64,000 nt of DNA from Mogibacterium timidum ATCC 33093. GTDB lineage: Bacteria > Bacillota > Clostridia > Peptostreptococcales > Anaerovoracaceae. Below, one piece after another: positions 1 through 64,000 of the stretch. The stretch is taken from contig NZ_JALU01000002.1 of the NCBI RefSeq assembly GCF_000525775.1, positions 1 to 64,000 of the forward strand, written 5' to 3'. Within the stretch, counting starts at the first letter, position 1. Each line of letters begins with the position of its first letter. Under the pieces are notes generated by a model. That model was not told the DNA's origin. It made no database searches and saw nothing but the letters and a program-made list of their open reading frames with translations. Both the position numbers and the translations under genes were made by a program.

Positions 1-128
1 TCTATTCTTTCATTACAAGCCTTGCAATAGATATGTCCGTCTTTTTCATAGTGCGTTTCTTTGTTGTAGGTAAAATCTGTACCCTCTATTTTTGTAGTTA
101 CCATATTTTGATTATCTCTGTTATTCAT
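1..128 (-). CDS. DnaC-like helicase loader, N-terminal part only (runs off window)
   Basis: The 42 visible codons encode an N-terminus that resembles residues 9-37 of the complete DnaC-like protein at 17099..17950: an acidic and aromatic stretch, then YEKDGHIYCKACNER, with a CxxC zinc-finger half. Such proteins are AAA+ ATPases that load the replicative helicase at the element's origin. I place the start at the ATG ending at 128, because the other in-frame ATG (137) lies only one base from the GGAG box. It follows the replisome organizer gene, the same order as the second copy of this module near 18 kb. The Walker motifs are outside the window. Confidence 0.6.
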   Translation of the reverse strand, partial: MNNRDNQNMVTTKIEGTDFTYNKETHYEKDGHIYCKACNERI

Positions 129-258
129 AACTTTCATTCTCCTTTTTCCTGTTAAGTGGTGGAATGCGTTTTAAGGCTTGTTTTTTGTCTTATCCATATT
201 CTGTACCTCTTTTGGCTTTAACGCTCTAAAAACACCTTTCCACCTCGTTATATGATAG

Positions 259-1011
259 TTATAGACTGTCGCTATCCTCATAGTCGGTTGAGTAGGTTTT
301 AGAACTTACATTTTGAATGTTTTTCTGTGTTAGTTTCTCTTTGTCCTGTTCATACCAATTAAGGATTGTTACATAATGGTCTTGATAGTCTTTTCCTGAA
401 CTTTTGATATATCTTGATAGCTTTTCAATCATCGTATCTGTATGAGCTTGCAGCTTACCTTGCAACTTTTGGTATTCTTCATCGGTTAAGCGGATATTTT
501 GATATTCTCCATAAAGGATTGGGGGTAGGATTTTGTCCTTTTCTTTCTCTCCCTCTTTCTCTAACTCTATATCTATCTCTTTCTCTTTCTCTTGTCGGAC
601 ACCAAGTAGACAAGGTGAGGACATTGTCCTATCTGTTAATACTTTTCTTTGCTCTCTGTATCTTCTTTTTTTAGCTGCCCAGTCTGTTTCCGTTCCAATT
701 AGATTTGGTAGTTCTGTAAGAAAATACTCATCTTCCGTTATAGCTTCTAACAATCCTACTCTTTCTAAATATTGAAGAGTTAATGCAATATCATCTTCTG
801 CTTCGTCAATCACAAGTGCCAACTCTTTAATAAAACTTTCATCAACCTTTTCAAAATATAGTTTCCCCTCATCTCTTAGGCTTAGTAAAAGTAATTTCAA
901 GTAGATAATTGTGTATGTTCCGCCTGCTGATATTTTTCTAAGTCTTCTCATACGAATATCTGCAAAAAAGTCTTCTTTTAACTTTAGCCAATAATATCTT
1001 TTATCCGCCAT
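259..1011 (-). CDS. Phage replisome organizer family protein (element replication initiator)
   Basis: 250 residues from the ATG at 1011, which has a GAGGAG box six bases upstream; an upstream in-frame start at 1050 has no such box. The first 120 residues (RYYWLKLKEDFF... then a winged-helix-like segment) match the phage replisome organizer N-terminal family, which binds an origin and recruits helicase loader and helicase. The middle is a charged Glu/Lys linker. The C-terminal segment (EKLSRYIKSSGKDYQDH, then ILNWYEQD) closely resembles the C-terminus of the RepA-type initiator at 17947..18717, although the N-terminal domains differ. The next gene is the DnaC-like loader, as expected for a replication module. 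Confidence 0.72.
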   Translation of the reverse strand: MADKRYYWLKLKEDFFADIRMRRLRKISAGGTYTIIYLKLLLLSLRDEGKLYFEKVDESFIKELALVIDEAEDDIALTLQYLERVGLLEAITEDEYFLTELPNLIGTETDWAAKKRRYREQRKVLTDRTMSSPCLLGVRQEKEKEIDIELEKEGEKEKDKILPPILYGEYQNIRLTDEEYQKLQGKLQAHTDTMIEKLSRYIKSSGKDYQDHYVTILNWYEQDKEKLTQKNIQNVSSKTYSTDYEDSDSL

Positions 1012-1125
1012 TTTTATCTCCTCTCTTTTCTTATGAAAAGGTAGTAACAAATCGTTACCCCCCTACCATCGTGAAACACGACATCAGTTATATGAGTCCC
1101 TAAAACAAGGACTTGTCTTACACCC

Positions 1126-1237
1126 ATATTCCCAAAATGGAAATGTGCCTTATTCTATAAAACAATGTATCAGCTTATACCTGCGTTCCCATAATGGGTA
1201 CGAAGCCTTATGCATTGAAACAAGGTGTCAGCTTATA
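1126..1237. repeat. Imperfect tandem repeat upstream of the replisome organizer
   Basis: Two adjacent copies of about 54 bp (1126-1179 and 1183-1237) share TTCCCA-AATGG, GCCTTAT and AAACAA-GT-TCAGCTTATA at the same spacing. A shorter third piece with the same end (CATCAGTTATATGA) lies at about 1071-1095. The repeats fill most of the 275-bp gap between the relaxase stop and the replisome organizer start. This position suits initiator-binding iterons or an origin, but function is inferred from position only. Confidence 0.5.
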
Positions 1238-1286
1238 TGACTGAATGATTTGTTCACCCACTTAAATGTTGTCCTATTTTAGGATT

Positions 1287-2921
1287 TCATCTTTCTTCAT
1301 TTCTGTAATAATCTTTTGTTTTTTCTTTTCTCTGCTCATATTTTGCACCTTGCTCTTGGTATTTTTTTAGCTGTGCAATAACGCTCGGCTTTTCTCCTCT
1401 CTTAATTGCCTTGTCTATCTCAATGGATAAATCTATGCCATAATCATCATTAACAGTCTTAACTGCATATTTGATATGGTTAATACTTTCGTATTCTTCT
1501 TTGATGGATTGAGATTGATTGTTTAGCTTGGTAATTTCATCTTCAAGATTTTCAATTTCCTTTTGCCAATCTTTAGACTTGATAGCCGATGAACCTGTTA
1601 TCTTTTCAAGGATTGCCCTTGCTCTTTTGTACTTGTCTATCTGTTCTTTATGGGAATTGTAAAAGCTATCTTTGAATAGGCTCTTGCTGTTCCATTCCTC
1701 AAAGATTTGTTTGTTATCCTTAATGATGTCTGCATATACAAAACACTTATTTAGGCTTTCTATTCTTGTAGTTTTAGCCTTAATGTCTTGACTGATTTTC
1801 TTGTTTTGGGATTGTAAGGTGTTTATCTTTTCTTGTAGGTCAGCTATGGTTCTAAGGTTATTGTCTTTCAAATAATAGATTGCTTTTACAAACCTTTTAA
1901 GGTCCGCATTTCCCTTTTTTATCTGTCCATAGTAGGATAGATTTTTTGTTTTTTCTCCCTGTATATCATTGTAGATTGAGATGTATTCATAGAGATTAAA
2001 GAGTTCTGCTTTGTTATCTATTTCATCTTGCCTTGTCTGTTTATACTGTTCGTACTTTTCAAATAAGGCTTTTGAAAAATCACTTATCCAAGATGTGAGT
2101 TCTGTAATTCTTTCTCTAATAGCTTTGACTAAGGAATTATGCTTTTTGATTTCTCTGTTGATATTCCCTTTATCCGTTTCAATACCTTTTCTTTCTAAGG
2201 CACTGGCACTTGCTCCTAAATGAATGGTTGGGATTTCTTCTACGCCCTGTCTTTCAAAGGAACGATGGTCTACTCTTTTTTCAAAGTTATTTTTCTCTAA
2301 ATACTGATTGCAAAGAGTGGCAAAACTTTCTCGCCATTTCTCTGCGTTACCTCTATCGTTCCAGTCTGTCAGCTCAACTTTTCTTGTTTTCGGTTTCCCA
2401 TTTTTATTTAGAATTTTATTGCCATAATCATCAAGAATATATTCTTTTTTTGACTTTGCTTGCCACTGTCCTTTTTCATTTATCGGTCTAAGGGTTGTCA
2501 TTATATGAGCGTGAATATTGTTGTTACCCTCATTACTTTCATCGTGTATGGCAAGGTCTACTATCATTCCTTTTGATACAAAGTTCTCCTGTATGAAGTC
2601 TGTAATGAGTTTCTTATTTTCTTCAAAGGATAATTCTTTTGGTAGGGATATGATAAAGTTTCTTGCAAGCTGGGCATTGCTTGCTTTTTCGTTTAGTTCA
2701 ACAATATTCCATAGAGTTGCTCTATCTTTTAGGTTAATTGGTATGTTTTCCGGCAAGAATATTTCTGAATGAAGTAGTCCTTTTTTGTTGTGATAGTCGT
2801 GGGTTACTCCGTCCCATTCATTTGTTATTTTTTCACAGGATATATAGGCTGCACTTGCGACTGCACTTTTACTTTTTCCTCTACTTATCATTGATATACT
2901 AAAGTGAAAATTGTTTGCCAT
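1287..2921 (-). CDS. MobA/MobL family relaxase
   Basis: Conjugative relaxase of the second element, 544 residues from the ATG at 2921, nine bases after an AAGGAG box (the in-frame ATG at 2930 touches that box). The N-terminus has the MobA/MobL layout: RGKSKSAV, a likely catalytic Tyr at residue 26 in AAYISCEK, and the metal-binding histidines in AIHDESNEG followed by NIHAHIMT at about 126-141. The C-terminal half is a long coiled coil. It nicks oriT and leads the transferred strand. The oriT candidate at 3317-3359 lies just upstream. It is a clear paralogue of the relaxase at 11348..12808 (shared VDHRSFERQG and EIPTIHLG blocks) but well diverged. Confidence 0.93.
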   Translation of the reverse strand: MANNFHFSISMISRGKSKSAVASAAYISCEKITNEWDGVTHDYHNKKGLLHSEIFLPENIPINLKDRATLWNIVELNEKASNAQLARNFIISLPKELSFEENKKLITDFIQENFVSKGMIVDLAIHDESNEGNNNIHAHIMTTLRPINEKGQWQAKSKKEYILDDYGNKILNKNGKPKTRKVELTDWNDRGNAEKWRESFATLCNQYLEKNNFEKRVDHRSFERQGVEEIPTIHLGASASALERKGIETDKGNINREIKKHNSLVKAIRERITELTSWISDFSKALFEKYEQYKQTRQDEIDNKAELFNLYEYISIYNDIQGEKTKNLSYYGQIKKGNADLKRFVKAIYYLKDNNLRTIADLQEKINTLQSQNKKISQDIKAKTTRIESLNKCFVYADIIKDNKQIFEEWNSKSLFKDSFYNSHKEQIDKYKRARAILEKITGSSAIKSKDWQKEIENLEDEITKLNNQSQSIKEEYESINHIKYAVKTVNDDYGIDLSIEIDKAIKRGEKPSVIAQLKKYQEQGAKYEQRKEKTKDYYRNEER

Positions 2922-3023
2922 TTGTATCATCTCCTTATTTTTTTGTTGTTTTAGATGTCGGTATTAAAAATACTTTTGATTTTCTGTAAACTGAATGAGC
3001 GTTTTGAAACGATACAATAGAAA

Positions 3024-3068
3024 AAGCCGACTATACTTTTAACTTTTGTTGTTTCAGTATGTCGGCTT
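3024..3068 (-). terminator. Stem-loop with U-run upstream of relaxase
   Basis: An 8-bp perfect stem (AAGCCGAC / GTCGGCTT) with a 29-base loop. Read on the minus strand, a T5 run and CTATTG follow. It lies about 100 bp before the relaxase start, after the oriT. It belongs to a set of similar hairpins between genes in this element nest. Confidence 0.5.
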
Positions 3069-3316
3069 AATGTAAGCTATCCGTTTCAAATTTTTATTGT
3101 CAAGGGTGAGCGATAGCTAATGCACTGAGGCTGCCCCAGCCAATTACCTCCAACGAAAATTTATTTGAGTTGTTGAGATAATTAGGCGAGGGTATTACCC
3201 TTGATGATAAAAAAGCGAATGGATTATATTCAGTTATCTTTTGGTCTTGATATAGAAAAATGCTTCAGCTTTTTTCTTTGCTCCCTGCAAGGGTATTAGC
3301 TTCGCAGAACGCAAGG

Positions 3317-3359
3317 ACACCTAAAGGGTGTATAATTGCGCCCTTAGAAAATCTAAGGG
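3317..3359 (+). other. Candidate origin of transfer (oriT) of the second element
   Basis: Seen: a hairpin (acacc / gggtgt, 3317-3331), then TAATTGCG-CCCTT with a predicted nic after 3340, then a perfect 8-bp hairpin (CCCTTAGA / TCTAAGGG, 3341-3359). Known: RSF1010-type (MOBQ) oriT nic sites read TAAGTGCG-CCCT next to an inverted repeat. The site differs from that at one base and lies between the DUF3847 gene and the relaxase gene, the same place as in the other element. The remaining sequence from 2922 to 3423 holds the 3024-3068 hairpin and no ORF I can support. Confidence 0.6.
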
Positions 3360-3423
3360 ATTGGCGATTATACTATTGTCCTTGCTTTTTTATATTTAGT
3401 ACCTAACAGAACGATTTGTTCAG

Positions 3424-3687
3424 TCATCTTTTTTGAAATACTTCTTGTAGGATACTTTTTATTTCCTCATTGGTTTTCTCGCTTGCTCCCTCGATAAAAC
3501 TTTCAAGAATTGCTCCTCGTTCTATCAATCTATGGTTTCGCTTTTTTCTCTCTTTAAGATTTGCCATTTTCTTTAATTCTTTTTCCCTGTTTTGAAGCTG
3601 AACTAATTTCTTTTCGTATTTTTCTTTTTCCTCTTGTTTACTTTCAATCTCTGCTTTTATCTTTTTAAATTCTATTTTGGTATCCAT
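3424..3687 (-). CDS. DUF3847 family coiled-coil protein
   Basis: 87 residues from the ATG at 3687, with AAGGAG eight bases upstream (an in-frame ATG at 3696 touches that box). Residues 1-45 form a Lys/Glu coiled coil. A basic stretch ERKKRNHRLIERGAILES follows, the hallmark of the DUF3847 proteins found beside MobA/MobL relaxases in clostridial elements. The other element here has its own copy (13046..13366). The location next to oriT suggests an accessory mobilization or oriT-binding role, but no function has been shown to my knowledge. Confidence 0.75.
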   Translation of the reverse strand: MDTKIEFKKIKAEIESKQEEKEKYEKKLVQLQNREKELKKMANLKERKKRNHRLIERGAILESFIEGASEKTNEEIKSILQEVFQKR

Positions 3688-3720
3688 AAAAATCATCTCC
3701 TTTCAAATTTTAGGCATAGA

Positions 3721-3758
3721 AAAAGCGACTAAGATTTCTATTTCTTAATCGCTTTTTA
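3721..3758 (-). terminator. Terminator after the restriction-SEFIR operon
   Basis: A 9-bp stem (AAAAAGCGA / TCGCTTTTT) is extended by TAAG/CTTA after one mismatch, with a T5 run on the minus strand. It begins 13 bases after the SEFIR gene stop codon and ends about 33 bases before the DUF3847 start. It therefore probably ends the defence operon. Confidence 0.75.
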
Positions 3759-3771
3759 GTACTAAATACTT

Positions 3772-4704
3772 TTACCATTCTATATCTTTTGAAATATCTT
3801 CAATTTCTTGATAGTGGCTCTGTATTTTTAATCTTTCTCTTTGCTCAAGTTCACGATTTCTTTTTTCTATTTCTCTTTCTTTTGCATTAGCTTCATTTAC
3901 ACATAGTAGCAATGTATCTCTATGATAAGATTTAACTTCCTCAATGGTAGTTCCATTTAAAATAATTTTATCACCTATTACGCTTGCAATTTTAGGTCTG
4001 TGCATTGTTGTAAATCTTGGAGGACACTTCCACGATTGAATAAATAATTCTTCCCACAATCTACTCGGTATCCTTGAAAGCTTGAACGGTATTTTATATA
4101 ACGCCGAACCTCGTGTGCCATCCATTTTCGGCACAGTAACTTCATTAGTTATAATGCCAATAATTTTTATTTCCTCATCTTCTTTACTCGCTTTGTCTGT
4201 ATTAACATTTTTATTAAATATAGGCATAACGCCAAGTTTGGGCTTGCTTTTTTGCCCATAAATTGTAGCAAGGAGATCTTTTAAATTTTCATCAAATTTA
4301 TCATCACTCTTAAAGTTTATACCAAGCTTTCCAAGCAGGTAAGTTGGTAAACATTCGTCTATTTGTCCTTTTCTAATTATCGGTATAAACTTTTTTTCAT
4401 TTTGGTTTTGAAATAATTCTCCTGCTATAATATGCCCCTCATATCCTACACCGCTTTTTCTATTATTTGCTTTTTCTTTATAACTCGGTGTACAAATAAT
4501 CAATATATAATCCGCATTTGTTATTTCTTGTTCCATGAATTGTGGCAGTCTATCTCCCAGTTCTAAGTCATACTGGTCTATATGAGTATCTACACCATTT
4601 TCTATTAAACAATTAGCAAGTCTTTTTGTCCATTCAATATGTTCTTCATCTTCCCATGAATATGAAATAAAAACTCGTGGTTTGATAGTATCTATATAAC
4701 TCAC
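3772..4704 (-). CDS. SEFIR (TIR-like) domain protein, putative defence effector
   Basis: 310 residues. Residues 10-135 match the SEFIR fold closely: VFISYSWEDEEH at 11-22, HIDQYDLELGDRLPQFME at 41-58, ADYILIICTPSYKEKA at 64-79, GVGYEGHII at 85-93 and KFIPIIRKG at 105-113. Glu89 is a candidate catalytic acid by analogy with TIR NADases. Residues about 178-271 form a second domain I cannot name (ALYKIPFKLSRIPSRLWEEL, GDKIILNGTTIEEVKSYH). The tail is a charged helix. Known: bacterial TIR and SEFIR proteins act in anti-phage abortive infection through NAD+ loss. It is the last gene of the restriction operon, ten bases after the endonuclease stop. The start is GTG at 4704, which directly touches the GGAG box, so the true start is uncertain. 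Confidence 0.82.
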   Translation of the reverse strand: MSYIDTIKPRVFISYSWEDEEHIEWTKRLANCLIENGVDTHIDQYDLELGDRLPQFMEQEITNADYILIICTPSYKEKANNRKSGVGYEGHIIAGELFQNQNEKKFIPIIRKGQIDECLPTYLLGKLGINFKSDDKFDENLKDLLATIYGQKSKPKLGVMPIFNKNVNTDKASKEDEEIKIIGIITNEVTVPKMDGTRGSALYKIPFKLSRIPSRLWEELFIQSWKCPPRFTTMHRPKIASVIGDKIILNGTTIEEVKSYHRDTLLLCVNEANAKEREIEKRNRELEQRERLKIQSHYQEIEDISKDIEW

Positions 4705-4714
4705 CTCCAGTATT

Positions 4715-6400
4715 TTAAGCTAACCAATTTAAAGCTTTCTCGGTTACTTTGCTATACCACTCTTGTTCATCTACTGAGTTGTTAGCAATATCTTGAGAAT
4801 ATTTAAATAAATTCTCAACATGTTTAGGATTAGGTATATAATCTGCTTTATAAGAATCTTCTAACATCTTTTCAAATGTACTTAGCTCGACAGGAACTAT
4901 TACCGATTTACCACCGTAGAATTTTATATTTGTTTTGTGTAACATATAAAAATGGCTTATACATGCTTCATTAATTTTAGGAGCAACAAATAGGCAATAA
5001 GCATTTTTATCACTATCTTTTTTTAATTTAGCCAAATGCCTTGTTACTGGTTCCCCTTCCATTTCATACTGCCTTGCTCCCGAAGCCATAGTAACTTCAA
5101 CAGTCAGTCCAAAATCACCATAATCACAAACAATATCTGCAATATTGCCTTGTGCCGTAGACATAGGCTCTCCATTATCATCAAATTTCAAATTTGCAAC
5201 TATATGTCCACCATCAATCATTGTCATTGCTCTCCAAGTATTCCACTCAAGCATTAAAGGAATATCATATAAATCTTTATTTTTTATATCAGTAAATACA
5301 TTCACTATATCATCATATCTCTTATAGTCCTTTATTGATTTCACTTGTGAATCAAGAATATCAACTTTTCTATTTTCTCTAAGAACATATAATTTATCTT
5401 TTAATTCTAAAACAGATAATTTCTTTAATTCATCGTATGGCAACCTATCATATTCTTGTATTTTTTTAATCAGATTTTCAACATCATCAGTAAACAATTT
5501 AGGAAGTAAAGGATTAAATAAGTATTTTTTATATTTCTCTTCATCTTCTGCAAAAATTGGTTGCTTATCAATGCTGTTCAAAATAAATTCCATTTCTTCC
5601 TTTTTTTCAGGAACAATTGATAAAGATTTGCCACGCTGAGATATATTAACCATACCTGTTGCTCTAATATATCTAAAGCAAGCATCCGTATAATCTCTCA
5701 TTGTAGAAGCTTTTGTTTTCACAAAATTTTTTATACTACTATCATTAGATTCTCTTAATTTTGTTCTACCATTTTTTATATCTTCTGCAAAAATTTCAAG
5801 TACAATTTTTTGTAGATATTTGCCTCTGAAAACTTTATAACTATCAGTCGTTTTTCTTCTTTCTATTCTAAAATTCTCAATTTTATTAACAACCTCGTCA
5901 AATCTATTATAATCAGTCATCTGTAACCCAAACAGCATTACTTCATCAAAACTAAGCGACCCAAACTTTTGTATAAGCCTAAAAATTTCTAAATATGGTT
6001 TAACATTAAAAATGTTATCTTCATTCGCACTCTTAGTATGGTAAGGAGATGGTAATTGAAATTTTAATAATTGTCTTAGTAAAACTTCTTCTTTGTTTTT
6101 TGAATGCAGGAACTCTTTACCAGCTTCTGTTATACTAATATTAGGTTTTAAACTAACAAATCCTAATGCCTTAGGACTCCTGGTTACCCTATCTCTTGCA
6201 GCGAAAGCTAAATCTTTTGCACCTGTTCCCTCAAAAAAGTCTCCTTTAACTAAAGACTCCATAAATTTAATTTGATTATCTGTATTCCATTCCTTTCCTT
6301 CAAACTCATTAAATAATACCTCTATTTCTGGTAACATCTTCATAGGAGTTCTTGGAGACGTTGTGAAAAACAAATATCTACTTCCTGTTAAATTTGCCAC
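4715..6400 (-). CDS. AlwI family type II restriction endonuclease
   Basis: 561 residues from the GTG at 6400, which has an AAAGGTGA box; an in-frame GTG at 6409 overlaps that box. The start (GSRYLFFTTSPRTP) and the block near residues 428-460 (DFGLTVEVTMASG, then EGEPVTRHL) resemble AlwI-type enzymes. These cut outside an asymmetric GGATC site, and the Glu in VEVT fits a PD-(D/E)XK core. The partner is the adjacent Dam-type methyltransferase. A GATC adenine methylase would protect both strands of GGATC, so the pair is plausible with one methylase. Order and spacing (Dam, endonuclease, SEFIR) indicate one transcript. Confidence 0.8.
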   Translation of the reverse strand: MANLTGSRYLFFTTSPRTPMKMLPEIEVLFNEFEGKEWNTDNQIKFMESLVKGDFFEGTGAKDLAFAARDRVTRSPKALGFVSLKPNISITEAGKEFLHSKNKEEVLLRQLLKFQLPSPYHTKSANEDNIFNVKPYLEIFRLIQKFGSLSFDEVMLFGLQMTDYNRFDEVVNKIENFRIERRKTTDSYKVFRGKYLQKIVLEIFAEDIKNGRTKLRESNDSSIKNFVKTKASTMRDYTDACFRYIRATGMVNISQRGKSLSIVPEKKEEMEFILNSIDKQPIFAEDEEKYKKYLFNPLLPKLFTDDVENLIKKIQEYDRLPYDELKKLSVLELKDKLYVLRENRKVDILDSQVKSIKDYKRYDDIVNVFTDIKNKDLYDIPLMLEWNTWRAMTMIDGGHIVANLKFDDNGEPMSTAQGNIADIVCDYGDFGLTVEVTMASGARQYEMEGEPVTRHLAKLKKDSDKNAYCLFVAPKINEACISHFYMLHKTNIKFYGGKSVIVPVELSTFEKMLEDSYKADYIPNPKHVENLFKYSQDIANNSVDEQEWYSKVTEKALNWLA

Positions 6401-6413
6401 GCTAATCACCTTT

Positions 6414-7265
6414 CTAAAAATTCGTAATCAGAACATGCTTGGCTTCTGATTTGAATCTATTCCTAATATTTACTGAATATGCCTTAGCATATTCATGCAC
6501 AATCATATCACCATATAGTTCCTCTATTAACGGCGTTTTGCTAATAACCATAAGTGCCTTAGCATTCAAACGCCTAAAATCTTGTGCTAATTGTCTATGC
6601 ATATCTTCTGTAAATCCATCTTTAGTTTCTATATTTCCATAGTCACTAAAGACACAATCATACGGCGGATCTAAAAACAAAAAATCATCTTCATTTGCCA
6701 TAGCAAATATATCTTTATAGTTAACAGAGTATATTTCGCTCTTTTTTAATAATTCACTATGCTCCTTAGTAATGATTTCTGTATTAAAGTTTTTATAGCG
6801 TCCATAAGGAACATTAAATTTACCATCTTTGTTATACCTTATCATCCCTGAGTATGCCGTCTTATTTATATAGTAATACACAGTTGCTACTTGCAAATCA
6901 CTTTTTGTATTTCCATTAAAAATATCCCTCATTTTATAATAGATAGCTTCATTTTTATCATCAACATGTTTCTTCAATGTCGTTTTCTTTAAAAAATCAA
7001 ACTCTTCTCTATTTTTTTCATATTCTACTTGGATTTTTTTTAATTCCGATTTTACATCAAGAAAATCATTTCTAATTCCTCTATAGAAATCCATCAACGA
7101 TATATTTATGTCATTGATAATTGCATTTTGTGGTTCTAAGTCAAAAAACAAAGCACCACCACCAAAAAATGGCTCAATATATCGACCCTCAAAAGAAGGT
7201 ATATATTTTTTTATTTCTGATAACTCTCGTGATTTCCCTCCACGATATTTCAACATCGGTTTCAT
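6414..7265 (-). CDS. Dam-type DNA adenine N6-methyltransferase (D12 class)
   Basis: 283 residues, the full family length. Motif X is KYRGGKSREL (6-15), the SAM-binding motif I is EPFFGGGALFF (31-41), and the catalytic motif IV is DPPY (199-202). The block NKTAYSGMIRYNKDGKF (134-150) is typical of Dam and DpnM enzymes. It transfers a methyl group from S-adenosylmethionine to adenine, probably in GATC, and so protects the element and host from the adjacent AlwI-type nuclease. Its ATG lies three bases after the stop of the regulator gene, which indicates translational coupling. Confidence 0.93.
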   Translation of the reverse strand: MKPMLKYRGGKSRELSEIKKYIPSFEGRYIEPFFGGGALFFDLEPQNAIINDINISLMDFYRGIRNDFLDVKSELKKIQVEYEKNREEFDFLKKTTLKKHVDDKNEAIYYKMRDIFNGNTKSDLQVATVYYYINKTAYSGMIRYNKDGKFNVPYGRYKNFNTEIITKEHSELLKKSEIYSVNYKDIFAMANEDDFLFLDPPYDCVFSDYGNIETKDGFTEDMHRQLAQDFRRLNAKALMVISKTPLIEELYGDMIVHEYAKAYSVNIRNRFKSEAKHVLITNF

Positions 7266-7268
7266 ATT

Positions 7269-7475
7269 CTATTCACCTTTTTCAATATTCATTATATCGT
7301 TCGGAGTGCAATCTAAGGAAACACAAATTTTAGCGATATTCCTTAAAGATATAAATTCTCCTTTACCCATATTAGCAATACAATTAGCTGACATATCTGC
7401 TATTTCCATTAAATCTTTCTTCTTCATTCCCTTATATTCTAATAAATTCCATAATGGCTGATACGATATTTGCAT
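7269..7475 (-). CDS. XRE/Cro family small regulator of the restriction operon
   Basis: 68 residues from the ATG at 7475, preceded by AAAGGAG. It is a single helix-turn-helix domain of the YozG type (LWNLLEYKGMKKKDL, then GEFISLRNIAKICVSL and TPNDI). First position in the defence operon suggests the role of a restriction control protein that delays or limits nuclease expression. I see no obvious palindromic C-box, so the operator is not identified. Confidence 0.8.
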   Translation of the reverse strand: MQISYQPLWNLLEYKGMKKKDLMEIADMSANCIANMGKGEFISLRNIAKICVSLDCTPNDIMNIEKGE

Positions 7476-7510
7476 TGTAATTTCTCCTTTTGATATTTTT
7501 TGGTATAACA

Positions 7511-7536
7511 AAAAACTTGCAAAAGTGCAAGTTTTT
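7511..7536. terminator. Perfect hairpin between recombinase and defence operon
   Basis: An 11-bp perfect stem (AAAAACTTGCA / TGCAAGTTTTT) with a four-base loop. T-runs flank it on both strands. It lies between the stop of the serine recombinase (7562) and the start of the XRE gene (7475), so it insulates the defence operon from recombinase transcription. Confidence 0.8.
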
Positions 7537-7561
7537 AATAATATACATTTGTTAAGTTTTC

Positions 7562-9388
7562 TTAACTATTACCGTTTTTCGGTATCCCTGCCCTTTTCAA
7601 AACCTTTAGCTTTTCCTGTTTTTTCTGCTCTCGCCTTGCCTTATACCTTTCCTCATATTCCTGTTGTTTTCCGTTTGCTTTACGCTTTAGATAATTTTGA
7701 TGAAGCCTGTCCTTTCTCTCATTGATTTTGCGTTCTTCTTCCTCAAGCTTTAATCGTTCTTCTTCGGTCAATTCTTCTTTTGGCGGTTCATAATTTCCGA
7801 TAAAGTTAAAATATATCTCTATCTTCTGTTTTGAGTTTTGACTGCCTTTCCTATCCCTTTCGTGAATGATAATCTTCTCTACAAACTCATTTATCATAGT
7901 ATTTGTAAGTTCATCAAAGTTTTCATAGCGATTGATAAGAGATATGAATTTTCTTGCTCTGTCTGTTTCTTTTTCATATCTTGATACCTGTTGCTCTAAC
8001 TCCTTAATTTCTGTGCTTAAAGCTCTTTGCTCTGTTTCGTATTGGCTATTAAGTATCTCATATCTACTGCTTGGTATTTTTTCAAGTATCATATCCTCGT
8101 AAATACGACACATAAGCCTTTCTAACTCTTGTATTCTTGCCTTATTATCAATCAGTCTTGCTCTTTGCCTTTCTATCTCCACCTTTTCCTTTTCTTCCAT
8201 TTCATTTTGAATGGAACGGATAAAGGCTTCGTTATCTTCATCAAGGTATTTTTTAATGTCTTTTAGCGTTTCCTGTATAAGATTTAGTACGGCTTCCGCT
8301 TTTATCCTGTGAGCTGATGGACAAAGTGTTCCACAAGGTACTTTTGTGTAGGCACTGCAATTGTAATAAGGGATATTCTTGTAATTACTTGTCCTATGAA
8401 CATACATCTTACTTCCACAATCAGCACAATACATTAGTCCTGTTAGTGGGTGATATTCGCCCCAACCATCTGGGTATCTTTTTACATTTCCTCGTATTCT
8501 TTGTACATTATCAAAGGTTTCTTGGTCTATGATTGCTTCGTGGGTATTTTCAAATATCAGCCAGTTATCTTCAGATACATATTTACTTTTCTTATCCTTG
8601 AAGTGCTTCCTTGTTTTGAAGTTGACTGTATGTCCTAAGTATTCTTTTTTCTTTAAGATACTTGCTATTGTAGAGCTACACCAACGATAAGGATGTTCAA
8701 AATTTTTGCTTTGATGTAGTCCGTAGCCTAATTTTTGTTGATGATAAGATGGTATATCTATTTTTTCTGCTTCCAATATCTTTGCTATTCGATACGGACC
8801 ATTGCCTTGCATGGTCAGGTTAAATATTCGCCTTACTATCTCTGCTGCTTTTTCATCTACAATCCACTTATCTTTGTCTTTTTCATCTTTGATATAGCCA
8901 TAAGGTGGAGAACTTGCCGTATGCTTTCCACTTTCTCCTTTTGATTTGAACGTCGATTGTATTTTTCTTGATGTATCTCTTGCATACCATTCATTCATAA
9001 TATTTCTAAAAGGGGTAAAATCATCTTCTCTGTAAAAACTGTCTACATTGTCGTTGATAGCAATTAGTCTTACGCCCTTTTGTCTTAATATCTCCATACA
9101 TTGACCGACTTTTAGATAATCTCTGCCGAGTCTACTCATATCTTTTACGATGATACAACCGATATTTCCACTGTTTACTCCGTTCATCATTGCCATAAAT
9201 CCCGGTCTGTCAAACTGGGTTCCGCTAATTCCGTCATCGGTAAAATGAATGATGTTGAATAGATTATTTTTGCTTGCATATTCTTCAAGAATTTTCTTTT
9301 GATTGACGATCGAATTGCTCTCGCCTTGTAGTTCATCATCTCGGCTTAACCTTTCATACAAAGCGGTTATTTTCTCATAACTTCTCAT
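7562..9388 (-). CDS. Large serine recombinase (TnpX/Tn4451 family) of the second element
   Basis: 608 residues from the ATG at 9388, with an AAAGGAGG box; a GTG at 9448 is in frame but lacks one. The resolvase-type catalytic domain has the nucleophile Ser15 in LYERLSRDDEL and the VKDMSRLGRDYLK motif. Then come a recombinase domain (PPYGY and the tyrosine-rich block), a zinc ribbon (CADCGSKMY to CPSAH), a long coiled coil and a C-terminal DUF4368-like tail. It catalyses excision and integration of its element, expected at GA dinucleotides. It is the first gene inside the right end, as in Tn4451-like elements. Confidence 0.93.
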   Translation of the reverse strand: MRSYEKITALYERLSRDDELQGESNSIVNQKKILEEYASKNNLFNIIHFTDDGISGTQFDRPGFMAMMNGVNSGNIGCIIVKDMSRLGRDYLKVGQCMEILRQKGVRLIAINDNVDSFYREDDFTPFRNIMNEWYARDTSRKIQSTFKSKGESGKHTASSPPYGYIKDEKDKDKWIVDEKAAEIVRRIFNLTMQGNGPYRIAKILEAEKIDIPSYHQQKLGYGLHQSKNFEHPYRWCSSTIASILKKKEYLGHTVNFKTRKHFKDKKSKYVSEDNWLIFENTHEAIIDQETFDNVQRIRGNVKRYPDGWGEYHPLTGLMYCADCGSKMYVHRTSNYKNIPYYNCSAYTKVPCGTLCPSAHRIKAEAVLNLIQETLKDIKKYLDEDNEAFIRSIQNEMEEKEKVEIERQRARLIDNKARIQELERLMCRIYEDMILEKIPSSRYEILNSQYETEQRALSTEIKELEQQVSRYEKETDRARKFISLINRYENFDELTNTMINEFVEKIIIHERDRKGSQNSKQKIEIYFNFIGNYEPPKEELTEEERLKLEEEERKINERKDRLHQNYLKRKANGKQQEYEERYKARREQKKQEKLKVLKRAGIPKNGNS

Positions 9389-9486
9389 GATTACCTCCTT
9401 TCGCTCAAATTCTTCAATAAAAAAAGAATTAAGCAAAACATTTTTCACTCAAGTAGTGATGAAGTGTTCTTCTTAATTCTATTACT

Positions 9487-9920
9487 CCGGCAGCCAATTT
9501 GTACTTTTTATATTGCTTCACTGCAAAGTGTGTAGGCTCTTTCTTTTCCAGTGCTTCAAAGAGTCTGTCTATCGGATTCATATAGGTTTCATCATCTTCC
9601 CTTACTTCCGAAGCATCTATCATATCGAGAAGTGTTGCAAAGTTCTTTTCTTCCCTTGGGGCTTCATAGAAGATGTAGCCAATAAGTGCTGTGTAGTAGA
9701 GTTTTTCGGCTTTCACCCAAAAATCTTCGCCTGATTTTTCTCCCTCTCCCTTAGTATTTGCGATGATTGTCTGTACTAATTTTAGTATATCTTTTTCACT
9801 TCTAAGATAAGCAAAGGGATTGTACTTCATGCTCTTTTTGAAGTTGATGGTATTTAGGATTTTTATCTCATATCCGTTATCTTCAAGCATCTTACCGTAC
9901 TCAAGGACTATAGTTCCTTT
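9487..9920 (-). pseudogene. Middle fragment of virD4/TraG coupling protein, cut at both ends
   Basis: The frame reads PKGTIVLEYGKMLEDNG, then about 125 further residues to KYKLAAG. This is the part of a VirD4/TraG coupling ATPase that follows the DPKG box. Upstream it continues the 5' fragment at 16051..16620, from which it is separated by the 6.1-kb element. Downstream it is cut after AAG by the second element and reads into 20 unrelated residues before a stop. It has no start of its own and is presumably not functional in this configuration. Confidence 0.85.
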
Positions 9921-9964
9921 TGGGAAGATTTGTCAAGGACATAAACAAAATTTTTTTGATAAAT

Positions 9965-10129
9965 TTATATCTTCTCTGTTTCTCTCTTGATTAGCTTTAG
10001 TATTTTATCCTTGTATGTTTCCCCTGTACCTTGCTTGAAATGTAGGTTTACGGTGTATTTTGTTTTTCCAATATCCATTATTAACTGTTTATGTTGTGGT
10101 TCTTTTATTACTCTTTTTTCTTCTTCCAT
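9965..10129 (-). CDS. tnpW: TnpW family transposon-encoded small protein
   Basis: 54 residues, starting at the ATG ending at 10129 after a GGAGGA box. The core IGKTKYTVNLHFKQG and the following TYKDKILKLIKRE are typical of the TnpW family first named in Tn4451. Its biochemical role is unknown. It is the last gene before the left end of the nested element, which helps define that end. The hairpin at 10161-10187 precedes it. Confidence 0.8.
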   Translation of the reverse strand: MEEEKRVIKEPQHKQLIMDIGKTKYTVNLHFKQGTGETYKDKILKLIKRETEKI

Positions 10130-10160
10130 GTGTCCTCCTTTCCGTTTTTAAGCAAAGAAA

Positions 10161-10187
10161 AAACAGCAAACCTTTTTGATTTACTGC
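10161..10187 (-). terminator. Hairpin with T6 run upstream of tnpW
   Basis: A 7-bp stem with one mismatch (CAGCAAA / TTTACTG) is followed on the minus strand by TTTTTTCTTTGC. It lies between the SAP-protein stop and the tnpW ribosome binding site. The trailing TTTCTTTGC motif recurs after the hairpins at 13405 and 18752. Confidence 0.6.
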
Positions 10188-10236
10188 TTTCGTGTTAGCT
10201 TTTATTGAATTGTTAGTTTAGCAAGCTAAAAATATC

Positions 10237-10851
10237 CTACTTGCAATACTCTTTTATTTTATCGGCATATTCAGTCAAAAGATTCTTTGAATAAATTTTT
10301 TCATTTCTTGAATTTCTGACTTCTTTCCAAAGAATAGAAGCTACTTTTAATTTGCTTGAGTAGTTGCAACTATTTTCGTCTGCACAGAAATCCTTTAAAA
10401 ATTGATTCCATTGACAAACCGAATTATCATACTTTGCATAATCTGATTTCCCATAATAAACTTTTAGCATATCTTGAATTGTAAAACTCAAATCATTTTC
10501 TCTTTTTACTTTTCTCCAAACTGTTGCCATATCAGCAGTAAATTTAAATGGTGAGATACCTGTTAAAACAGCGAAATATTCTCTGAACTTTGCATTAAAA
10601 GAAAAACCACATTCAAGTAATGGTGTATCTAAAGTAATATTTTCCACTTGCTTCTTTTCATTTTTTATTGATGATTTTTTAATCAAATTGCCCTTAAAGT
10701 ATTGCTCAATAATATAATTGAGTTCCTGTTTTGTGCCTCTATATTCTAATCCTAATGACTTGCATATCTGTGAAAGTTCTTCACGATACCAATAGTATTT
10801 AGTAAATTCATCAAACGATGTAATTTTGTCAAACTCAGGTCTACTTTCCAT
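10237..10851 (-). CDS. SAP-domain protein, element cargo
   Basis: 204 residues from the ATG at 10851; a TTG one codon upstream is also possible behind the GAGGAG box. Residues 1-65 (RPEFDKITSFDEFTKYYWYR, then LSQICKSLG and TKQELNYIIEQYF) form a SAP-like helix-extension-helix DNA-binding domain of the kind annotated SAP_new25. The remainder (SPFKFTADMATVWRKVKRE) is a helical domain common in these proteins. Function is unknown; nucleic acid binding is a family inference. It is co-directional with the NTF2-like gene just upstream. Confidence 0.65.
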   Translation of the reverse strand: MESRPEFDKITSFDEFTKYYWYREELSQICKSLGLEYRGTKQELNYIIEQYFKGNLIKKSSIKNEKKQVENITLDTPLLECGFSFNAKFREYFAVLTGISPFKFTADMATVWRKVKRENDLSFTIQDMLKVYYGKSDYAKYDNSVCQWNQFLKDFCADENSCNYSSKLKVASILWKEVRNSRNEKIYSKNLLTEYADKIKEYCK

Positions 10852-10866
10852 CAATATTTTATCTCC

Positions 10867-11286
10867 TCAAAACCAATTTACTTTTTCATCTCTAAATAAT
10901 GGTGTTTCACTCTCTTTGTAAGGATTGTAGTTGTTACAATTACAACCAAACTCTTTCAACGCTTTTATCTTATTATCGGCTGTCCAAACAATCAAAGAGA
11001 TACCGTCAAATTCTTCAACTTTCCCCTCATTCATTTTATTTTTGAAGTGCCATTCTACAATAGTTTGATTATCCTTATGAAAAAATTGCTTTATATCCCA
11101 CGCAAGAACTTTTCCTCTTGTATTCCACTCATTAAACCAGTGCTTTACTGTTTGCCGATTTTCATACTTAGGACACCAACTCTCAATATAAATCACATCA
11201 TCCAAAAAAATATCATCTATTCCTAAGTCTTGTTGTGTAAGCCACATATCAAACCATAAACGAATGATTTTCTCTCTTTCATCCAT
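10867..11286 (-). CDS. SnoaL/NTF2-like domain protein, element cargo
   Basis: 139 residues from the ATG at 11286, which has a GGAGG box ten bases upstream. The pattern (EREKIIRLWFDMWL; YIESWCPKYENRQTVKHWFNEW; VLAWDIKQFFHKDNQTIVEWHFKNKMN; EFDGISLIVWTADNKIKALKEFG) is the curved beta-sheet pocket of the NTF2-like superfamily. These are small-molecule enzymes or binding proteins. No specific substrate can be read. It ends in a Cys/Asn-rich tail (CNCNNYNPY). It lies between the relaxase and the SAP gene. Confidence 0.65.
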   Translation of the reverse strand: MDEREKIIRLWFDMWLTQQDLGIDDIFLDDVIYIESWCPKYENRQTVKHWFNEWNTRGKVLAWDIKQFFHKDNQTIVEWHFKNKMNEGKVEEFDGISLIVWTADNKIKALKEFGCNCNNYNPYKESETPLFRDEKVNWF

Positions 11287-11347
11287 GAATTTAAGCACCT
11301 CCAAAATCAAATACTTGTCTAATATCATACCATTTTTTCGCTTGATT

Positions 11348-12808
11348 TTATAGGTCTAACTCGTTCCGTTTTACCTGTGTTAGTTGCTTTGAATGTTCCT
11401 GTAACTGTTCAATACAAGTCTTAACTTTTTCAGCCTGTTCTACTTCCTCTCGTATCTCTAATATTTGATTGTATAGGCTATTTTTCTCTTTCTTCATATT
11501 GGCAACTTCCGATTTCCATTTGGATATATTTAAGGTCTTGCTTTCTCCTAAATATTCTTTCAGATATTTCTTGGCACTTTCAAACAAAATAATCTCTGCG
11601 GTATGCTCATTGTAGAAAGTATCTTGTTTGTTTTTCTTTAGCTTGGTATAAGCTGTATAGGTATCTTTATGCTTCAAATATTTTTCGGCGTGGTCGATAA
11701 GTTGTACTTTATTGTCAATCCGCTTTTCGGTATCTTTAATAGCTCTTGTGGTCTTGTAGTTCTTATCTCTTAAAGTAACTATGTTTTCTTTCAGTTCAGA
11801 TACGGAAATGATATTTTTCTCTTTTAAGAATTGATAGCTTCCGATGTATTGTTCTAAATCTGTATTATGGTTATCTGCATTTTTACGGATAAGATTTTCA
11901 AAAACGGATAGCAAATTTTCTTTGAATGGGAGGGTAGATTTGAGATTATCAGTTTCTGCCTTTTCTTCTTTTCCTATTCCTCTTATCCAATTTAGTAAGG
12001 CTTTTATTCTTCTTGCAATCTCTTTTAATATCTTATTCTGATGTTTGATTTCTCGGTTGATATTTCCCCTGTCGGTAGTTATTCCTTTCTTTTCCATTTG
12101 GGTGGCTGATACGCCTAAATGAATGGTCGGTATTTGTTCTATGCCCTGTCTTTCATAGGAACGGTGATCCACTTTTTCCTGTATGCTATTTTCTTCAAGA
12201 TATTTATTTGTAATATCTGTCCATGCTTTTCGCCATTGCTCTGCTTTGTCTTGTTCGTTCCAGTCCACTGTATTGATTTTTCTTGTTTTGAAGTTGCCAT
12301 TTTTAAGTTTTACTTTCTCTCCGTTTTCATCAAGTATATATTCCTTTTTTGATTTTGCTCCCCATGTTGTATCTTCGTTTAGCGGTCGCATAGTTAATAG
12401 AATATGTGCATGTGGGTTTCCGTCATTTTTATCATGTAGGGCAATGTCGGCACACATACCAACTTTCACAAAATTTTCTTTTACATACTCTCTTACAAGC
12501 TCAATCTGTTTTTCCCTGTCTAATTCTTTGGGTAAGGCAACTTCAATTTCTCTTGCAAGCTGTGAGTTTTTACTCTTTTCGATTTTCTCTACGCTATTCC
12601 ATAATGTTCCTCTGCCTGAAAATTCCTGTGGTGCATTTTGAGGCAATAGGATTTCTGTATGGGCTATTCCGCCTTTTCTTGTAAAGTCGTGGACTATGCC
12701 GTCATATTCGTTTTTTATCTTTTCGCCACTTCGATAAGCGGAAGCTGCTACTGCACTTTTGCCTTTACCTCTTGAGATAATCTTTATGCAAAGATGATAT
12801 ATCGCCAT
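11348..12808 (-). CDS. MobA/MobL family relaxase (TnpZ-like) of the nested element
   Basis: 486 residues starting MAIYHL, the same first six residues as RSF1010 MobA as I recall it. The likely catalytic Tyr is at residue 25 (AASAYRSGEK). The histidine motif is ALHDKNDGNPHAHILLTMRP at about 126-145. The block VDHRSYERQG and the following TIHLG are shared with the other relaxase. The C-terminal 200 residues form a coiled coil. A GGAGG box precedes the ATG. Its probable substrate is the oriT at 13004-13044, just upstream. It would need a coupling protein and mating channel supplied by an ICE. Confidence 0.93.
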   Translation of the reverse strand: MAIYHLCIKIISRGKGKSAVAASAYRSGEKIKNEYDGIVHDFTRKGGIAHTEILLPQNAPQEFSGRGTLWNSVEKIEKSKNSQLAREIEVALPKELDREKQIELVREYVKENFVKVGMCADIALHDKNDGNPHAHILLTMRPLNEDTTWGAKSKKEYILDENGEKVKLKNGNFKTRKINTVDWNEQDKAEQWRKAWTDITNKYLEENSIQEKVDHRSYERQGIEQIPTIHLGVSATQMEKKGITTDRGNINREIKHQNKILKEIARRIKALLNWIRGIGKEEKAETDNLKSTLPFKENLLSVFENLIRKNADNHNTDLEQYIGSYQFLKEKNIISVSELKENIVTLRDKNYKTTRAIKDTEKRIDNKVQLIDHAEKYLKHKDTYTAYTKLKKNKQDTFYNEHTAEIILFESAKKYLKEYLGESKTLNISKWKSEVANMKKEKNSLYNQILEIREEVEQAEKVKTCIEQLQEHSKQLTQVKRNELDL

Positions 12809-12869
12809 AAGAAAAAACCTCCTCTCTTTTTGATGTGGGCAAGGTGGCGATGATAAAGACTTACTAAAA

Positions 12870-12894
12870 AAATCGGATTGTTTTTATCCGATTT
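12870..12894 (-). terminator. Hairpin with T7 run upstream of relaxase
   Basis: A 9-bp perfect stem (AAATCGGAT / ATCCGATTT), with a T7 run following on the minus strand. It lies 60 bases before the relaxase start, between oriT and the gene, the same position as the hairpin at 3024-3068 in the second element. Confidence 0.65.
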
Positions 12895-13003
12895 CTTTTG
12901 GTAAGTACACAAGGGGTAGGAAATTTATTTCCGTAGGGGAGTGTAGCTCCCCTGTATCAGCTTTAGCTGATATGCTCTCTGCAAGAGCCTTCGGAGAACG
13001 CAC

Positions 13004-13044
13004 ACACCCTTTAGGGTGTATAAGTGCGCCCTTGTAAACAAGGG
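13004..13044 (+). other. Origin of transfer (oriT) of the nested element, RSF1010-like nic
   Basis: Seen: a perfect hairpin ACACCCT-TT-AGGGTGT (13004-13019), then TAAGTGCG-CCCTT with predicted cleavage between 13028 and 13029, then a perfect hairpin CCCTTGT-AA-ACAAGGG (13029-13044). Known: the RSF1010/R1162 nic region is TAAGTGCG-CCCT beside an inverted repeat. The match is exact over those 12 bases. The relaxase gene downstream has an RSF1010 MobA-like N-terminus, which supports the assignment. Confidence 0.75.
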
Positions 13045-13045
13045 A

Positions 13046-13366
13046 CTATTCCTCTGTTTCCATTCTTTCCTCTCGATTTTCTGTATTTTGATTTTTACTT
13101 TCTTCTCTGCTGTCTATGATTTTCTTGATTTTTTGATTGACTATTTCTTTGAGATTTGGATATGTGATTAGCTGATAAAATTCATCTTTGGTGAAGTCCT
13201 TGCTTTCAGTAAAGATACTTTCAAAGACTGCTCCTTTTTCATAAAGCCGTCTATCTCTCTTTTTTCGTTCCTTCTGTTTCTGCTGACTGATAAGTTTTTT
13301 CCTTTTGTTTTGTAACTGCTTGATTTCTTCTTCTGTCATTAAAATTTTTTCGTCTATGTTTTTCAT
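13046..13366 (-). CDS. DUF3847 family coiled-coil protein of the nested element
   Basis: 106 residues. Residues 1-35 form a coiled coil. The basic family signature KQKERKKRDRRLYEKGAVFE follows, and the C-terminal 40 residues are charged and low-complexity. It is homologous to the protein at 3424..3687. Its stop lies two bases from the oriT hairpin. A role as accessory mobilization or oriT-binding protein is a guess from position. Confidence 0.75.
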   Translation of the reverse strand: MKNIDEKILMTEEEIKQLQNKRKKLISQQKQKERKKRDRRLYEKGAVFESIFTESKDFTKDEFYQLITYPNLKEIVNQKIKKIIDSREESKNQNTENREERMETEE

Positions 13367-13404
13367 CTTCTGTTTTCCTTTCTTTATGTTTTGAGCAAAG
13401 AAAA

Positions 13405-13431
13405 AACAGTAAACCGATTTGATTTACTGTT
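13405..13431 (-). terminator. Hairpin with T6 run upstream of DUF3847 gene
   Basis: A 9-bp perfect stem (AACAGTAAA / TTTACTGTT) followed on the minus strand by the T-run and CTTTGC. It lies between the hydrolase gene stop (13498) and the DUF3847 start (13366). Confidence 0.7.
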
Positions 13432-13497
13432 TCGTAAGCTGCTATACTATTGTTTCTATTTAATTATTTCATTTCGACAAACTGGAATTTGTCTGTC

Positions 13498-14250
13498 TCA
13501 AAACAATTCGTTTATCATTGTCACAAATAAATCCGGTTTCAATAAAACAAGACCTGCATGCCCCAGTTTAGGCAAAACCTTGAATTCTGTTTGCGGAAAA
13601 TGCTGATTCATGTAGGCGATATCAAGTTTTCGCTCCTTTTCTTCGCCATCGGCATACCAGTAATGCATTTGCGTATCGACCTTCGGAATGGGCTGTGGAA
13701 TCTTATAGTTGTTGCATGAGTCAAAAGTTCTCCATAACGTTTTTCTACTGGAGCACTTCAAAACATCTGCAACATATTGAAGATCTTCCTTCGAATATTC
13801 ATCGGTAGCAAAAGCCTTCTCAAGCAAGCGCACTCCACCTGTCCTGCCCAGCATCATCATGAGATAGTCTCTCAAGGCGATAAAGCGTGTGACAAGCCAT
13901 GGTAGCTGATATGGTGTAATGCCTCCGTCCATAATGCAGTGTCTGATTGGAATAAGTTGTCCAAGCGTTACCATTAAAGCAACGGAGCCGCCCATCGAGC
14001 ACCCATATACTGCATACAATTCGGCAATCTCTTCAGCCTGAAGCCACTCATTCAATTCGGCAGCGATCTTCTCAATGCTTGTAAAGTCACTTTCATCCTC
14101 AGAATCATATCCGGGAAGAGCCGGAATAATCAGATGATATTTGTTTTTGAGAAGCGGAATTAAATGTTCAAAATAATCCCATCTTACAACAGAAGGATGT
14201 ATCAGCAGAATTGCTTGTTCATTACCTTTTCCAAATTCATGTATATTCAT
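13498..14250 (-). CDS. Alpha/beta hydrolase, cargo gene
   Basis: 250 residues from the ATG at 14250. The fold is visible as ILLIHPSVV (oxyanion loop), HLIIPALPGYD, the nucleophile elbow YGCSMGGSVA (Ser near residue 93), and a late LGHAGL with the probable catalytic His. The substrate is unknown; similar proteins are annotated as esterases or lipases. It is the only gene of the nested element that is not a mobility or nucleic-acid gene, and its base composition is less AT-rich than its neighbours, suggesting a separate origin. It sits between the recombinase and the DUF3847 gene. Confidence 0.8.
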   Translation of the reverse strand: MNIHEFGKGNEQAILLIHPSVVRWDYFEHLIPLLKNKYHLIIPALPGYDSEDESDFTSIEKIAAELNEWLQAEEIAELYAVYGCSMGGSVALMVTLGQLIPIRHCIMDGGITPYQLPWLVTRFIALRDYLMMMLGRTGGVRLLEKAFATDEYSKEDLQYVADVLKCSSRKTLWRTFDSCNNYKIPQPIPKVDTQMHYWYADGEEKERKLDIAYMNQHFPQTEFKVLPKLGHAGLVLLKPDLFVTMINELF

Positions 14251-14317
14251 TAGTCTAATCCATCCTGTGTACAAATTCTAATTTACTTCACTCAATACTC
14301 ATAATATTATACCACTT

Positions 14318-16009
14318 TTAAGCCATTTTTTCTATATCTACTTTCTGTGGCACTTGACAGTTACTCTGTGGCACTTGACAGTTACCTATAAAGTTAAAGT
14401 ACACATCAACTTGTTGTTTTCTATATTTGCCTTGTCTTCCTCCTGTCGCTTCGTAGACTACAACTTTTTCTATATACTCATTTATCATTGGTACTGTAAG
14501 TTTTTCAATATCTGTATATTTTTCTATCATCTTTAAGAATTTATCGGTATCAACTTTTCTCTGATGATAGCTTTCTATTTCTTGTTCAAAATACTGTATT
14601 TGCTTTTCTAAGTCTTGTTGCTCCATATCATAGGTATTAAATAATCTGTCAAAATGTTTTACAGGAATTTTACCAAGTGCGTGGTCTTCATACAGCTTTG
14701 TAATGAGTGTTGTTAGCTCTGCATTTCTTGATGACAGTTTTTCTAACTTTTCTTTATCCTCTTGATACTTTTCTTCTCTTTTTTCGTCGGATAACTTGTT
14801 CATCACTTTTAGAAACTCTTGCTTTTCTTCTTTTGCAAAGTCTGTGATTTCTTTGATTGATTTTAGGAGAATTTCATTTACTGTTTTTACTTTGATGTAG
14901 TGCATACTGCAAGAGCCTTTTCTGTGTCTGTAATGTTGACATACAAAACAATAATCGCAATCGTACTTCTTTTCTTTATGTTCTGCCGGCTCTCTATAGC
15001 TTAGCTTTCCTCCACAGTCGGAACAGATTAAAAGCCCTGTGAATGGGTGTGAGGTTGTACCATACTTTGGACTTCTTCTCACTGTTTTTCTTAACCTTTG
15101 GGCGTTATTCCATGTTTCTTCGTCAATGATGGCTTCGTGGGTATTTTTGAAGATAATGAGTTCATTTTCTTTTGCCTTTCTTCTTTTTTTGGTTTTATAG
15201 TCTAAACTAATTGTCTTTCCTAATACAGTATGCCCCATATATTCTCTTTTTTCTAAGATATAACCTACTGTGGTCGGTGTCCAAAAATATGGGTCTTCTA
15301 TTCCTCTTTTCTTTGAGCTATGGTTATTTTCGGGATAATGGGTTTCTGCATAGGCTGATGGGATAAGGACTTTGTCTTTGGTTAGTATATCTGCTATCTG
15401 TGTTACTCCATATCCCTCTATTACAAGCCTGTAAATGCGTTTTACGACCTTTGCACTCTCTTTATCGACAAGTAGCTCCTGTTTGTTCTTTGGGTTTCTG
15501 TAATAGCCGTATGGTACGCTTGGAGATACTCTTTTCCCCTCTTCCATTCTTGCCCTGAAGATAGATTGTATTTTTCTTGATGTATCTCTTGCATACCATT
15601 CGTTCATGATATTTAGAAATGGGGTAAAGTCGCTTTCTGCTTGTTTTTCACTGTCTATTCCGTTATTGATGGCGATAAACCTTACTCCCTTTTCTTTGAA
15701 AAGTATTTCGGTGTAAAAACCTACTTTGAGGTAGTCTCTGCCAAACCTACTCATATCTTTTACTATCACAGTAGATACTTTGTTTTCTTCTACTGCTTTT
15801 ATCATTTTTTGAAATCCCTCTCTATCAAAGGTTGTTCCGCTTACTCCATCATCGGTATAGTGATAGATATTTACAAAGCCGTTTCTTTTGGCATAGCTTT
15901 CAAGTAGTTGCTTTTGATTGATGATAGAGTTACTTTCTCCTTGAAGCTCATCATCTCGACTTAAACGCTCATAAAGGGCTGTTTGTCCTGTTCTTTTCGT
16001 ATTTGACAT
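14318..16009 (-). CDS. tnpX: Large serine recombinase (TnpX type) of the nested element
   Basis: 563 residues with a GGAGG box before the ATG. The catalytic Ser is probably residue 17 in LYERLSRDDELQGE. VKDMSRFGRDYLKVG is the second active-site motif. A recombinase domain (VPYGYYRNPKNK), a cysteine-rich zinc ribbon (CSDCGGKLSY to CSMHYIKVK) and a coiled-coil C-terminus (DUF4368-like) follow. It should excise the element as a circle and insert it at GA sites. The start codon lies about 54 bases inside the right junction. The C-terminus carries a recent in-frame duplication (see 14344-14385). Confidence 0.93.
   Translation of the reverse strand: MSNTKRTGQTALYERLSRDDELQGESNSIINQKQLLESYAKRNGFVNIYHYTDDGVSGTTFDREGFQKMIKAVEENKVSTVIVKDMSRFGRDYLKVGFYTEILFKEKGVRFIAINNGIDSEKQAESDFTPFLNIMNEWYARDTSRKIQSIFRARMEEGKRVSPSVPYGYYRNPKNKQELLVDKESAKVVKRIYRLVIEGYGVTQIADILTKDKVLIPSAYAETHYPENNHSSKKRGIEDPYFWTPTTVGYILEKREYMGHTVLGKTISLDYKTKKRRKAKENELIIFKNTHEAIIDEETWNNAQRLRKTVRRSPKYGTTSHPFTGLLICSDCGGKLSYREPAEHKEKKYDCDYCFVCQHYRHRKGSCSMHYIKVKTVNEILLKSIKEITDFAKEEKQEFLKVMNKLSDEKREEKYQEDKEKLEKLSSRNAELTTLITKLYEDHALGKIPVKHFDRLFNTYDMEQQDLEKQIQYFEQEIESYHQRKVDTDKFLKMIEKYTDIEKLTVPMINEYIEKVVVYEATGGRQGKYRKQQVDVYFNFIGNCQVPQSNCQVPQKVDIEKMA
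14344..14385 (-). repeat. Perfect 21-bp tandem duplication in the recombinase C-terminus
   Basis: Two exact adjacent copies of a 21-base unit (14344-14364, 14365-14385) encode two copies of NCQVPQ near the end of the recombinase. The frame is kept and the last residues follow normally. It is probably replication slippage; whether it affects activity is unknown. Confidence 0.85.
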
Positions 16010-16050
16010 GAGAATTACCTCCTTTCCAAGTTTTATTATTTTCTCTGTCC

Positions 16051-16620
16051 CTAAAATGTTAATCCTTTAGGATCGGTTACACAATATGACGAGTGCATCT
16101 GCATAAGATTCGGTTTTACATAAAATCTCGTTTTTCCACTTCCTGATCCACCGATTACAAGCACATTTTTGTTACGAGCATATTTAGGATTAGCCGGTCT
16201 GCCATTCATTGTCAGTCTTTCGGTTTGTGTAAGCAAAATATTATTTTGAAACTTTTCATCCATATATGGCTCTATATCTTTTTTATTTCCCCATCTTGCT
16301 GATCCATACTCTTTTCCCTGCCTAAACTTTTTAGCGTTTTTCCCTTTTGTATAGACAACGAATTTGATTAAAGCAGCCATTCCTATACCTATTAAAATAT
16401 CCGCCGGATGAATACTCGGAAGAAAGCTCATTGTGTTAAGCTCCAATATCCCCTGAAATATTTTATCTATCACATCTCCTCCAACATAGCTTCTTACATG
16501 ATGGGAAAAGATGTTTCCTAAATAGAAAAATGCAAGATAGGGAATGTTTTGTTTTGCAAACTTTGCCTTATCTTGAACCTTAAATAAGCCTTTGATGTCC
16601 TTTAATATCTTATCTATCAT
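16051..16620 (-). pseudogene. 5' fragment of virD4/TraG coupling protein
   Basis: 189 codons. Residues 1-95 carry two hydrophobic membrane segments. Then come EYGSARWGNKKDIEPYM, the Walker A motif GGSGSGKTRF near 155-164, and YCVTDPKG, where homology ends and LTF-stop follows from the inserted element. In intact relatives this protein links relaxase-DNA to the type IV secretion channel and is about 600 residues long. The middle part is at 9487..9920. The ATG overlaps the PcfB-like stop by four bases. In this state the product lacks most of the ATPase domain. Confidence 0.88.
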
Positions 16621-17102
16621 AGGCTCTGCTCCTTCTGTTTATTCTTAACTTTATCCTTAGAAACAGAGTTCTTTGCCATTTCCTTGAACTTTTCAATATT
16701 CTTATGAATGGACTCCTTTCTTTCCGTTTTCTTTTCTGATTCGGAAAGAGCGTGCTTAAATGCTTTGTCCATAACCTTCATATCTTTAGCTTGAAAGAAT
16801 ACTGAATATTTCCCGCTTTCCTTGTCTTTCATCACAGAAAACTTAACACCATATCTATTCAGCTCTTTTTTCAATTCCTTAAGCTCTGCTTCCTCTACCG
16901 GAATTTCTTCAAGCTGTCCTTTTTTAACCATATCTTTGAGTTTTACTTCATTTCCATTGGCATTAACCAGCTTTTCAAGTCCACCAAGTTTTTCTGCCTC
17001 TTTCATCAGCTTCTTTAGTAAATCCAATAGAAGTTTCCCTGTTACCTTAGCAGCTCTTACTTCCATATTCAGCGTTTTTCTTGCTATCTCTTCATTGATC
17101 AA
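16617..17102 (-). CDS. PcfB family protein (DUF3801), conjugation accessory
   Basis: 161 residues from a TTG at 17102, nine bases after GGAGGTGA and overlapping the stop of the DnaC-like gene. The N-terminal region (INEEIARKTLNMEVRAAKVTGKLLLDLLKKL) and the central ELKKELNRYGVKFSVMKDK block are typical of DUF3801/PcfB proteins. In Gram-positive conjugation systems these sit beside the coupling protein and assist relaxosome recruitment. It ends in a Lys-rich tail. Gene order RepA-DnaC-PcfB-VirD4 is standard in Tn1549-like ICEs. Confidence 0.82.
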   Translation of the reverse strand: MINEEIARKTLNMEVRAAKVTGKLLLDLLKKLMKEAEKLGGLEKLVNANGNEVKLKDMVKKGQLEEIPVEEAELKELKKELNRYGVKFSVMKDKESGKYSVFFQAKDMKVMDKAFKHALSESEKKTERKESIHKNIEKFKEMAKNSVSKDKVKNKQKEQSL

Positions 17103-17950
17103 GTTCTCTCACCTCCATTCAGTAGCCTCTCTTTATTACGAGCCAGCTTATCCTTTTGAATAACCTTTCTAAAATCTTCTCCTACAACCATAACAGGAAT
17201 ACACATCTCTACGATTCGTGAATAAATCCTCTGATACTCCACACTTTCTGTGCAATTTAGAATTGTGTCATAGGAAAGGTTTGTGGTAAAAATAGTCGGT
17301 TTTTGTTTTAAGTACCTGTTATTAACAATATTATATACCTGTTCTTTTGCATAACTTGTATCCCTTTCAATTCCTAAATCATCCAAGATAAGAACGGAAG
17401 TATTTACAAGAGATTCAATATATGCGTTTTTATCAAGATCAAATCCGCCGTTTTGTAGTTCGTTGATAATCTGTGCAAAATTTCTTATCTTAACCCCTAC
17501 CTGATATTGTTCAATTAGAGCATTGGCGATAGAACAAGCAAGGTATGTCTTTCCACTACCTACCGAACCATAAAACAAAAGTCCTATATTTTCCTTTTTC
17601 ATTTCCTCATAATCTTTTACAAAATTCTTGGCAATAATAAGGCTTTGATTTTCTTCTCCCTGATAATTTTCAAAGGTATATGACCACTGAATAACAGAGT
17701 TAAAGCAGCTACTCTTTAATCGCTCTATATCCAGCTGCTTTTGTCTTTCTTTTTCTTTTGCTTCTCTATTTCTATCGCATTTACAAGCAGTCTTAAATAT
17801 CATCTGCTTTCCGAAAAACTCTAATGCTTTCCCATCTTTTCTTTCATTGCACACTTTACAGTATGCATGTCCGTCCTTGATATATTCTTTTTCAGGATCA
17901 AAGCTATATTCCACATCTTCTATCATCACTTTTTCTAATTCCTTATTCAT
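17099..17950 (-). CDS. DnaC-like helicase loader ATPase of the ICE
   Basis: 283 residues. The N-terminus has a zinc-finger-like pattern (CKVCNER, then ACKCDRNRE). The AAA+ domain shows Walker A GSVGSGKTYLA near 131-141, Walker B VLILDDLGIE near 193-202, sensor I IFTTNLSYD and an Arg-finger region YSRIVEMC. It loads the replicative helicase at the element's origin after the initiator opens it. It overlaps the initiator gene by four bases at its start and the PcfB gene at its end, so the three are translationally coupled. Confidence 0.9.
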   Translation of the reverse strand: MNKELEKVMIEDVEYSFDPEKEYIKDGHAYCKVCNERKDGKALEFFGKQMIFKTACKCDRNREAKEKERQKQLDIERLKSSCFNSVIQWSYTFENYQGEENQSLIIAKNFVKDYEEMKKENIGLLFYGSVGSGKTYLACSIANALIEQYQVGVKIRNFAQIINELQNGGFDLDKNAYIESLVNTSVLILDDLGIERDTSYAKEQVYNIVNNRYLKQKPTIFTTNLSYDTILNCTESVEYQRIYSRIVEMCIPVMVVGEDFRKVIQKDKLARNKERLLNGGERT

Positions 17951-18717
17951 AGATGTACTCCTTTGTTATATTCCTCCCATGTAGGGATATTGGATTTTTT
18001 CTTACTTCCCTGATCTTTATAAAACCAAGAAAGGATTGTTGCTTTATGGTCTTTATATGTCTTTCCGGTGCTTTTGATATATGCAGATAATCTCTCAATG
18101 TAATTTTCAAGCTGTGAGTTCATTATGATTTGTAAATCGGATATATCTTCTGCCGTTAAAAATACATTTTGAAATGTTCCAAGCCCGTTTTCACTAAAAC
18201 TATATTCTCTCTTACTATACTTACTCTTATTATTCTTTATATAGTTAGAGTCAAGATTTTGAACTTCCTGAAGTTCATTTTCTTTACTTCTGAGGTTAAA
18301 ATCTTTTACTTCTGAAGTTAAGTTTTCTGACTTCTGAAAGTCATTTTCTTTTACCGCTAATATGCTCATAAAGTCTTTAACATATATGACATTCGGCTTA
18401 CCAAGCCCAAGCCTTACTCTTTCAATCAGTCCGATTCCTTTTTTCGTATCGAGTTCATCTAATGTTTTTATAGCTGTCGGCTTTGAGATATTTCTTCTTC
18501 TCATAATTTCTTCAACAGTAAAATAGATAAATACTCTGCCTTCCTTGTCCACCCAATTATTCTTAAAGGACATTCCTGTTCGTTTCAAAAGCATAGAATA
18601 AAGGATAATTGCTTCAGCAGACAGTCCCTTAAATTCTTCTCCGTCTACCAATATTTCAGGTACTTTTAGAAAGTTAAATCTTTCTGCTTCTCTGTTATAG
18701 AAATAGTCAAAGTCCAT
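17947..18717 (-). CDS. RepA N-terminal domain replication initiator of the ICE
   Basis: 256 residues from the ATG at 18717, after GGGAGGAGGTGA. Residues 1-110 match the RepA_N initiator family (FNFLKVPEILVDGEEF, LSAEAIILYSMLLKR, GRVFIYFTVEEIM with a winged helix SKPTAIKTLDELD). A polar linker follows. The C-terminal domain (YIERLSAYIKSTGKTYKDH) recurs in the replisome organizer at 259..1011. It initiates autonomous replication of the excised ICE. It is followed by the DnaC-like loader with overlapping codons. Confidence 0.88.
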   Translation of the reverse strand: MDFDYFYNREAERFNFLKVPEILVDGEEFKGLSAEAIILYSMLLKRTGMSFKNNWVDKEGRVFIYFTVEEIMRRRNISKPTAIKTLDELDTKKGIGLIERVRLGLGKPNVIYVKDFMSILAVKENDFQKSENLTSEVKDFNLRSKENELQEVQNLDSNYIKNNKSKYSKREYSFSENGLGTFQNVFLTAEDISDLQIIMNSQLENYIERLSAYIKSTGKTYKDHKATILSWFYKDQGSKKKSNIPTWEEYNKGVHL

Positions 18718-18751
18718 CGCTTCACCTCCTCCCAAAAAAATTGGCAAAGAA

Positions 18752-18781
18752 AAAGACGATAGTTTTTCTTCTATCGCCTTT
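18752..18781 (-). terminator. Hairpin with T5 run upstream of the ICE initiator
   Basis: Stem AAAG-A-CGATAG / CTATCG-C-CTTT with one mismatch, then TTTTTCTTTGCC on the minus strand. It lies between the small membrane protein gene and the initiator. Confidence 0.65.
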
Positions 18782-18804
18782 GGTAACCATTTGTATGAAT
18801 TTTT

Positions 18805-19089
18805 TTAGATTGATTTTATTGCTTCATTGATTCCCTGAAGGAATGCTATAACAGCTGCTCCGACCATCGGTATTCCATAAGGACTTAACAAAAATCCTAA
18901 TACCAATGCCTCAATGCCAAGTGATATATCTTTTTGCATAAATGATCCTATTGCAGCAACTATACACATCAGCATTAAGAAATACAGAATAGTTGTTCCT
19001 ATGCCAAGTATAAATGTCAGAAAGGCAGTAAGGATACTCAGCAGCAAGCTGATTGGAAACAAGATTATTTTTATTATCCATCTCATCAT
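18805..19089 (-). CDS. Small membrane protein of the ICE (CD1845-like)
   Basis: 94 residues with three hydrophobic segments (about 5-30, 33-50 and 60-88). The start is ATG at 19089, with a second ATG immediately after and GTGAGG upstream. It resembles the short membrane proteins that open Tn1549/CTn-type ICE gene clusters (CD1845 family). Function is not known. It follows the terminal ORF by three bases. Confidence 0.6.
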   Translation of the reverse strand: MMRWIIKIILFPISLLLSILTAFLTFILGIGTTILYFLMLMCIVAAIGSFMQKDISLGIEALVLGFLLSPYGIPMVGAAVIAFLQGINEAIKSI

Positions 19090-19092
19090 TTC

Positions 19093-19251
19093 TTATTCCT
19101 CACTTCCCAATTCATACTTTGTATCTCCACACACCATATCAATGCAAACATTCACATCTATATAATTTTTTAGGACTTTTTTTCGTCCACCTTCGCCATC
19201 TTCATTAAAGACATAATGCTTGTAAAACTGCTTAAAATGCAGGATTTTCAC
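19093..19251 (-). CDS. Terminal small ORF of the ICE, probably 5'-truncated at the junction
   Basis: 52 residues from a GTG at 19251 that overlaps the rlmD stop (reads KILHFKQFYKHYVF... VNVCIDMVCGDTKYELGSEE). No ribosome binding site precedes it, and the open frame continues into rlmD. I do not recognise a family. The simplest reading is an ICE gene whose start is on the other side of the attachment site when the element is circular. Expression in the integrated state is doubtful. Confidence 0.45.
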   Translation of the reverse strand: MKILHFKQFYKHYVFNEDGEGGRKKVLKNYIDVNVCIDMVCGDTKYELGSEE

Positions 19252-21056
19252 GATTTCACTCTTTGTATCAACGCTATGCACTCCACATGCATCGTCGCCA
19301 CAAACATATCCACCGGTGTTGCCTCTATGAACTCGTATCCCAGCTCGCCCAGCACTTTCACATCTCTTGCCAGCGTACCCGGATCGCAGGACACGTACAC
19401 TATCTTGTCCATATCACAGCTTGCGGCTGCTCGGAGAAGTGCCTCATCGCATCCCGCGCGCGGTGGATCGAGGATGGCAATTTTTGGAGCAGTTTCGTCG
19501 ATATAGTCTACGAAAAGTTTATCTTCCTTGTCGAGAAGTCTCGGCATCATCTGTTCTGCACGGCCTGCGTAGTAGCGCGCATTTACAATACCGTTGATTA
19601 CGGCATTGCGGTTTGCGTCGATAACTGCGTTTTTTACAGATTCTATTCCGATAATCATACCAGCCTCAGATGCCATGCTGAGGCCGATAGTTCCGATGCC
19701 GCAGTAGAGGTCAAAGACTGTTTCACCGCCCTTGAGACAGGCATATTCCCTGACCTTGGCATAGAGCTTGATCATCTGCTTAGTGTTGACCTGATAAAAT
19801 GCAGGTGCGGAAATCTCGAACTTCATGCCGCCTCCAGTTATGTCGGTGACAGTGTTTGAGCCAGCCACAACCTCATAAGCAGTCGCGGTTTCACGGATGT
19901 CTTTTGCCTTGTTTACCTCGACAACTACACTCTGCAGGAAGTACGGCTCCTCATCGGTCGAGACCGCATCGATTGCATCGCTGATAGTGTAGATGACCTT
20001 TTCGGCATTTGGTAGCTGCTTGGATGTGCCTGTAAATATTAACATCATCTCGCCCGTGCCCTCGCATACCTTGATGGTAAAGCCTCTTAGAAATCCGTTG
20101 CCGTGTCTCGCATCGTACACGGAAATCAGTTTGCCTCTTAGGAGTTTGCGGATTGCATTGGCTGCCGCCATTGTTGCGCGCTTCTGGAGGAGACAGTCTG
20201 TGCAATCGACTATTTTGTTGCTACCGCGCTTGTTGAAGCCGACGAGCGGGCCGGAGTTCATCATTGCTACCGCAAATTCGGCTTTGTTGCGGTATCTGAA
20301 CATGGGTTCGTGGACGGCGCTTTCGAAGCTGGTCCCGCTCTCGGCTCCCATCGCATCGGCGGCGCCCGCGATATTTGATTCCGAGTCCTGATTTTCTGAT
20401 TTAAAGCCTTGATTTTCCAGCTCCGAGCCCTGATCTGTCGTTCCTATATCCGAACCCCGAATATTTGATTCCGAGCTCCTGCCTGTAATTTCTGTATCCG
20501 CAACTTCAACTTCGCTATTTTCGCTATTTGATTCCACATTCCGGAATTCAGAATCCGCATACGCCGATTCTGGGGTCATCTCCGAATTACGACTGCTTAA
20601 TGCCGACTTCCGGCGCTCAAGCACCGCATTTGCGCCCGCAATATTTGATGCTGAATCCGCATATGCCCCTATTACATCCCTGACTGTCGGATTCTCAAGG
20701 GCGCCTATACGCTCGAGCTTCATGATTATATTTCTGCGTTTAATTCTGAGCTGCTCTTCATAGGTAAGCTCGAGCATAGAGCAGCCGCCGCACTCCTTGT
20801 AGTATGGACACGGCGGCTGCACTCTGGCAGCGGAAGGCTCAAGAAGCTCCACTGTTTCAGCTATAGCGTAGCGCTTCTTGAGCCCGGTGATGCGGGCGCT
20901 CACCTTATCGCCCGGAACAGCGCCCATCACAAAGACAGCAAGGCCCGACAGTCTGCCCAGACCCTTGCCATCATCAGTCATATCAGTAATTTCGAGCTCT
21001 ACTATCTGCCCTTCGAAGACTGCTGCCACAGCAGTCCTATGAATATTGTCACTCAT
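19248..21056 (-). CDS. rlmD: 23S rRNA (uracil-C5)-methyltransferase, RlmD/RumA family, with a large insertion
   Basis: 602 residues from the ATG at 21056 (AGAGGT box); an upstream ATG at 21101 is also in frame. An N-terminal TRAM-like beta domain is followed by the Fe-S cysteines (CPYYKECGGC). The SAM-binding motif is FDLYCGIGTIGLSMA. The catalytic part has ILDPPRAGCDE and the nucleophile Cys in VYVSCDPGTLARD. It methylates a uridine of 23S rRNA. About 120 Ser/Asn/Glu-rich residues are inserted between the Fe-S region and the RNA-binding MFRYRNKAEF block, making it far longer than the usual 450. The ICE joins at its last codons. Confidence 0.92.
   Translation of the reverse strand: MSDNIHRTAVAAVFEGQIVELEITDMTDDGKGLGRLSGLAVFVMGAVPGDKVSARITGLKKRYAIAETVELLEPSAARVQPPCPYYKECGGCSMLELTYEEQLRIKRRNIIMKLERIGALENPTVRDVIGAYADSASNIAGANAVLERRKSALSSRNSEMTPESAYADSEFRNVESNSENSEVEVADTEITGRSSESNIRGSDIGTTDQGSELENQGFKSENQDSESNIAGAADAMGAESGTSFESAVHEPMFRYRNKAEFAVAMMNSGPLVGFNKRGSNKIVDCTDCLLQKRATMAAANAIRKLLRGKLISVYDARHGNGFLRGFTIKVCEGTGEMMLIFTGTSKQLPNAEKVIYTISDAIDAVSTDEEPYFLQSVVVEVNKAKDIRETATAYEVVAGSNTVTDITGGGMKFEISAPAFYQVNTKQMIKLYAKVREYACLKGGETVFDLYCGIGTIGLSMASEAGMIIGIESVKNAVIDANRNAVINGIVNARYYAGRAEQMMPRLLDKEDKLFVDYIDETAPKIAILDPPRAGCDEALLRAAASCDMDKIVYVSCDPGTLARDVKVLGELGYEFIEATPVDMFVATMHVECIALIQRVKS
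20310..20666 (-). repeat. Repeat-rich low-complexity insertion inside rlmD
   Basis: This segment encodes about 119 residues with repeated motifs: YADSASNIAG, SSESNIRG, DSESNIAG, AYADSEF and GSELENQ/FKSENQ. At DNA level a 30-base unit beginning GCGCCCGC-ATATTTGAT (plus strand) occurs nearly intact twice, near 20,367 and 20,630, with degenerate copies between. The reading frame is kept throughout and the flanking enzyme domains look normal. It appears to be an expansion within a surface loop. Confidence 0.75.
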
Positions 21057-21126
21057 CAGTACCTCTACGATATTGGTTATATCAATCCGTCTGCGCGTCA
21101 TACCCTTTTCATGTCCTGCGTTAATA

Positions 21127-22284
21127 TCAGATACATTCCTTCAAAACCGCAAGCAGCTCTTCATCCGTGAACTTCTTCACGCAGCCGTCTGTACGGATAG
21201 TGGATTTTGCAATCGCCTCAAGGTCAACATCCGCAATTCCCATCTCCGTGAGTGTAGTCGGCAAGCCGATCTCCTTGATGAAATCAGATAAGGCCGTGAT
21301 AAAGCTCTCTGCAAGCTCCGCTTCGCTCTTTCCGTCAGGGGACACGCCCCAAACCTCTGCTGCCAGCCTTGCGAATTGTCTGTTTGCCTCCGGCATCATG
21401 TGGCGGTACAGCACGGGATGCAGCACGGCAAGCCCCCGTCCGTGGTTGCAGTCGGTATACGCTCCCAGCTGATGCTCCAGCATGTGGCACTGGAAATCCG
21501 TAACCTTGCCGAGCTTCAGAATTCCGTTTTCCGCCATCGCCGCCGCCCAAACCAATTCGCTCCTTGCCTGCCTGTCAGCCGGATCGATAAGCATTGCTCG
21601 GATATTGCGGATGATATTTCTCTGAGTCGCCTCGTTGATCTCGTCCGAATAATTCACTTCACGAGGAGAACCCATATATGTCTCCATGCTGTGAGAGAGA
21701 GAATCAAATGCGCCGGAGATCACCTGATTCATAGGCATGGTCATCGTATATTCCGGATCAAGAATCGCAAAATCATAGAACGTTCCCATGACACCGTTCT
21801 TCAAGTTCTTCTCTTCATGTGTAATGACCGCGCCGCAGTTCATCTCCGCACCCGTCCCAAAGGCTGTCACAACAGCCCCCATAGGGATAAACTCCATCGG
21901 AAAGCGATGTTCGTCAAATTCCATCTTCCAGATATCGGTATCCGACTTTGCCTGTGCAGAAACAATCTTGCAGCAATCAATAACGCTGCCGCCTCCCACA
22001 GCAAGGATAAAACCAACATTCTTTTCTTTTGCCAGTCTCGCACCTTCCTGGACTTTGACATAGGTGGGATTGGACATGATGCCTGTGAATTCCACGATCT
22101 CTTTTCCGGCTTCCTTCAAAATACCGACCAGCTCGTCATAAATGCCGTTTTTCTTAATGGAACCGCCGCCGTAAGCAAGCATGACGGTCTTTCCTGTTTT
22201 TGCCAACTCGGCGGGCAGATTCTTCGTTGCCGCCTTTTCGCCAAAATAAACCTTTGTAGGATAGCTGTAAGTAAATGAATTCAT
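21127..22284 (-). CDS. Iron-containing alcohol dehydrogenase (butanol dehydrogenase/YqhD type)
   Basis: 385 residues from the ATG at 22284 behind AAAGGAGG. The Rossmann-like half contains the NAD(P) motif GGGSVIDCCK. The metal site is suggested by DSLSHSMETY, HMLEHQLGAY and CNHGRGLAVLHP, which supply the histidines and Asp of family III Fe alcohol dehydrogenases. It reduces aldehydes or ketones to alcohols in the cytoplasm. It is the last gene of the redox operon, starting 11 bases after the true end of the upstream decarboxylase-cupin frame. Confidence 0.9.
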   Translation of the reverse strand: MNSFTYSYPTKVYFGEKAATKNLPAELAKTGKTVMLAYGGGSIKKNGIYDELVGILKEAGKEIVEFTGIMSNPTYVKVQEGARLAKEKNVGFILAVGGGSVIDCCKIVSAQAKSDTDIWKMEFDEHRFPMEFIPMGAVVTAFGTGAEMNCGAVITHEEKNLKNGVMGTFYDFAILDPEYTMTMPMNQVISGAFDSLSHSMETYMGSPREVNYSDEINEATQRNIIRNIRAMLIDPADRQARSELVWAAAMAENGILKLGKVTDFQCHMLEHQLGAYTDCNHGRGLAVLHPVLYRHMMPEANRQFARLAAEVWGVSPDGKSEAELAESFITALSDFIKEIGLPTTLTEMGIADVDLEAIAKSTIRTDGCVKKFTDEELLAVLKECI

Positions 22285-22294
22285 CTTTCCTCCT

Positions 22295-23035
22295 TTATCC
22301 CAGCTTTTCATACTGTGCGTCATCTACTGCCTCGCACCATTCCGTTGAGCCGTTTTCTGAAGGCACTTCAACAGCCAGATGCCGGAACCAGGAATCCTTC
22401 CTTGCCCCGTGCCAATGCTTTACGCCTTCCGGAATATTAACCACATCACCCGGATTCAGTTCTACAGGATCTTTCCCCCATTCCTAGTACCAGCCCTGTC
22501 CATAAACGCATAACAGCATCTGCCCTCCGCCTTTTTCCGCATGATGAATATGCCAGTTGTTCCGGCACCCGGGCTCAAATGTTACATTGAAAATCGGAAC
22601 CTGCGAAGAACTGACCGGAGCCAGAAAGCTCCGACCGCTGAAATATTCCGCAAATGCCGTGTTTGGTTTTCCAATCGGAAAAATGGAAAGCTGGGAGGGA
22701 ATCCCTTCCTCTGTTTCATTACCATAGACCTCCTCAATAATCGGGAAGGTACTCCACGCCTTCGGCCATCCGCAGTAGAACGCAAGCTGCGTCACAATCT
22801 CGACGACTTCACTCTTGGTGATCCCATGTTCCTTCCCGAGCACAAGATGCGATTTAAGCTGCGGATACAGCCCCGCGGAAAACAGTGCCGCAATGGTGAT
22901 CATACTGCGGTCTCTCGCGTTAAGCTCTTCCTCTCTGGACCACACTTCTCCGAAAAGAACATCATCGTTCAATTCCGCGAACTTGGGAGCGAGTGTCCCG
23001 AGTCTCTCTCTACCTGCTGTCTGTTTCTTAGCCAT
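22295..23035 (-). pseudogene. Carboxymuconolactone decarboxylase-cupin fusion with in-frame amber stop
   Basis: The frame encodes an N-terminal CMD/AhpD-like domain (about residues 10-110, AFYCGWPKAW) and a C-terminal cupin (HIHHAEKGGGQMLL). It meets TAG at 22484-22486 after GQGWY. Reading on without a frame change gives EWGKDPVELNPGDVV, IPEGVKHWHGA and so on for 62 more codons to TAA at 22295. In relatives a Gln (CAG) usually follows GQGWY, so a single C-to-T change explains the stop. The truncated product loses the second half of the cupin, including one metal-binding His motif. A ribosome binding site and start are intact. It may be a sequencing error, a recent mutation or suppressed. Confidence 0.8.
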
Positions 23036-23060
23036 TTCTTTATCTTCCTCCTGACAAGGC

Positions 23061-23648
23061 TCAGTCTTTTGACTGAGCGGCTTTCATCATTTCCTTTCCT
23101 GCGTTCCATGCCTGTCCGACTTTTTCGGTCGCCACATAGTAGCCGGACTGGAACTGATCGAAGATCAGAGCGTTCAACTTCATAGGATCAATCTTGCCCT
23201 TTTCTCCGAGCACTTTCTCGTCAGCGCTGACATTGACGATTGTTCCGACTACTGCATGAAGATTTTCGGTCTTGACAATTTCTGCAAGCTCACATTCAAG
23301 TGCAACGGGGAACTCCGTGATGATCGGTGCGTTCACGTGTGCGCTCTTTTCCGCATGATATCCGGATTTTGCAAACTTGTCCGCCATCTTGTTGCCCGTG
23401 GCAATGCCGTAGTAATCCGCCGCGTCCATGTGCTCTCTGTCCGCAAGGCTGACGGTGAACGCTTCTGTCTTCCTGATCGCCTTGGTTGTAGCGTGATCTT
23501 TATTGATAAAGAGAGCAATCTTGTCCATGCCGCAGATCATACCCCATGCGGCGTTCATTACCTGCACGGTGCCGTTTTCATCATATGCCGTTACCATCAG
23601 AACCGGCATCGGGAACACTGCAGGCTGTTTTCCTAAATCTTTTCTCAT
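23061..23648 (-). CDS. Flavin reductase family protein (FMN-binding split barrel)
   Basis: 195 residues from the ATG at 23648 after CGGAGG. The pattern PMPVLMVTAYDENGTVQVMNAAWGM at the start, then INKDHATTKAIRKTEAFTVSLA and NLHAVVGTIVNVSADE, matches small flavoredoxin-like FMN proteins. It probably passes electrons between NAD(P)H or ferredoxin and an acceptor. It lies between the small membrane ORF and the decarboxylase-cupin gene in the redox operon. Confidence 0.85.
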   Translation of the reverse strand: MRKDLGKQPAVFPMPVLMVTAYDENGTVQVMNAAWGMICGMDKIALFINKDHATTKAIRKTEAFTVSLADREHMDAADYYGIATGNKMADKFAKSGYHAEKSAHVNAPIITEFPVALECELAEIVKTENLHAVVGTIVNVSADEKVLGEKGKIDPMKLNALIFDQFQSGYYVATEKVGQAWNAGKEMMKAAQSKD

Positions 23649-23842
23649 TTTAAGTTTACCTCCGTATTTTTCCTTTTCATTTTCAGCAGCTTTACGGTAT
23701 AGTACACACCGCAAACGAATAACACCATGATCGCCGGATAATCGGCAAAGCAGAGTATATCCGGAGAGTATATCCGGCTCACTGTAATCTGGGAATGCGA
23801 ATATCTTACCTGTCTCACAGCCTCATACCCTTGCTCCATCAA
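23645..23842 (-). CDS. Possible small membrane protein in the redox operon
   Basis: 65 codons. The start overlaps the stop of the aldo/keto reductase gene and the end overlaps the flavin reductase start (both ATGA-type overlaps), the arrangement expected for a coupled real gene. The C-terminal half has one hydrophobic segment (PAIMVLFVCGVYYTVKLL) followed by a basic tail. The N-terminal half, which contains a short duplicated stretch (tatatccgg), looks like noise, and no ribosome binding site is seen. It may instead be a remnant of a longer gene. Confidence 0.35.
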   Translation of the reverse strand: MMEQGYEAVRQVRYSHSQITVSRIYSPDILCFADYPAIMVLFVCGVYYTVKLLKMKRKNTEVNLK

Positions 23843-24696
23843 TGAAGATTCAGCACGAACTTCACAAATTCCGGATCATCGTGGTTGACGATCTCGCTGT
23901 GTCCCAGATCTTTCGCAGCGACCTTTGCCATCTCTTCGTCGGTCAGTGCAAAGTCCCAGATATCAATATTCTGCTCCATGCGCTCCACATGAACGGACTT
24001 CGGAATGATTGATACGCCGCGCTGTACATTCCAACGAAGTGCGACCTGCGCCGCGCTCTTGCCGTACTTATCTCCGATTTCCGTAAACTCCGAATCGGTG
24101 AAGATACCGTGCTTACCCTCTGCCAGAGGTCCCCATGCCTGCGGAACTACACCATAAGCCTTCATATTCTCCAGAGCTGCTTCCTGTGTAAAGAACGGAT
24201 GAAGCTCTACCTGATTGACGGCGGGAGTCACCTCTACCGTCTCGCAGAGATTCGCGAGAATCGCCGGATAGAAATTCGCCACGCCGATTGCCTTGGTCAG
24301 CCCTTCTCTGTAAGCCCGGGTTATACCCCTGTAAGCTGCGAAATAATCGCCCATCGGCTGGTGCAGAAGGATCAGGTCTACATAATCCATCGCCAATCTG
24401 CCGAGGGAGGTCTTTACCGCCTCATAGGCCGCATCCTCGCTCGTCATGTCGCTCACCCACACCTTGGTGGTAATGAAAAGCTCTTCACGGGTTGTCAGTC
24501 GATCCGCTATCGCACGTGCAACCCCCTTACCGACAGCCTCCTCATTCGCATAGGCTGCCGCTGTATCCAGCAGCCTATATCCGCTCTTGATGGCGTTGTA
24601 AACGACCTCTTCGCACTGTGCGGCATCCGGGATCTGAAATACGCCGAATCCCTCCAACGGCATTTTTGCTCCTGTATTCAGTGTTATATATTCCAT
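23839..24696 (-). CDS. Aldo/keto reductase
   Basis: 285 residues from the ATG at 24696, behind an ATGGAGG box. The catalytic tetrad of the family is visible: Asp and Tyr in LLDTAAAYANEEAVG, Lys in FITTKVWVSD and His in LILLHQPMGD. The NADPH-binding loop is IIPKSVHVERMEQN. It reduces aldehydes or ketones with NADPH. It lies in the operon between flavodoxin and the flavin reductase. Confidence 0.93.
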   Translation of the reverse strand: MEYITLNTGAKMPLEGFGVFQIPDAAQCEEVVYNAIKSGYRLLDTAAAYANEEAVGKGVARAIADRLTTREELFITTKVWVSDMTSEDAAYEAVKTSLGRLAMDYVDLILLHQPMGDYFAAYRGITRAYREGLTKAIGVANFYPAILANLCETVEVTPAVNQVELHPFFTQEAALENMKAYGVVPQAWGPLAEGKHGIFTDSEFTEIGDKYGKSAAQVALRWNVQRGVSIIPKSVHVERMEQNIDIWDFALTDEEMAKVAAKDLGHSEIVNHDDPEFVKFVLNLH

Positions 24697-24716
24697 TTTA
24701 CTATCCTCCATTTCTA

Positions 24717-25199
24717 TCAATTCAGGCTTTTTAGCCAGTTTTCTACTGCCTTCTCGGGATTATTCTCCGCGTCTCGCATTTCGACGGGCAGACCTTCGAG
24801 CACCCTTGCCCCTGGTGCCAGTTCACGGATAGTCTTGTAAGTCCCGCCATCCTTTGAACCCATGTGAGTGTTAAAAGGTATGATTGTCTTTCCGCTGAAG
24901 TCATACTGCTCAAGCAGCGTATAAATGATCATCGGGAAGGTATACCACCACATAGGATATCCTAGATAGATGCGGTCGTAGGCCGTGATATCGATCCTGT
25001 TTTTGATCGCCGGGCGCTGATCCTCATCGTGTTCCTTTTTTGCGAGCCTGGTCAGTGCATTGTAATGATCACGATTGCTGTCATAAGGAATGACAGGCTC
25101 GATCTCTCTTATATCCGCTCCGGTCTGCTTCGCAATTTCCTCCGCAACGATCTTGGATGTTCCGTACACGGAGAAGTACAGCACCAGTTCTTTTGCCAT
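24717..25199 (-). CDS. Flavodoxin
   Basis: 160 residues with an AGGAGA box before the ATG. The FMN phosphate loop is VLYFSVYGTSKIVAE; the aromatic flavin contacts are in YLGYPMWWYTFPM and the third loop is NTHMGSKDGGTYK. It belongs to the Flavodoxin_4-like group common in clostridial redox operons. It heads the operon and is divergent from the truncated LysR gene, which was probably its regulator. Confidence 0.9.
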   Translation of the reverse strand: MAKELVLYFSVYGTSKIVAEEIAKQTGADIREIEPVIPYDSNRDHYNALTRLAKKEHDEDQRPAIKNRIDITAYDRIYLGYPMWWYTFPMIIYTLLEQYDFSGKTIIPFNTHMGSKDGGTYKTIRELAPGARVLEGLPVEMRDAENNPEKAVENWLKSLN

Positions 25200-25254
25200 T
25201 TTGGTCTCCTTTCAAATCGCATTATGCGTGACATTTTTAGTTTGCTTTCTTCTG

Positions 25255-25932
25255 ATGCCCTCATTATATGCGGAAAGAGCGCTGGATGCCAACCGGGAGA
25301 TGATCAATCGAGTAGTCATGTTCGACAGGTCCTTAAGAACCGTGAATCTGGGCTCCTGCGCACCTTTTCCGATCAGTGAGATCATGCCCTTGCTGCAGGA
25401 ACGGCTTCCCGGGAAAACCCTGTCTGCAGAATTGCAGGACAGCGATGAAAAGCTGATCCGCGGGCTGAAGAACCAAATGTACCAGATTATCATTCTCCAT
25501 GAAGATCCGGACGATAAAACGCTGTACTGTCAGCGTTTTATGGAAGAAAAGCTGTATATCACAGTATCGGAAGACCATCCCCTGGCAAAGAAAAAGAGCA
25601 TTTCTTTTGATGATCTGAAAGGACTCCGTATTCCGATGACTGCCGGCATCGGCTTCTGGATGGATATCACGCTCGGACATCTTGCTGCTTCAGACCTGCT
25701 AATACAAAGCAGCATGGATGCACTGATGGAGCTGATCGATGCGTCCAACCTTCCGTTCTTCAACTCCGACCGGATGCTTAAAACCGGATATGAGATACCC
25801 GGAAGAATCTCCATCCCGATCACGGATCCGGATGCTCATGCCACCTACTGGATTGCCTGCTCGTCATCGGAACAGAAAACTTATCGACCTTTGTTTAATG
25901 CGTTAAGAGGAAATCTAATCAGAGGCAAATGA
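25255..25932 (+). pseudogene. LysR-type regulator lacking its DNA-binding domain
   Basis: 225 codons open from an ATG at 25255. The sequence is the C-terminal effector-binding domain of a LysR regulator (TVNLGSCAPFPISEIMPLL, MYQIIILHEDPDDKTLYC, LYITVSEDHPLAKKKSISF). The 60-residue winged helix that should precede it is absent. Upstream there are only about 55 bases before the flavodoxin start, so a deletion removed the 5' part and probably part of the shared promoter region. A product could not bind DNA in the normal way. Confidence 0.78.
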
Positions 25933-25939
25933 TAAAAAC

Positions 25940-25979
25940 GGCAGCTCCCGCTTCGCATCGCTTAGCCGGTTGAGCTGCC
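25940..25979 (+). terminator. Possible terminator after the LysR remnant
   Basis: An 8-bp perfect stem (GGCAGCTC / GAGCTGCC) with a 24-base loop, eight bases after the LysR stop. Only a weak T-rich stretch (tactgtttc) follows. Confidence 0.4.
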
Positions 25980-26092
25980 TACTGTTTCATATTCAATATA
26001 ATCACCGATCTCTACAGCGGGGAAACACGTCCTTGCGTTTCTACCTTGCAGCCTCTGCAGTCCGCTCATACACTGCAAACATAACGATTTTA

Positions 26093-27055
26093 CTATTTAT
26101 CCAGACTCTCCGCTATCTCCTTGAGCTTGGCGAAGCGTTTGCTTACGCCCGGTTTCTTGATCGGAGGTCTGAGCGCTTCCCCTATATCGGTTAGACTTGC
26201 TCCGGGCAGCTCCAGTCTGAGCTGTGCCGTCTCGCGTAGCACCGGATCGAGGTTATCCAACCCCAGCTTCGCATCTATCAGTTCAATATATTTGATCTGC
26301 TGCTCGGCCGCCGATAAGGTCCTGTCCACATTGGCATTGTCGCAATTTGAAATGCGATTGACCTCGCGCCTGAGACCTCTGCCAATCCTGATATTCTCAA
26401 ACTCCAGCATCGCCTCGTTGGCACCCATGATTCCGAGCATATCACTGATATACTCGGCTCGCTTCATGTATACGACGTGCTCTTCTCCGCGTTCAATCAG
26501 ACCTGCGGAGAGATCTACAAAGCTGCCTATGAGCCTCTTCAGATCCTGTGCCACCTGAGAGCTGTTCAGCACGAACTCCAGATGATAGCTCTTCCGCGGA
26601 TCTGACATGGTACCTACACCGAGGAACAATCCTCTGAGATACGCCTTCTTGCAGCATTTATTCCTGATTATCGGCTGATAGATACCGTCGCTGAGAAAAT
26701 CATTCCCCTCTTTTATGAGGATCATTCCAGTCTCACGCAATATCTGTAAGCTCTTTTCATCCGGTCTTATCACCAATGAATATCTGTATCTGTAGCTGCC
26801 ACGCGCCTTGCCCGGCACCTGTGAATTGCCGACTTCTATGCCGGCATTGCTTCCGAAATACTCCCTTATCAAGGTCTTGTAGTGCCTCGCAATTGCGGGG
26901 TTCTCCGTAGATGCGACAATGGTAAATTTGCCGCCGCCTACAAGTCTAAGGCTGCCGGCAACTCTGAGGAAACCGGTTATCTCTGCGAGCATGCAGCACT
27001 TCTTGGTCGGAACGACGCGCGCCAGCTCGCCCTTAGTCTGTGATGAAAATGACAT
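26093..27055 (-). CDS. whiA: DNA-binding protein WhiA
   Basis: 320 residues, the normal length. An N-terminal LAGLIDADG-like domain (KCCMLAEITGFLRVAGSL, then YLRGLFLGVGTM) is followed by a C-terminal helix-turn-helix (LRETAQLRLELPGASLTDIGEAL). WhiA is linked to cell division and chromosome segregation in Gram-positive bacteria. Its ATG follows the RapZ stop directly, so it is translated by coupling. It is the last gene of the murB cluster. Confidence 0.95.
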   Translation of the reverse strand: MSFSSQTKGELARVVPTKKCCMLAEITGFLRVAGSLRLVGGGKFTIVASTENPAIARHYKTLIREYFGSNAGIEVGNSQVPGKARGSYRYRYSLVIRPDEKSLQILRETGMILIKEGNDFLSDGIYQPIIRNKCCKKAYLRGLFLGVGTMSDPRKSYHLEFVLNSSQVAQDLKRLIGSFVDLSAGLIERGEEHVVYMKRAEYISDMLGIMGANEAMLEFENIRIGRGLRREVNRISNCDNANVDRTLSAAEQQIKYIELIDAKLGLDNLDPVLRETAQLRLELPGASLTDIGEALRPPIKKPGVSKRFAKLKEIAESLDK

Positions 27056-27928
27056 CTACTTTTTGCTGTCTCCCTTCGCGATAAAATCGAGGTCACGATG
27101 CGTCACGGTAACTCGGAAACCGTCCGCCTTGAACAGCTCCGCCATCTTATTTGCAATAGCAACCGACCTATGATGACCACCCGTGCATCCAAATGCGACA
27201 TTCAAATGATATTTCCCCTCGTGAATGTACCCGGGGATCAGCTCCTTAATCAGCGCATGATATCTGTCGACAAACTCGTTTGCCAGCTCGGACTTGAAGA
27301 CGTAGTTGACGATTTTCTTGTTATTGCCGGTCAACGGCTTGAGGCTCTTGATGTAATATGGATTGGGGATAAACCTGACGTCGACCATTATGTCGGACTC
27401 GCTGGGAATGCCGTACTTGAAGCCGAACGAAGTGACGTTGATATTGAACTGATTGCCCTTGCTTCCGAGGAATATGCGAGTCATAGCCATATTGAAATCG
27501 GCAACCTTCATGGTGCTGGTATCGATGATATAATCGGCCTTCTTGCGCACGCTCTCCAGTCTTGCGCGCTCATCTTCAATTATCGACTGGTTGACCTTGC
27601 CGGGCGCGAGCGGATGATGTCTCCTCGTCTCATTGAATCTTCTGACCAAGGTTGGTGTTGAAGCATCTACAAAGAACACCGCGCTCTCGATATCCTCCTG
27701 CTTCTTGAGCTGGTCGATCACCTCGACTAAATCGGAGAAAAACTCACCTCCGCGTATATCCGCCACGAAAGCGATTTTATCCATACCATTTGCCTTGGAC
27801 AAATCTACAAAATTCATCACAAGCTTGGGTGGCATATTATCTATGCAGTAGAAGCCTTGATCCTCAAGCCAATCTGCGGCCTTGGTCTTGCCTGCCCCCG
27901 ACATACCTGTAACTATGATAATTTTCAT
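27056..27928 (-). CDS. rapZ: RapZ/YvcJ family nucleotide-binding protein
   Basis: 290 residues. Walker A GMSGAGKTKA is near 8-17, and FVADIRGGEFF and FGCTGGHHRSVAIA are the signature blocks of the family. In Gammaproteobacteria RapZ guides RNase E to sRNAs; in Firmicutes YvcJ is a GTP/ATP-binding protein with poorly defined roles. The usual neighbour yvcK (gluconeogenesis factor) is missing between rapZ and whiA here. It lies three bases downstream of the PHP gene. Confidence 0.95.
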   Translation of the reverse strand: MKIIIVTGMSGAGKTKAADWLEDQGFYCIDNMPPKLVMNFVDLSKANGMDKIAFVADIRGGEFFSDLVEVIDQLKKQEDIESAVFFVDASTPTLVRRFNETRRHHPLAPGKVNQSIIEDERARLESVRKKADYIIDTSTMKVADFNMAMTRIFLGSKGNQFNINVTSFGFKYGIPSESDIMVDVRFIPNPYYIKSLKPLTGNNKKIVNYVFKSELANEFVDRYHALIKELIPGYIHEGKYHLNVAFGCTGGHHRSVAIANKMAELFKADGFRVTVTHRDLDFIAKGDSKK

Positions 27929-27931
27929 ACT

Positions 27932-28696
27932 CTACCTCTTCTCAATATTTACAATCCGCTCAAGATCGAGCCCGGCCTCGATTGCTCGTTCCACCCCGGC
28001 TATGTAGTTTCCGACTTTGTCAGGCACATGCGCGTCGCTGCTGATTGCAAACTTCACGTCGTAATTTGCAGCAATCCTAATCTCCTCAGCTGTGAGGTGA
28101 GTGTGCCTGGTACTGATCTCCATCAGGGTGTCGGTTTCCTCGCACGCCTTGCAAAGTGCCCTCATGTCGAACGGTCCCTTATCGCCGGGATGAGTGAGCA
28201 GAAATATGTCATTTTCATAGAGCGCTCTGAGCGCCATATCGGTATTCTTGTTGCGCAGCTGCGCTGTGCTTCCCGCCGGAAGTCCGGCGTGCCAATAGAT
28301 GTAGTTTGTAGTCATGTATCCGCGTGGAAGTCCGTAGTGATACCCGGCATTGACGATATCGAACCGGTCGAACTCATCCTTGCTGACATCCAGGCCGTTA
28401 GCCGTGTTAACTATGTTAGCTTCCACTCCGAGGATGACCTTGACGTTAGGAAACTTCCTCATCGCTACCTCTATATCCGCACGCATCGCCGGAAGCTTGC
28501 TCATCTTGAGACCGTAGAATTTGTGACCCGGACCATGATCCGTAATCGCAAGCTCGCGCAGTCCTTTCGCGGAAGCGGAGGCGACATTTTCAAGAACTGT
28601 ACCCTTGCCATGCGCATATATCTTGCCGTGCGAATACCTCGTATGCGTGTGGTAATCCGCAGTTAATCCATATAGCTTCTTAATGTTGTTTTCCAT
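27932..28696 (-). CDS. PHP domain phosphoesterase (YcdX-like)
   Basis: 254 residues from the ATG at 28696, with AGAGGA some 14 bases upstream; longer in-frame starts overlap murB. The metal-binding motifs of the PHP fold are clear: DYHTHTRYSHGK, ITDHGPGHKFY, GVEANIVN, THPGDKG, EISTRH and ISSDAHVPDKVG. It probably hydrolyses a phosphoester; the substrate is not known. This protein commonly stands between murB and rapZ in Clostridia. Confidence 0.88.
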   Translation of the reverse strand: MENNIKKLYGLTADYHTHTRYSHGKIYAHGKGTVLENVASASAKGLRELAITDHGPGHKFYGLKMSKLPAMRADIEVAMRKFPNVKVILGVEANIVNTANGLDVSKDEFDRFDIVNAGYHYGLPRGYMTTNYIYWHAGLPAGSTAQLRNKNTDMALRALYENDIFLLTHPGDKGPFDMRALCKACEETDTLMEISTRHTHLTAEEIRIAANYDVKFAISSDAHVPDKVGNYIAGVERAIEAGLDLERIVNIEKR

Positions 28697-28733
28697 CTGA
28701 TTATCTATTTCCTCTTTCCAGGCTGCCCCATGC

Positions 28734-29684
28734 CTAAACGCCTTCCGGCTTCGGCTCGGCATCTATAATCCTCACCTCGGGCTCCAGCTTGATCCCCGAA
28801 CTTTCCTCAACCTCTCTAGTCACAATGCCGATAAGCTCCCTGACATCCTTGGAGGTCGCCGCCCCGACATTGATAATAAAACCTGAATGCTTCTCCGACA
28901 CCTGTGCACCACCGACTGTCCTACCCTTGAGTCCGGCATCTTCAATCAGGGCTGCGGCATATCCTCCCACAGGTCTCTTGAAGGTGCTGCCGGCGCTTGG
29001 AAAGTTGACAGGCTGCTTGGTTCTGCGCTTATCAGCCAGCTCGTCCATTCTGTCTGCAATCACTTTCTTGTCCGCCTTTTTAAGACTGACCCTTGCAAAA
29101 AGTGCAATATCTTCGATTTTCTGCAACACACTATTTCTGTATGCAAAATCCATCTCTCGGCCTGACAGCTCATACACTGTGCTTCCATCCGCTTTCATCA
29201 AAGTCACGCTCTTGACCACATCCCTCATCTCTCCGCCGTACGCACCGGCGTTCATGAACAGCGCGCCCCCAAAGGTTCCCGGAATCCCCGATGCGAACTC
29301 AAGACCGCTGAGCCCATTATCTCTTGCAAAATTAGCAGTGCTCGACAGCATCCGCGCCGCGCCGACTCTAAGCTCCTCATCGTCACACGGCAGCACCTCG
29401 ATGTGCTCAAATTTGCCCCCGAGCTTGATGATCACTCCGCGGTATCCATCGTCATCAAAGAGCAGATCCGAACCGTTACCAATCAGCAGATGTCTGACAT
29501 TCTGACTGTCCAGCAGTCTGAGTAAATCGCTCAGCTCCTCTTCATTGCACACGATGACAAATACATCGGCAGTACCACCGATTCGGAAGGAAGTATGCTG
29601 TGCCATAGGCTCATCTGTCCTAATCCGGACATCCGGAACAATCTTGCGTATGCTATTTATTATGTTTATGCTCGACATATTCAT
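28734..29684 (-). CDS. murB: UDP-N-acetylenolpyruvoylglucosamine reductase
   Basis: 316 residues from the ATG at 29684 with AAGGAG upstream; ATG two codons later is possible. FAD binding: HTSFRIGGTADVFV and LLIGNGSDLLF; ASGIPGTFGGALFMNAGAYGGEM is the family hallmark. The catalytic Ser is in PSAGSTFKRP and the late Glu in EPEVRII, as in type IIa enzymes. It catalyses the NADPH-dependent second step of UDP-MurNAc synthesis. Its start lies inside the end of the upstream permease gene. Confidence 0.95.
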   Translation of the reverse strand: MNMSSINIINSIRKIVPDVRIRTDEPMAQHTSFRIGGTADVFVIVCNEEELSDLLRLLDSQNVRHLLIGNGSDLLFDDDGYRGVIIKLGGKFEHIEVLPCDDEELRVGAARMLSSTANFARDNGLSGLEFASGIPGTFGGALFMNAGAYGGEMRDVVKSVTLMKADGSTVYELSGREMDFAYRNSVLQKIEDIALFARVSLKKADKKVIADRMDELADKRRTKQPVNFPSAGSTFKRPVGGYAAALIEDAGLKGRTVGGAQVSEKHSGFIINVGAATSKDVRELIGIVTREVEESSGIKLEPEVRIIDAEPKPEGV

Positions 29685-30999
29685 CTTCAAAAAGTTCTCC
29701 TTGTTCAATACCGAACTTTGCATAATCCGTATATGATCTGACGTCTATCTCCTTGTTGCGCTTCTTGAGCTTGTTATTTGTAAGCTTTCCGGCATACCTG
29801 TATATTACCGCGAACACCGGTACTCCAAGAGCCATCCCCAGAAATCCGAACAATCCGCCGCCGATGAGAACTGCGATCAGTACCCAAAAGCTGCCGATTC
29901 CGATTACGCTTCCGACGATCTTAGGCCCGATTACATTGCCATCGAGCTGCTGGATAACCAGTATCATGATGATGAAATACCCTGCCTTGACCGGATCCTC
30001 GAGCAGCAGCAGGCAAATCGAAGGAATTGCTCCCAGAAACGGTCCAAAGAACGGAATTACATTGGTAACTCCAACGATTACTGCAATCAGCAAGGCTAAC
30101 GGCATGTGGAATATGAGCATGCACACATAGGTGATGATTCCGATTATAATTGCATCAAGAATTCTACCGACAATAAATCCGATAAAGGTTTCGTTGATAA
30201 TCTTGGCAAACTCATAGAGATTCCTCGCCTTTTGCTCGGAGCAGGTTGCCGCGACAATCTTGCGAGCGCCTGCGAATATTGTCTCCTTGTAGTTGAGAAG
30301 GTATATAGAAATCAGGATTCCGATAAACAGGTTTGCCCCACCTCTCACGACATTGATAATCTGCGTAGATACGAGGCTGGCCAGATTCTGGAAGTTATCC
30401 TTCAGGATGTTCTCCCTAATCCAGTCTATAATCTCGTTAGTCCCCGCATTAGCTGCTTCGTTGATCCATTTCACAACCTGGGGGAAGCGCTGCAGATGTT
30501 TTGTCGACCACGACGTGAAGTACGCAAGCTTCTCCGGCATGGTGTTCATCAGATTGACAATGCTCATGATTATCTGCGGTATTACAAAATATCCGATCAG
30601 AGCAAAGAATGCGACTATCAGAAGGATTGAAATCGTGCTCGCCCCTATCTTAGCTATAGCAAGATTGCGACGCATCTGAACAGTTATATCCTCTGCCGGC
30701 ATACGGCGTCCGCCGGCAAGCTTCATGCAGACCGGCTCGTCACATGTTCCTTCTGCTACCCTGACGGTTCCCTTGAGCTTGGTATATATGACCTTGACCA
30801 GCTTATTATATATCGGGCATAGCAGGAATGCGATAAATACGCCTATATATACCGGCATCAGGGTCTTGTTGACGATTTCAATGCCTTTGGTAAATTTCGT
30901 CTTATTGAGCACGTTGAACAGCATGATCAACACGGAACCGCTGACCACAAGTGCAATTGAAGCCTTGATATAGGGACTTTTTACAAATTTCCTTAACAA
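29653..30999 (-). CDS. AI-2E family transporter (PerM/YdiK-like permease)
   Basis: 448 residues starting from a TTG at 30999 after GAGAGGT. Eight or so hydrophobic segments occur (about 12-33, 38-60, 120-150, 220-240 and several from 275 to 420). The C-terminal block (FFGPFLGAIPSICLLL, then QQLDGNVIGPKIVG) is the family signature. Members export small molecules or act as Na+/H+ antiporters; the substrate here is open. It overlaps murB by 32 bases and begins the cluster. Confidence 0.9.
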   Translation of the reverse strand: MLRKFVKSPYIKASIALVVSGSVLIMLFNVLNKTKFTKGIEIVNKTLMPVYIGVFIAFLLCPIYNKLVKVIYTKLKGTVRVAEGTCDEPVCMKLAGGRRMPAEDITVQMRRNLAIAKIGASTISILLIVAFFALIGYFVIPQIIMSIVNLMNTMPEKLAYFTSWSTKHLQRFPQVVKWINEAANAGTNEIIDWIRENILKDNFQNLASLVSTQIINVVRGGANLFIGILISIYLLNYKETIFAGARKIVAATCSEQKARNLYEFAKIINETFIGFIVGRILDAIIIGIITYVCMLIFHMPLALLIAVIVGVTNVIPFFGPFLGAIPSICLLLLEDPVKAGYFIIMILVIQQLDGNVIGPKIVGSVIGIGSFWVLIAVLIGGGLFGFLGMALGVPVFAVIYRYAGKLTNNKLKKRNKEIDVRSYTDYAKFGIEQGELFEDEYVEHKHNK

Positions 31000-31128
31000 G
31001 ATTCTACCTCTCTATTCGTTTACACTTACACATAATTATATTACTATAAAAACGACGTCATTTGTGTTCTATCTTTGTGAAAATACACGTCAATCACGCA
31101 AACACCGCTCAATATTACATATTTCTAT

Positions 31129-31157
31129 TTGAAGTAAATTAGCTGCGCTGTTATCAT
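31129..31157 (+). promoter_or_regulatory. Predicted sigma-A promoter of yedF
   Basis: -35 TTGAAG (31129-31134), a 17-base spacer and -10 TATCAT (31152-31157), about 45 bases before the yedF ATG. The rest of the 200-bp divergent gap to the permease gene shows no further element I can support. Confidence 0.5.
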
Positions 31158-31201
31158 AGTGATGTATTTTATTTATATTATGAATTCGGAGGTATCGTAC
31201 G

Positions 31202-31783
31202 ATGAGACTAGATGCAGCAGGCAAGGCATGCCCAATCCCTGTAATCATGGCAAAAAAGGAACTGGACAACGGCACTCAGAGCCTCGAGATTATCGTTGAC
31301 GGACAGACACAGATCGATAACCTGGAGAGACTCGGTAATACATACGGCAGACCAATCAGCACCAGCCCGAATGGCGACAAGTTCCTCGTAAGCTTTGCTG
31401 ATGGAGACGGCAAGATTCCTGAAGCTGCAAACAGCTTTAAGGACGACAGCTATGCCGTATTCTTCAACAAGGCAGCCGTTGGAAGCGGAGATGCAGAGCT
31501 CGGACTAAACCTGGCCAAGATGGCTATCTACACGCTGTCCGAATCTGAAAATATTCCGACCTACGTTCTGTTTATGAACGATGGTGTCAAACTGACAACA
31601 GGAATTGAGCCACAGATCATTGACAATCTGAACACTCTTATTGAAAAGGGAGCTAAGGTTCTCGTTTGCGGAACTTGCCTCAACTTCTTCGGGATTAAGG
31701 ATGATTGCAAGATTGGAACTGTAAGCAACATGTTCGACATACTCGGAGCGATGCAGGCTGTGTCCAAGGTTATCACTCTGTAA
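31202..31783 (+). CDS. yedF: Sulfurtransferase-like selenium metabolism protein YedF
   Basis: 193 residues after a GGAGG box. Residues 1-75 form a TusA/SirA-like domain with the CPIP motif (GKACPIPVIMAKKEL) and its active-site Cys. Residues 95-193 form a DsrE-like domain with VCGTCLNFFGI. YedF proteins of this two-domain form accompany selenium-use genes (selD, selenocysteine or selenouridine pathways). Only DUF3343 follows here; no selD or lyase gene is in the window. Confidence 0.9.
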   Translation: MRLDAAGKACPIPVIMAKKELDNGTQSLEIIVDGQTQIDNLERLGNTYGRPISTSPNGDKFLVSFADGDGKIPEAANSFKDDSYAVFFNKAAVGSGDAELGLNLAKMAIYTLSESENIPTYVLFMNDGVKLTTGIEPQIIDNLNTLIEKGAKVLVCGTCLNFFGIKDDCKIGTVSNMFDILGAMQAVSKVITL

Positions 31784-31799
31784 CACCGGAGCAACGTTT

Positions 31800-32081
31800 A
31801 TGACTGAAGAATATTTCCTGTATACTTTCGAGTCAACACACGGAGCTATCGCTACCGAGAAGCTGTTAAAGCCGATCGGTTGTACAGTAATGCCTGTCCC
31901 TCGTCACATCTCGACAAGCTGCGGCATCGCTGTGAGAGTAGAGAATGACAAATTTGCCAGTTCAAAGCGGACCTTCCTCGGCAAGACCGACCTCACACCT
32001 GAAGAATATCACGTATATCATATTAATGATGACAGGTCAGATAGAGACCACGGCTTCAGGTTTGAGTTGGTAGAGCTATAG
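31800..32081 (+). CDS. DUF3343 family putative Se/S carrier-like protein
   Basis: 93 residues, 16 bases after yedF and preceded by CGGAG. The pattern YLYTFESTHGAIATEKLLK, then PVPRHISTSCGIAVRV is the DUF3343 signature, with the conserved Cys in SCGIAV. It is a small cytosolic protein found next to YedF and believed to handle selenium or sulfur. A terminator follows. Confidence 0.85.
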   Translation: MTEEYFLYTFESTHGAIATEKLLKPIGCTVMPVPRHISTSCGIAVRVENDKFASSKRTFLGKTDLTPEEYHVYHINDDRSDRDHGFRFELVEL

Positions 32082-32116
32082 CACTCGTCATGACCGGGGA
32101 TTAATAATCGAGACAA

Positions 32117-32155
32117 GAAGAGGAGGCTGCAAGCATCGTTTGCAACCCCCTCTTC
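32117..32155 (+). terminator. Terminator of the yedF operon
   Basis: A 16-base arm on each side (GAAGAGGAGGCTGCAA / TTGCAACCCCCTCTTC) with two mismatches and a seven-base loop. It lies 36 bases after the DUF3343 stop. The T-run is weak (cgctta), so efficiency is uncertain. Confidence 0.65.
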
Positions 32156-32199
32156 GCTTAACATTGCAGGCAGATTTTCCGAGTTATAGGTCTGTATTT

Positions 32200-33642
32200 T
32201 CAATCTGCACATTCACTCTTTCCCTGTTCCCATTCATTTACCGGAATAACCTCATTCTCAAGGCCTGAACGTTTCCAGAGCCAAAGCCCTGAACATATTA
32301 TCAAAAGGCCTCCTCCTATCAACTCAATTTCGTAAATGATGTTATCACGTGCAGTACTCATTATCGGGAGTGCCGAACAGCAAATCGCAGCGCAACACAA
32401 TGCGGTCTCCCACCAAGTCAAGAATTTCGCCAATCCTTTGTTTTTCGTCATAACATATAGACTATCTATGTCTTTCTTCTCCCGCTTTATTTTGCCGTAA
32501 GCTAAAAACAGGAGAACGTATGGGAAAAGTGTCGTCAGAGCCGTCATTGTAACGAGGATATTATAAATTGCGTCAACTCCCGGGAAAATCGACACTGCCG
32601 TAATCAAGGCTGTAATCAAAATTGCCTGAAACATGACAGCCTTTTCAGGGATTCCGTGCTTGTTCACCCTTGTTATATTTTCCGGAAATATCCCCGGCTC
32701 GGCAAAGCCAAAGAGCATTTTGGTAGGCTGCGCTATGTACAGCACAAGCGCTCCGAGAACAGAGAGTGCAATTCCGAAAGCTATTAGCTGTATAAAGCCG
32801 GAAGGAATTCCCAGCAAACGGCATGCTTTAAGCATTGCATCCAAAATTCCGGTTGATGATGTTATCTTCGAGGTCGGCAGCAACATAGTCATACATATTG
32901 ATCCAACTGCGTAAAGAACACCTATGATTGTTGCAGCAACTATTATCGTCCGTGGATAATCTCTTCGAGGGTTTTCCATCTCTGAACAAAAGTTAGCCGT
33001 AAGCTGAGCACCTGTATATGCAAACATAATACTTGAAATTGCAACTAACGAGTTCATATTCAATTTAGGAGTTAAAGATGCTGCATTGTAGACAGATGCA
33101 CTCGGGGCTTTTTGAAACACAACAATCGCCAGTAATGCAAAAGCAATGAGCACTATGGTAGGGGCTGTAGAACCTAGCGAACCTACACTCGTAAAATACT
33201 TCCCAAACTTCATCCCTCGCATACTGGCAAACGAGAGAATCCATATAACTACTATTGACATAATGAGTACAATCGGCTTATTGTCAGCCAGTTCGGGACG
33301 CCCTATCATATAGGTTGCATTTATCGAAAAGAACGTAAGAAACGATGCAAACCAAAAAATAAGGGAAGTCCAATTCATCCACGATACCAGAAAGCCATAC
33401 TTTGCTCCAAATGCAATTTTCACCCAGTCATTTAATCCCCCATCGGTAGGGTAAGATGAAGCCATCTCGGCACACATTAGTGCTTGTGGAACAAAGAACA
33501 CGAACATCAAAACTATCCACATAGGAATTGCTCCAAGTCCAAGGTACCCCTCTGAAGTCGAGCGAGCGATCCAGCGTATACCATACAGAGCAGATAAATT
33601 CATTAGAACGAGCTCCCAAAAGGTTATTTTTTTCTTACCCAT
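32200..33642 (-). CDS. APC superfamily amino acid permease
   Basis: 480 residues from the ATG at 33642, eight bases after AAAGGAG. Twelve hydrophobic segments are visible. Family landmarks are FWELVLMNLSALYGIRWIA at the first helix, YPTDGGLNDWVKIAFG and AYTGAQLTANFCSEMENPRRDYPR. It imports or exchanges amino acids or amines, resembling glutamate/GABA-type and YjeM-like permeases. It lies directly downstream of the CocE hydrolase gene, 188 bases away, on the same strand. Confidence 0.88.
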   Translation of the reverse strand: MGKKKITFWELVLMNLSALYGIRWIARSTSEGYLGLGAIPMWIVLMFVFFVPQALMCAEMASSYPTDGGLNDWVKIAFGAKYGFLVSWMNWTSLIFWFASFLTFFSINATYMIGRPELADNKPIVLIMSIVVIWILSFASMRGMKFGKYFTSVGSLGSTAPTIVLIAFALLAIVVFQKAPSASVYNAASLTPKLNMNSLVAISSIMFAYTGAQLTANFCSEMENPRRDYPRTIIVAATIIGVLYAVGSICMTMLLPTSKITSSTGILDAMLKACRLLGIPSGFIQLIAFGIALSVLGALVLYIAQPTKMLFGFAEPGIFPENITRVNKHGIPEKAVMFQAILITALITAVSIFPGVDAIYNILVTMTALTTLFPYVLLFLAYGKIKREKKDIDSLYVMTKNKGLAKFLTWWETALCCAAICCSALPIMSTARDNIIYEIELIGGGLLIICSGLWLWKRSGLENEVIPVNEWEQGKSECAD

Positions 33643-33736
33643 AGCTCCCACTCCTTTCGAAAGTTTTCTCTAAAAGCATAAACAGAAGCATTGTCAGCAC
33701 AAGCCGTTGTCATAAAAGCTGTTAGATAAAGAAGCC

Positions 33737-33772
33737 GCCCGGAAAACAGGGCTTATTTGCGTTAATCCGGGC
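33737..33772. terminator. Hairpin between hydrolase and permease genes
   Basis: A 6-bp GC stem (GCCCGG / CCGGGC) with a 24-base loop. T4 follows on the plus strand, while both flanking genes are on the minus strand. It may be a weak terminator or an mRNA structure. Confidence 0.3.
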
Positions 33773-33829
33773 TTTTGAAACAAATAATATTAATTTAATC
33801 GCGTTATACGTTATGCCTATGCGAATTTA

Positions 33830-35872
33830 TTATATTCCGTTCCTTGGAATCTTAGAATTGTACTCTCTGTGAAAGACGTGCTCACCATTTATTGATGCAT
33901 CCATGAAACCGGTAATATAGAAGTATTCCTTATCCGATGTTTGCGTCACATCAATATCGCAGTCCGTAAGCCAGCCATCACGACCGTTCCTCATCTTCTG
34001 GATGATCCTATATTTAGCAGACAGCGGATCTTTGTTTGACAATGTAAGCTCTCTTTTGAGGTTATGTTCTACAACAGTACCTATATCATCAAAACGATAT
34101 ACCCCTTCACCAAACACTCCGCCAACTCCATTTGTAATGGATATCCATGAATCATTTACAAGATCGTACTCAATCTTTCTTTCCACGATTCCTTCAGAAA
34201 GCGTAGTCATAGGGGTAAGTGGGGCACTGTATACCTCCTCACTCGGACCTTCCGTATCATCACCACTGAAAACAGGTAATGTAAACCTTGCAGTGGACAA
34301 ATCCAGCTTCAGAGTCGCTAACTCCGGTGATGGCCAAATCATAGGCCAGAACGAATTTGCAATTGAAACTCTTATTCTGTGACCTTGAGGGAATCGATGT
34401 CCGCACACATCTAATTTTACTGTAGCTCTATATTTTTCTCCTTTTTTCAGATACACAACCTTCTCATGCCCTTCGAGATGTGTAAGATTCATCAATCCAT
34501 AGGACACACGCGTTGAAGCACCGTTTGGATGAATATCTGACAGCTGAGCATACAGGAAGGCATTAGGCTTATCGCACGTAAACTCAACCGTAAATGTCGG
34601 ATACCCCACAATTTCCAAGTCTTCCTTTAACACATCAGAATCAAAGGTCATGGACATGCCATCATCTACTCGCATATCTGCCGGGCTCTCTCCCGGAACA
34701 CCTGCACCCATCCATTCGTTTGCAAGCAACCCATGGTTTGGTAAGGTGCAAAGCTCCACTACCTCAGCATTGATATTTTCCGTTTCTCCAAGATGACCAT
34801 ACGTCATGTACATAACCTTGTCGTTAATTTGCGACCAGTCATCTACACCAACCCACCGGCCATCGCTCACAACATGCACAGTTTCCGGCAGCATGCTATC
34901 TTCCAGCCACACCGTACTTTGAGGTCCCTCAAGACAATCATTATCTATTCCGCGAAGCCATTTGTCCCACCATTTCGTTGCCTCCCCGAGGAAGTCTACA
35001 GCAGGCTTAGGAGCCCCATCATGCGCAAAAACATGTGCCCATGGACCAATCCAGGCTTTTCTTGGTACGTTTAGCCCCTGCATAAGAGTAGGTACACTGT
35101 TGGTATATGAATCTGCCCATCCATCTATTGCAAATACAGGAATGTTAATATCGTCATAATTCACGCTAACAGAACCGTGCTTCCAATATTCGTCACGAGT
35201 CTGGTGATTAAGCCAATTCTCCGGCCACAGCGGCATTTCTTCAAGTCGTTTTATTGATTCTTCATACCATGTATCCGGCTTAATCTCTTTGTCGATCGCA
35301 CGGCACATATACGCAAGCATAATATTACCCCACCAAAAATTGTCGTTGAGGAGACAACCTCCTTTATAGTGAATATCCTGAGTATACCTGTCGTCAACAT
35401 AGCCCACACAGATTATTGCCTTAAGAGGTTTAGGCCGCCTTGCAGCTACCTGCAGACTATTAAATCCACTCCAAGACTTTCCCATCATACCGACATTGCC
35501 GTCAGACCAATCTTGCTCAGCAATCCAATTGATTGCGTCAATTGCGTCATCCTGTTCCTGTTTCAAATACTCATCATAAAAGCACTGATCGGATTCTCCC
35601 GCTCCTCGCATATCAACACGAACGACATTATAACCATGCCCTGCAAAGTATCCGTACATAGGTTCATCTCGTCCGCGCATACCGTCTCTCTTGCGATAAG
35701 GTTGCGTTTCAAAGACTGTCGGTAACGGAACATCAGTCCTGGGACGCCAGATTCTGGCAGAGCATTTGCAACCATCCGCCATAGGAATCCAAACATTTTC
35801 GATTACATCCCACTGATATGGAAAGTCTTCCATTCTAAGTGGAGTTTTTGAATTGAATACTGCTTTTGACAC
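33830..35872 (-). CDS. CocE/NonD family hydrolase (X-Pro dipeptidyl-peptidase S15 type)
   Basis: 680 residues from a GTG at 35872, following AAGGAGGAGA. The alpha/beta hydrolase part holds the nucleophile elbow GMMGKSWSGFNSLQ, the Asp in DGWADSYTNS and the His in GPWAHVFAHDG. The C-terminal 270 residues are the jelly-roll PepX_C domain (CGHRFPQGHRIRVSIANSFWP). No signal peptide is seen, so it acts in the cytoplasm. Members cleave Xaa-Pro peptides, acyl or amino acid esters, or cocaine-like esters. With a permease on one side and an MFS transporter on the other, it may process an imported compound. Confidence 0.9.
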   Translation of the reverse strand: MSKAVFNSKTPLRMEDFPYQWDVIENVWIPMADGCKCSARIWRPRTDVPLPTVFETQPYRKRDGMRGRDEPMYGYFAGHGYNVVRVDMRGAGESDQCFYDEYLKQEQDDAIDAINWIAEQDWSDGNVGMMGKSWSGFNSLQVAARRPKPLKAIICVGYVDDRYTQDIHYKGGCLLNDNFWWGNIMLAYMCRAIDKEIKPDTWYEESIKRLEEMPLWPENWLNHQTRDEYWKHGSVSVNYDDINIPVFAIDGWADSYTNSVPTLMQGLNVPRKAWIGPWAHVFAHDGAPKPAVDFLGEATKWWDKWLRGIDNDCLEGPQSTVWLEDSMLPETVHVVSDGRWVGVDDWSQINDKVMYMTYGHLGETENINAEVVELCTLPNHGLLANEWMGAGVPGESPADMRVDDGMSMTFDSDVLKEDLEIVGYPTFTVEFTCDKPNAFLYAQLSDIHPNGASTRVSYGLMNLTHLEGHEKVVYLKKGEKYRATVKLDVCGHRFPQGHRIRVSIANSFWPMIWPSPELATLKLDLSTARFTLPVFSGDDTEGPSEEVYSAPLTPMTTLSEGIVERKIEYDLVNDSWISITNGVGGVFGEGVYRFDDIGTVVEHNLKRELTLSNKDPLSAKYRIIQKMRNGRDGWLTDCDIDVTQTSDKEYFYITGFMDASINGEHVFHREYNSKIPRNGI

Positions 35873-35980
35873 GATATCTCCTCCTTACTAACAAATCAGT
35901 TATTTTGCATAAATCCGACAAGTAAGCTGTTACAATCGATTTATTGCCATCACTTCACACTGTGCAGCGATTCTGAACTA

Positions 35981-37249
35981 CTATTTCCGCACGCTGTTCA
36001 TGTTGTTATTTTTCTTAATGTACCTCTTATAAATGGTAAGCATTGCAGCACCAATAAGCATCATTATGGAGAGGAAAATGAATATTTTTGTATATCCTGC
36101 GTTACCATATCGGTCGAGAAGAGAACCTGCCATAAGAGGGCAGAAGACCTCCGGAAGGTACCCTATTGTACAGATCAGACCAATAGCTGTCCCTCCTACA
36201 GCTGCGTCAACCCCACTTTCTTCAAGCATCGAATAAACCATACTGTATGCAGCATACATGCCAAAGTAAATCACTGCGCAAATTATGATAAAGGCTGTAG
36301 GTTGCAGCTTCTTTGCCAGGATCAGAATCACTGTCATCAGGAACATAAGTCCAAATGTAATATACATAAAGTTGGCTCTTCCAATTTTATCTGCCGCAAT
36401 TCCTCCTGAAAAGCTTGCAATCGGTCTTACATACTGAGCCATGACCACAACCATCCCTCCTGCTGCCGCAGTCATGCCCATAGTCGCAGTAGCATATGGA
36501 GTAAAATAGTAAAATAACATATTCATAGTGTACGAGCAGCACATAATTATAGCCAGCATCCATACGGCCGGAAGCCTAACAACCTTGCCTATATCCTTTA
36601 TACTGAATTTTCCTGCTTCATCTACCTGAGATTCCTTTGAAAAATCGGAGTCTTTCATAAATATAAATACAAGTATTCCAAGTATAATTATTATTGATGA
36701 ATAAAATATAATTATTCCGTTGATACCGGCCATTTTGCCTGCTGCTTTTGTAACCTTTGCAAAAATTACAACTATAAGCGAGAAATGAATTGCATTAACA
36801 ATACCTCTTCCCCCGTCCATAAACCCATACGCCTTGCTCTGCTCGCTAGGGTTCGCCATAGCACGAAGGCTCTTGAGCAGAGCCGGCCAAAATGCAAAAA
36901 GTGAAGTGAACCCCCAAAGTAGGTATATGAATATCAACATATTATAGCTTGGGTGAAATAGATGCAGCAAGCCTCCCAAACCTGTGAGGATAAGTGATAC
37001 AGACATAAGCTTTCGAGGCTTTATCATATCGGCTACAACTCCTCCGAACAAGTAAGAGCAAGCTCCCATAACACCAAATATCGAACCGAATGTGCCCATT
37101 TGTGTATTAGTTAAACCATATGCTTCAAGGTATGCATCATAAACGTATGATCTGAAATACGGGAGTCCGTAAATGAGCGACCCGCATAAAGTAATCAATA
37201 TAAGACGCCAAATATTCTTTTTTAATTTTGATCCTTGAATGTCTGTCAT
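35981..37249 (-). CDS. MFS transporter
   Basis: 422 residues from the ATG at 37249 (GAGAGGTG box). Twelve transmembrane segments are separated by a polar loop near residues 200-225. The A-type loop between helices 2 and 3 reads GGVVADMIKPRKLM, and its repeat is GGIAADKIGRANFM. The overall pattern resembles organophosphate or sugar-acid symporters (YihN-like), but the substrate is unknown. It is transcribed ahead of the hydrolase and divergent from the XRE regulator. Confidence 0.9.
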   Translation of the reverse strand: MTDIQGSKLKKNIWRLILITLCGSLIYGLPYFRSYVYDAYLEAYGLTNTQMGTFGSIFGVMGACSYLFGGVVADMIKPRKLMSVSLILTGLGGLLHLFHPSYNMLIFIYLLWGFTSLFAFWPALLKSLRAMANPSEQSKAYGFMDGGRGIVNAIHFSLIVVIFAKVTKAAGKMAGINGIIIFYSSIIIILGILVFIFMKDSDFSKESQVDEAGKFSIKDIGKVVRLPAVWMLAIIMCCSYTMNMLFYYFTPYATATMGMTAAAGGMVVVMAQYVRPIASFSGGIAADKIGRANFMYITFGLMFLMTVILILAKKLQPTAFIIICAVIYFGMYAAYSMVYSMLEESGVDAAVGGTAIGLICTIGYLPEVFCPLMAGSLLDRYGNAGYTKIFIFLSIMMLIGAAMLTIYKRYIKKNNNMNSVRK

Positions 37250-37624
37250 GACAACACCTCTCAAATTTCTCATAAAAACTGCTAACTTTTATTCTGCGAC
37301 AGGTGGCCAGTGCGCATCAAATTCTAAACACTCTGATCCTTCGAAAAGACTCCCCCTTTGATTACCATTCTAATTAACAGAGTTAAACACGGCAAACTGA
37401 TAGAATTTCACATAAAGAAACTTCTATTGCTAATATTTTCACAGCAATAAAATATATGCTTACTATTGATTTTTCCCGGATATAAGTCCTGTTAAAATAT
37501 GCAAAAATAATCAATTTTTTTCATAATGCGACACATTTAATCGAATATAGGTGATTTTTAGAAAGAAAGAACTTAAAATATAAACAGAGGGGATTTCAGA
37601 AAGAATCACCGGCGGAGGCCTGTA
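37250..37624. other. Divergent intergenic region between MFS and XRE genes
   Basis: 375 bp, very AT-rich from 37,380 to 37,600. It must carry promoters for both the MFS-hydrolase genes and the regulator. I see TATA-like blocks (for example ttaaaat near 37,493) but no convincing -35/-10 pair and no clear palindromic operator. Confidence 0.4.
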
Positions 37625-38323
37625 ATGGATAATAAACAATTGTACACAGAAATCGGTTTAAAGATTCGTTCATTCCGCAAAAGTCGCGGGATGACCTTAA
37701 TCGAGTTGGCGCAGTTAATAAACAAGAGCGTTCCTACAGTTTCTAAATACGAACATGGAGAAGTATCAATAGGAATAGATATCCTCATAGATATTTGCCG
37801 TATATTCGATGTGGATATAGATATATTCCTGCCCTGCACGTCGACACATCCGGAGAATGCAGATATTGTCCGATATGAAAAATTTTTTGAAGATATCCTC
37901 TACATTTACTGGTACAACGGCGAACACAATCGAATCAGGTCTGCGCTGATTGATAATAGAAGTGCATCCAGAACAAAATCCATACTGTATTATGACATCG
38001 AGAGCACCAAGAATATCGATAATTCGACATTCATCTATTTAGGAACTATGAACTATAGTGATACCGGAAGTGTATTCGTATACACCAACTCACTCCCTCC
38101 GTTTGACAAAATGACAATACGGATTCCTTCATTTACGAGGGCACAGAATTATCGCTTCGGCTTGATGACAACGCTGTCATACTTTTATCAGAACGTTGCC
38201 ACTAAAATCATCGCAGCTTCAAAACCGTTAAGTGAAGCTGACAAAAAAGCACTGCTCCCGCAATTAAAGATTTCAGCAGAAGAGATAAAGGAAATCAAGC
38301 GTACCAACTTTTTTATTGTTTAA
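37625..38323 (+). CDS. XRE family transcriptional regulator with an unrecognised C-terminal domain
   Basis: 232 residues after a GGAGG box. Residues 8-65 form a helix-turn-helix (IGLKIRSFRKSRGMTLIELAQ, then KSVPTVSKYEHGEVSI). The remaining 165 residues (YEKFFEDILYIYWYNGE; STFIYLGTMNYSDTGSVFVYTN; RFGLMTTLSYFYQNVATKI) do not match a family I know and may be a ligand sensor. Divergent orientation suggests that it controls the MFS, hydrolase and permease genes. Confidence 0.82.
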   Translation: MDNKQLYTEIGLKIRSFRKSRGMTLIELAQLINKSVPTVSKYEHGEVSIGIDILIDICRIFDVDIDIFLPCTSTHPENADIVRYEKFFEDILYIYWYNGEHNRIRSALIDNRSASRTKSILYYDIESTKNIDNSTFIYLGTMNYSDTGSVFVYTNSLPPFDKMTIRIPSFTRAQNYRFGLMTTLSYFYQNVATKIIAASKPLSEADKKALLPQLKISAEEIKEIKRTNFFIV

Positions 38324-38453
38324 AAGTCTCGACATTTGTATTTTATGCATTTTAAGACGTATTTGTTGCAAAAGAACAGGCAAATAGAGTAAAACTACAT
38401 TAAGGCTTAAATACAGTTTATTGCCGAACTGCACCCCTCGCTCATTTCTATTT

Positions 38454-39836
38454 CTATTTCTTGTCCCTATTCCCTTTATGTCTCTTCTCGATATGCATTA
38501 CCATGCCGGTTAGTGCAAAGAGCGCGATTACGTTAGGAATTACCATCAGCTGATTGAACATGTCCGAGAGCTCCCACACAAGATCATTGGAAGCACAGGT
38601 TCCGAGGAATATGAACACCAGCGCGATAACCGTATACACCTTGACCGACTTTTCTCCAAACATATAGATCATATTGATCTTGCCGAACATGTTCCAACCG
38701 AGAATGGTAGAGAAGGCAAAGAAGAACAGACACACCGCTACAAACACAGGTCCGGACTTGCCGCCAAATGCCGCCGCGAATGCGGTCTGCGCGAGATTGG
38801 TCTTGTCAATTCCATACGGAATAACACCTGCGCTGAGCGGCCCGTCCGGCGTATAGAGCGTCGAAATTACCACCAGCGCGTTGAGCGTAAGAATTACGAA
38901 TGTATCGATAAATACTCCGATCATCGCGACGGTCCCCTGCTCATGAGGATCCTTCACATTTGCCTGTGCGTGCGCGTGTGGAGTAGAACCCATACCGGCC
39001 TCGTTGGAGAAAAGTCCCCTCTTAGCACCCTGCGAGATAGCCGTCTTGAGCGCTATACCGAATCCACCGCCGATAATAGCCTGTGGACGGAACGCATACT
39101 TGAATATCATGCCGAATGTCGCCGGGATGTACTTGATACGCATAATCAGCAGGATCAGTCCGCCGAGAATAAAGATGGCAGCCATGATAGGCACGACCTT
39201 CTCAGTTACGGAAGCCAGTCTCTTGGTTCCGCCGATAAATATAAATCCGCACAGAGTAACCAGCACGATTCCAACCGCCCATCCGGGCACTCCGAAGGCT
39301 GTGCTAAATGTAGCTCCGATGGAGTTGGACTGCACCATACATCCGAAGAATCCGAGGGCAAGAGTAATAGCTACTGCGAAAAATCCGGCCAGAAACCTGC
39401 CGCATCCGCCCTTGAAAGCCGTTCTTATATAATATACAGGTCCTCCGAGCACATGCCCCGACTTAGATATCTGTCTGGTCTCGACAGCAAGTGTCGCCTC
39501 GGCATAGATGGTAGCCATACCGAAGAAGGCGATAACCCACATCCAGAATATAGCCCCGGGTCCGCCCGTCAAAATCGCGCCGGACGCACCTACGATATTG
39601 CCCGTTCCCACCTGTGCTGCAATCGCTGTAGCCAGAGCCTGAAATGAACTCATGCCGCTTTCGTGCTTACGACCCTTGAGCGACAAGCCGCCAAAGGTTC
39701 TCTTGAAGCCCTCCTTAAAATATCTGATCTGGATAAACCTCATCCTAAAGGTATACCACAGTCCGACGCCGAGCAGCATGAACACCAACACGTAGTCGGA
39801 TAGATAAGCATTAATGGTCTGTACAATCGGAAGCAT
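38454..39836 (-). CDS. Sodium:alanine symporter family protein (AGCS)
   Basis: 460 residues after AAGGAGAG. About ten transmembrane segments. The family landmarks are GTGNIVGASGAILTGGPG, FWMWVIAFFGMATIYAEA, and SQGAKRGLFSNEAGMGSTPH. It takes up alanine or glycine with Na+. In a cell with an Rnf complex the Na+ gradient could drive it, although Rnf ion specificity is not established here. It is a single-gene unit. Confidence 0.93.
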   Translation of the reverse strand: MLPIVQTINAYLSDYVLVFMLLGVGLWYTFRMRFIQIRYFKEGFKRTFGGLSLKGRKHESGMSSFQALATAIAAQVGTGNIVGASGAILTGGPGAIFWMWVIAFFGMATIYAEATLAVETRQISKSGHVLGGPVYYIRTAFKGGCGRFLAGFFAVAITLALGFFGCMVQSNSIGATFSTAFGVPGWAVGIVLVTLCGFIFIGGTKRLASVTEKVVPIMAAIFILGGLILLIMRIKYIPATFGMIFKYAFRPQAIIGGGFGIALKTAISQGAKRGLFSNEAGMGSTPHAHAQANVKDPHEQGTVAMIGVFIDTFVILTLNALVVISTLYTPDGPLSAGVIPYGIDKTNLAQTAFAAAFGGKSGPVFVAVCLFFFAFSTILGWNMFGKINMIYMFGEKSVKVYTVIALVFIFLGTCASNDLVWELSDMFNQLMVIPNVIALFALTGMVMHIEKRHKGNRDKK

Positions 39837-40303
39837 CTGTTCTCTCCTTGCTAATTCTTGCTTGATCCTGTCAAGCCCTCATGATGTGCCGCTGAGCTCT
39901 CAACTGCAGTAACATTGCAGCCTCAAGGTGTTTCACATCACGGGTTAATATTAGCAAAGAGAAATATTTGTGTCAACATCATAAATTATTTTTTATTTTA
40001 TTGTAATTTTCGATAATTTATATGTCTAATTTTGTGATGCAATACAAGTAAGTATGTGTGGAAAATCCAACACTTTTTTAATGAGCCTGAATAAACGATC
40101 ATCCCCGTACTCAAGCAAAGAGAGCATCCATAATGGTGCCCTCTTACTTTCACAGTTTTATTTAACCTTACATTTACAGTTTTATTTAACCTTGTTTAAC
40201 ACATATGTGCGGCCGTAGTTCGGATCCCATTCTTCGCCTTCGGTTTTATTTAACCTTGTTTAACACATATCTAAATATCATCTATAATTATAATCGAGCA
40301 GCT
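39837..40303. other. Intergenic region upstream of the AGCS gene
   Basis: 467 bp with no ORF I can support. It contains a hairpin (AAGAGAGCATCCAT / ATGGTGCCCTCTT, about 40,120-40,147) that may end the transcript of the neighbouring minus-strand gene, and the direct repeats listed at 40153-40270. Confidence 0.5.
40153..40270. repeat. Direct repeats 64 bp apart downstream of the secreted protein gene
   Basis: A 28-base unit occurs twice without a mismatch, at 40179-40206 and 40243-40270, separated by 36 unrelated bases. Its first 15 bases (GTTTTATTTAACCTT) also occur at 40155-40169. There are no cas genes nearby. Confidence 0.7.
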
Positions 40304-42076
40304 TTAAGACAACTTGTTAGTTCCGAATGTAGTTTTTACATTATACTTCTTATCAAAGGTTTCCCTCGAGAGAACTCTCGTACTCAACGAGGATTGCGAG
40401 CTTGTCTTTACAGTATTGGAATATTTCCCTGTTACCGTAACCGCCACGTCACTATTTCCCTTGACCTTTGTCTTTCCATTCACCTTGATTGTAACAGTTT
40501 TACCGTTTGAATCTACAATCTTTGCTCCCTTTTCAGCATTCAGGTTTGTTACTGAAGTATTCTTCGTTACAACCCATTTCGACGTTTTATCGACATTGAC
40601 AGTCAGTGGTGCTCCGGACGAGCTTCCTGACGAGTTAGTCTCGATCTTTGCAGATCCGGTCCATGTTGTGTTCTTTGTAAGATACAGATTCACACTGCTG
40701 ATAGTATCTACCGTAATATTACCCTTTAACACCTGGCTAACTCCCGTAAAGGTGAGCTTTCCTCCGTTATTACCCCGGCTTCCCCAGTTATTGGAATTGT
40801 TTCCGCCGGCATTGATCAGGTCAACATTTGCACTGTCGAAGTCAAGCTTTGTTTTCTTAAGTACTACCTTTGCGTTTGTATTTGTCACATAGAACATCGC
40901 CCCGCCGGAGATAGTAGATTTAAGTGTTGAATTCACCGCCTCAAAATCCCCCAGCTGCGAACTCACCGTTTCCGCATCTCCCGATGTCGACTGGTAGATG
41001 ATGACTCCGTTTTTTATAGGATCACTTCCGGAAATTGCATCATTCGTGCTTGTAAGCGAAGAATTATATACTAAAATTCGATTCTTCCCTTCTATACCGG
41101 CAATCTGACTTCCTGTAGCTGTCCCTTTTACCGCATCGAGCTCGATATCGCCTGTTGAATAAACAATAGGTGATCCTGAGCCTGCTGTCTTAAGCTTACT
41201 GTTTGTGATGGAAATATACCCGCCGCCGCGATCTGTAGCTGTAGCTGCACTATGGTTTCCTTCCGTACTGATATTCATCTTATTGGCATAGATTTCACCG
41301 CCATAGGTTGCATCGAGGCCTCGTGAATTACCGCCATTTTTTGTCGTAATTTTGACGTCATTTGCATATACCTTCCCATTATCGGTTGAGAATATTCCGT
41401 TGCTGCCTTCGCTGGTTGATGTGATTGAGGTCTTGGATATGAATAACTTTGAACCCTTCCCAACAGCCAGTGCAGATGAGTTGATTCCATAGAAATTTAC
41501 GTTATCCCCATTTGTATCATCACCGGACTTTGTAACTTTAGAATTCTTTACAGTTAATGTACCGCCACTCTTTGCCAGGAGCGCGTTCACATCTGCCGTG
41601 GCTGAATTTACAGTCTTATTGTTCGCTGTAACACTCTTCTTGTTCGCAGTCAGCTCACCCTTATTTGTACCGCTGTAGTCGTAGCTCTGTGTGTTCGCTC
41701 CACCGCCCTGTCCAAAAGCTCCGTTCTGACCATCCGGCGGTTGTTTTTTGCCTGACGGAGGCTGTCCGTCGGAACCCCCATGTCCATCTGATGGAGGCTC
41801 GCCCTGTGCATCTCCCGACGACTCATTCCCAGGCTTTGAAGATTGCTTGCTCTTTGATTTAGCAGTTTTGTCAGATTTAGATGATTTCTTCGCCTTGTCC
41901 TTAGACTTATTTGAATCACTGTATATCTTTGACGGACTCACATACGTGAGTTTAACTGAGTTATCAGCTGCTGAAGCCCGTCCACACAGCGATGTCCATC
42001 CACTCACGGCGGATACAACTACCATCACTGCTATGAGCACTGCCGCCAGCTTGCTTTTTACCGTTAATTTACTCAT
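40304..42076 (-). CDS. Secreted repeat-rich protein, probable right-handed beta-helix
   Basis: 590 residues from the ATG at 42076. A signal peptide is clear (KSKLAAVLIAVMVVVSAVSG, cleavage near the following ASA-AD). Residues 45-125 are a Lys/Ser then Gly/Pro/Gln-rich linker. From about 130 to 480, short strands recur (KVYANDVKITTKNGGNSRG, EIYANKMNISTEGNHSA, GYISITNSKLKTAG), as in parallel beta-helix adhesins or carbohydrate-binding proteins. The C-terminal 100 residues are Ser/Thr/Lys-rich. No LPXTG or other anchor is seen, so release or non-covalent wall binding is likely. Confidence 0.7.
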   Translation of the reverse strand: MSKLTVKSKLAAVLIAVMVVVSAVSGWTSLCGRASAADNSVKLTYVSPSKIYSDSNKSKDKAKKSSKSDKTAKSKSKQSSKPGNESSGDAQGEPPSDGHGGSDGQPPSGKKQPPDGQNGAFGQGGGANTQSYDYSGTNKGELTANKKSVTANNKTVNSATADVNALLAKSGGTLTVKNSKVTKSGDDTNGDNVNFYGINSSALAVGKGSKLFISKTSITSTSEGSNGIFSTDNGKVYANDVKITTKNGGNSRGLDATYGGEIYANKMNISTEGNHSAATATDRGGGYISITNSKLKTAGSGSPIVYSTGDIELDAVKGTATGSQIAGIEGKNRILVYNSSLTSTNDAISGSDPIKNGVIIYQSTSGDAETVSSQLGDFEAVNSTLKSTISGGAMFYVTNTNAKVVLKKTKLDFDSANVDLINAGGNNSNNWGSRGNNGGKLTFTGVSQVLKGNITVDTISSVNLYLTKNTTWTGSAKIETNSSGSSSGAPLTVNVDKTSKWVVTKNTSVTNLNAEKGAKIVDSNGKTVTIKVNGKTKVKGNSDVAVTVTGKYSNTVKTSSQSSLSTRVLSRETFDKKYNVKTTFGTNKLS

Positions 42077-42142
42077 CTCGCCCACATCCTTTCCTGTATC
42101 GCTTGCCTGTATTATGCAATACTAAATTGGAGATGAATTGTG

Positions 42143-42170
42143 ATTATATTGACGGGAATATAAATCTAAA
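42143..42170 (-). promoter_or_regulatory. Possible promoter of the secreted protein gene
   Basis: On the minus strand, TTTAGA (42165-42170), a 16-base spacer and TATAAT (42143-42148), about 65 bases before the start codon. The -10 is perfect and the -35 is weak. Confidence 0.4.
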
Positions 42171-42348
42171 AAGGTCACAACGTGGATAATTAATGACTTG
42201 CAGACAGAGGTGCTTTGCACAGATACAATAAGACCTGTATTGAGTTTTCAATGGTTACAGAAGCTTTTATCAACACATTTCGGCTTATAACTCTCAGTCC
42301 CCTATCATCCGGTTGGGAACTGTTTTCAAATCCTTCAAAAAGATATAA

Positions 42349-42388
42349 CCGCTGTAGCCATCGGAATTCCAATGACCACAGCGGTTTT
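42349..42388 (-). terminator. Long hairpin terminating the rnf operon
   Basis: A near-perfect 20-bp inverted repeat (AACCGCTGTAGCCATCGGAA paired with its complement, four mismatches), 88 bases after the rnfB stop. T-rich sequence follows on both strands, so it may work in both directions. The remaining gap from 42,077 to 42,475 shows no gene. Confidence 0.65.
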
Positions 42389-42475
42389 CATCGACATGTT
42401 TTACCTATAAATCTCAAGTCGGTTGTAATTAACCCGTCAGCATCATCATAAACTGCGCTTCGTTAATCTATGCGG

Positions 42476-43366
42476 CTAAGCATTGGTAGCTGCAGCCTTT
42501 GCCTCTGCTGCCTTAGCAGCCTTCTCAGCTGCGGCTTTTTTCTTAGCGTTGATTGCCATTTTGGCATGTCTCTCATTGTAGCTGTTGATTGCGCCTGTTG
42601 GACAAACAGACATGCACATGCCACAGTTCTTGCACTTATCATAATCGATAGATGCCAGATTATTCTCCACGTGGATAGCATCGAATTTACAGGTCTTAAC
42701 ACACTTCATACATCCGATACAACCGTTTGAACACTGCTTGCGAGTAACCCCACCCTTCTCGGTATTCTGACATAGAACGTGAACTTCCTTTTTGAAAGGA
42801 ACCATCTTGATAATGGACTGAGGGCAAGTGTGAGCACATTTTCCGCAAGCCACACAGGTGTCCCTGTTAACCTTAGCTACGCCGTCGATAATTCCGATAG
42901 AATCGAAATCGCATACGTTAACGCAGTCGCCAAGGCCTATACATCCATGCGAGCAGGCCGAGTTGCCGTTAAAGAAGGTCTTGGCACCGGCGCAAGACCG
43001 CATTCCCTGCCACTCGAGGATTTTCTTGGAAGCATCGCATGTCCCGTTACACATTACCTGAGCAATCTGCTTGTCAGCACCGCCTGCCGAGCGTCCCAGG
43101 ATTGCAGCAATCTGCTCCGCACAAGCTGCTCCGCCAACCGTACAAGCACTGCAGCTTGTCGACTCGTCGTTGACTACTGCATTTGCATAGTCATCGCATC
43201 CGGCGAATCCGCAGCCGCCGCAGTTAGCTCCGGGAAGGATTTCTCTCACCTCGGCGACTCTCTCGTCTACGGGAACGTAGAAAACGTGAGAAGCGATTAC
43301 GAGCAAGAGAGAAGCAATGAAGCCTGCGCAAACTACAAGTACTACTGCTGTCATAACTGCATTCAT
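42476..43366 (-). CDS. rnfB: Rnf complex subunit B (ferredoxin-type Fe-S protein)
   Basis: 296 residues. An N-terminal membrane helix (1-28) is followed by the Fe-S domain with [13 protein letters not shown]. Ferredoxin-like 4Fe-4S motifs follow ([35 protein letters not shown]) with a further cluster [11 protein letters not shown]. The Ala/Lys-rich tail is typical of clostridial RnfB. It is the likely entry point for electrons from reduced ferredoxin. Last gene of rnfCDGEAB. Confidence 0.96.
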
Positions 43367-43378
43367 CTGTACCCCTCC

Positions 43379-43960
43379 TTACTGGAATAATCCTGAGAAT
43401 CCCATGAAGGATAACGAGAGTATTGTTGCACTTACGAGCACCATAGGCACTCCCTTAAATGCAACGGGAACTCCTTCGTCGTTCCAGAGCTTCTCTTCAC
43501 GAACACCTGCAAACAGCACCATCGCAAGTCCGAAGCCGACTCCTGCTCCGAAGGTGTATACGATAGCCTGAATGTATGTGTAGTTATAATTGATAGCGTT
43601 GATTGTCGCACCGAGAATAGCGCAGTTCGTTGTGATCAGAGGGAGATATATACCGAGAGACTTCTGAAGTGCCGGCATAAACTTCTTCATGAACATCTCT
43701 ACGAACTGTACTAGAGCCGCGATTACAAGAATGAATACCACGGTCTGCAGATACGCAATATCGAGTTTGTTGAGTAGCTGCTGGATTGGCCATGTAGCAA
43801 TTTCCGCAATTACCATTACGAATACTACCGCACCGCTCATACCAACTGCCGATTCCATCTTGTTTGAAACTCCGAGAAATGAGCAGACTCCGAGGAACTG
43901 CGAGAGAAGGAAGTTATTTACAAGAACGATCGACATAAATATGATGACTAGATTTACCAT
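43379..43960 (-). CDS. rnfA: Rnf complex membrane subunit A
   Basis: 193 residues, six transmembrane helices. NNFLLSQFLGVCSFLGVS and the later TTNCAILGATI are the conserved half-repeats of RnfA/NqrE, each with a Cys that binds the shared membrane 2Fe-2S cluster. Its ATG overlaps the rnfE stop. It is inverted in topology relative to RnfE, its paralogue. Confidence 0.96.
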   Translation of the reverse strand: MVNLVIIFMSIVLVNNFLLSQFLGVCSFLGVSNKMESAVGMSGAVVFVMVIAEIATWPIQQLLNKLDIAYLQTVVFILVIAALVQFVEMFMKKFMPALQKSLGIYLPLITTNCAILGATINAINYNYTYIQAIVYTFGAGVGFGLAMVLFAGVREEKLWNDEGVPVAFKGVPMVLVSATILSLSFMGFSGLFQ

Positions 43961-44664
43961 TATGCCTCAGCTCCTTTCTCCTCTGCTGCAATCTCCTTAG
44001 CCTCTGCCAGGTTGCAGGAGTTGTACATTGGGCATGTGCCGCAGCTGAATGTCTTTTTCTTAAGTGCCTTACCCTTGGTGATTACGTTGAGCACCGCGAT
44101 GAGCAGTCCAAATACGAAGAATCCGCCAGGTGCGAGGTTGAAGAATCCGATTGGGGTGAACCATGAACCGAATACTGTCATTCCGAACCATGTTCCGGCT
44201 CCGAGAAGCTCTCTGATTGTACCCATTACTGTAAGTGTGAGTGTAAATCCGAGACCCATACCGATGCCGTCGAGAGCAGAATCAACAACCGTATTCTTGT
44301 TTGCAAATGCCTCCGCTCTTCCCAGGATGATGCAGTTTACTACGATTAGAGGGATAAAGAGTCCGAGCGACTTGTATAGCGCAGGGACATACGCCTCCAG
44401 CAGGAACTGTACTACTGTTACGAATCCGGCGATTACTACGATGTAGCATGGGATCCTAACCTTATCCGGAATAACCTTACGTAGTAATGAAATTACTATG
44501 TTAGCTGCAATAAGTACCGCTGTAGTTGAGAGTCCCATTCCGAGACCGTTTGAAGCGGACGAAGATGTAGCTAGTGTAGGGCAGGTACCAATCAGCAGAA
44601 CCAATACCGGATTTTCCTTGATGATACCATTTGTGATAATGGATAGCTTACTCTTTTTGCTCAT
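43960..44664 (-). CDS. rnfE: Rnf complex membrane subunit E
   Basis: 234 residues with six membrane helices. NPVLVLLIGTCPTLATSSSASNG and LIVVNCIILGRAEAFA carry the paired cysteines matching those in RnfA. A C-terminal extension contains CGTCPMYNSC, which is seen in many clostridial RnfE proteins. It is one base from rnfG. Confidence 0.96.
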   Translation of the reverse strand: MSKKSKLSIITNGIIKENPVLVLLIGTCPTLATSSSASNGLGMGLSTTAVLIAANIVISLLRKVIPDKVRIPCYIVVIAGFVTVVQFLLEAYVPALYKSLGLFIPLIVVNCIILGRAEAFANKNTVVDSALDGIGMGLGFTLTLTVMGTIRELLGAGTWFGMTVFGSWFTPIGFFNLAPGGFFVFGLLIAVLNVITKGKALKKKTFSCGTCPMYNSCNLAEAKEIAAEEKGAEA

Positions 44665-45246
44665 TTATTTAGCCCCTCCCATAGCTTTGTACTGCTTGAG
44701 TCCGCAGAATACGGCCTCATGAATAGCCTGCGAGGAAATCGAAGCACCCGTGATGTGCTTAACCTTTGACTTCGCATCCTTGATCGTCTCACTTCCGAGA
44801 TCGTTAAGCCCTTTATACTGTTCGAGGTGCTTAGGGTCCTGAGCCTTTGTACCGATTCCCGGTGTATCCTGAGCACTCATAACAAGCACCTTGGTAATCT
44901 TACCCTTATTGTCGATGCCGACCATAGCTGTGAGAGCTCCTCCATAGCTGTTCGAGCTTACTGTAACAACTACGCCTGAGCCGTTTACAGCCTTTGAAGC
45001 CTCTGTTGCATATATTTTGTTCTTCTGGACTACAACGAGCTTTCCGTCGTAATTCTCGAATTCGCCGTGAGCCTCAGGAATAAGCTCGGACTTCGCCTTG
45101 TTCGACTCCTTGAGGTTGTTCTTATCGATGATTGGCTTCGTAACACCGTACGCCATAGCAAGTGCAAATGTAACTACGAAACAAATCAGTACGAGCACGA
45201 GGATAGGCGAAACGAAATTTGAAAATGCACTATTGTTCTTCTTCAT
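44665..45246 (-). CDS. rnfG: Rnf complex subunit G (covalent FMN)
   Basis: 193 residues. One N-terminal membrane helix (residues 10-33) and an extracytoplasmic FMN-binding domain. The Thr that carries FMN by a phosphoester bond is in HITGASISSQAI near the C-terminus. GTKAQDPKHLEQYKGL is also typical. Its start overlaps the rnfD stop. Confidence 0.96.
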   Translation of the reverse strand: MKKNNSAFSNFVSPILVLVLICFVVTFALAMAYGVTKPIIDKNNLKESNKAKSELIPEAHGEFENYDGKLVVVQKNKIYATEASKAVNGSGVVVTVSSNSYGGALTAMVGIDNKGKITKVLVMSAQDTPGIGTKAQDPKHLEQYKGLNDLGSETIKDAKSKVKHITGASISSQAIHEAVFCGLKQYKAMGGAK

Positions 45247-46214
45247 TATTTCGCACCTCCTTTTACATAGCCCTTATACGTCCATCTGTTGATAAGTGGC
45301 GTGCAGATGTTCATCAGCAGGATGGAGAAGGAAACACCTTCCGGGTAGTTGCCCCATAGACGAATAGCCATGGTGATAACTCCGCATCCGATACCGAATA
45401 GGATCTGACCTTTAGTTAGCTTAGGCGATGTCACATAGTCTGTAGCCATGAAGAATGCACCCAGCATCACACCACCTGCACACACATGGAATATAGCCAT
45501 GTTGAAATCCCCCTTGTAGTATGCAAGAGCGATTACAAATACAGTTCCGATGAATGCACATGGAATAGCCGGTGAAATAACCTTTCTCCAGATAAGGAAC
45601 AGTCCTCCGACCAGAAGTGCCAGAGCACTTACTTCTCCGAGGGATCCGCCCGTGAAGCCGAGGAACATGTCCATGTTGGACGGAAGATCAGCCTTGCCGG
45701 TCCCACCGGCAACGAGAGCTAGAGGTGTAGGCCCTGTTACGGCATCAGTCTGTGCTGCCATCCTCGGTAACGGCCAAGATGTCATCTGCGCTGCGAACGA
45801 GATAAACAGGAAGATTCTGGCTGTGATAGCCGGGTTTACAAAATTCCTGCCGATACCTCCGTACAGCTGCTTAATAACAACGATAGCTACAAAGCATCCG
45901 ATGATTGCCATCCATACAGGGAAGCTGGATGGAACGTTAAACGCGATTAACAGACCTGTTACTGCGGCACTGAGGTCGCTAATTGTCTGTGGCTTCTTGG
46001 CTAGCAAATTGTAAATCCACTCGAATGCCACGCTGGCAACCACACATGATACGGAGAGTAGCAGAACTCTGGCCCCGAAGATGTATACGCTGGCAACTAG
46101 CGCCGGAAGCAGTGCAAGCAGAACAGTTCCCATTAATTTGGTAGTATCTTCGTCCGTAACGATATGCGGAGATGTCGATACTATCAGATTGTTATGAAAT
46201 TTCTTATTATCCAT
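45246..46214 (-). CDS. rnfD: Rnf complex membrane subunit D (covalent FMN)
   Basis: 322 residues with about nine membrane helices. VTGPTPLALVAGGTG holds the predicted FMN-Thr. YGGIGRNFVNPAITARIFLF and FFMATDYVTSPKLTKGQILFG are conserved blocks of the NqrB/RnfD family. It overlaps the end of rnfC by eight bases. Together with A, E and G it forms the ion-translocating core. Confidence 0.96.
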   Translation of the reverse strand: MDNKKFHNNLIVSTSPHIVTDEDTTKLMGTVLLALLPALVASVYIFGARVLLLSVSCVVASVAFEWIYNLLAKKPQTISDLSAAVTGLLIAFNVPSSFPVWMAIIGCFVAIVVIKQLYGGIGRNFVNPAITARIFLFISFAAQMTSWPLPRMAAQTDAVTGPTPLALVAGGTGKADLPSNMDMFLGFTGGSLGEVSALALLVGGLFLIWRKVISPAIPCAFIGTVFVIALAYYKGDFNMAIFHVCAGGVMLGAFFMATDYVTSPKLTKGQILFGIGCGVITMAIRLWGNYPEGVSFSILLMNICTPLINRWTYKGYVKGGAK

Positions 46215-47526
46215 TCTTCTTCGCTGCCTCCTTTACCAAGCCTTTCGCGAGCTTATTGGTAAAGCTCAAGGGTCTTCTCGCAGGACATACATATGAGCAG
46301 CTTCCGCACTCCATGCACTGCATAACCCTGAACTTATCAAGTGACTCTGCGTCATCTCTCTCGTAGAAATCTGCGTATAGCATAGGAACGAGCTTGAATG
46401 GACATGCGTGGTGGCAACGTCCACAGTTGATACATCCTGTCTCGGTCTTAACTGTAGCCGATTCCTTGCCGAAGCATAGAAGAGAACCTGTATTCTTAAC
46501 AGTTGGAGTCTCATCCGAATGAGTTGCACGCCCCATCATAGGTCCGCCCATTACGATTTTCTTAGGCTCCTGCTTATATCCGCCGCAGAACTCGACAACA
46601 TCAGCGATGCGAGTTCCGATTGGAACGAATACGTTCTTAGGCTCCGCAACAGCATCTCCATCTACAGTAATTCTCCTCTGCACAAGCGGCATGCCCGTTC
46701 TGAAGTACTGTCCTAGGATAGCGATTGTAGATACATTACAAAGGATTACTCCCAGCTGTGCCGGGAGCACACCGGCATTCATAACCTGACCGGTTGTCTC
46801 ATATACAAGCACACGCTCGGCACCCTTAGGATATCTCGACTGCAGCTTGCATACCTCAATGTTATTGATACCGTTCTGCTGAATCAGTCTGTTCATATTG
46901 TCGATGGCATCAGGCTTATTCTCCTCGATGCCGAGAATTCCATTCTCGAGGTTGAGATACTTCATCGTTAGAAGCATACCGTCGAGGACATCCTGTCCAT
47001 CCTCTACCATCACTCTGTTATCGCCTGTGATGAATGGCTCGCATTCAGCACCGTTAATAACTAAATACTTACACTCGTCTAGATTCTTTGGATCCATCTT
47101 GATGCTCGTAGGGAACGAAGCACCTCCTAATCCAACCATACCACTAGCTCGTACTGCCTTGACAAAATCCGCATGATTTTCAACGCGAGGAATCTGCACC
47201 TCTTCGCTGACATCCTGCTTCTTATCAGTCTCAATTACAATATGTGTCTCCATTCCGCCCATAGAAGAACGTACTGACGTAATATCGGTAACCGTTCCGG
47301 AAACGCTGGAATGAACCGGTGCGCTAACGAAAGCTTCTGTGTCACCGATCTTCTGACCGACCTTGACATAGTCACCCTTAGCAACGAGAGGCTGACAAGG
47401 AGCACCAATGCTCTGCGACATGCAGATTTCAACCACATCCGGAATCGGCATCACTTCGGTCTCACGACCTGCAGTATTCTTGTGATGCTTAACCAAAATG
47501 CTTGGTAGATGTTTACCTTGGCTCAT
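46207..47526 (-). CDS. rnfC: Rnf complex subunit C (NADH-binding)
   Basis: 439 residues from the ATG at 47526, with AAAGGAAGGG upstream; longer in-frame starts lack a box. Residues 40-110 form the lipoyl-like barrel, then the NADH/FMN domain (GLGGASFPTSIK, INGAECEPFITGDNR). Two 4Fe-4S motifs are present (CINCGRCHHACP, CMECGSCSYVCP). It reduces NAD+ with electrons arriving from ferredoxin through the membrane. First gene of the operon, with a promoter of its own just upstream. Confidence 0.96.
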   Translation of the reverse strand: MSQGKHLPSILVKHHKNTAGRETEVMPIPDVVEICMSQSIGAPCQPLVAKGDYVKVGQKIGDTEAFVSAPVHSSVSGTVTDITSVRSSMGGMETHIVIETDKKQDVSEEVQIPRVENHADFVKAVRASGMVGLGGASFPTSIKMDPKNLDECKYLVINGAECEPFITGDNRVMVEDGQDVLDGMLLTMKYLNLENGILGIEENKPDAIDNMNRLIQQNGINNIEVCKLQSRYPKGAERVLVYETTGQVMNAGVLPAQLGVILCNVSTIAILGQYFRTGMPLVQRRITVDGDAVAEPKNVFVPIGTRIADVVEFCGGYKQEPKKIVMGGPMMGRATHSDETPTVKNTGSLLCFGKESATVKTETGCINCGRCHHACPFKLVPMLYADFYERDDAESLDKFRVMQCMECGSCSYVCPARRPLSFTNKLAKGLVKEAAKKNG

Positions 47527-47583
47527 CCTTAAGAACCCTTCCTTTCTTAGATTCGTACAAATAATATCCATTGCATAAGAGAA

Positions 47584-47612
47584 ATTATACATCAAAAATA
47601 CGTATAAGTCAT
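47584..47612 (-). promoter_or_regulatory. Predicted promoter of the rnf operon
   Basis: On the minus strand, -35 ATGACT (47607-47612), a 17-base spacer and -10 TATAAT (47584-47589), 58 bases before the rnfC start. The -35 lies next to the stop codon of the decarboxylase gene. The 15-base block TTGATGTATAATTTC is identical to that in the promoter at 58924-58952. Confidence 0.6.
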
Positions 47613-47613
47613 C

Positions 47614-49371
47614 TTAAACTTCCTTGAAATCTTCACATTCAGGCGCAACTTTTATTCTTCCCTCTTCATCTACTCCGAGAACCACATGTTCTGCTACTAA
47701 CTGATCTCTGACGTACAAGATAACATCTCTGCTGAGCACTTCACCCGGGCAGGCGATAGGGCTGCCCGGCGGATATGGGACCAGAGATTCATATAAGACT
47801 CTCCCCTCTGCGCTGTAAAGCGGCACGGTTTCATATCTGTCCGGAATTCCGCGCTGCTCCAGCATTGCCGAAAGCGCGGGATTCCGGGCAGGAGATGGAG
47901 AGTCCGCGGCTTTGCTGCTTGAATTCACAGCTTGCGAGGCGGAGTCCGCGGCTTTGCTACCCGCCTTCTCGATCTGCAAAGCGACTTCCGCAATTTTGCT
48001 ATCCGCCTTCGTGTATTTAGAGGTGGAATCTGCAATTTTGCCACCTGAAGCCCCCGCCGAATCGGAATCCTGCAATTCGGTGCGGCGGATTCCGCCGCTA
48101 TACTGCACCGAGATCTCACGCAGGGCGGCCAGCATATCCTCGTAGTCGCCTCTCTCGTTGCCGATTCCGGTCATCATCATTGCGTAGCCGCCGTGCGTGA
48201 GTTCAACCCAGATGTTCCGCTTCCGGAGCTCCTCCGCCAGCTGATCTCCGGATAGGCCGAGGGCTGACATTGTGAGATTTATCTTGGTATTGTCCAGTTC
48301 CGGACGCCGGATGAGATTGAGCCCTCGGATCCGGGCAGCCTCGCGGTAGAAATATTCGACGTCTGCTGCCCAGCTCTTGACCAGATTGTAGCCGTCCATT
48401 CTGAGTATCTGCTGATTGATGTCGAGGCTGCCCATCAGCAAATAACTCGGGCTGGTTGTCTGCAGCATGCGGATGAGCTCAGCTATTCGCGGAACATCCG
48501 GCCTCTCGGTGCAGATGTTGAGAATTGCGGAGCCGGTAAAGGACAGCAGAGTCTTGTGCGTGCTGTCGACAACGATGTCGGCTCCGCAATTCTCTGCCGC
48601 TCTGCAGCCCGCAGATAGTATCAATCTCTCGGGATCAGAACTCGGATTGCCGCTATTGCCACCGGCAGCAGCCCTGCCGTATTTGCTACTATCCAATCCC
48701 CTCAATCCCTGACTGCTGCCAGCGGGCTGCGGCGCACCGTCCCGCCTCAGGTAATCAAAAAAATTGAGGTGTGCACCGTGCGCCTGATCCACAATAAGGA
48801 TGCGGCCGTGCAGGTGAACAATATCAGCAATCCGTTCAATATCAGACAGCACACCGTAGTAATTCGGACTGGTCACCAGCACGGCCTTAATCATAGGATC
48901 CGCCATCAGCGCTGCTTCTATCCTGTCAGGATCCAATCCCAGCTGCAGGCCGGTCTCCTCATCAAGCTCAGGCATTATATAGGACGGATTTATACCCCCG
49001 AGCCTGAGAGCCCCATAAACTGACTTGTGCGAGTTCCTGCCCATCAGCAGAGTATCCCCCCTTGGAACAGTGGCCAGAATAGCCGCCATCAGACCTGTGC
49101 TGCTTCCATTTACGAGAAGCTCGGTGTGTTTGACCCCGTACAGACCGGCGTAGCCGTTCATAATATCCTTGATGCGCTCCCGCGGCTGCTGCAGCGCGTC
49201 CGCACCCGGGATCTCGGTTATATCATTGCCCATAACAGTCTTGACGAAGTCGCCAAAGCCATATATCCCGTACAGCGTACTCCTGCCCTTGTGCCCCGGC
49301 ATATGGAACGAAATCGGGCGTGACTCCTTGTGATATATCAGAAAATCCGTAAGACTTATTTTATTTTTCAT
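47614..49371 (-). CDS. Orn/Lys/Arg decarboxylase family protein with repeat insertions
   Basis: 585 residues from the ATG at 49371, behind a GGAGGA box. The fold-I PLP enzyme core is clear: SFHMPGHKGR at the start, TELLVNGSSTGLMAAI, LIVDQAHGAHL, and the PLP-binding Lys in VDSTHKTLLSFTGSA. Two extra segments interrupt it: about 40 Gly/Ser/Ala-rich residues between the Asp and Lys motifs, and 14-residue repeats before the C-terminal domain (47875-48042). It would make a polyamine precursor (cadaverine, putrescine or agmatine), but specificity cannot be read. Confidence 0.88.
   Translation of the reverse strand: MKNKISLTDFLIYHKESRPISFHMPGHKGRSTLYGIYGFGDFVKTVMGNDITEIPGADALQQPRERIKDIMNGYAGLYGVKHTELLVNGSSTGLMAAILATVPRGDTLLMGRNSHKSVYGALRLGGINPSYIMPELDEETGLQLGLDPDRIEAALMADPMIKAVLVTSPNYYGVLSDIERIADIVHLHGRILIVDQAHGAHLNFFDYLRRDGAPQPAGSSQGLRGLDSSKYGRAAAGGNSGNPSSDPERLILSAGCRAAENCGADIVVDSTHKTLLSFTGSAILNICTERPDVPRIAELIRMLQTTSPSYLLMGSLDINQQILRMDGYNLVKSWAADVEYFYREAARIRGLNLIRRPELDNTKINLTMSALGLSGDQLAEELRKRNIWVELTHGGYAMMMTGIGNERGDYEDMLAALREISVQYSGGIRRTELQDSDSAGASGGKIADSTSKYTKADSKIAEVALQIEKAGSKAADSASQAVNSSSKAADSPSPARNPALSAMLEQRGIPDRYETVPLYSAEGRVLYESLVPYPPGSPIACPGEVLSRDVILYVRDQLVAEHVVLGVDEEGRIKVAPECEDFKEV
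47875..48042 (-). repeat. Four 42-bp coding repeats in the decarboxylase gene
   Basis: Four consecutive 14-residue units: GKIADSTSKYTKAD, SKIAEVALQIEKAG, SKAADSASQAVNSS and SKAADSPSPARNPA. The first six positions are most conserved. The frame is kept and enzyme sequence resumes after it (LSAMLEQRGIPDRYE). Motifs such as ADSAS also appear in the rlmD insertion at 20310-20666. Confidence 0.8.
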
Positions 49372-49712
49372 ATTTTCTATTCCTCCGCCTCCCGCTCTCC
49401 GTTTCAGCAATTCAGCTGCCACGCAGCTTTGGTTGGTATACATCACGTTGAGGTGTGTTTCTGCAGCCGATACATGGACTGCACATCCCCCTCAGCACGA
49501 TGCCGTAAATGCAGTTCCTGAAATCAATGTGTATTTTTACAAATTGTGCGCATTGATACTAAAGTATGCATCGCAATTTGTTCTTGCTCTTGTAAGTAAA
49601 AAGCACAAAGAACAGATGCGACCTTATGGGTCATCCAATCCTTGTGCTTACGTCGCATTTCCAAAGGTAGGTGCGTATATGTGCATATATAACTCGTGTA
49701 CGAGCTGTGATT

Positions 49713-49801
49713 ATTCAATTTAAACTGTATCGGTCAGTGACCAGCTTATCCATCGTCCTTTGAACCTCATTCGCATTCAATTTAAACTGTATCGGTCAAT
49801 G
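49713..49801. repeat. Direct repeat pair 62 bp apart
   Basis: A 24-base unit beginning ATTCAATTTAAACTG is identical at 49713-49736 and 49775-49798, and similarity continues three more bases with one mismatch. The 35 bases between are unrelated. It has the same layout as the pairs near 40.2 kb and 63.5 kb, but a different sequence. Confidence 0.7.
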
Positions 49802-50013
49802 CCGATTACCGGCTCGGCACACATCCCCGGACTTCCGGGCAATTCGCTGTTGACAATTCGCCGTTGAACTGATAAACAGTCTGTTGCTGAACCGCAGATA
49901 AACCTCTGCTGTACAGACATAACTGTCACGCATTGGCGTCACACACAATCCGGCACCGAACTTACAGATAATCCGCTCAGGATCGACAGACAATCTGCCA
50001 CCTGACAACAGCT

Positions 50014-50056
50014 ATTCCCATGTACGGTCTAAACATGTAAGGATGCTTCGGAGTAC
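50014..50056 (-). repeat. Partial duplicate of the serS 3' end
   Basis: TTCCCATGTACGGTCTAAAC, then TTCGGAGTAC at 50014-50056 resembles the serS end at about 50085-50122 (TTCCCATGTATGGTCTAAGC, then TTCGGCACTAC). The two are about 71 bp apart and in the same orientation. It may be the footprint of an element that once integrated at the serS 3' end, or a simple duplication. Confidence 0.5.
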
Positions 50057-50068
50057 AGGATTCGCAAG

Positions 50069-51340
50069 TTAATCGATAACAGATCTTCCCATGTATGGTC
50101 TAAGCACCTTCGGCACTACTACGCTGCCGTCTTCCTGCTGGAAGTTTTCGAGAATTGCTGCAACTGTTCTGCCGACTGCGAGGCCGGAGCCGTTGAGAGT
50201 GTGAACAAACTCAGGCTTAGCCTTTTTCTCTCTTCTGAAGCGGATATTGGCACGTCTCGCCTGATAATCCTCGAAGTTTGAGCAGCTGGAAATCTCTACG
50301 TAGCGGCTGTAGCTCGGCATCCATACCTCGATATCATACGTCATAGCTGAAGAGAATCCGAGGTCGCCTGTGCATAGCCTAACCACTCTGTAAGGGATAC
50401 CCAGTCTCTGCAGTATCTCCTCTGCATCATGCGTCAGCTTGTCCAGCTCTTCATACGAGTTGTCGGGGTTTACAAACTTGACCATCTCGACCTTGTTGAA
50501 CTGGTGCTGTCTGATCAGTCCTCTGGTATCTCTGCCTGCGGAGCCTGCCTCCTTGCGGAAGCATGGCGTGTAAGCCGTGTAGTACACAGGCATATCTTCC
50601 GGCTCGATGATTTCATTTGAATGAAGATTTGTAACAGGTACCTCGGCCGTCGGGATCAAGAATAAATCCTTGGCCGGCACGTAGAACATGTCGTCCTCAA
50701 ACTTGGGCAGCTGACCTGTTCCGGTCATAGCATCGCGGTTAGCCATAAAAGGCGGCAGTATCTCGGTGTAGCCCTGCTCCTCGGTATGGAGGTCGAGCAT
50801 AAAATTGATAACCGCTCTCTCGAGCTTAGCGCCAATGCCCTTATATACTGTAAATCTCGCGCCGGAAATCTTGGAAGCGCGCTCGAAATCAAGGATATCG
50901 AGATTCGTACCGATATCCCAATGTGCCTTTGGCTCAAAGCTGAACTCGGTCGGCTCGCCGAACTTGCGCATCTCGAGGTTCTCTGTATCGTCCACCCCCT
51001 CCGGCACATCAGGATTAGGGGTGTTAGGGACATTGAGCAGTGCATTGTGCAGTTCATCCTCCACTTTGCTAACCTCTGCGTCCAGAGTCTTGATCTTGGA
51101 ACTCAGTTCCTTCATCTCCGCAAACAGCGCCGAAGTATCCTCGCCTGCCCTTTTGAGCTTAGGCACCTCGCGAGAGGCCGTATTCTGCTTATTTTTGAGC
51201 TGCTCCACCTCTGCGAGAAGTTCTCTTCTCCTCGTATCAAGCTTTAGCACATTGTCTATGCCGAAATCACCCTTGCCGCGTCTTTCGACTGCAGCCTTAA
51301 CGCTGTCAAAATTCTCTCTGACTCTCTTGACGTCAAGCAT
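50069..51340 (-). CDS. serS: Serine--tRNA ligase
   Basis: 423 residues from the ATG at 51340, with GGAGGTTACGAA before it. The N-terminal tRNA-binding coiled coil spans about 28-105. The class II motifs are present: motif 2 [20 protein letters not shown] and motif 3 with [17 protein letters not shown]. The serine site includes [10 protein letters not shown]. It lies at the end of a probable operon with glutamine synthetase. Confidence 0.96.
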
Positions 51341-51396
51341 TTCGTAACCTCCCTCTTCCTGCATCTTCCCGGTACATTCCTGAATTACTTAAATAT

Positions 51397-53316
51397 TTAA
51401 AACAGATTCTTTATATAAGTGCTGTATGCACTCCTCAGCTCTTCGACCATCTCCTGAATCTTTAGCTCATAATCAGCAGCCGCATCGTAGTCACGGTTGT
51501 CGAGAGCCTCGCGTGCCAGTGTCAGAAGCGACTTGCTGTCGATGGAGTCCTTGCCGAGCTCGATTCGGAGCGCATTGACTCTTCTCCAGTTCATTATATC
51601 ATAATCGGTTGCCTCAAGCTCATTGTGTCTCTTCTTGCAGTTTCTGACAAAATCCATCGAATTTGGCAGAATCCTATCGCGGTACTCCATCACCCACTTC
51701 ATCGACATCTGAGCACGGTACGACATCACCACGTCTCTGGCGGTATCATCTCCGCCGGTGATTTTGGCAATCTCCTCCTCGGTCGTGTCAAATGCTCTCA
51801 AATTCTCCCACACTGTAGCCGGAGCCTTTCCGAACAAACGTGTTCTCTCTTCCTTCGTGAAGCATTCAAACACATTGAGCTCGGTCCTGTATTCTCTGTC
51901 CCTCTCCAGATAGAAGTCCGCCTGTCCGGCCTTCTTGGAGATAGACTCTGCGAGCCCTCTTGGTGTCTTGCCGGCCGCCAGGACAGCCTCGATTCCGTCG
52001 AGCATAAGCATGAATGCAGCTCCGACAACCAGATATGTGTTGCTATGCGGATTAGGCGATCGGAGTTCGAATCTGGTAGCCATCGGGTTCTTCTGGTCTC
52101 TCACCAGGCCGATCAGAACCGTTCTGTTTCTGGACGGTGTCACGCAATCCTTACCGAGCGAAGTTACAATGCAGACCGGAGCTTCATATCCCGGCTTGAG
52201 CCTTCTAAACGCATCGTGAGTCTGTGCCACAAACGGATTGAGCAGCTCGTAATTCTTGAGGATTCCCATCAGAGCTCCAAAGCCTACAGGGCTCATGTAC
52301 TCGTTCCGTCTATCCTTTGACTCGAACAGGTTGACCATCTCGCCTGACTTAAGCTTAGCCGATACGCCTAGGTGAGTGTGCTCTCCGCTGCCTGCCACGC
52401 CCGGCATCGGCTTGGCGAGGAAGGTTACCTCGAGGTTGTTTGCGCGGAACACATCTCTGACGATGTGCTTGATCTGACCTTCGTTATCTCCAGCCTGAAC
52501 CGGGCTCGAGAATTTCCAGTCTATCTCCAGCTGCTCCATGATGTGGTCGTAATTTCCGGAGTTGCCCATCTTGGCTCTGACCCCGCCGACCTCTTTGTGT
52601 CCCATCTCTACGCCAAAGCCGTAGCGGTCGAGAATCTCAAGGGTCTGCTCGAGGGCTGTATTTACCGGTCCGATAGTCCTCTTCCAATATTGTTCCTTGA
52701 GCTCCTGTGAGGTGGACAGCTGATCTCTGTCCGCTTTGTCGTCCGGTGTCTTAACCCAGAACTCCAGCTCTGTCGCACTGGTCAGCGTTATCTCGTCGAT
52801 GTCATCCACTGAACTGATGCCGTCCAGATAATCTACAACGTACGGGTATTTATGAAGCAGTCCCACAAGCCTGCTTGCGAACTTATCTATCGCTTCCTTG
52901 CAGAATATACGCGAACCGACCATTCTGTCGTTGTTGTGTCTGAGGAATGATGGGATTCTCAAAGTTCCGATTGGCAGACCTGTCGCATAATCCATGTTGC
53001 TGAAATTATACTCAACGTACCAGTTGACTTCCTTATCCGGAAGAATGTCTACTCTGGCATTTGCAAGGTTGGCAATCTCAGGAAGCGCAACACTGGATCC
53101 GTCCGTCTGAACTCCGTTTTCCAGCATTCTCCCCATATCGTCTATGAACGTCTTGATTGGAATCTTCTCATCTGTGAAATGACCTCCAAGGTCTACTCCC
53201 GCAAATGATACGAACTTAACCTCGGGGTGCGCTTTCAGCACCTCCTGTACCGACGCAATCCCATGCTCATCAGCCGGAATTGTAAAGAGCATCTTCTCCA
53301 GATCGAAGTTTATCAT
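51397..53316 (-). CDS. Glutamine synthetase, long clostridial form
   Basis: 639 residues, against about 440-470 for the classic GSI, with AAGGAGAG before the ATG. Core motifs: VQTDGSSVALPE, the metal-binding ELEFWV, GVAGSGEHTHLGVS (ATP/Glu site), PSRNRTVLIGL and ATRFELRSPNPHSNTYL. The C-terminal 130 residues form a helical extension (ALDNRDYDAAADYELKIQEM). It makes glutamine from glutamate, ammonia and ATP. It starts 30 bases after the UPF0182 stop, so co-transcription is likely. Confidence 0.9.
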   Translation of the reverse strand: MINFDLEKMLFTIPADEHGIASVQEVLKAHPEVKFVSFAGVDLGGHFTDEKIPIKTFIDDMGRMLENGVQTDGSSVALPEIANLANARVDILPDKEVNWYVEYNFSNMDYATGLPIGTLRIPSFLRHNNDRMVGSRIFCKEAIDKFASRLVGLLHKYPYVVDYLDGISSVDDIDEITLTSATELEFWVKTPDDKADRDQLSTSQELKEQYWKRTIGPVNTALEQTLEILDRYGFGVEMGHKEVGGVRAKMGNSGNYDHIMEQLEIDWKFSSPVQAGDNEGQIKHIVRDVFRANNLEVTFLAKPMPGVAGSGEHTHLGVSAKLKSGEMVNLFESKDRRNEYMSPVGFGALMGILKNYELLNPFVAQTHDAFRRLKPGYEAPVCIVTSLGKDCVTPSRNRTVLIGLVRDQKNPMATRFELRSPNPHSNTYLVVGAAFMLMLDGIEAVLAAGKTPRGLAESISKKAGQADFYLERDREYRTELNVFECFTKEERTRLFGKAPATVWENLRAFDTTEEEIAKITGGDDTARDVVMSYRAQMSMKWVMEYRDRILPNSMDFVRNCKKRHNELEATDYDIMNWRRVNALRIELGKDSIDSKSLLTLAREALDNRDYDAAADYELKIQEMVEELRSAYSTYIKNLF

Positions 53317-53345
53317 GTCTCTCTCCTTATCTAATAAAGTTCAAA

Positions 53346-56279
53346 TTACTTGGTAAGCTGATCCAGATATCCTGACAGCTGATCTAAATATTCTCCATAA
53401 GCCTTCCAGTCACCTTCCTTCTGCGACTTGATGGCGTTATCGTAAGCTTCCTTGGCCTTGACAATCAGCTCGTCCTTGCTTGCGCCGGAGTTACCGCTCG
53501 ACGCTGCTTGACTGCTTGTGCTGCCTGTATTCCCGGCACCATCACCGAACAGGTTCTCCAGCGCCTCATCGAGTGTTGATGCGTATGCAATCTTGTCGCC
53601 ATACGCAACGATAACTCTTCTGACCTCCGGAATTGCCTGGTTAGAAGCCTCAAGGTATACCGGTTCGACGTACATGATGGAATTATTTACAGGAATTACA
53701 AACATGTCGCCGCGCCTATATGTTGTACCCGACGAATTCCAGAGCGAGAATTCCTTGGCGATCTCGGAGTTCTGGTCTATCTGCGCCTCGACCTGCATAG
53801 GACCGTACACTGTCTTGTTCTTAGGCAGCTTGTACACGACGAGCTTGCCGTATTCATCTCCGTCATTTCGCGCCATCATGATGGCTGTCATGTTCTGCTT
53901 GGACTTAGGTGTAAACGGAATCATATTGATAAATTCCGCTTTCTTCTCGCCCGGCAGGTTGAAGATGAAGAAGCTGGAGCTCATCTGCTTCTCCTTCGTG
54001 CCGTATATCTGATGGGCAACGTCCCACATGTCTTCCTTCTGGTAGAATACCTTGACCTCGTTCATGTGATACTTGGTATAAGCATTGGACTGAATATTGA
54101 GAAGCGTCGAAGGATATTTGAAATGCTTCCTGATTCCCGCAGGAACCTCATCACTGCTCTTAAACAGCGTTGGGTATATCTTGGCGTACGTCTTGGCAAT
54201 AGGATCGTTGTTATCCACCACGTAGTAGTTCACATCGCCGTTGTAAGCGTCTACAACAACCTTAATTGAGTTCCTGATATAGTTCGTCGTTCCAATCTGA
54301 CCGGAATATGGTTCAGAGTAAGGATAGTTGCTGCTGGTCGTGTAAGCGTCAATAATCCAATATAATTTGCCATCGACAACTGTCATATATGGATCCTTCT
54401 CGTAGTCGAGATAAGGCAAAATCTTGTTAACCCTCTCGAGTATGTTACGGTTGATGATGATCCTCGAATCCTTGTTGATGTTCGACGACACAAGCATCTG
54501 CATGCTGCCCTCTCTTATGGAGAAGAGCAACCTGTTGATAAATCCGAGCTTAATGCCCGCCTTACCCTTGTACCTGGTATACTTGTTAGCATTTCCGTCC
54601 GGATAATCGAACTCCTGCTCGTCGCCGTTAACTATGATGTAATTGTTGGTGAGCTCACCGAAGTATATCTCCGGTCTCCTGATCTTGATCTCCGGTATGC
54701 TTGACTCCGGCGGAATGTTCTTGATCATTACATCCGGCTGTCCGTTCGCCGTAACCGAGTTGACCTTGGACAGCGCTACTCCATACCCGTGAGTGTATTT
54801 GAGATGCTTGTTGATCCATGTGTCGCTGATTTTGTTCTCGTTAATTTCTCTAGTCGAAAGGTAGGCCTGTGTCTCTGAGCCGTTGATCTCGTATCTATCT
54901 ACGTCGACGTCATTGAAGTCGTAGTACTGACGTATACTCTGCGTCTGATTGTAATAATCCTTTACAGGCTCATAATCGTTAATCCTGATATTGCTCATTG
55001 TCGGCTTGTTGTTAGCAATATCCGCTGCAGTCAGATTGTTATCCGCTGCAAAGGAATCCACCTTAATCTTGTCAAGTCCGTACGCGTGGTTCGTATACTC
55101 GATGTTGTTCTTGATATACTTGCTTTCCTTGTTGATCTCGTCAGGAGTTACTATCAGGCTCTGTACACCGAGCTTGAGTGCAGTGCCGATAACCAGTACG
55201 CCAATCATGATAGCGGGGATCCTTATCAGCTTCCGATACTCCTTCTTGTGCACGTGTCTGACAAGCGTGACAGCTCCGATAACGGAGAGAACTGTTATCA
55301 AGATATAAGCCTTCTGGGTAATAGCGATATCTGTAAATCCTGCGCCATAGACCGTGCCTGTGTGTGCATGCAGCAGGGTAAACTGCTTGAGCACAAAATG
55401 TATTCCGAGCATGATATAGAAGATAACACCCAGAATCATCGCCTTTCCGGACGCCAGGCTGAACAGATGATCGATGTTGAGGCGGTTGACCTCTCGCCTC
55501 TTCGCTCTTCCCTTCCTGTTCTCCTTGGTGACGCCCTTGACAAACTTGCGAGCCATATCTTCGAAGGGATCTCTGCGCTCAAACGGTATGCTGTTATCCG
55601 ATCTGTCGTAGTTCTCACGCTCCTCGTCAGCTGTATTTCCAAACTCCTCAAAATTATCATCTCTATCGAATCTGTCGAAGATATCCGGTGTCCTGACGGA
55701 CAGCAGGATTGCATAGTAGATGAGAGTTACGATTACGACTCCGACGATAACGAAAATCGCAATCGAGTTGAGCTTGGTAAGGAACTCGAGCTTGAACACA
55801 TAAAAAGATATATCCAATCCGAATATCGGATCCTTGAGGCCAAACTTCGTAGAATTTGCGAACATCAGGAATGACTGCCATGTGTTTGTGGCGGAAACAA
55901 CTGCAGCAATGAGACCAAACACCACTGAAACCACCCAAGACAGCACGTTGAGTCTGTGCATGTTGGGAATCTCATGTGACTCTATCTTGCTGAAATAGCC
56001 CTTACGAAGACTGTTGAGGTACAGTCTAACCAGTAGTCCGGCGATTATGAATATCGGAATACCGAGCTTAACCTCTGTCAGAATCTGTGTCCAGAATACC
56101 CTCGTGAAGCCCAGCTCGCTGAACCACATCCAATCAGTCAGGAAGCCTACGCAGGTGCCGAGCACAATCAGAATCAGAAGCACAAACAGCAGAACGCTAC
56201 GTAATCTCTTGCCGCGCTTCTTTTTACCTGAGTGGTCCTCCGACCTTTTAAATTTTCCAAAATTATCCAGTATACGCAT
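53346..56279 (-). CDS. UPF0182 family large membrane protein
   Basis: 977 residues from the ATG at 56279 (TTTGGAG box). Seven hydrophobic segments occupy the first 380 residues (for example VLLFVLLILIVLGTCVGFL). A large extracytoplasmic domain follows with family blocks YTHGYGVALSKVN, ERVNKILPYLDYEKDPYM, and RRGDMFVIPVNNSIMYVEPVYLE. A Ser/Gly-rich linker and a helical tail end it. The family is widespread in anaerobes and actinobacteria and has no established function. Confidence 0.92.
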   Translation of the reverse strand: MRILDNFGKFKRSEDHSGKKKRGKRLRSVLLFVLLILIVLGTCVGFLTDWMWFSELGFTRVFWTQILTEVKLGIPIFIIAGLLVRLYLNSLRKGYFSKIESHEIPNMHRLNVLSWVVSVVFGLIAAVVSATNTWQSFLMFANSTKFGLKDPIFGLDISFYVFKLEFLTKLNSIAIFVIVGVVIVTLIYYAILLSVRTPDIFDRFDRDDNFEEFGNTADEERENYDRSDNSIPFERRDPFEDMARKFVKGVTKENRKGRAKRREVNRLNIDHLFSLASGKAMILGVIFYIMLGIHFVLKQFTLLHAHTGTVYGAGFTDIAITQKAYILITVLSVIGAVTLVRHVHKKEYRKLIRIPAIMIGVLVIGTALKLGVQSLIVTPDEINKESKYIKNNIEYTNHAYGLDKIKVDSFAADNNLTAADIANNKPTMSNIRINDYEPVKDYYNQTQSIRQYYDFNDVDVDRYEINGSETQAYLSTREINENKISDTWINKHLKYTHGYGVALSKVNSVTANGQPDVMIKNIPPESSIPEIKIRRPEIYFGELTNNYIIVNGDEQEFDYPDGNANKYTRYKGKAGIKLGFINRLLFSIREGSMQMLVSSNINKDSRIIINRNILERVNKILPYLDYEKDPYMTVVDGKLYWIIDAYTTSSNYPYSEPYSGQIGTTNYIRNSIKVVVDAYNGDVNYYVVDNNDPIAKTYAKIYPTLFKSSDEVPAGIRKHFKYPSTLLNIQSNAYTKYHMNEVKVFYQKEDMWDVAHQIYGTKEKQMSSSFFIFNLPGEKKAEFINMIPFTPKSKQNMTAIMMARNDGDEYGKLVVYKLPKNKTVYGPMQVEAQIDQNSEIAKEFSLWNSSGTTYRRGDMFVIPVNNSIMYVEPVYLEASNQAIPEVRRVIVAYGDKIAYASTLDEALENLFGDGAGNTGSTSSQAASSGNSGASKDELIVKAKEAYDNAIKSQKEGDWKAYGEYLDQLSGYLDQLTK

Positions 56280-56351
56280 GATTTTCTCCAAAAACCACAT
56301 AATGCAGCGGTAGCTGTTAAGCCTGCCGCTGCATTTACGTTTAAATTACCC

Positions 56352-58838
56352 TTACAATAGCAATTCAGATTTATCACCCAGCGATGCGAAATTTGTAAAT
56401 TTTCCAATGATTCCGCTAATCTGTTGGGCGATACCGCTATCCGGTGCAAAGTTGAGTATCAGTATTACCACCAGCAGCAGAACCAGTAATATCGCTACAA
56501 TTACCGCTATTACAGTGAGCACACCGCCTTTGCCTACTTCTTCATCATCGTCGTCATCGACAACTGTAGGATCTGCTGCACTTGCTGCGATAACAGCCTT
56601 CTGAACGGGTGAGCTAACCAAGGTGGTGGCAGGCGTAACAGGCTCAGTCACGTTTGCACTCATGCTCAGCTCTGATCCTTCCTCATTCTTAGCAGCCTCA
56701 AGCTTAGCCGACTCTGCCTTAACTGCAGCCTCAACAGTCTCATGATGACCCTCAACTGCAGGAGTCTCCTCAGTCTCGTTCTCATCCTGATAGTCCGCAA
56801 GCACGTCTTCCATCAAAGTGTAATCTGCGCTTCCGTCCTGCAGCTTCTTGTACTCTTCATCGAGCAGCTGCTGGAATTCTTCGTTCTTGCGATATAGAGT
56901 ATAGAATTTGTCGATCTTACGAGTTGCCTCCATACTCTTGTCATCTACGTCTTCTCCAAAGAGGTCTTTCTGAAGGTCATCAATCGACATAACCTCTTCC
57001 TGCGTCGGAGTATCTGTATCATCAGCAACTGCATAATTATTAGCATCTGCAACATCATCTGCCGAGAACAGTATATTTGCCTCTTCATCCGGTTCACCAT
57101 CTATAGTGTCAAAGCCAAGTCCGGCAAGCTCTGTTTCTGCACTTGTAAGTCCGCCCTTTGCGGTCGAAGCGTCCTTGCCAAGCGCTGCTGCAGATTTTGT
57201 CTCGGCTGCAGGCGCAGCAGTCGGTGCTGCAACCGGCTCGTTTGTCAGCTCTTCAACTGATACGATGTCTCTAGACGGCAGCTCAACAGTTTCAGATGGA
57301 TCTTTGCCGAGTAGCTCAGCTAATCTCCTCTGAAGATTTGCAATCTCGCTCTCGATTTCCTTAGCTACTGCAGACTCAGCATCTGCCGTTGCAACTACTG
57401 CACCATTTGCTGCCCCGGCCTTAACCTCAACTGCCGCTTCAGAAGCCTGTGTAATCGGCGCCTTGACATCCGTCTCAGCTTCTACTGCTGAAACCACAGG
57501 TGCTTCAACCTTAGTCTCTGCCGACTTCACTTCATCACCGGAAGCGTCCCCCATATAGAGCTCGGAATAGTTCACCGGCTCATCATAAGGAACATCTATA
57601 TCCTCGTCACCAAACGTGAAATCATCAACCTCGACATCCTTAAGCTCTGTCTTAGGTGCGAGATCATACTCTGTTTCCGGTTCCTTGCTGTCGTCTGTAA
57701 CCTCATCGTACGAGAATGTCTCCGGTTCATCGTCGTCATCCTCATCGTCAAGCTCTACGTCTTCAGCTGCACGCTCCTCGGCACGTGAGACTCTACTTGG
57801 CGTCACGTAGTCGAGATACTGACTTAAAGTTTCTTCGTCCTCATCTGTGTCTTTGATATCTACATCGAAGTTAAACAGGTCATCGTCGGTCTTGTCTGCC
57901 GGCTCTTCGTCCTTGTCATCGCTTCCGTGCATAAACTTGGACAGCTCGGACTCAAATTCATCCTCCGGAAGCTTAAACTCATCTCTGGTCTCAGCCGCTG
58001 AAACGTGAACCATGTCGTCAACAAAGTTATGTGGCGGCTCTGCCCGGAACACCTCCTCGTGCGACTTGCGACGAGCGTTGATATACTCATCGAAATCAGC
58101 CGAAGCTGCATCGAGTCTATCCGAAGCTTCCTTCTCACCTGATTCTGCTGCTTTCTCGTTCTGCTCGAGCTCAGCAACTATATCATCCTTGAGTTCTGTA
58201 TAACCATGTGTATGTTCTCTGTCTGCGTCAGGAAGAATCGGTTCGCTGTAGTCAAAATCGTCAGCAGTCGACGCATCTTCAGCTGCCTTAGCCGCCTTCT
58301 CCCGTTCTTTCTTCTCCTGCTTCATAACCTCGATAAAATTCATCGTGCGTCCACGCCCGGCTGCCGGAGCAGCGGCAGAATCGCGCTTAATCATTTCCTC
58401 GAGCGGATCAACTGTCTCGGTCTTAACCTCGGGCTCGGCTGTCTTAGGCGCTTCCCACCCGGTATTGAATGCATTGAACGAATGAGTTGCCGTCTCCGTG
58501 TCTCCATCGTCTATGCCGGTTGTCTCCCAAGGCGATCTGACGTTTCTCACAGGTTTCTTATGACTCTCCTCGATCACCGAGCTCCAATCAAAAGAGACTG
58601 AAGAGACTGAGCCGGTTTTCTTCTTAGGCGCTGTAACTTCGGAGTCTACAGCTCCGAAACCAAAGTCGAACTTCGTAGAAGATTCGCTCTTGTCCATCAT
58701 ATTTCCTTCTGTATTCGACGAACTAAATGCTGTATGTTCGTGTACTGACTGTTCTGCATCGGGATTGATTCTTGCACCACATACGCTGCAAAATCTAGCG
58801 CCCTCTGCTACTTCGTTGCCACAATTGCTACAGAACAT
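56352..58838 (-). CDS. Zinc-ribbon, acidic low-complexity membrane-anchored protein
   Basis: 828 residues after GGGAGG. Residues 1-24 form a zinc ribbon (CSNCGNEVAEGARFCSVCGA, CxxC twice). About 730 residues of Glu/Asp/Ala-rich disordered sequence follow, with runs such as DDEDDDDEPETFSYDE. One transmembrane helix (GGVLTVIAVIVAILLVLLL) stands about 50 residues from the C-terminus. This predicts a cytosolic acidic tether with a zinc ribbon at its tip and a short outer tail. I know no functional family of this layout. It precedes UPF0182, with 72 bases between. Confidence 0.75.
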   Translation of the reverse strand: MFCSNCGNEVAEGARFCSVCGARINPDAEQSVHEHTAFSSSNTEGNMMDKSESSTKFDFGFGAVDSEVTAPKKKTGSVSSVSFDWSSVIEESHKKPVRNVRSPWETTGIDDGDTETATHSFNAFNTGWEAPKTAEPEVKTETVDPLEEMIKRDSAAAPAAGRGRTMNFIEVMKQEKKEREKAAKAAEDASTADDFDYSEPILPDADREHTHGYTELKDDIVAELEQNEKAAESGEKEASDRLDAASADFDEYINARRKSHEEVFRAEPPHNFVDDMVHVSAAETRDEFKLPEDEFESELSKFMHGSDDKDEEPADKTDDDLFNFDVDIKDTDEDEETLSQYLDYVTPSRVSRAEERAAEDVELDDEDDDDEPETFSYDEVTDDSKEPETEYDLAPKTELKDVEVDDFTFGDEDIDVPYDEPVNYSELYMGDASGDEVKSAETKVEAPVVSAVEAETDVKAPITQASEAAVEVKAGAANGAVVATADAESAVAKEIESEIANLQRRLAELLGKDPSETVELPSRDIVSVEELTNEPVAAPTAAPAAETKSAAALGKDASTAKGGLTSAETELAGLGFDTIDGEPDEEANILFSADDVADANNYAVADDTDTPTQEEVMSIDDLQKDLFGEDVDDKSMEATRKIDKFYTLYRKNEEFQQLLDEEYKKLQDGSADYTLMEDVLADYQDENETEETPAVEGHHETVEAAVKAESAKLEAAKNEEGSELSMSANVTEPVTPATTLVSSPVQKAVIAASAADPTVVDDDDDEEVGKGGVLTVIAVIVAILLVLLLVVILILNFAPDSGIAQQISGIIGKFTNFASLGDKSELLL

Positions 58839-58923
58839 TATTACCTCCCAAATTGCTTAAGCACACACTTGATATACCATCCAGCATGCCCGGTTGTTAA
58901 TCTTCTATAAAGATTCATTGGAA

Positions 58924-58952
58924 ATTATACATCAAGGAAATATTAATATCAA
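58924..58952 (-). promoter_or_regulatory. Predicted promoter of the zinc-ribbon/UPF0182/glnA/serS unit
   Basis: On the minus strand, -35 TTGATA (58947-58952), a 17-base spacer and -10 TATAAT (58924-58929), about 86 bases before the start codon. Near-consensus. TTGATGTATAATTTC around the -10 is identical to that of the rnf promoter. Confidence 0.7.
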
Positions 58953-59243
58953 GATTTCGCTTGCAATTAGTGGAATTTGCGCACTATATGAGTTAATTAT
59001 CGGTAAATTATCCTGATTTTGCACTATCCTTTTGTGTTTCGATTCCGAGGCTATTTAATTGCACCGCGGCGATGGTGCTGCTCCCACGCTTTATTGACTG
59101 TCTCCGCCAATTCATTTATATAGCTGTATAATAGCGCACCGGCTCGATCATGATCTTGGATCAACGCCGGTAGTTCTTAGCAATCTTTATTGTTGCCGGC
59201 GGATACAGGCGGATACTTTTTTCAAAAAATCCCATTATTATGC

Positions 59244-59272
59244 TTGACGAGATATTAAATCGATGCTAGAAT
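59244..59272 (+). promoter_or_regulatory. Promoter of tRNA-Lys
   Basis: -35 TTGACG (59244-59249), a 17-base spacer, -10 TAGAAT (59267-59272), with the tRNA starting 31 bases later. Strong sigma-A match. Confidence 0.75.
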
Positions 59273-59302
59273 ACATAAGCTGTCAGGCAGACAAATTAAT
59301 AT

Positions 59303-59378
59303 GTGTGATTAGCTCAGCTGGCAGAGCACCTGACTCTTAATCAGGGTGTCCAGGGTTCGAACCCCTGATCACGCACCA
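59303..59378 (+). tRNA. tRNA-Lys(CTT)
   Basis: 76 bases with encoded CCA. The acceptor stem GTGTGAT pairs with ATCACGC, including one G-U. The D-loop has AGCTCAGCTGG, the anticodon loop CTCTTAA has anticodon CTT at 59336-59338, and the T-arm has GGTTCGAACC. Promoter and terminator lie immediately around it, so it is transcribed alone. Confidence 0.97.
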
Positions 59379-59381
59379 CGC

Positions 59382-59416
59382 AAAACACCGCAATTCCAAT
59401 GAGTTGCGGTGTTTTT
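59382..59416 (+). terminator. Terminator of tRNA-Lys
   Basis: A 12-bp perfect stem (AAAACACCGCAA / TTGCGGTGTTTT), a ten-base loop and a T5 run, four bases after the CCA end. Confidence 0.9.
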
Positions 59417-59662
59417 CTGGGTCTATACCTTTCTTTGTGGTTTAAGGGGTAGCTATTCCGCAGATTGGGGTCTAAAATACACCGTGCCTATGTCAGCTTT
59501 TGTGGTGTAAGTGCGGTGCTTTTTCCCTTTGCCATGCTATCATTTTTGGGGAATCGAGAAAGCATGAAAGGAACTTAATAAATATACGAAAAAACTTATC
59601 ATAAATATGTTTAACCTGGAACAGCATATATTGAACAACTGGATATTATATCGTGCGGTAAT

Positions 59663-59914
59663 GAGAGTTTTGTAACTATTACATTACAAGTTAAACCTGC
59701 TGTTTGCCCTCGATGTAGTAACTACTCCAGCATAATCTACGATTTTTCTCATTAGTTCATAAATGCACAAGATTGTCAGTTAAGTATGTTAGTATTGATA
59801 TGTGGAATACTTTATAGAGATATTGTCTCTGAGTATTTTCCTAAAGCAGTGATTTGCGTTGACAGTTTTCATGTCATACGAATGATTAATCATGCTCTTG
59901 CAGCTAAGCTCCTT
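59663..59914 (+). pseudogene. ISL3 family transposase remnant
   Basis: Two pieces are recognisable. 59663-59754 encodes an N-terminal zinc-finger part (VKPAVCPRCSNYSSIIYDFSH). 59786-59914 encodes a segment of the catalytic domain (EYFPKAVICVDSFHVIRMINHAL, with the DSFHV motif of ISL3 enzymes). They are in different frames, with most of the protein deleted between and after them. The flanks from 59,421 to 59,662 show no gene and no terminal repeats that I can identify. Confidence 0.65.
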
Positions 59915-59936
59915 TTGCCGAATGGCCTTCTATTTT

Positions 59937-60488
59937 TTAATTTTTTGCCACATATGCATTATCATCTAACACTTGTTTCTCAATAGTATTTTTTATTTTT
60001 ACACCCAAAGCCAATACCGTTTCCATATCGGATACCGTACCTGTTCCGAAAGGGTTGAACGACGTATTCCCTGTAATAGTTCTGTATTCTTTTGGCCTGG
60101 CTCTAAATGATATATTATCTTCTTCAGTTCCTATATCTACATGGACCAGCTTATCGTTTGAAGCTTTTATTTTACAGGACAGGATTTTACCCGACACAAC
60201 TTCCTTTTCATTTTTCCAAATTCTTATACTGAGCTCGTCTAAATTCACAACAAATTTATTTGCTGCATTTTTCCGAGCTTTCTTAATCAAAAAATATGTC
60301 AGATACAGTGCCGGCACAAATACAAAAGCTCTAAAGAGTAGCGGTGCGCTTCTGAAAGAAGCATACATTTCTGAATAAAATATTATCAAATAAGTTGTCA
60401 GCGCGGGAAGCAAAATACTTACCGGCAAGCATAACCCCATAACAATATCATCCTTTGATGTCCCGGCTACAAATTCAAACCTCTTCAT
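59937..60488 (-). CDS. Hypothetical protein with two membrane segments
   Basis: 183 residues. Two hydrophobic segments (about 17-40 and 49-68) are followed by a basic stretch and a soluble domain (NKFVVNLDELSIRIWKNEK, then VDIGTEEDNISFRARPKEY) that resembles a PH-like or bacterial membrane-associated fold. I do not recognise a family. The ribosome binding site is poor (AGTGGA, 11 bases away). It is downstream of and co-directional with the acyl-CoA synthetase, 31 bases away. Confidence 0.55.
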   Translation of the reverse strand: MKRFEFVAGTSKDDIVMGLCLPVSILLPALTTYLIIFYSEMYASFRSAPLLFRAFVFVPALYLTYFLIKKARKNAANKFVVNLDELSIRIWKNEKEVVSGKILSCKIKASNDKLVHVDIGTEEDNISFRARPKEYRTITGNTSFNPFGTGTVSDMETVLALGVKIKNTIEKQVLDDNAYVAKN

Positions 60489-60518
60489 TTTGTTTTATCC
60501 ACTAATATCATCCTTCTA

Positions 60519-62399
60519 CTACAATTTCAAATTCTCCAGCTTGTTGTCCTGTCGCTTTATCTTGCGCGTAGTCGTCCTGACGAAGTCCTCCTTGCGCACG
60601 TAGACCTCGCGTATACGCTTGAATGGGGCGAGTCCCATATTCAGCTCAGTGATCACGCCCTTGAGCAATGTCTCCAGCTCACCGTCCGCCGGAACGCTAC
60701 CGAGCTCGTACTTTATCTCATCCTTGTCAGGCAGCAGCTGCACTGCAACCACGTCCTCGGCTTTGCCGGACGCAAAAACCATCGAATCGGAGATATAAGG
60801 ATGTCTGTTGATATAATCCTCGATTTCCTCCGGATAAATGTTCTCCCCGGCCTTTGTGACGATTACGTTCTTGGCGCGTCCTGTCAGGAACAGCCAACCA
60901 TCCTTATCAAAATATCCGACGTCCCCGGTTCTCAGCCAGCCGTCCTCAAGCACTGCCGAAGTCTCCTCGGGAAGGTTGTAGTAACCAAGCATGACATTTG
61001 GCCCCTTGTAGATGATCTCTCCGACACCTTTGGCGTCCGGGTTGATGATGCGCACGATACCTGTCTCGACCGGAACTCCAACCGAGCCTGACTTATCGTA
61101 CCTGGTCTTAGCAGAGCTCTGCGGAGTGCCTGTGATCAGCGGCGTGCATTCCGTCATACCGTAGCCCTGAAGCACGATGATACCGAAGTCTTCAAAATCC
61201 CTGCAAATATCAGGTGCCAGTGCTGCAGCTCCCGTGATAACTATGCGCAGCTTGCCGCCGAGCTCGTTGATAATCTGCTTGAATACTGTCCTGCTGACGT
61301 TGATACCGAACCTGCGTGCATTGCGGCTAGCCTTAACGGCTCTCCTGAACGTCTTCTCCTTACCGGACTTTTTGATAGTCTTCATGATGCGACCGTGAAT
61401 CATCTCCAGCACCCTCGGTACTACGATGACTACGGTATTCTGCGCCTCGTGCATGTTCTTAACTATATATTTCATGCCCTCGCAGAACGCTGTGCTGGCT
61501 CCGCGGTAGAGTACCAGCAGCATTCCCAGTGTACATTCGTACGTATGATGGATAGGCAGGATTGACAGCGTCTTGTCCCACGGATGGATGTTGGCGATAC
61601 GGCACACGTCCATGATGTTGACCGTGATATTTCGGTGGCTGAGCACCACACCCTTAGGGGTGCCGGTCGTTCCCGATGTAAACAGGATTACCGCCATGTC
61701 GTCAGGATTAAGCTCTGCATCCGTGAATGCAGTGTTACCCTTCTTCAGCTCAGCTTCGCCCTGCATTAACAAATCTCTCCAGCGGTATAACCTTCTACCG
61801 ATTCTTTCAAATGCACTTGTATCCTTGAGCAGCGATTCCGGCTTCGCGTCGAGAGACGTTCTATCCCCGTAGAACTCGGTGACTATCAGGTTCTCGATTG
61901 TGATGATATTTGACAGCTTGAAAGCGCATTCTGCCGAGCACACAACCGTATGGCAGTTTGCAGCATCCAGCAGATTCTTGATCTCATCTCCGCTGAGATC
62001 CTTATCGATCGGTACGACAACCATTCCCGAATTCATGGTTGCCAGATATGAAGCAATCCACTCATAGCTGCCCTCGCCGATAACCGCAACGCGGCGTTCG
62101 TCATCGACTAACTGCAGCAACATAGTTCCAAGTGCTTCAACGTCGTGAGCCAGCAGTTCATACGAGATGGGCAGATATTCTCCACCTCTCTCGGCTTTGA
62201 CCCAAAAGGCCGCTCTCTCACTGTATCGCTCTACGCTACCATTCAGCAGATCCTTGAGCGTAGTCATCTCTCTGATATCCTTGTACCAATAACGACCGCA
62301 TTCCGAGCCCCTTCGTTCAATGAAGTCATTTGCCCCAAACGGCTTTGACACGGATTCTGCTGCAGCTCCGGCTTCAATCACACTGTTGTTCTCATTCAT
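60519..62399 (-). CDS. Long-chain acyl-CoA synthetase (AMP-binding)
   Basis: 626 residues after GGGGGAG. The adenylate-forming motifs are present: AVILFTSGTTGTPKGVVLSHRN (P-loop), LQGYGMTECTPLITG, and GWLRTGDVGYFDKDGWLFLTGR. The catalytic Lys lies in the C-terminal TTRKIKRQDNKL region. It activates a fatty acid with ATP and CoA. The N-terminus (residues 1-40) is a short charged extension. Chain length specificity is unknown. Confidence 0.92.
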   Translation of the reverse strand: MNENNSVIEAGAAAESVSKPFGANDFIERRGSECGRYWYKDIREMTTLKDLLNGSVERYSERAAFWVKAERGGEYLPISYELLAHDVEALGTMLLQLVDDERRVAVIGEGSYEWIASYLATMNSGMVVVPIDKDLSGDEIKNLLDAANCHTVVCSAECAFKLSNIITIENLIVTEFYGDRTSLDAKPESLLKDTSAFERIGRRLYRWRDLLMQGEAELKKGNTAFTDAELNPDDMAVILFTSGTTGTPKGVVLSHRNITVNIMDVCRIANIHPWDKTLSILPIHHTYECTLGMLLVLYRGASTAFCEGMKYIVKNMHEAQNTVVIVVPRVLEMIHGRIMKTIKKSGKEKTFRRAVKASRNARRFGINVSRTVFKQIINELGGKLRIVITGAAALAPDICRDFEDFGIIVLQGYGMTECTPLITGTPQSSAKTRYDKSGSVGVPVETGIVRIINPDAKGVGEIIYKGPNVMLGYYNLPEETSAVLEDGWLRTGDVGYFDKDGWLFLTGRAKNVIVTKAGENIYPEEIEDYINRHPYISDSMVFASGKAEDVVAVQLLPDKDEIKYELGSVPADGELETLLKGVITELNMGLAPFKRIREVYVRKEDFVRTTTRKIKRQDNKLENLKL

Positions 62400-62604
62400 G
62401 GCAAGCTCCCCCTGCTCGTTTTCCCTATTTTCAGAGTTTCGTCCTATATGATATCACAAATTTTATATAAAAATAAGGCGCACGTTCTTTGTACGAAACT
62501 TTCGCATCGCTTTGTGTGCGGAATTTTCACACAGACTTTAGATTCAATTTAGACGTGTTTGGTACAATCAGCTCTGTAAGTTATTCTGAACGTAAGGAGA
62601 CTGT

Positions 62605-63330
62605 ATGAATTATACTAAGATTAGAACGACTGCACACATCGTGTCACTCATATGCTTACTACTCATTTTCGTAGTATCTACGAGCAAGTATGTTGCAGCT
62701 GCTACTCAATCTGATTCTACTCGTACCGGCATCCCCGCTAAGATAACTGCTCAGCACAAGCAGGAATCCGACATTCCAGATTGCACTGAGATCGAAGTTG
62801 CTGTCGATGCTGCTTCCGTATCTCTTCCTAACATAGCAGATGCAGCAGCAGATAGGGTCGCTGATCATGCGACCGCCAGCACGTATTCAGCTCCTTTGGT
62901 TGCAACCGGAAACAGCAAGATCAAGGAAGCCGAAGAACAGAAGAAGGAAGAATCCAGGAAAAAGGCTGCAGAAGAGGCTAAAGCAGGTGGTTCAAGCCGT
63001 GACGGCTCTGTTACTTACACTTACAACGGAAGCATTCTCAGCAAGTCCAGAGGCACCAACAATGGACCTTCGGGCAAGGAGACTTACTACAACCTCAACA
63101 TGTCGAGAGTGGTTGCTGCTATGAGCAGATACGGGTATTCGTCCTCAGACTACTGGGTCAGAGCAGATGGAGCTAAGATGCTCGGCAAATATGTAATGGT
63201 TGCTGCTAACTATAATAAACACCCTAAGGGTTCTCTGGTTGCTACATCACTTGGAACCGGAATCGTCTGTGATACAGGAGGTTTTGCAGCGAGTCATCCA
63301 ACTCAGATAGACATCGCGACAAATTGGTAA
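62605..63330 (+). CDS. Exported protein with a 3D (double-psi barrel-like) domain
   Basis: 241 residues after AAGGAG. An N-terminal signal or membrane segment (IVSLICLLLIFVVSTSKYVAA) is followed by a Ser/Ala/Glu-rich spacer with a short coiled coil (EEQKKEESRKKAAEEAK). The C-terminal 100 residues (YYNLNMSRVVAAMSRYGY, YWVRADGAKMLGKYVMVAA, TSLGTGIVCDTGGF) match the 3D domain found in Rpf-like cell-wall hydrolases, including the Asp-rich CDTG end. It probably acts on peptidoglycan. Confidence 0.78.
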   Translation: MNYTKIRTTAHIVSLICLLLIFVVSTSKYVAAATQSDSTRTGIPAKITAQHKQESDIPDCTEIEVAVDAASVSLPNIADAAADRVADHATASTYSAPLVATGNSKIKEAEEQKKEESRKKAAEEAKAGGSSRDGSVTYTYNGSILSKSRGTNNGPSGKETYYNLNMSRVVAAMSRYGYSSSDYWVRADGAKMLGKYVMVAANYNKHPKGSLVATSLGTGIVCDTGGFAASHPTQIDIATNW

Positions 63331-63848
63331 GCTTTTAGGGCTTTAATGTTGGCATTTGCACAAGCAAAGGCTCCCATGATCCTAGCGCCGAATGGATGTC
63401 AAACGATAAACCTCTATACTATAGATTTATATAGCTGATGCGGGTTTTTGTTAAAATAAGAAGCTGTACGTGCTTACCACCGGCTTGTGTGCCGCTTACA
63501 GCAGCAGGAGTTTTTGTTAAAATAAGAGACTGTACATGTTTTGTGCAAACTACAAGCGCTGATATAGGATTTGTTAAAAATTACGGATGGGCAAGAACCG
63601 CTTTTTCGGTTTCTGCCCACTCTTCAATAATACAGCAGTTTAGTCAGATTCATAAGGTCTGCCTAAAACAAGCTTATTTATATTATAGGTTTTTCCTGCC
63701 GGGCGTTCTTCAAAACAGATTCCCGGCGGGGAAGGCTGTTTCTTCGGTAGGTGAATAGCGCAATCATTCTTCATTGTTGTGCTCGGAATATTGTAAATTT
63801 TCATTCACACTGCCCCTTTTCAGATTCTTTTATGATAAAATCCAACCT
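63331..63848. other. Intergenic region with repeats and a hairpin
   Basis: 518 bp without a supportable gene. It contains the repeats at 63444-63580 and a 12-bp stem (GGGCAAGAACCG / CGGTTTCTGCCC, one mismatch, loop CTTTTT, 63589-63618). A TATGAT/TAAAAT stretch near 63,830 probably serves the last gene. Confidence 0.5.
63444..63580. repeat. Direct repeats at 66-bp spacing
   Basis: A 29-base unit starting GTTTTTGTTAAAATAAG occurs at 63444-63472 and 63510-63538 with three differences, and a shorter degenerate copy (TTGTTAAAA) occurs at 63571. The intervening 37 and about 30 bases are unrelated to each other. No cas gene is present nearby. Confidence 0.6.
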
Positions 63849-64000
63849 ATGAAAATTTTAGTAATTGTGATGTTTATACTCATGTACGTTGTGATGATCT
63901 TCTTCCAGAAATTCCGCGTGCATGCCGCGTTGATTTCAGCAGCGGTTTTTTTAATAGCCGGTGTAATGTCACTGAGCACTGCGATTCAATCTGTGAACTG
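63849..64000 (+). CDS. Membrane transporter, N-terminal part (runs off window)
   Basis: Fifty codons from the ATG at 63849 (MKILVIVMFILMYVVMIFFQ, KFRVHAALISAAVFLIAG). Two hydrophobic helices with this opening resemble the start of SLC13/ArsB-type anion permeases, but too little is visible to be sure. No ribosome binding site is evident and a -10-like TATGATAAAAT lies only about 10-20 bases upstream, so a very short leader is possible. Confidence 0.5.
   Translation, partial: MKILVIVMFILMYVVMIFFQKFRVHAALISAAVFLIAGVMSLSTAIQSVN

Follow-up and report, generated by a model that had tools for sequence, protein, structure and literature searches.

We consider it probable that the repeats within an Orn/Lys/Arg decarboxylase gene of Mogibacterium timidum ATCC 33093 form a tandem array, now decayed, by which a disordered interdomain linker became longer and which most likely grew in place, as in the linkers of other enzymes. 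The array lies in a window of 64,000 nucleotides, the whole stretch of DNA that was analysed, and the coordinates of its features are collected in Table 1. The genome studied here is designated G000, and it is compared with three other genomes of the genus, one per species, designated G060, G099 and G100.

Table 1. Positions of the genes and inserts discussed, numbered along the window
Feature	Coordinates	Strand	Residues and basis
Orn/Lys/Arg decarboxylase family CDS	47614..49371	(-)	PF01276 E=9.6e-43, PF03711 E=8.2e-08, closest structure 2x3l
Ala/Ser/Lys/Asp-rich linker insert	47875..48072	(-)	residues 459-524, between catalytic and C-terminal domains; pLDDT, linker lengths in relatives
Four tandem 42-base units, 14 residues each	47875..48042	(-)	residues 469-524; lag-42 identity
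Second insert, Gly/Ser-rich	48604..48741	(-)	residues 236-281, between D220 and K298; missing in G060, G099, G100
rlmD insert	20313..20666	(-)	residues 146-263 of ORF 19248-21101; RlmD by TIGR00479; own 21-base period

Results

The decarboxylase and its gene

The decarboxylase open reading frame spans positions 47614-49446 of the minus strand (610 residues), with its upstream limit at a GTG codon at 49446; judged from the sequence, translation likely starts at the ATG at 49371, which has a GGAGG-like sequence before it, rather than at the GTG. A seryl-tRNA synthetase gene (50069-51364) lies upstream in the direction of transcription, and the downstream neighbour, an ORF at 46207-47595, is read as RnfC. 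Positions 1-18000 of the window hold two relaxase-like ORFs (1287-2930 and 11348-12808) and two serine-recombinase-like ORFs (7562-9448 and 14318-16009), which are probably mobile or mobilisable elements.

The product matches PF01276 (OKR_DC_1) with 146.9 bits against a cut-off of 27, the best of two stretches being residues 32-231, and PF03711 (OKR_DC_1_C) at residues 530-580 with 33.1 bits against a cut-off of 24.2, in the domain order typical of the family. The S-x-H-K motif and the upstream Asp are present, and D220, S295, H297 and K298 are invariant in all 25 aligned sequences; we take these residues to be catalytic, with K298 presumably the PLP-site Lys. As to substrate class, none of the NCBIfam models attains its cut-off, and the best scores 51.5 bits against 968. 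The nearest solved relative, by sequence and by fold comparison, is Staphylococcus aureus SAR0482 (PDB 2x3l), which has the family and domain order in common with the decarboxylase but is much shorter, at 446 residues; its aligned pieces leave out both decarboxylase inserts.

A diverged 42-base array between two domains

The array sits between PF01276 and PF03711, and its four units follow one another head to tail and in frame, translating as GKIADSTSKYTKAD, SKIAEVALQIEKAG, SKAADSASQAVNSS and SKAADSPSPARNPA. Identity at a lag of 42 bases is 0.619, a value reached by none of 20,000 codon shuffles, whose maximum is 0.489, and the four 14-residue repeats of 42-base periodicity reported in the initial annotation are thus upheld, though the units have diverged: any two of them agree at 20-28 of their 42 bases and at 3-9 of their 14 residues. 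The array is absent from the output of Tandem Repeats Finder at score 40. Differences between units are distributed over codon positions 1, 2 and 3 as 36, 29 and 46 of 84, with no significant bias (p 0.14), and the units of the G099 decarboxylase similarly show none (p 0.18), both tests being made on unit pairs that are not independent; such a lack of bias is as expected without strong protein constraint.

An AlphaFold model of the decarboxylase, built on 25 sequences, gives pLDDT values of 35-56 in the linker, falling below 50 in two segments, residues 459-482 and 496-521, whereas 35 of the 44 ten-residue blocks in the flanking domains are at 85 or above. Hydrophobic residues make up 14% of the linker as against 32% of the whole protein. 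The model also places a low-confidence helix at residues 480-507, so that the linker may have some structure.

A second Gly/Ser-rich insert, noted earlier between the Asp and Lys motifs of the same enzyme, is corroborated by comparison, as the D220-K298 loop has 68 residues in G000 and 28-29 in the other three genomes of the genus. Beyond the genus, one locus (L006) has a loop of 71 residues and unlike sequence, and the other 18 loops measured have 20-35 residues. In the model, pLDDT is below 50 at residues 238-272 of this insert. The two inserts of the gene (47878-48072 and 48604-48741) are mildly alike in DNA, 6 of 500 shuffles being as good, a value that is one of 15 pairs tested and fails correction for 15 tests; the likeness is perhaps due to chance, or perhaps goes back to copying from one part of the gene to another.

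The linker in relatives

The linker is hypervariable, with 121 residues between two conserved motifs in G000, 172 in G099, 91 in G060 and 70 in G100, and 57-92 residues at the 12 loci of other genera where it is measurable. The survey took in 33 loci; a row was obtained for 25 of them and a linker for 16, and among these 16 only the linkers of G000 and G099 have a periodicity matched by none of 500 shuffles (L022, 4 of 500; the other 13, at least 49 of 500). A protein search of genome contigs added one distant locus, from Ruminococcus flavefaciens (25% identity), which gave no usable linker row.

The G099 linker contains at least five units of 42 bases (lag-42 identity 0.558; 0 of 5000 shuffles as high). 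That of G060 has no 42-base periodicity (3445 of 5000 shuffles as high), and orthologues free of the repeat are found in two of the four genomes of the genus. The G099 array is dissimilar to that of G000: the two unit profiles are no more alike in protein than permuted columns (1796 of 5000), and in DNA the corresponding counts are 1523 of 3000 in frame and 209 of 3000 in any frame. Homology of the G000, G060 and G099 linkers was considered and finds no support in DNA, shuffles being as good in 321 (G000-G060), 593 (G000-G099) and 185 (G060-G099) of 1000. In protein the counts are 368, 51 and 41 of 1000 for the same pairs, with 138 of 2000 for G000-G099 in another run, and we regard the apparent likeness of G099 to G000 and to G060 as borderline.

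The 42-base period common to G000 and G099 could be a coincidence, the result of common descent followed by drift, or a sign that 14-residue units are preferred; coincidence alone would seldom yield the same period twice, a hint of common ancestry or of selection for a two-heptad unit. We hold it possible, though on balance unlikely, that both arrays come from one ancestral 42-base array that was homogenised and drifted separately in the two species and was lost in G060. This would be a refinement of growth in place, and both can hold. The identical period at an identical linker and the borderline protein similarity agree with such an origin, but there is no similarity between the two linkers in DNA, their unit profiles are unlike, and the repeat-free G060 is nearer to G099 (median identity 92.7%) than G000 is, with 85.7% and 86.5% to G060 and G099.

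A distinctly less probable explanation makes the 14-residue repeat a selected structural device, with two heptads in each unit, an amphipathic helix spacing or oligomerising the domains, and retention in two species. It would account for a 42-base period that recurs with unlike units, for the low-confidence helix, and for the raised lag-21 identity of both arrays (0.388 in G000 and 0.378 in G099). Yet half of the genomes in the genus do without the repeat, the G099 units are Pro/Ser-rich, silent differences between units are not in excess, and the low pLDDT of the linker fits such a device poorly.

Comparison with the rlmD insert

The rlmD insert has a lag-21 identity of 0.414 (0 of 3000 shuffles as high), and its gene ranks 13th by best periodicity score in a scan of 269 ORFs described below. 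The initial annotation had suggested one repeat family for this insert and the decarboxylase array, citing the exact 42-base periodicity and common motifs, ADSAS in protein and others in DNA. The best local DNA alignment between the decarboxylase insert (47878-48072) and the rlmD insert scores 22 against a shuffle mean of 19.0, with 274 of 2000 shuffles as good (103 of 500 in a repeat run), and the protein alignment scores 41 against 34.5, with 273 of 2000 as good. Words of 7, 8 and 9 bases common to both number 9, 2 and 1, where 7.3, 2.3 and 0.6 are expected, so that the sharing of motifs does not rise above chance.

Searches of the 1.8 Mb assembly (98% complete, 30 contigs) found no further copies of either insert. 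A degenerate pattern of the 42-base unit, allowing up to three mismatches, matches in the decarboxylase gene only, and DNA searches with the rlmD insert and with the decarboxylase linker give no second copy, the next-best E values in G000 being 1.93 and 1.46 respectively; the linker search has one better match, in G060 (E 0.0025), which falls in the flank conserved between the orthologues. The exact degenerate pattern has no match in viral contigs, in a search that may leave out near records. At the RlmD insert site G060 has a different insert, rich in Gly, Gln, Glu and Thr, G099 has a short one, and G100 has next to nothing. A single family for the two inserts, with their periods of 42 and 21 bases, was thus rejected on the shuffles, the word counts and the genome searches: within these searches there are no further copies and the likeness of the two inserts is at chance level, the two outcomes that the annotation had itself named as refuting it.

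That both inserts go back to a dispersed repeat family, such as an in-frame mobile or REP-like element, is accordingly very improbable and, as far as sequence comparison goes, largely refuted, since the Ser/Ala/Asp-rich composition and ADSAS motif of both and the relation of 42 to twice 21 are outweighed by a likeness no greater than that of shuffles, by the lack of further copies in the G000 genome and of matches to the exact pattern in viral contigs, and by RlmD and HypF inserts that differ again at the same sites in sister species. Two inserts of like composition within one genome are no evidence of a repeat family.

Repeats and inserts in other genes

In-frame periodicity was scanned in two samples of G000, one of 269 ORFs from 14 stretches and one of 272 ORFs from 16, together about 642 kb of 1806 kb. 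The decarboxylase ranks fourth in the 269-ORF scan with lags up to 240 and second with lags up to 126. Eight ORFs score at least 0.55, five in the first sample and three in the second: the decarboxylase, an acetyltransferase-like protein, Rho, HypF, three that read as surface-type proteins, and one CRISPR-like false ORF. At the same threshold the G060 sample (252 ORFs) yields three, RlmD and two that read as surface-type, and the G099 sample (76 ORFs) yields two, the decarboxylase and one surface-type protein. Among six G000 inserts compared pairwise (two in the decarboxylase and one each in RlmD, HypF, the acetyltransferase-like protein and Rho), 14 of the 15 pairs have at least 32 of 500 shuffles as good. 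The earlier suggestion of repeat expansion inside the genes of this organism consequently holds in a weaker form: several enzymes carry repeats, but each has its own units and periods.

Several of these genes merit description. The protein read as acetyltransferase-like (G000:C2:70219-71670, equivalent to L076:6219-7670 and outside the window) has no Pfam match; it is 483 residues long, with 60-base repeats that are nearly exact and, besides these, a second Ala-rich insert, and matching open frames in the three congeners have 319-353 residues. Rho (L074:4913-6964, or G000:C15:64913-66964) has a long N-terminal extension in which a 219-base Ala-rich repeat with GRPRK (AT-hook) motifs precedes the RNA-binding domain; the G060 extension differs and is Lys-rich. 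A chorismate synthase-chorismate mutase fusion (L125:13753-15225) has a duplicated NSDKDASTAGQA stretch in its interdomain linker, the length of which varies among G000, G060 and G099. The false ORF, at L118:16312-16797, is read as crossing a CRISPR-like array, with FNPRVPCGTR and FQSTRPMRDAT repeated.

Growth in place is seen directly in HypF. Its linker in G060 has 22 residues between two conserved motifs and contains SDTGRHEGVYGAA once, whereas the 92-residue linker of G099 carries a 54-base tandem of three SDTGRHEGVYGAA relatives (scores 52, 28 and 26), and that of G000 has 78 residues with a different 81-base tandem that includes TGEYGAA (ORF L127:3-2066; congeners at L130-L132). Each tandem is matched by none of 2000 shuffles, and the G060 and G099 linkers align at their right-hand end with a score of 52, where 1000 shuffles reach at most 33. 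Going by these alignments, the HypF arrays are most simply read as multiplied resident linker sequence rather than as arrivals.

Among 204 reciprocal best pairs between G000 and G060, internal length differences of at least 12 residues number 17 with G000 longer (13 proteins) and 8 with G060 longer (6 proteins), or 16 in 12 proteins and 5 in 5 without an EPSP synthase ORF pair that is unreliable at 49% identity. The 12 proteins longer in G000 are RlmD, Rho, the decarboxylase, TrmO, the chorismate synthase-mutase fusion, DNA polymerase III alpha, two nitrogenase-like proteins, a disulphide oxidoreductase, and three not placed by Pfam (L070:15469, L068:14424 and the surface-type L117:11356). HypF, whose ORF is cut by the end of its stretch, came from the repeat scan and stands outside this count. 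Going by the domain matches, inserts fall between or outside domains in the decarboxylase linker, RlmD, TrmO (where the C-terminal domain match is below cut-off), the chorismate synthase-mutase fusion, HypF, Rho, the polymerase and the disulphide oxidoreductase, and inside one domain in the D220-K298 loop of the decarboxylase and in the two nitrogenase-like proteins.

A control pair from another genus of the family (G095/G011, median identity 93.8%) has inserts of at least 15 residues in 1 of 63 proteins. By the same measure G060/G099 has them in 7 of 76 (Fisher p 0.07; 4 of 73, p 0.37, without the decarboxylase, RlmD and HypF), G000/G060 in 11 of 190 (p 0.30), and G000/G099 in 8 of 61 (p 0.016; 6 of 59, p 0.056, without the decarboxylase and RlmD). 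In number, inserts are thus above the control in all three pairs, but only one of the three contrasts gives p <0.05. Both pairs with G000 stand further apart than the control pair, and some of the stretches were picked because they hold known inserts, an ascertainment bias, so that we claim no excess of inserts over the control. A second control pair (G004/G093), with 5 usable shared orthologues, is uninformative. The pattern as a whole suggests a genus-wide tendency to inserts. Low-complexity inserts are known from Plasmodium, and we raise as a tentative idea that this genus is a bacterial counterpart, in which unusually active in-place tandem duplication inflates interdomain linkers (those of the decarboxylase, RlmD, HypF, TrmO, chorismate synthase-mutase, Rho and others) with species-specific arrays, perhaps through a peculiarity of repair or recombination.

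Discussion

In the explanation that we favour, replication slippage or unequal recombination would have copied part of the resident decarboxylase linker in frame, and the duplicated stretch would then have multiplied into a tandem array, making the linker longer. The units would subsequently have diverged, because the linker hardly constrains its sequence, to leave a decayed array. Like events would have occurred independently in the linkers of other enzymes of the genus, and such independent growth in place should produce inserts that are similar in composition and habit and dissimilar in sequence. From the HypF linkers we infer growth in place for the decarboxylase array as well; slippage or recombination would be its mechanism. 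Against this it counts that the direct view comes from HypF only and that the decarboxylase linkers are unlike in DNA, so that the source of their arrays is not readable from them; the recurrence of the 42-base period in G099, the mild likeness of the two decarboxylase inserts and the low-confidence helix also weigh against it. The array most likely has little effect on decarboxylase activity, and its growth would have been nearly neutral for catalysis.

If many conserved enzymes behave in this way, closely related species would carry several independent arrays at fixed sites, which would amount to a natural experiment on the birth, spread and decay of low-complexity inserts in bacteria. Literature searches on repeat or linker expansion in bacterial proteins returned general papers on repeats and low complexity and, among the papers listed, none on linker arrays in the enzymes of one bacterial genus, and a search on Mogibacterium and tandem repeats found nothing relevant.

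That disordered linkers grow by tandem duplication is already known. Low-complexity regions of prokaryotic proteins, as described in PMC6821194, resemble the G000 inserts in biased composition, linker positions and fast change, and slippage and recombination are named there as sources; the title of that paper stresses conservation, whereas here tandem arrays in conserved enzymes differ by species within one genus. In PMC7230257, protein tandem repeats are described as enriched in disordered regions and thought to arise by duplication, and the decarboxylase array similarly consists of tandem units in a disordered segment; the repeats of that census are often at sequence flanks, whereas the decarboxylase array lies internally, with a domain on either side. 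Periscope proteins (PMC8201768, PMC9704523) likewise show repeat-driven length variation of one protein, but they belong to the cell surface and at least one has folded repeat domains, whereas the protein here is an enzyme with a disordered linker.
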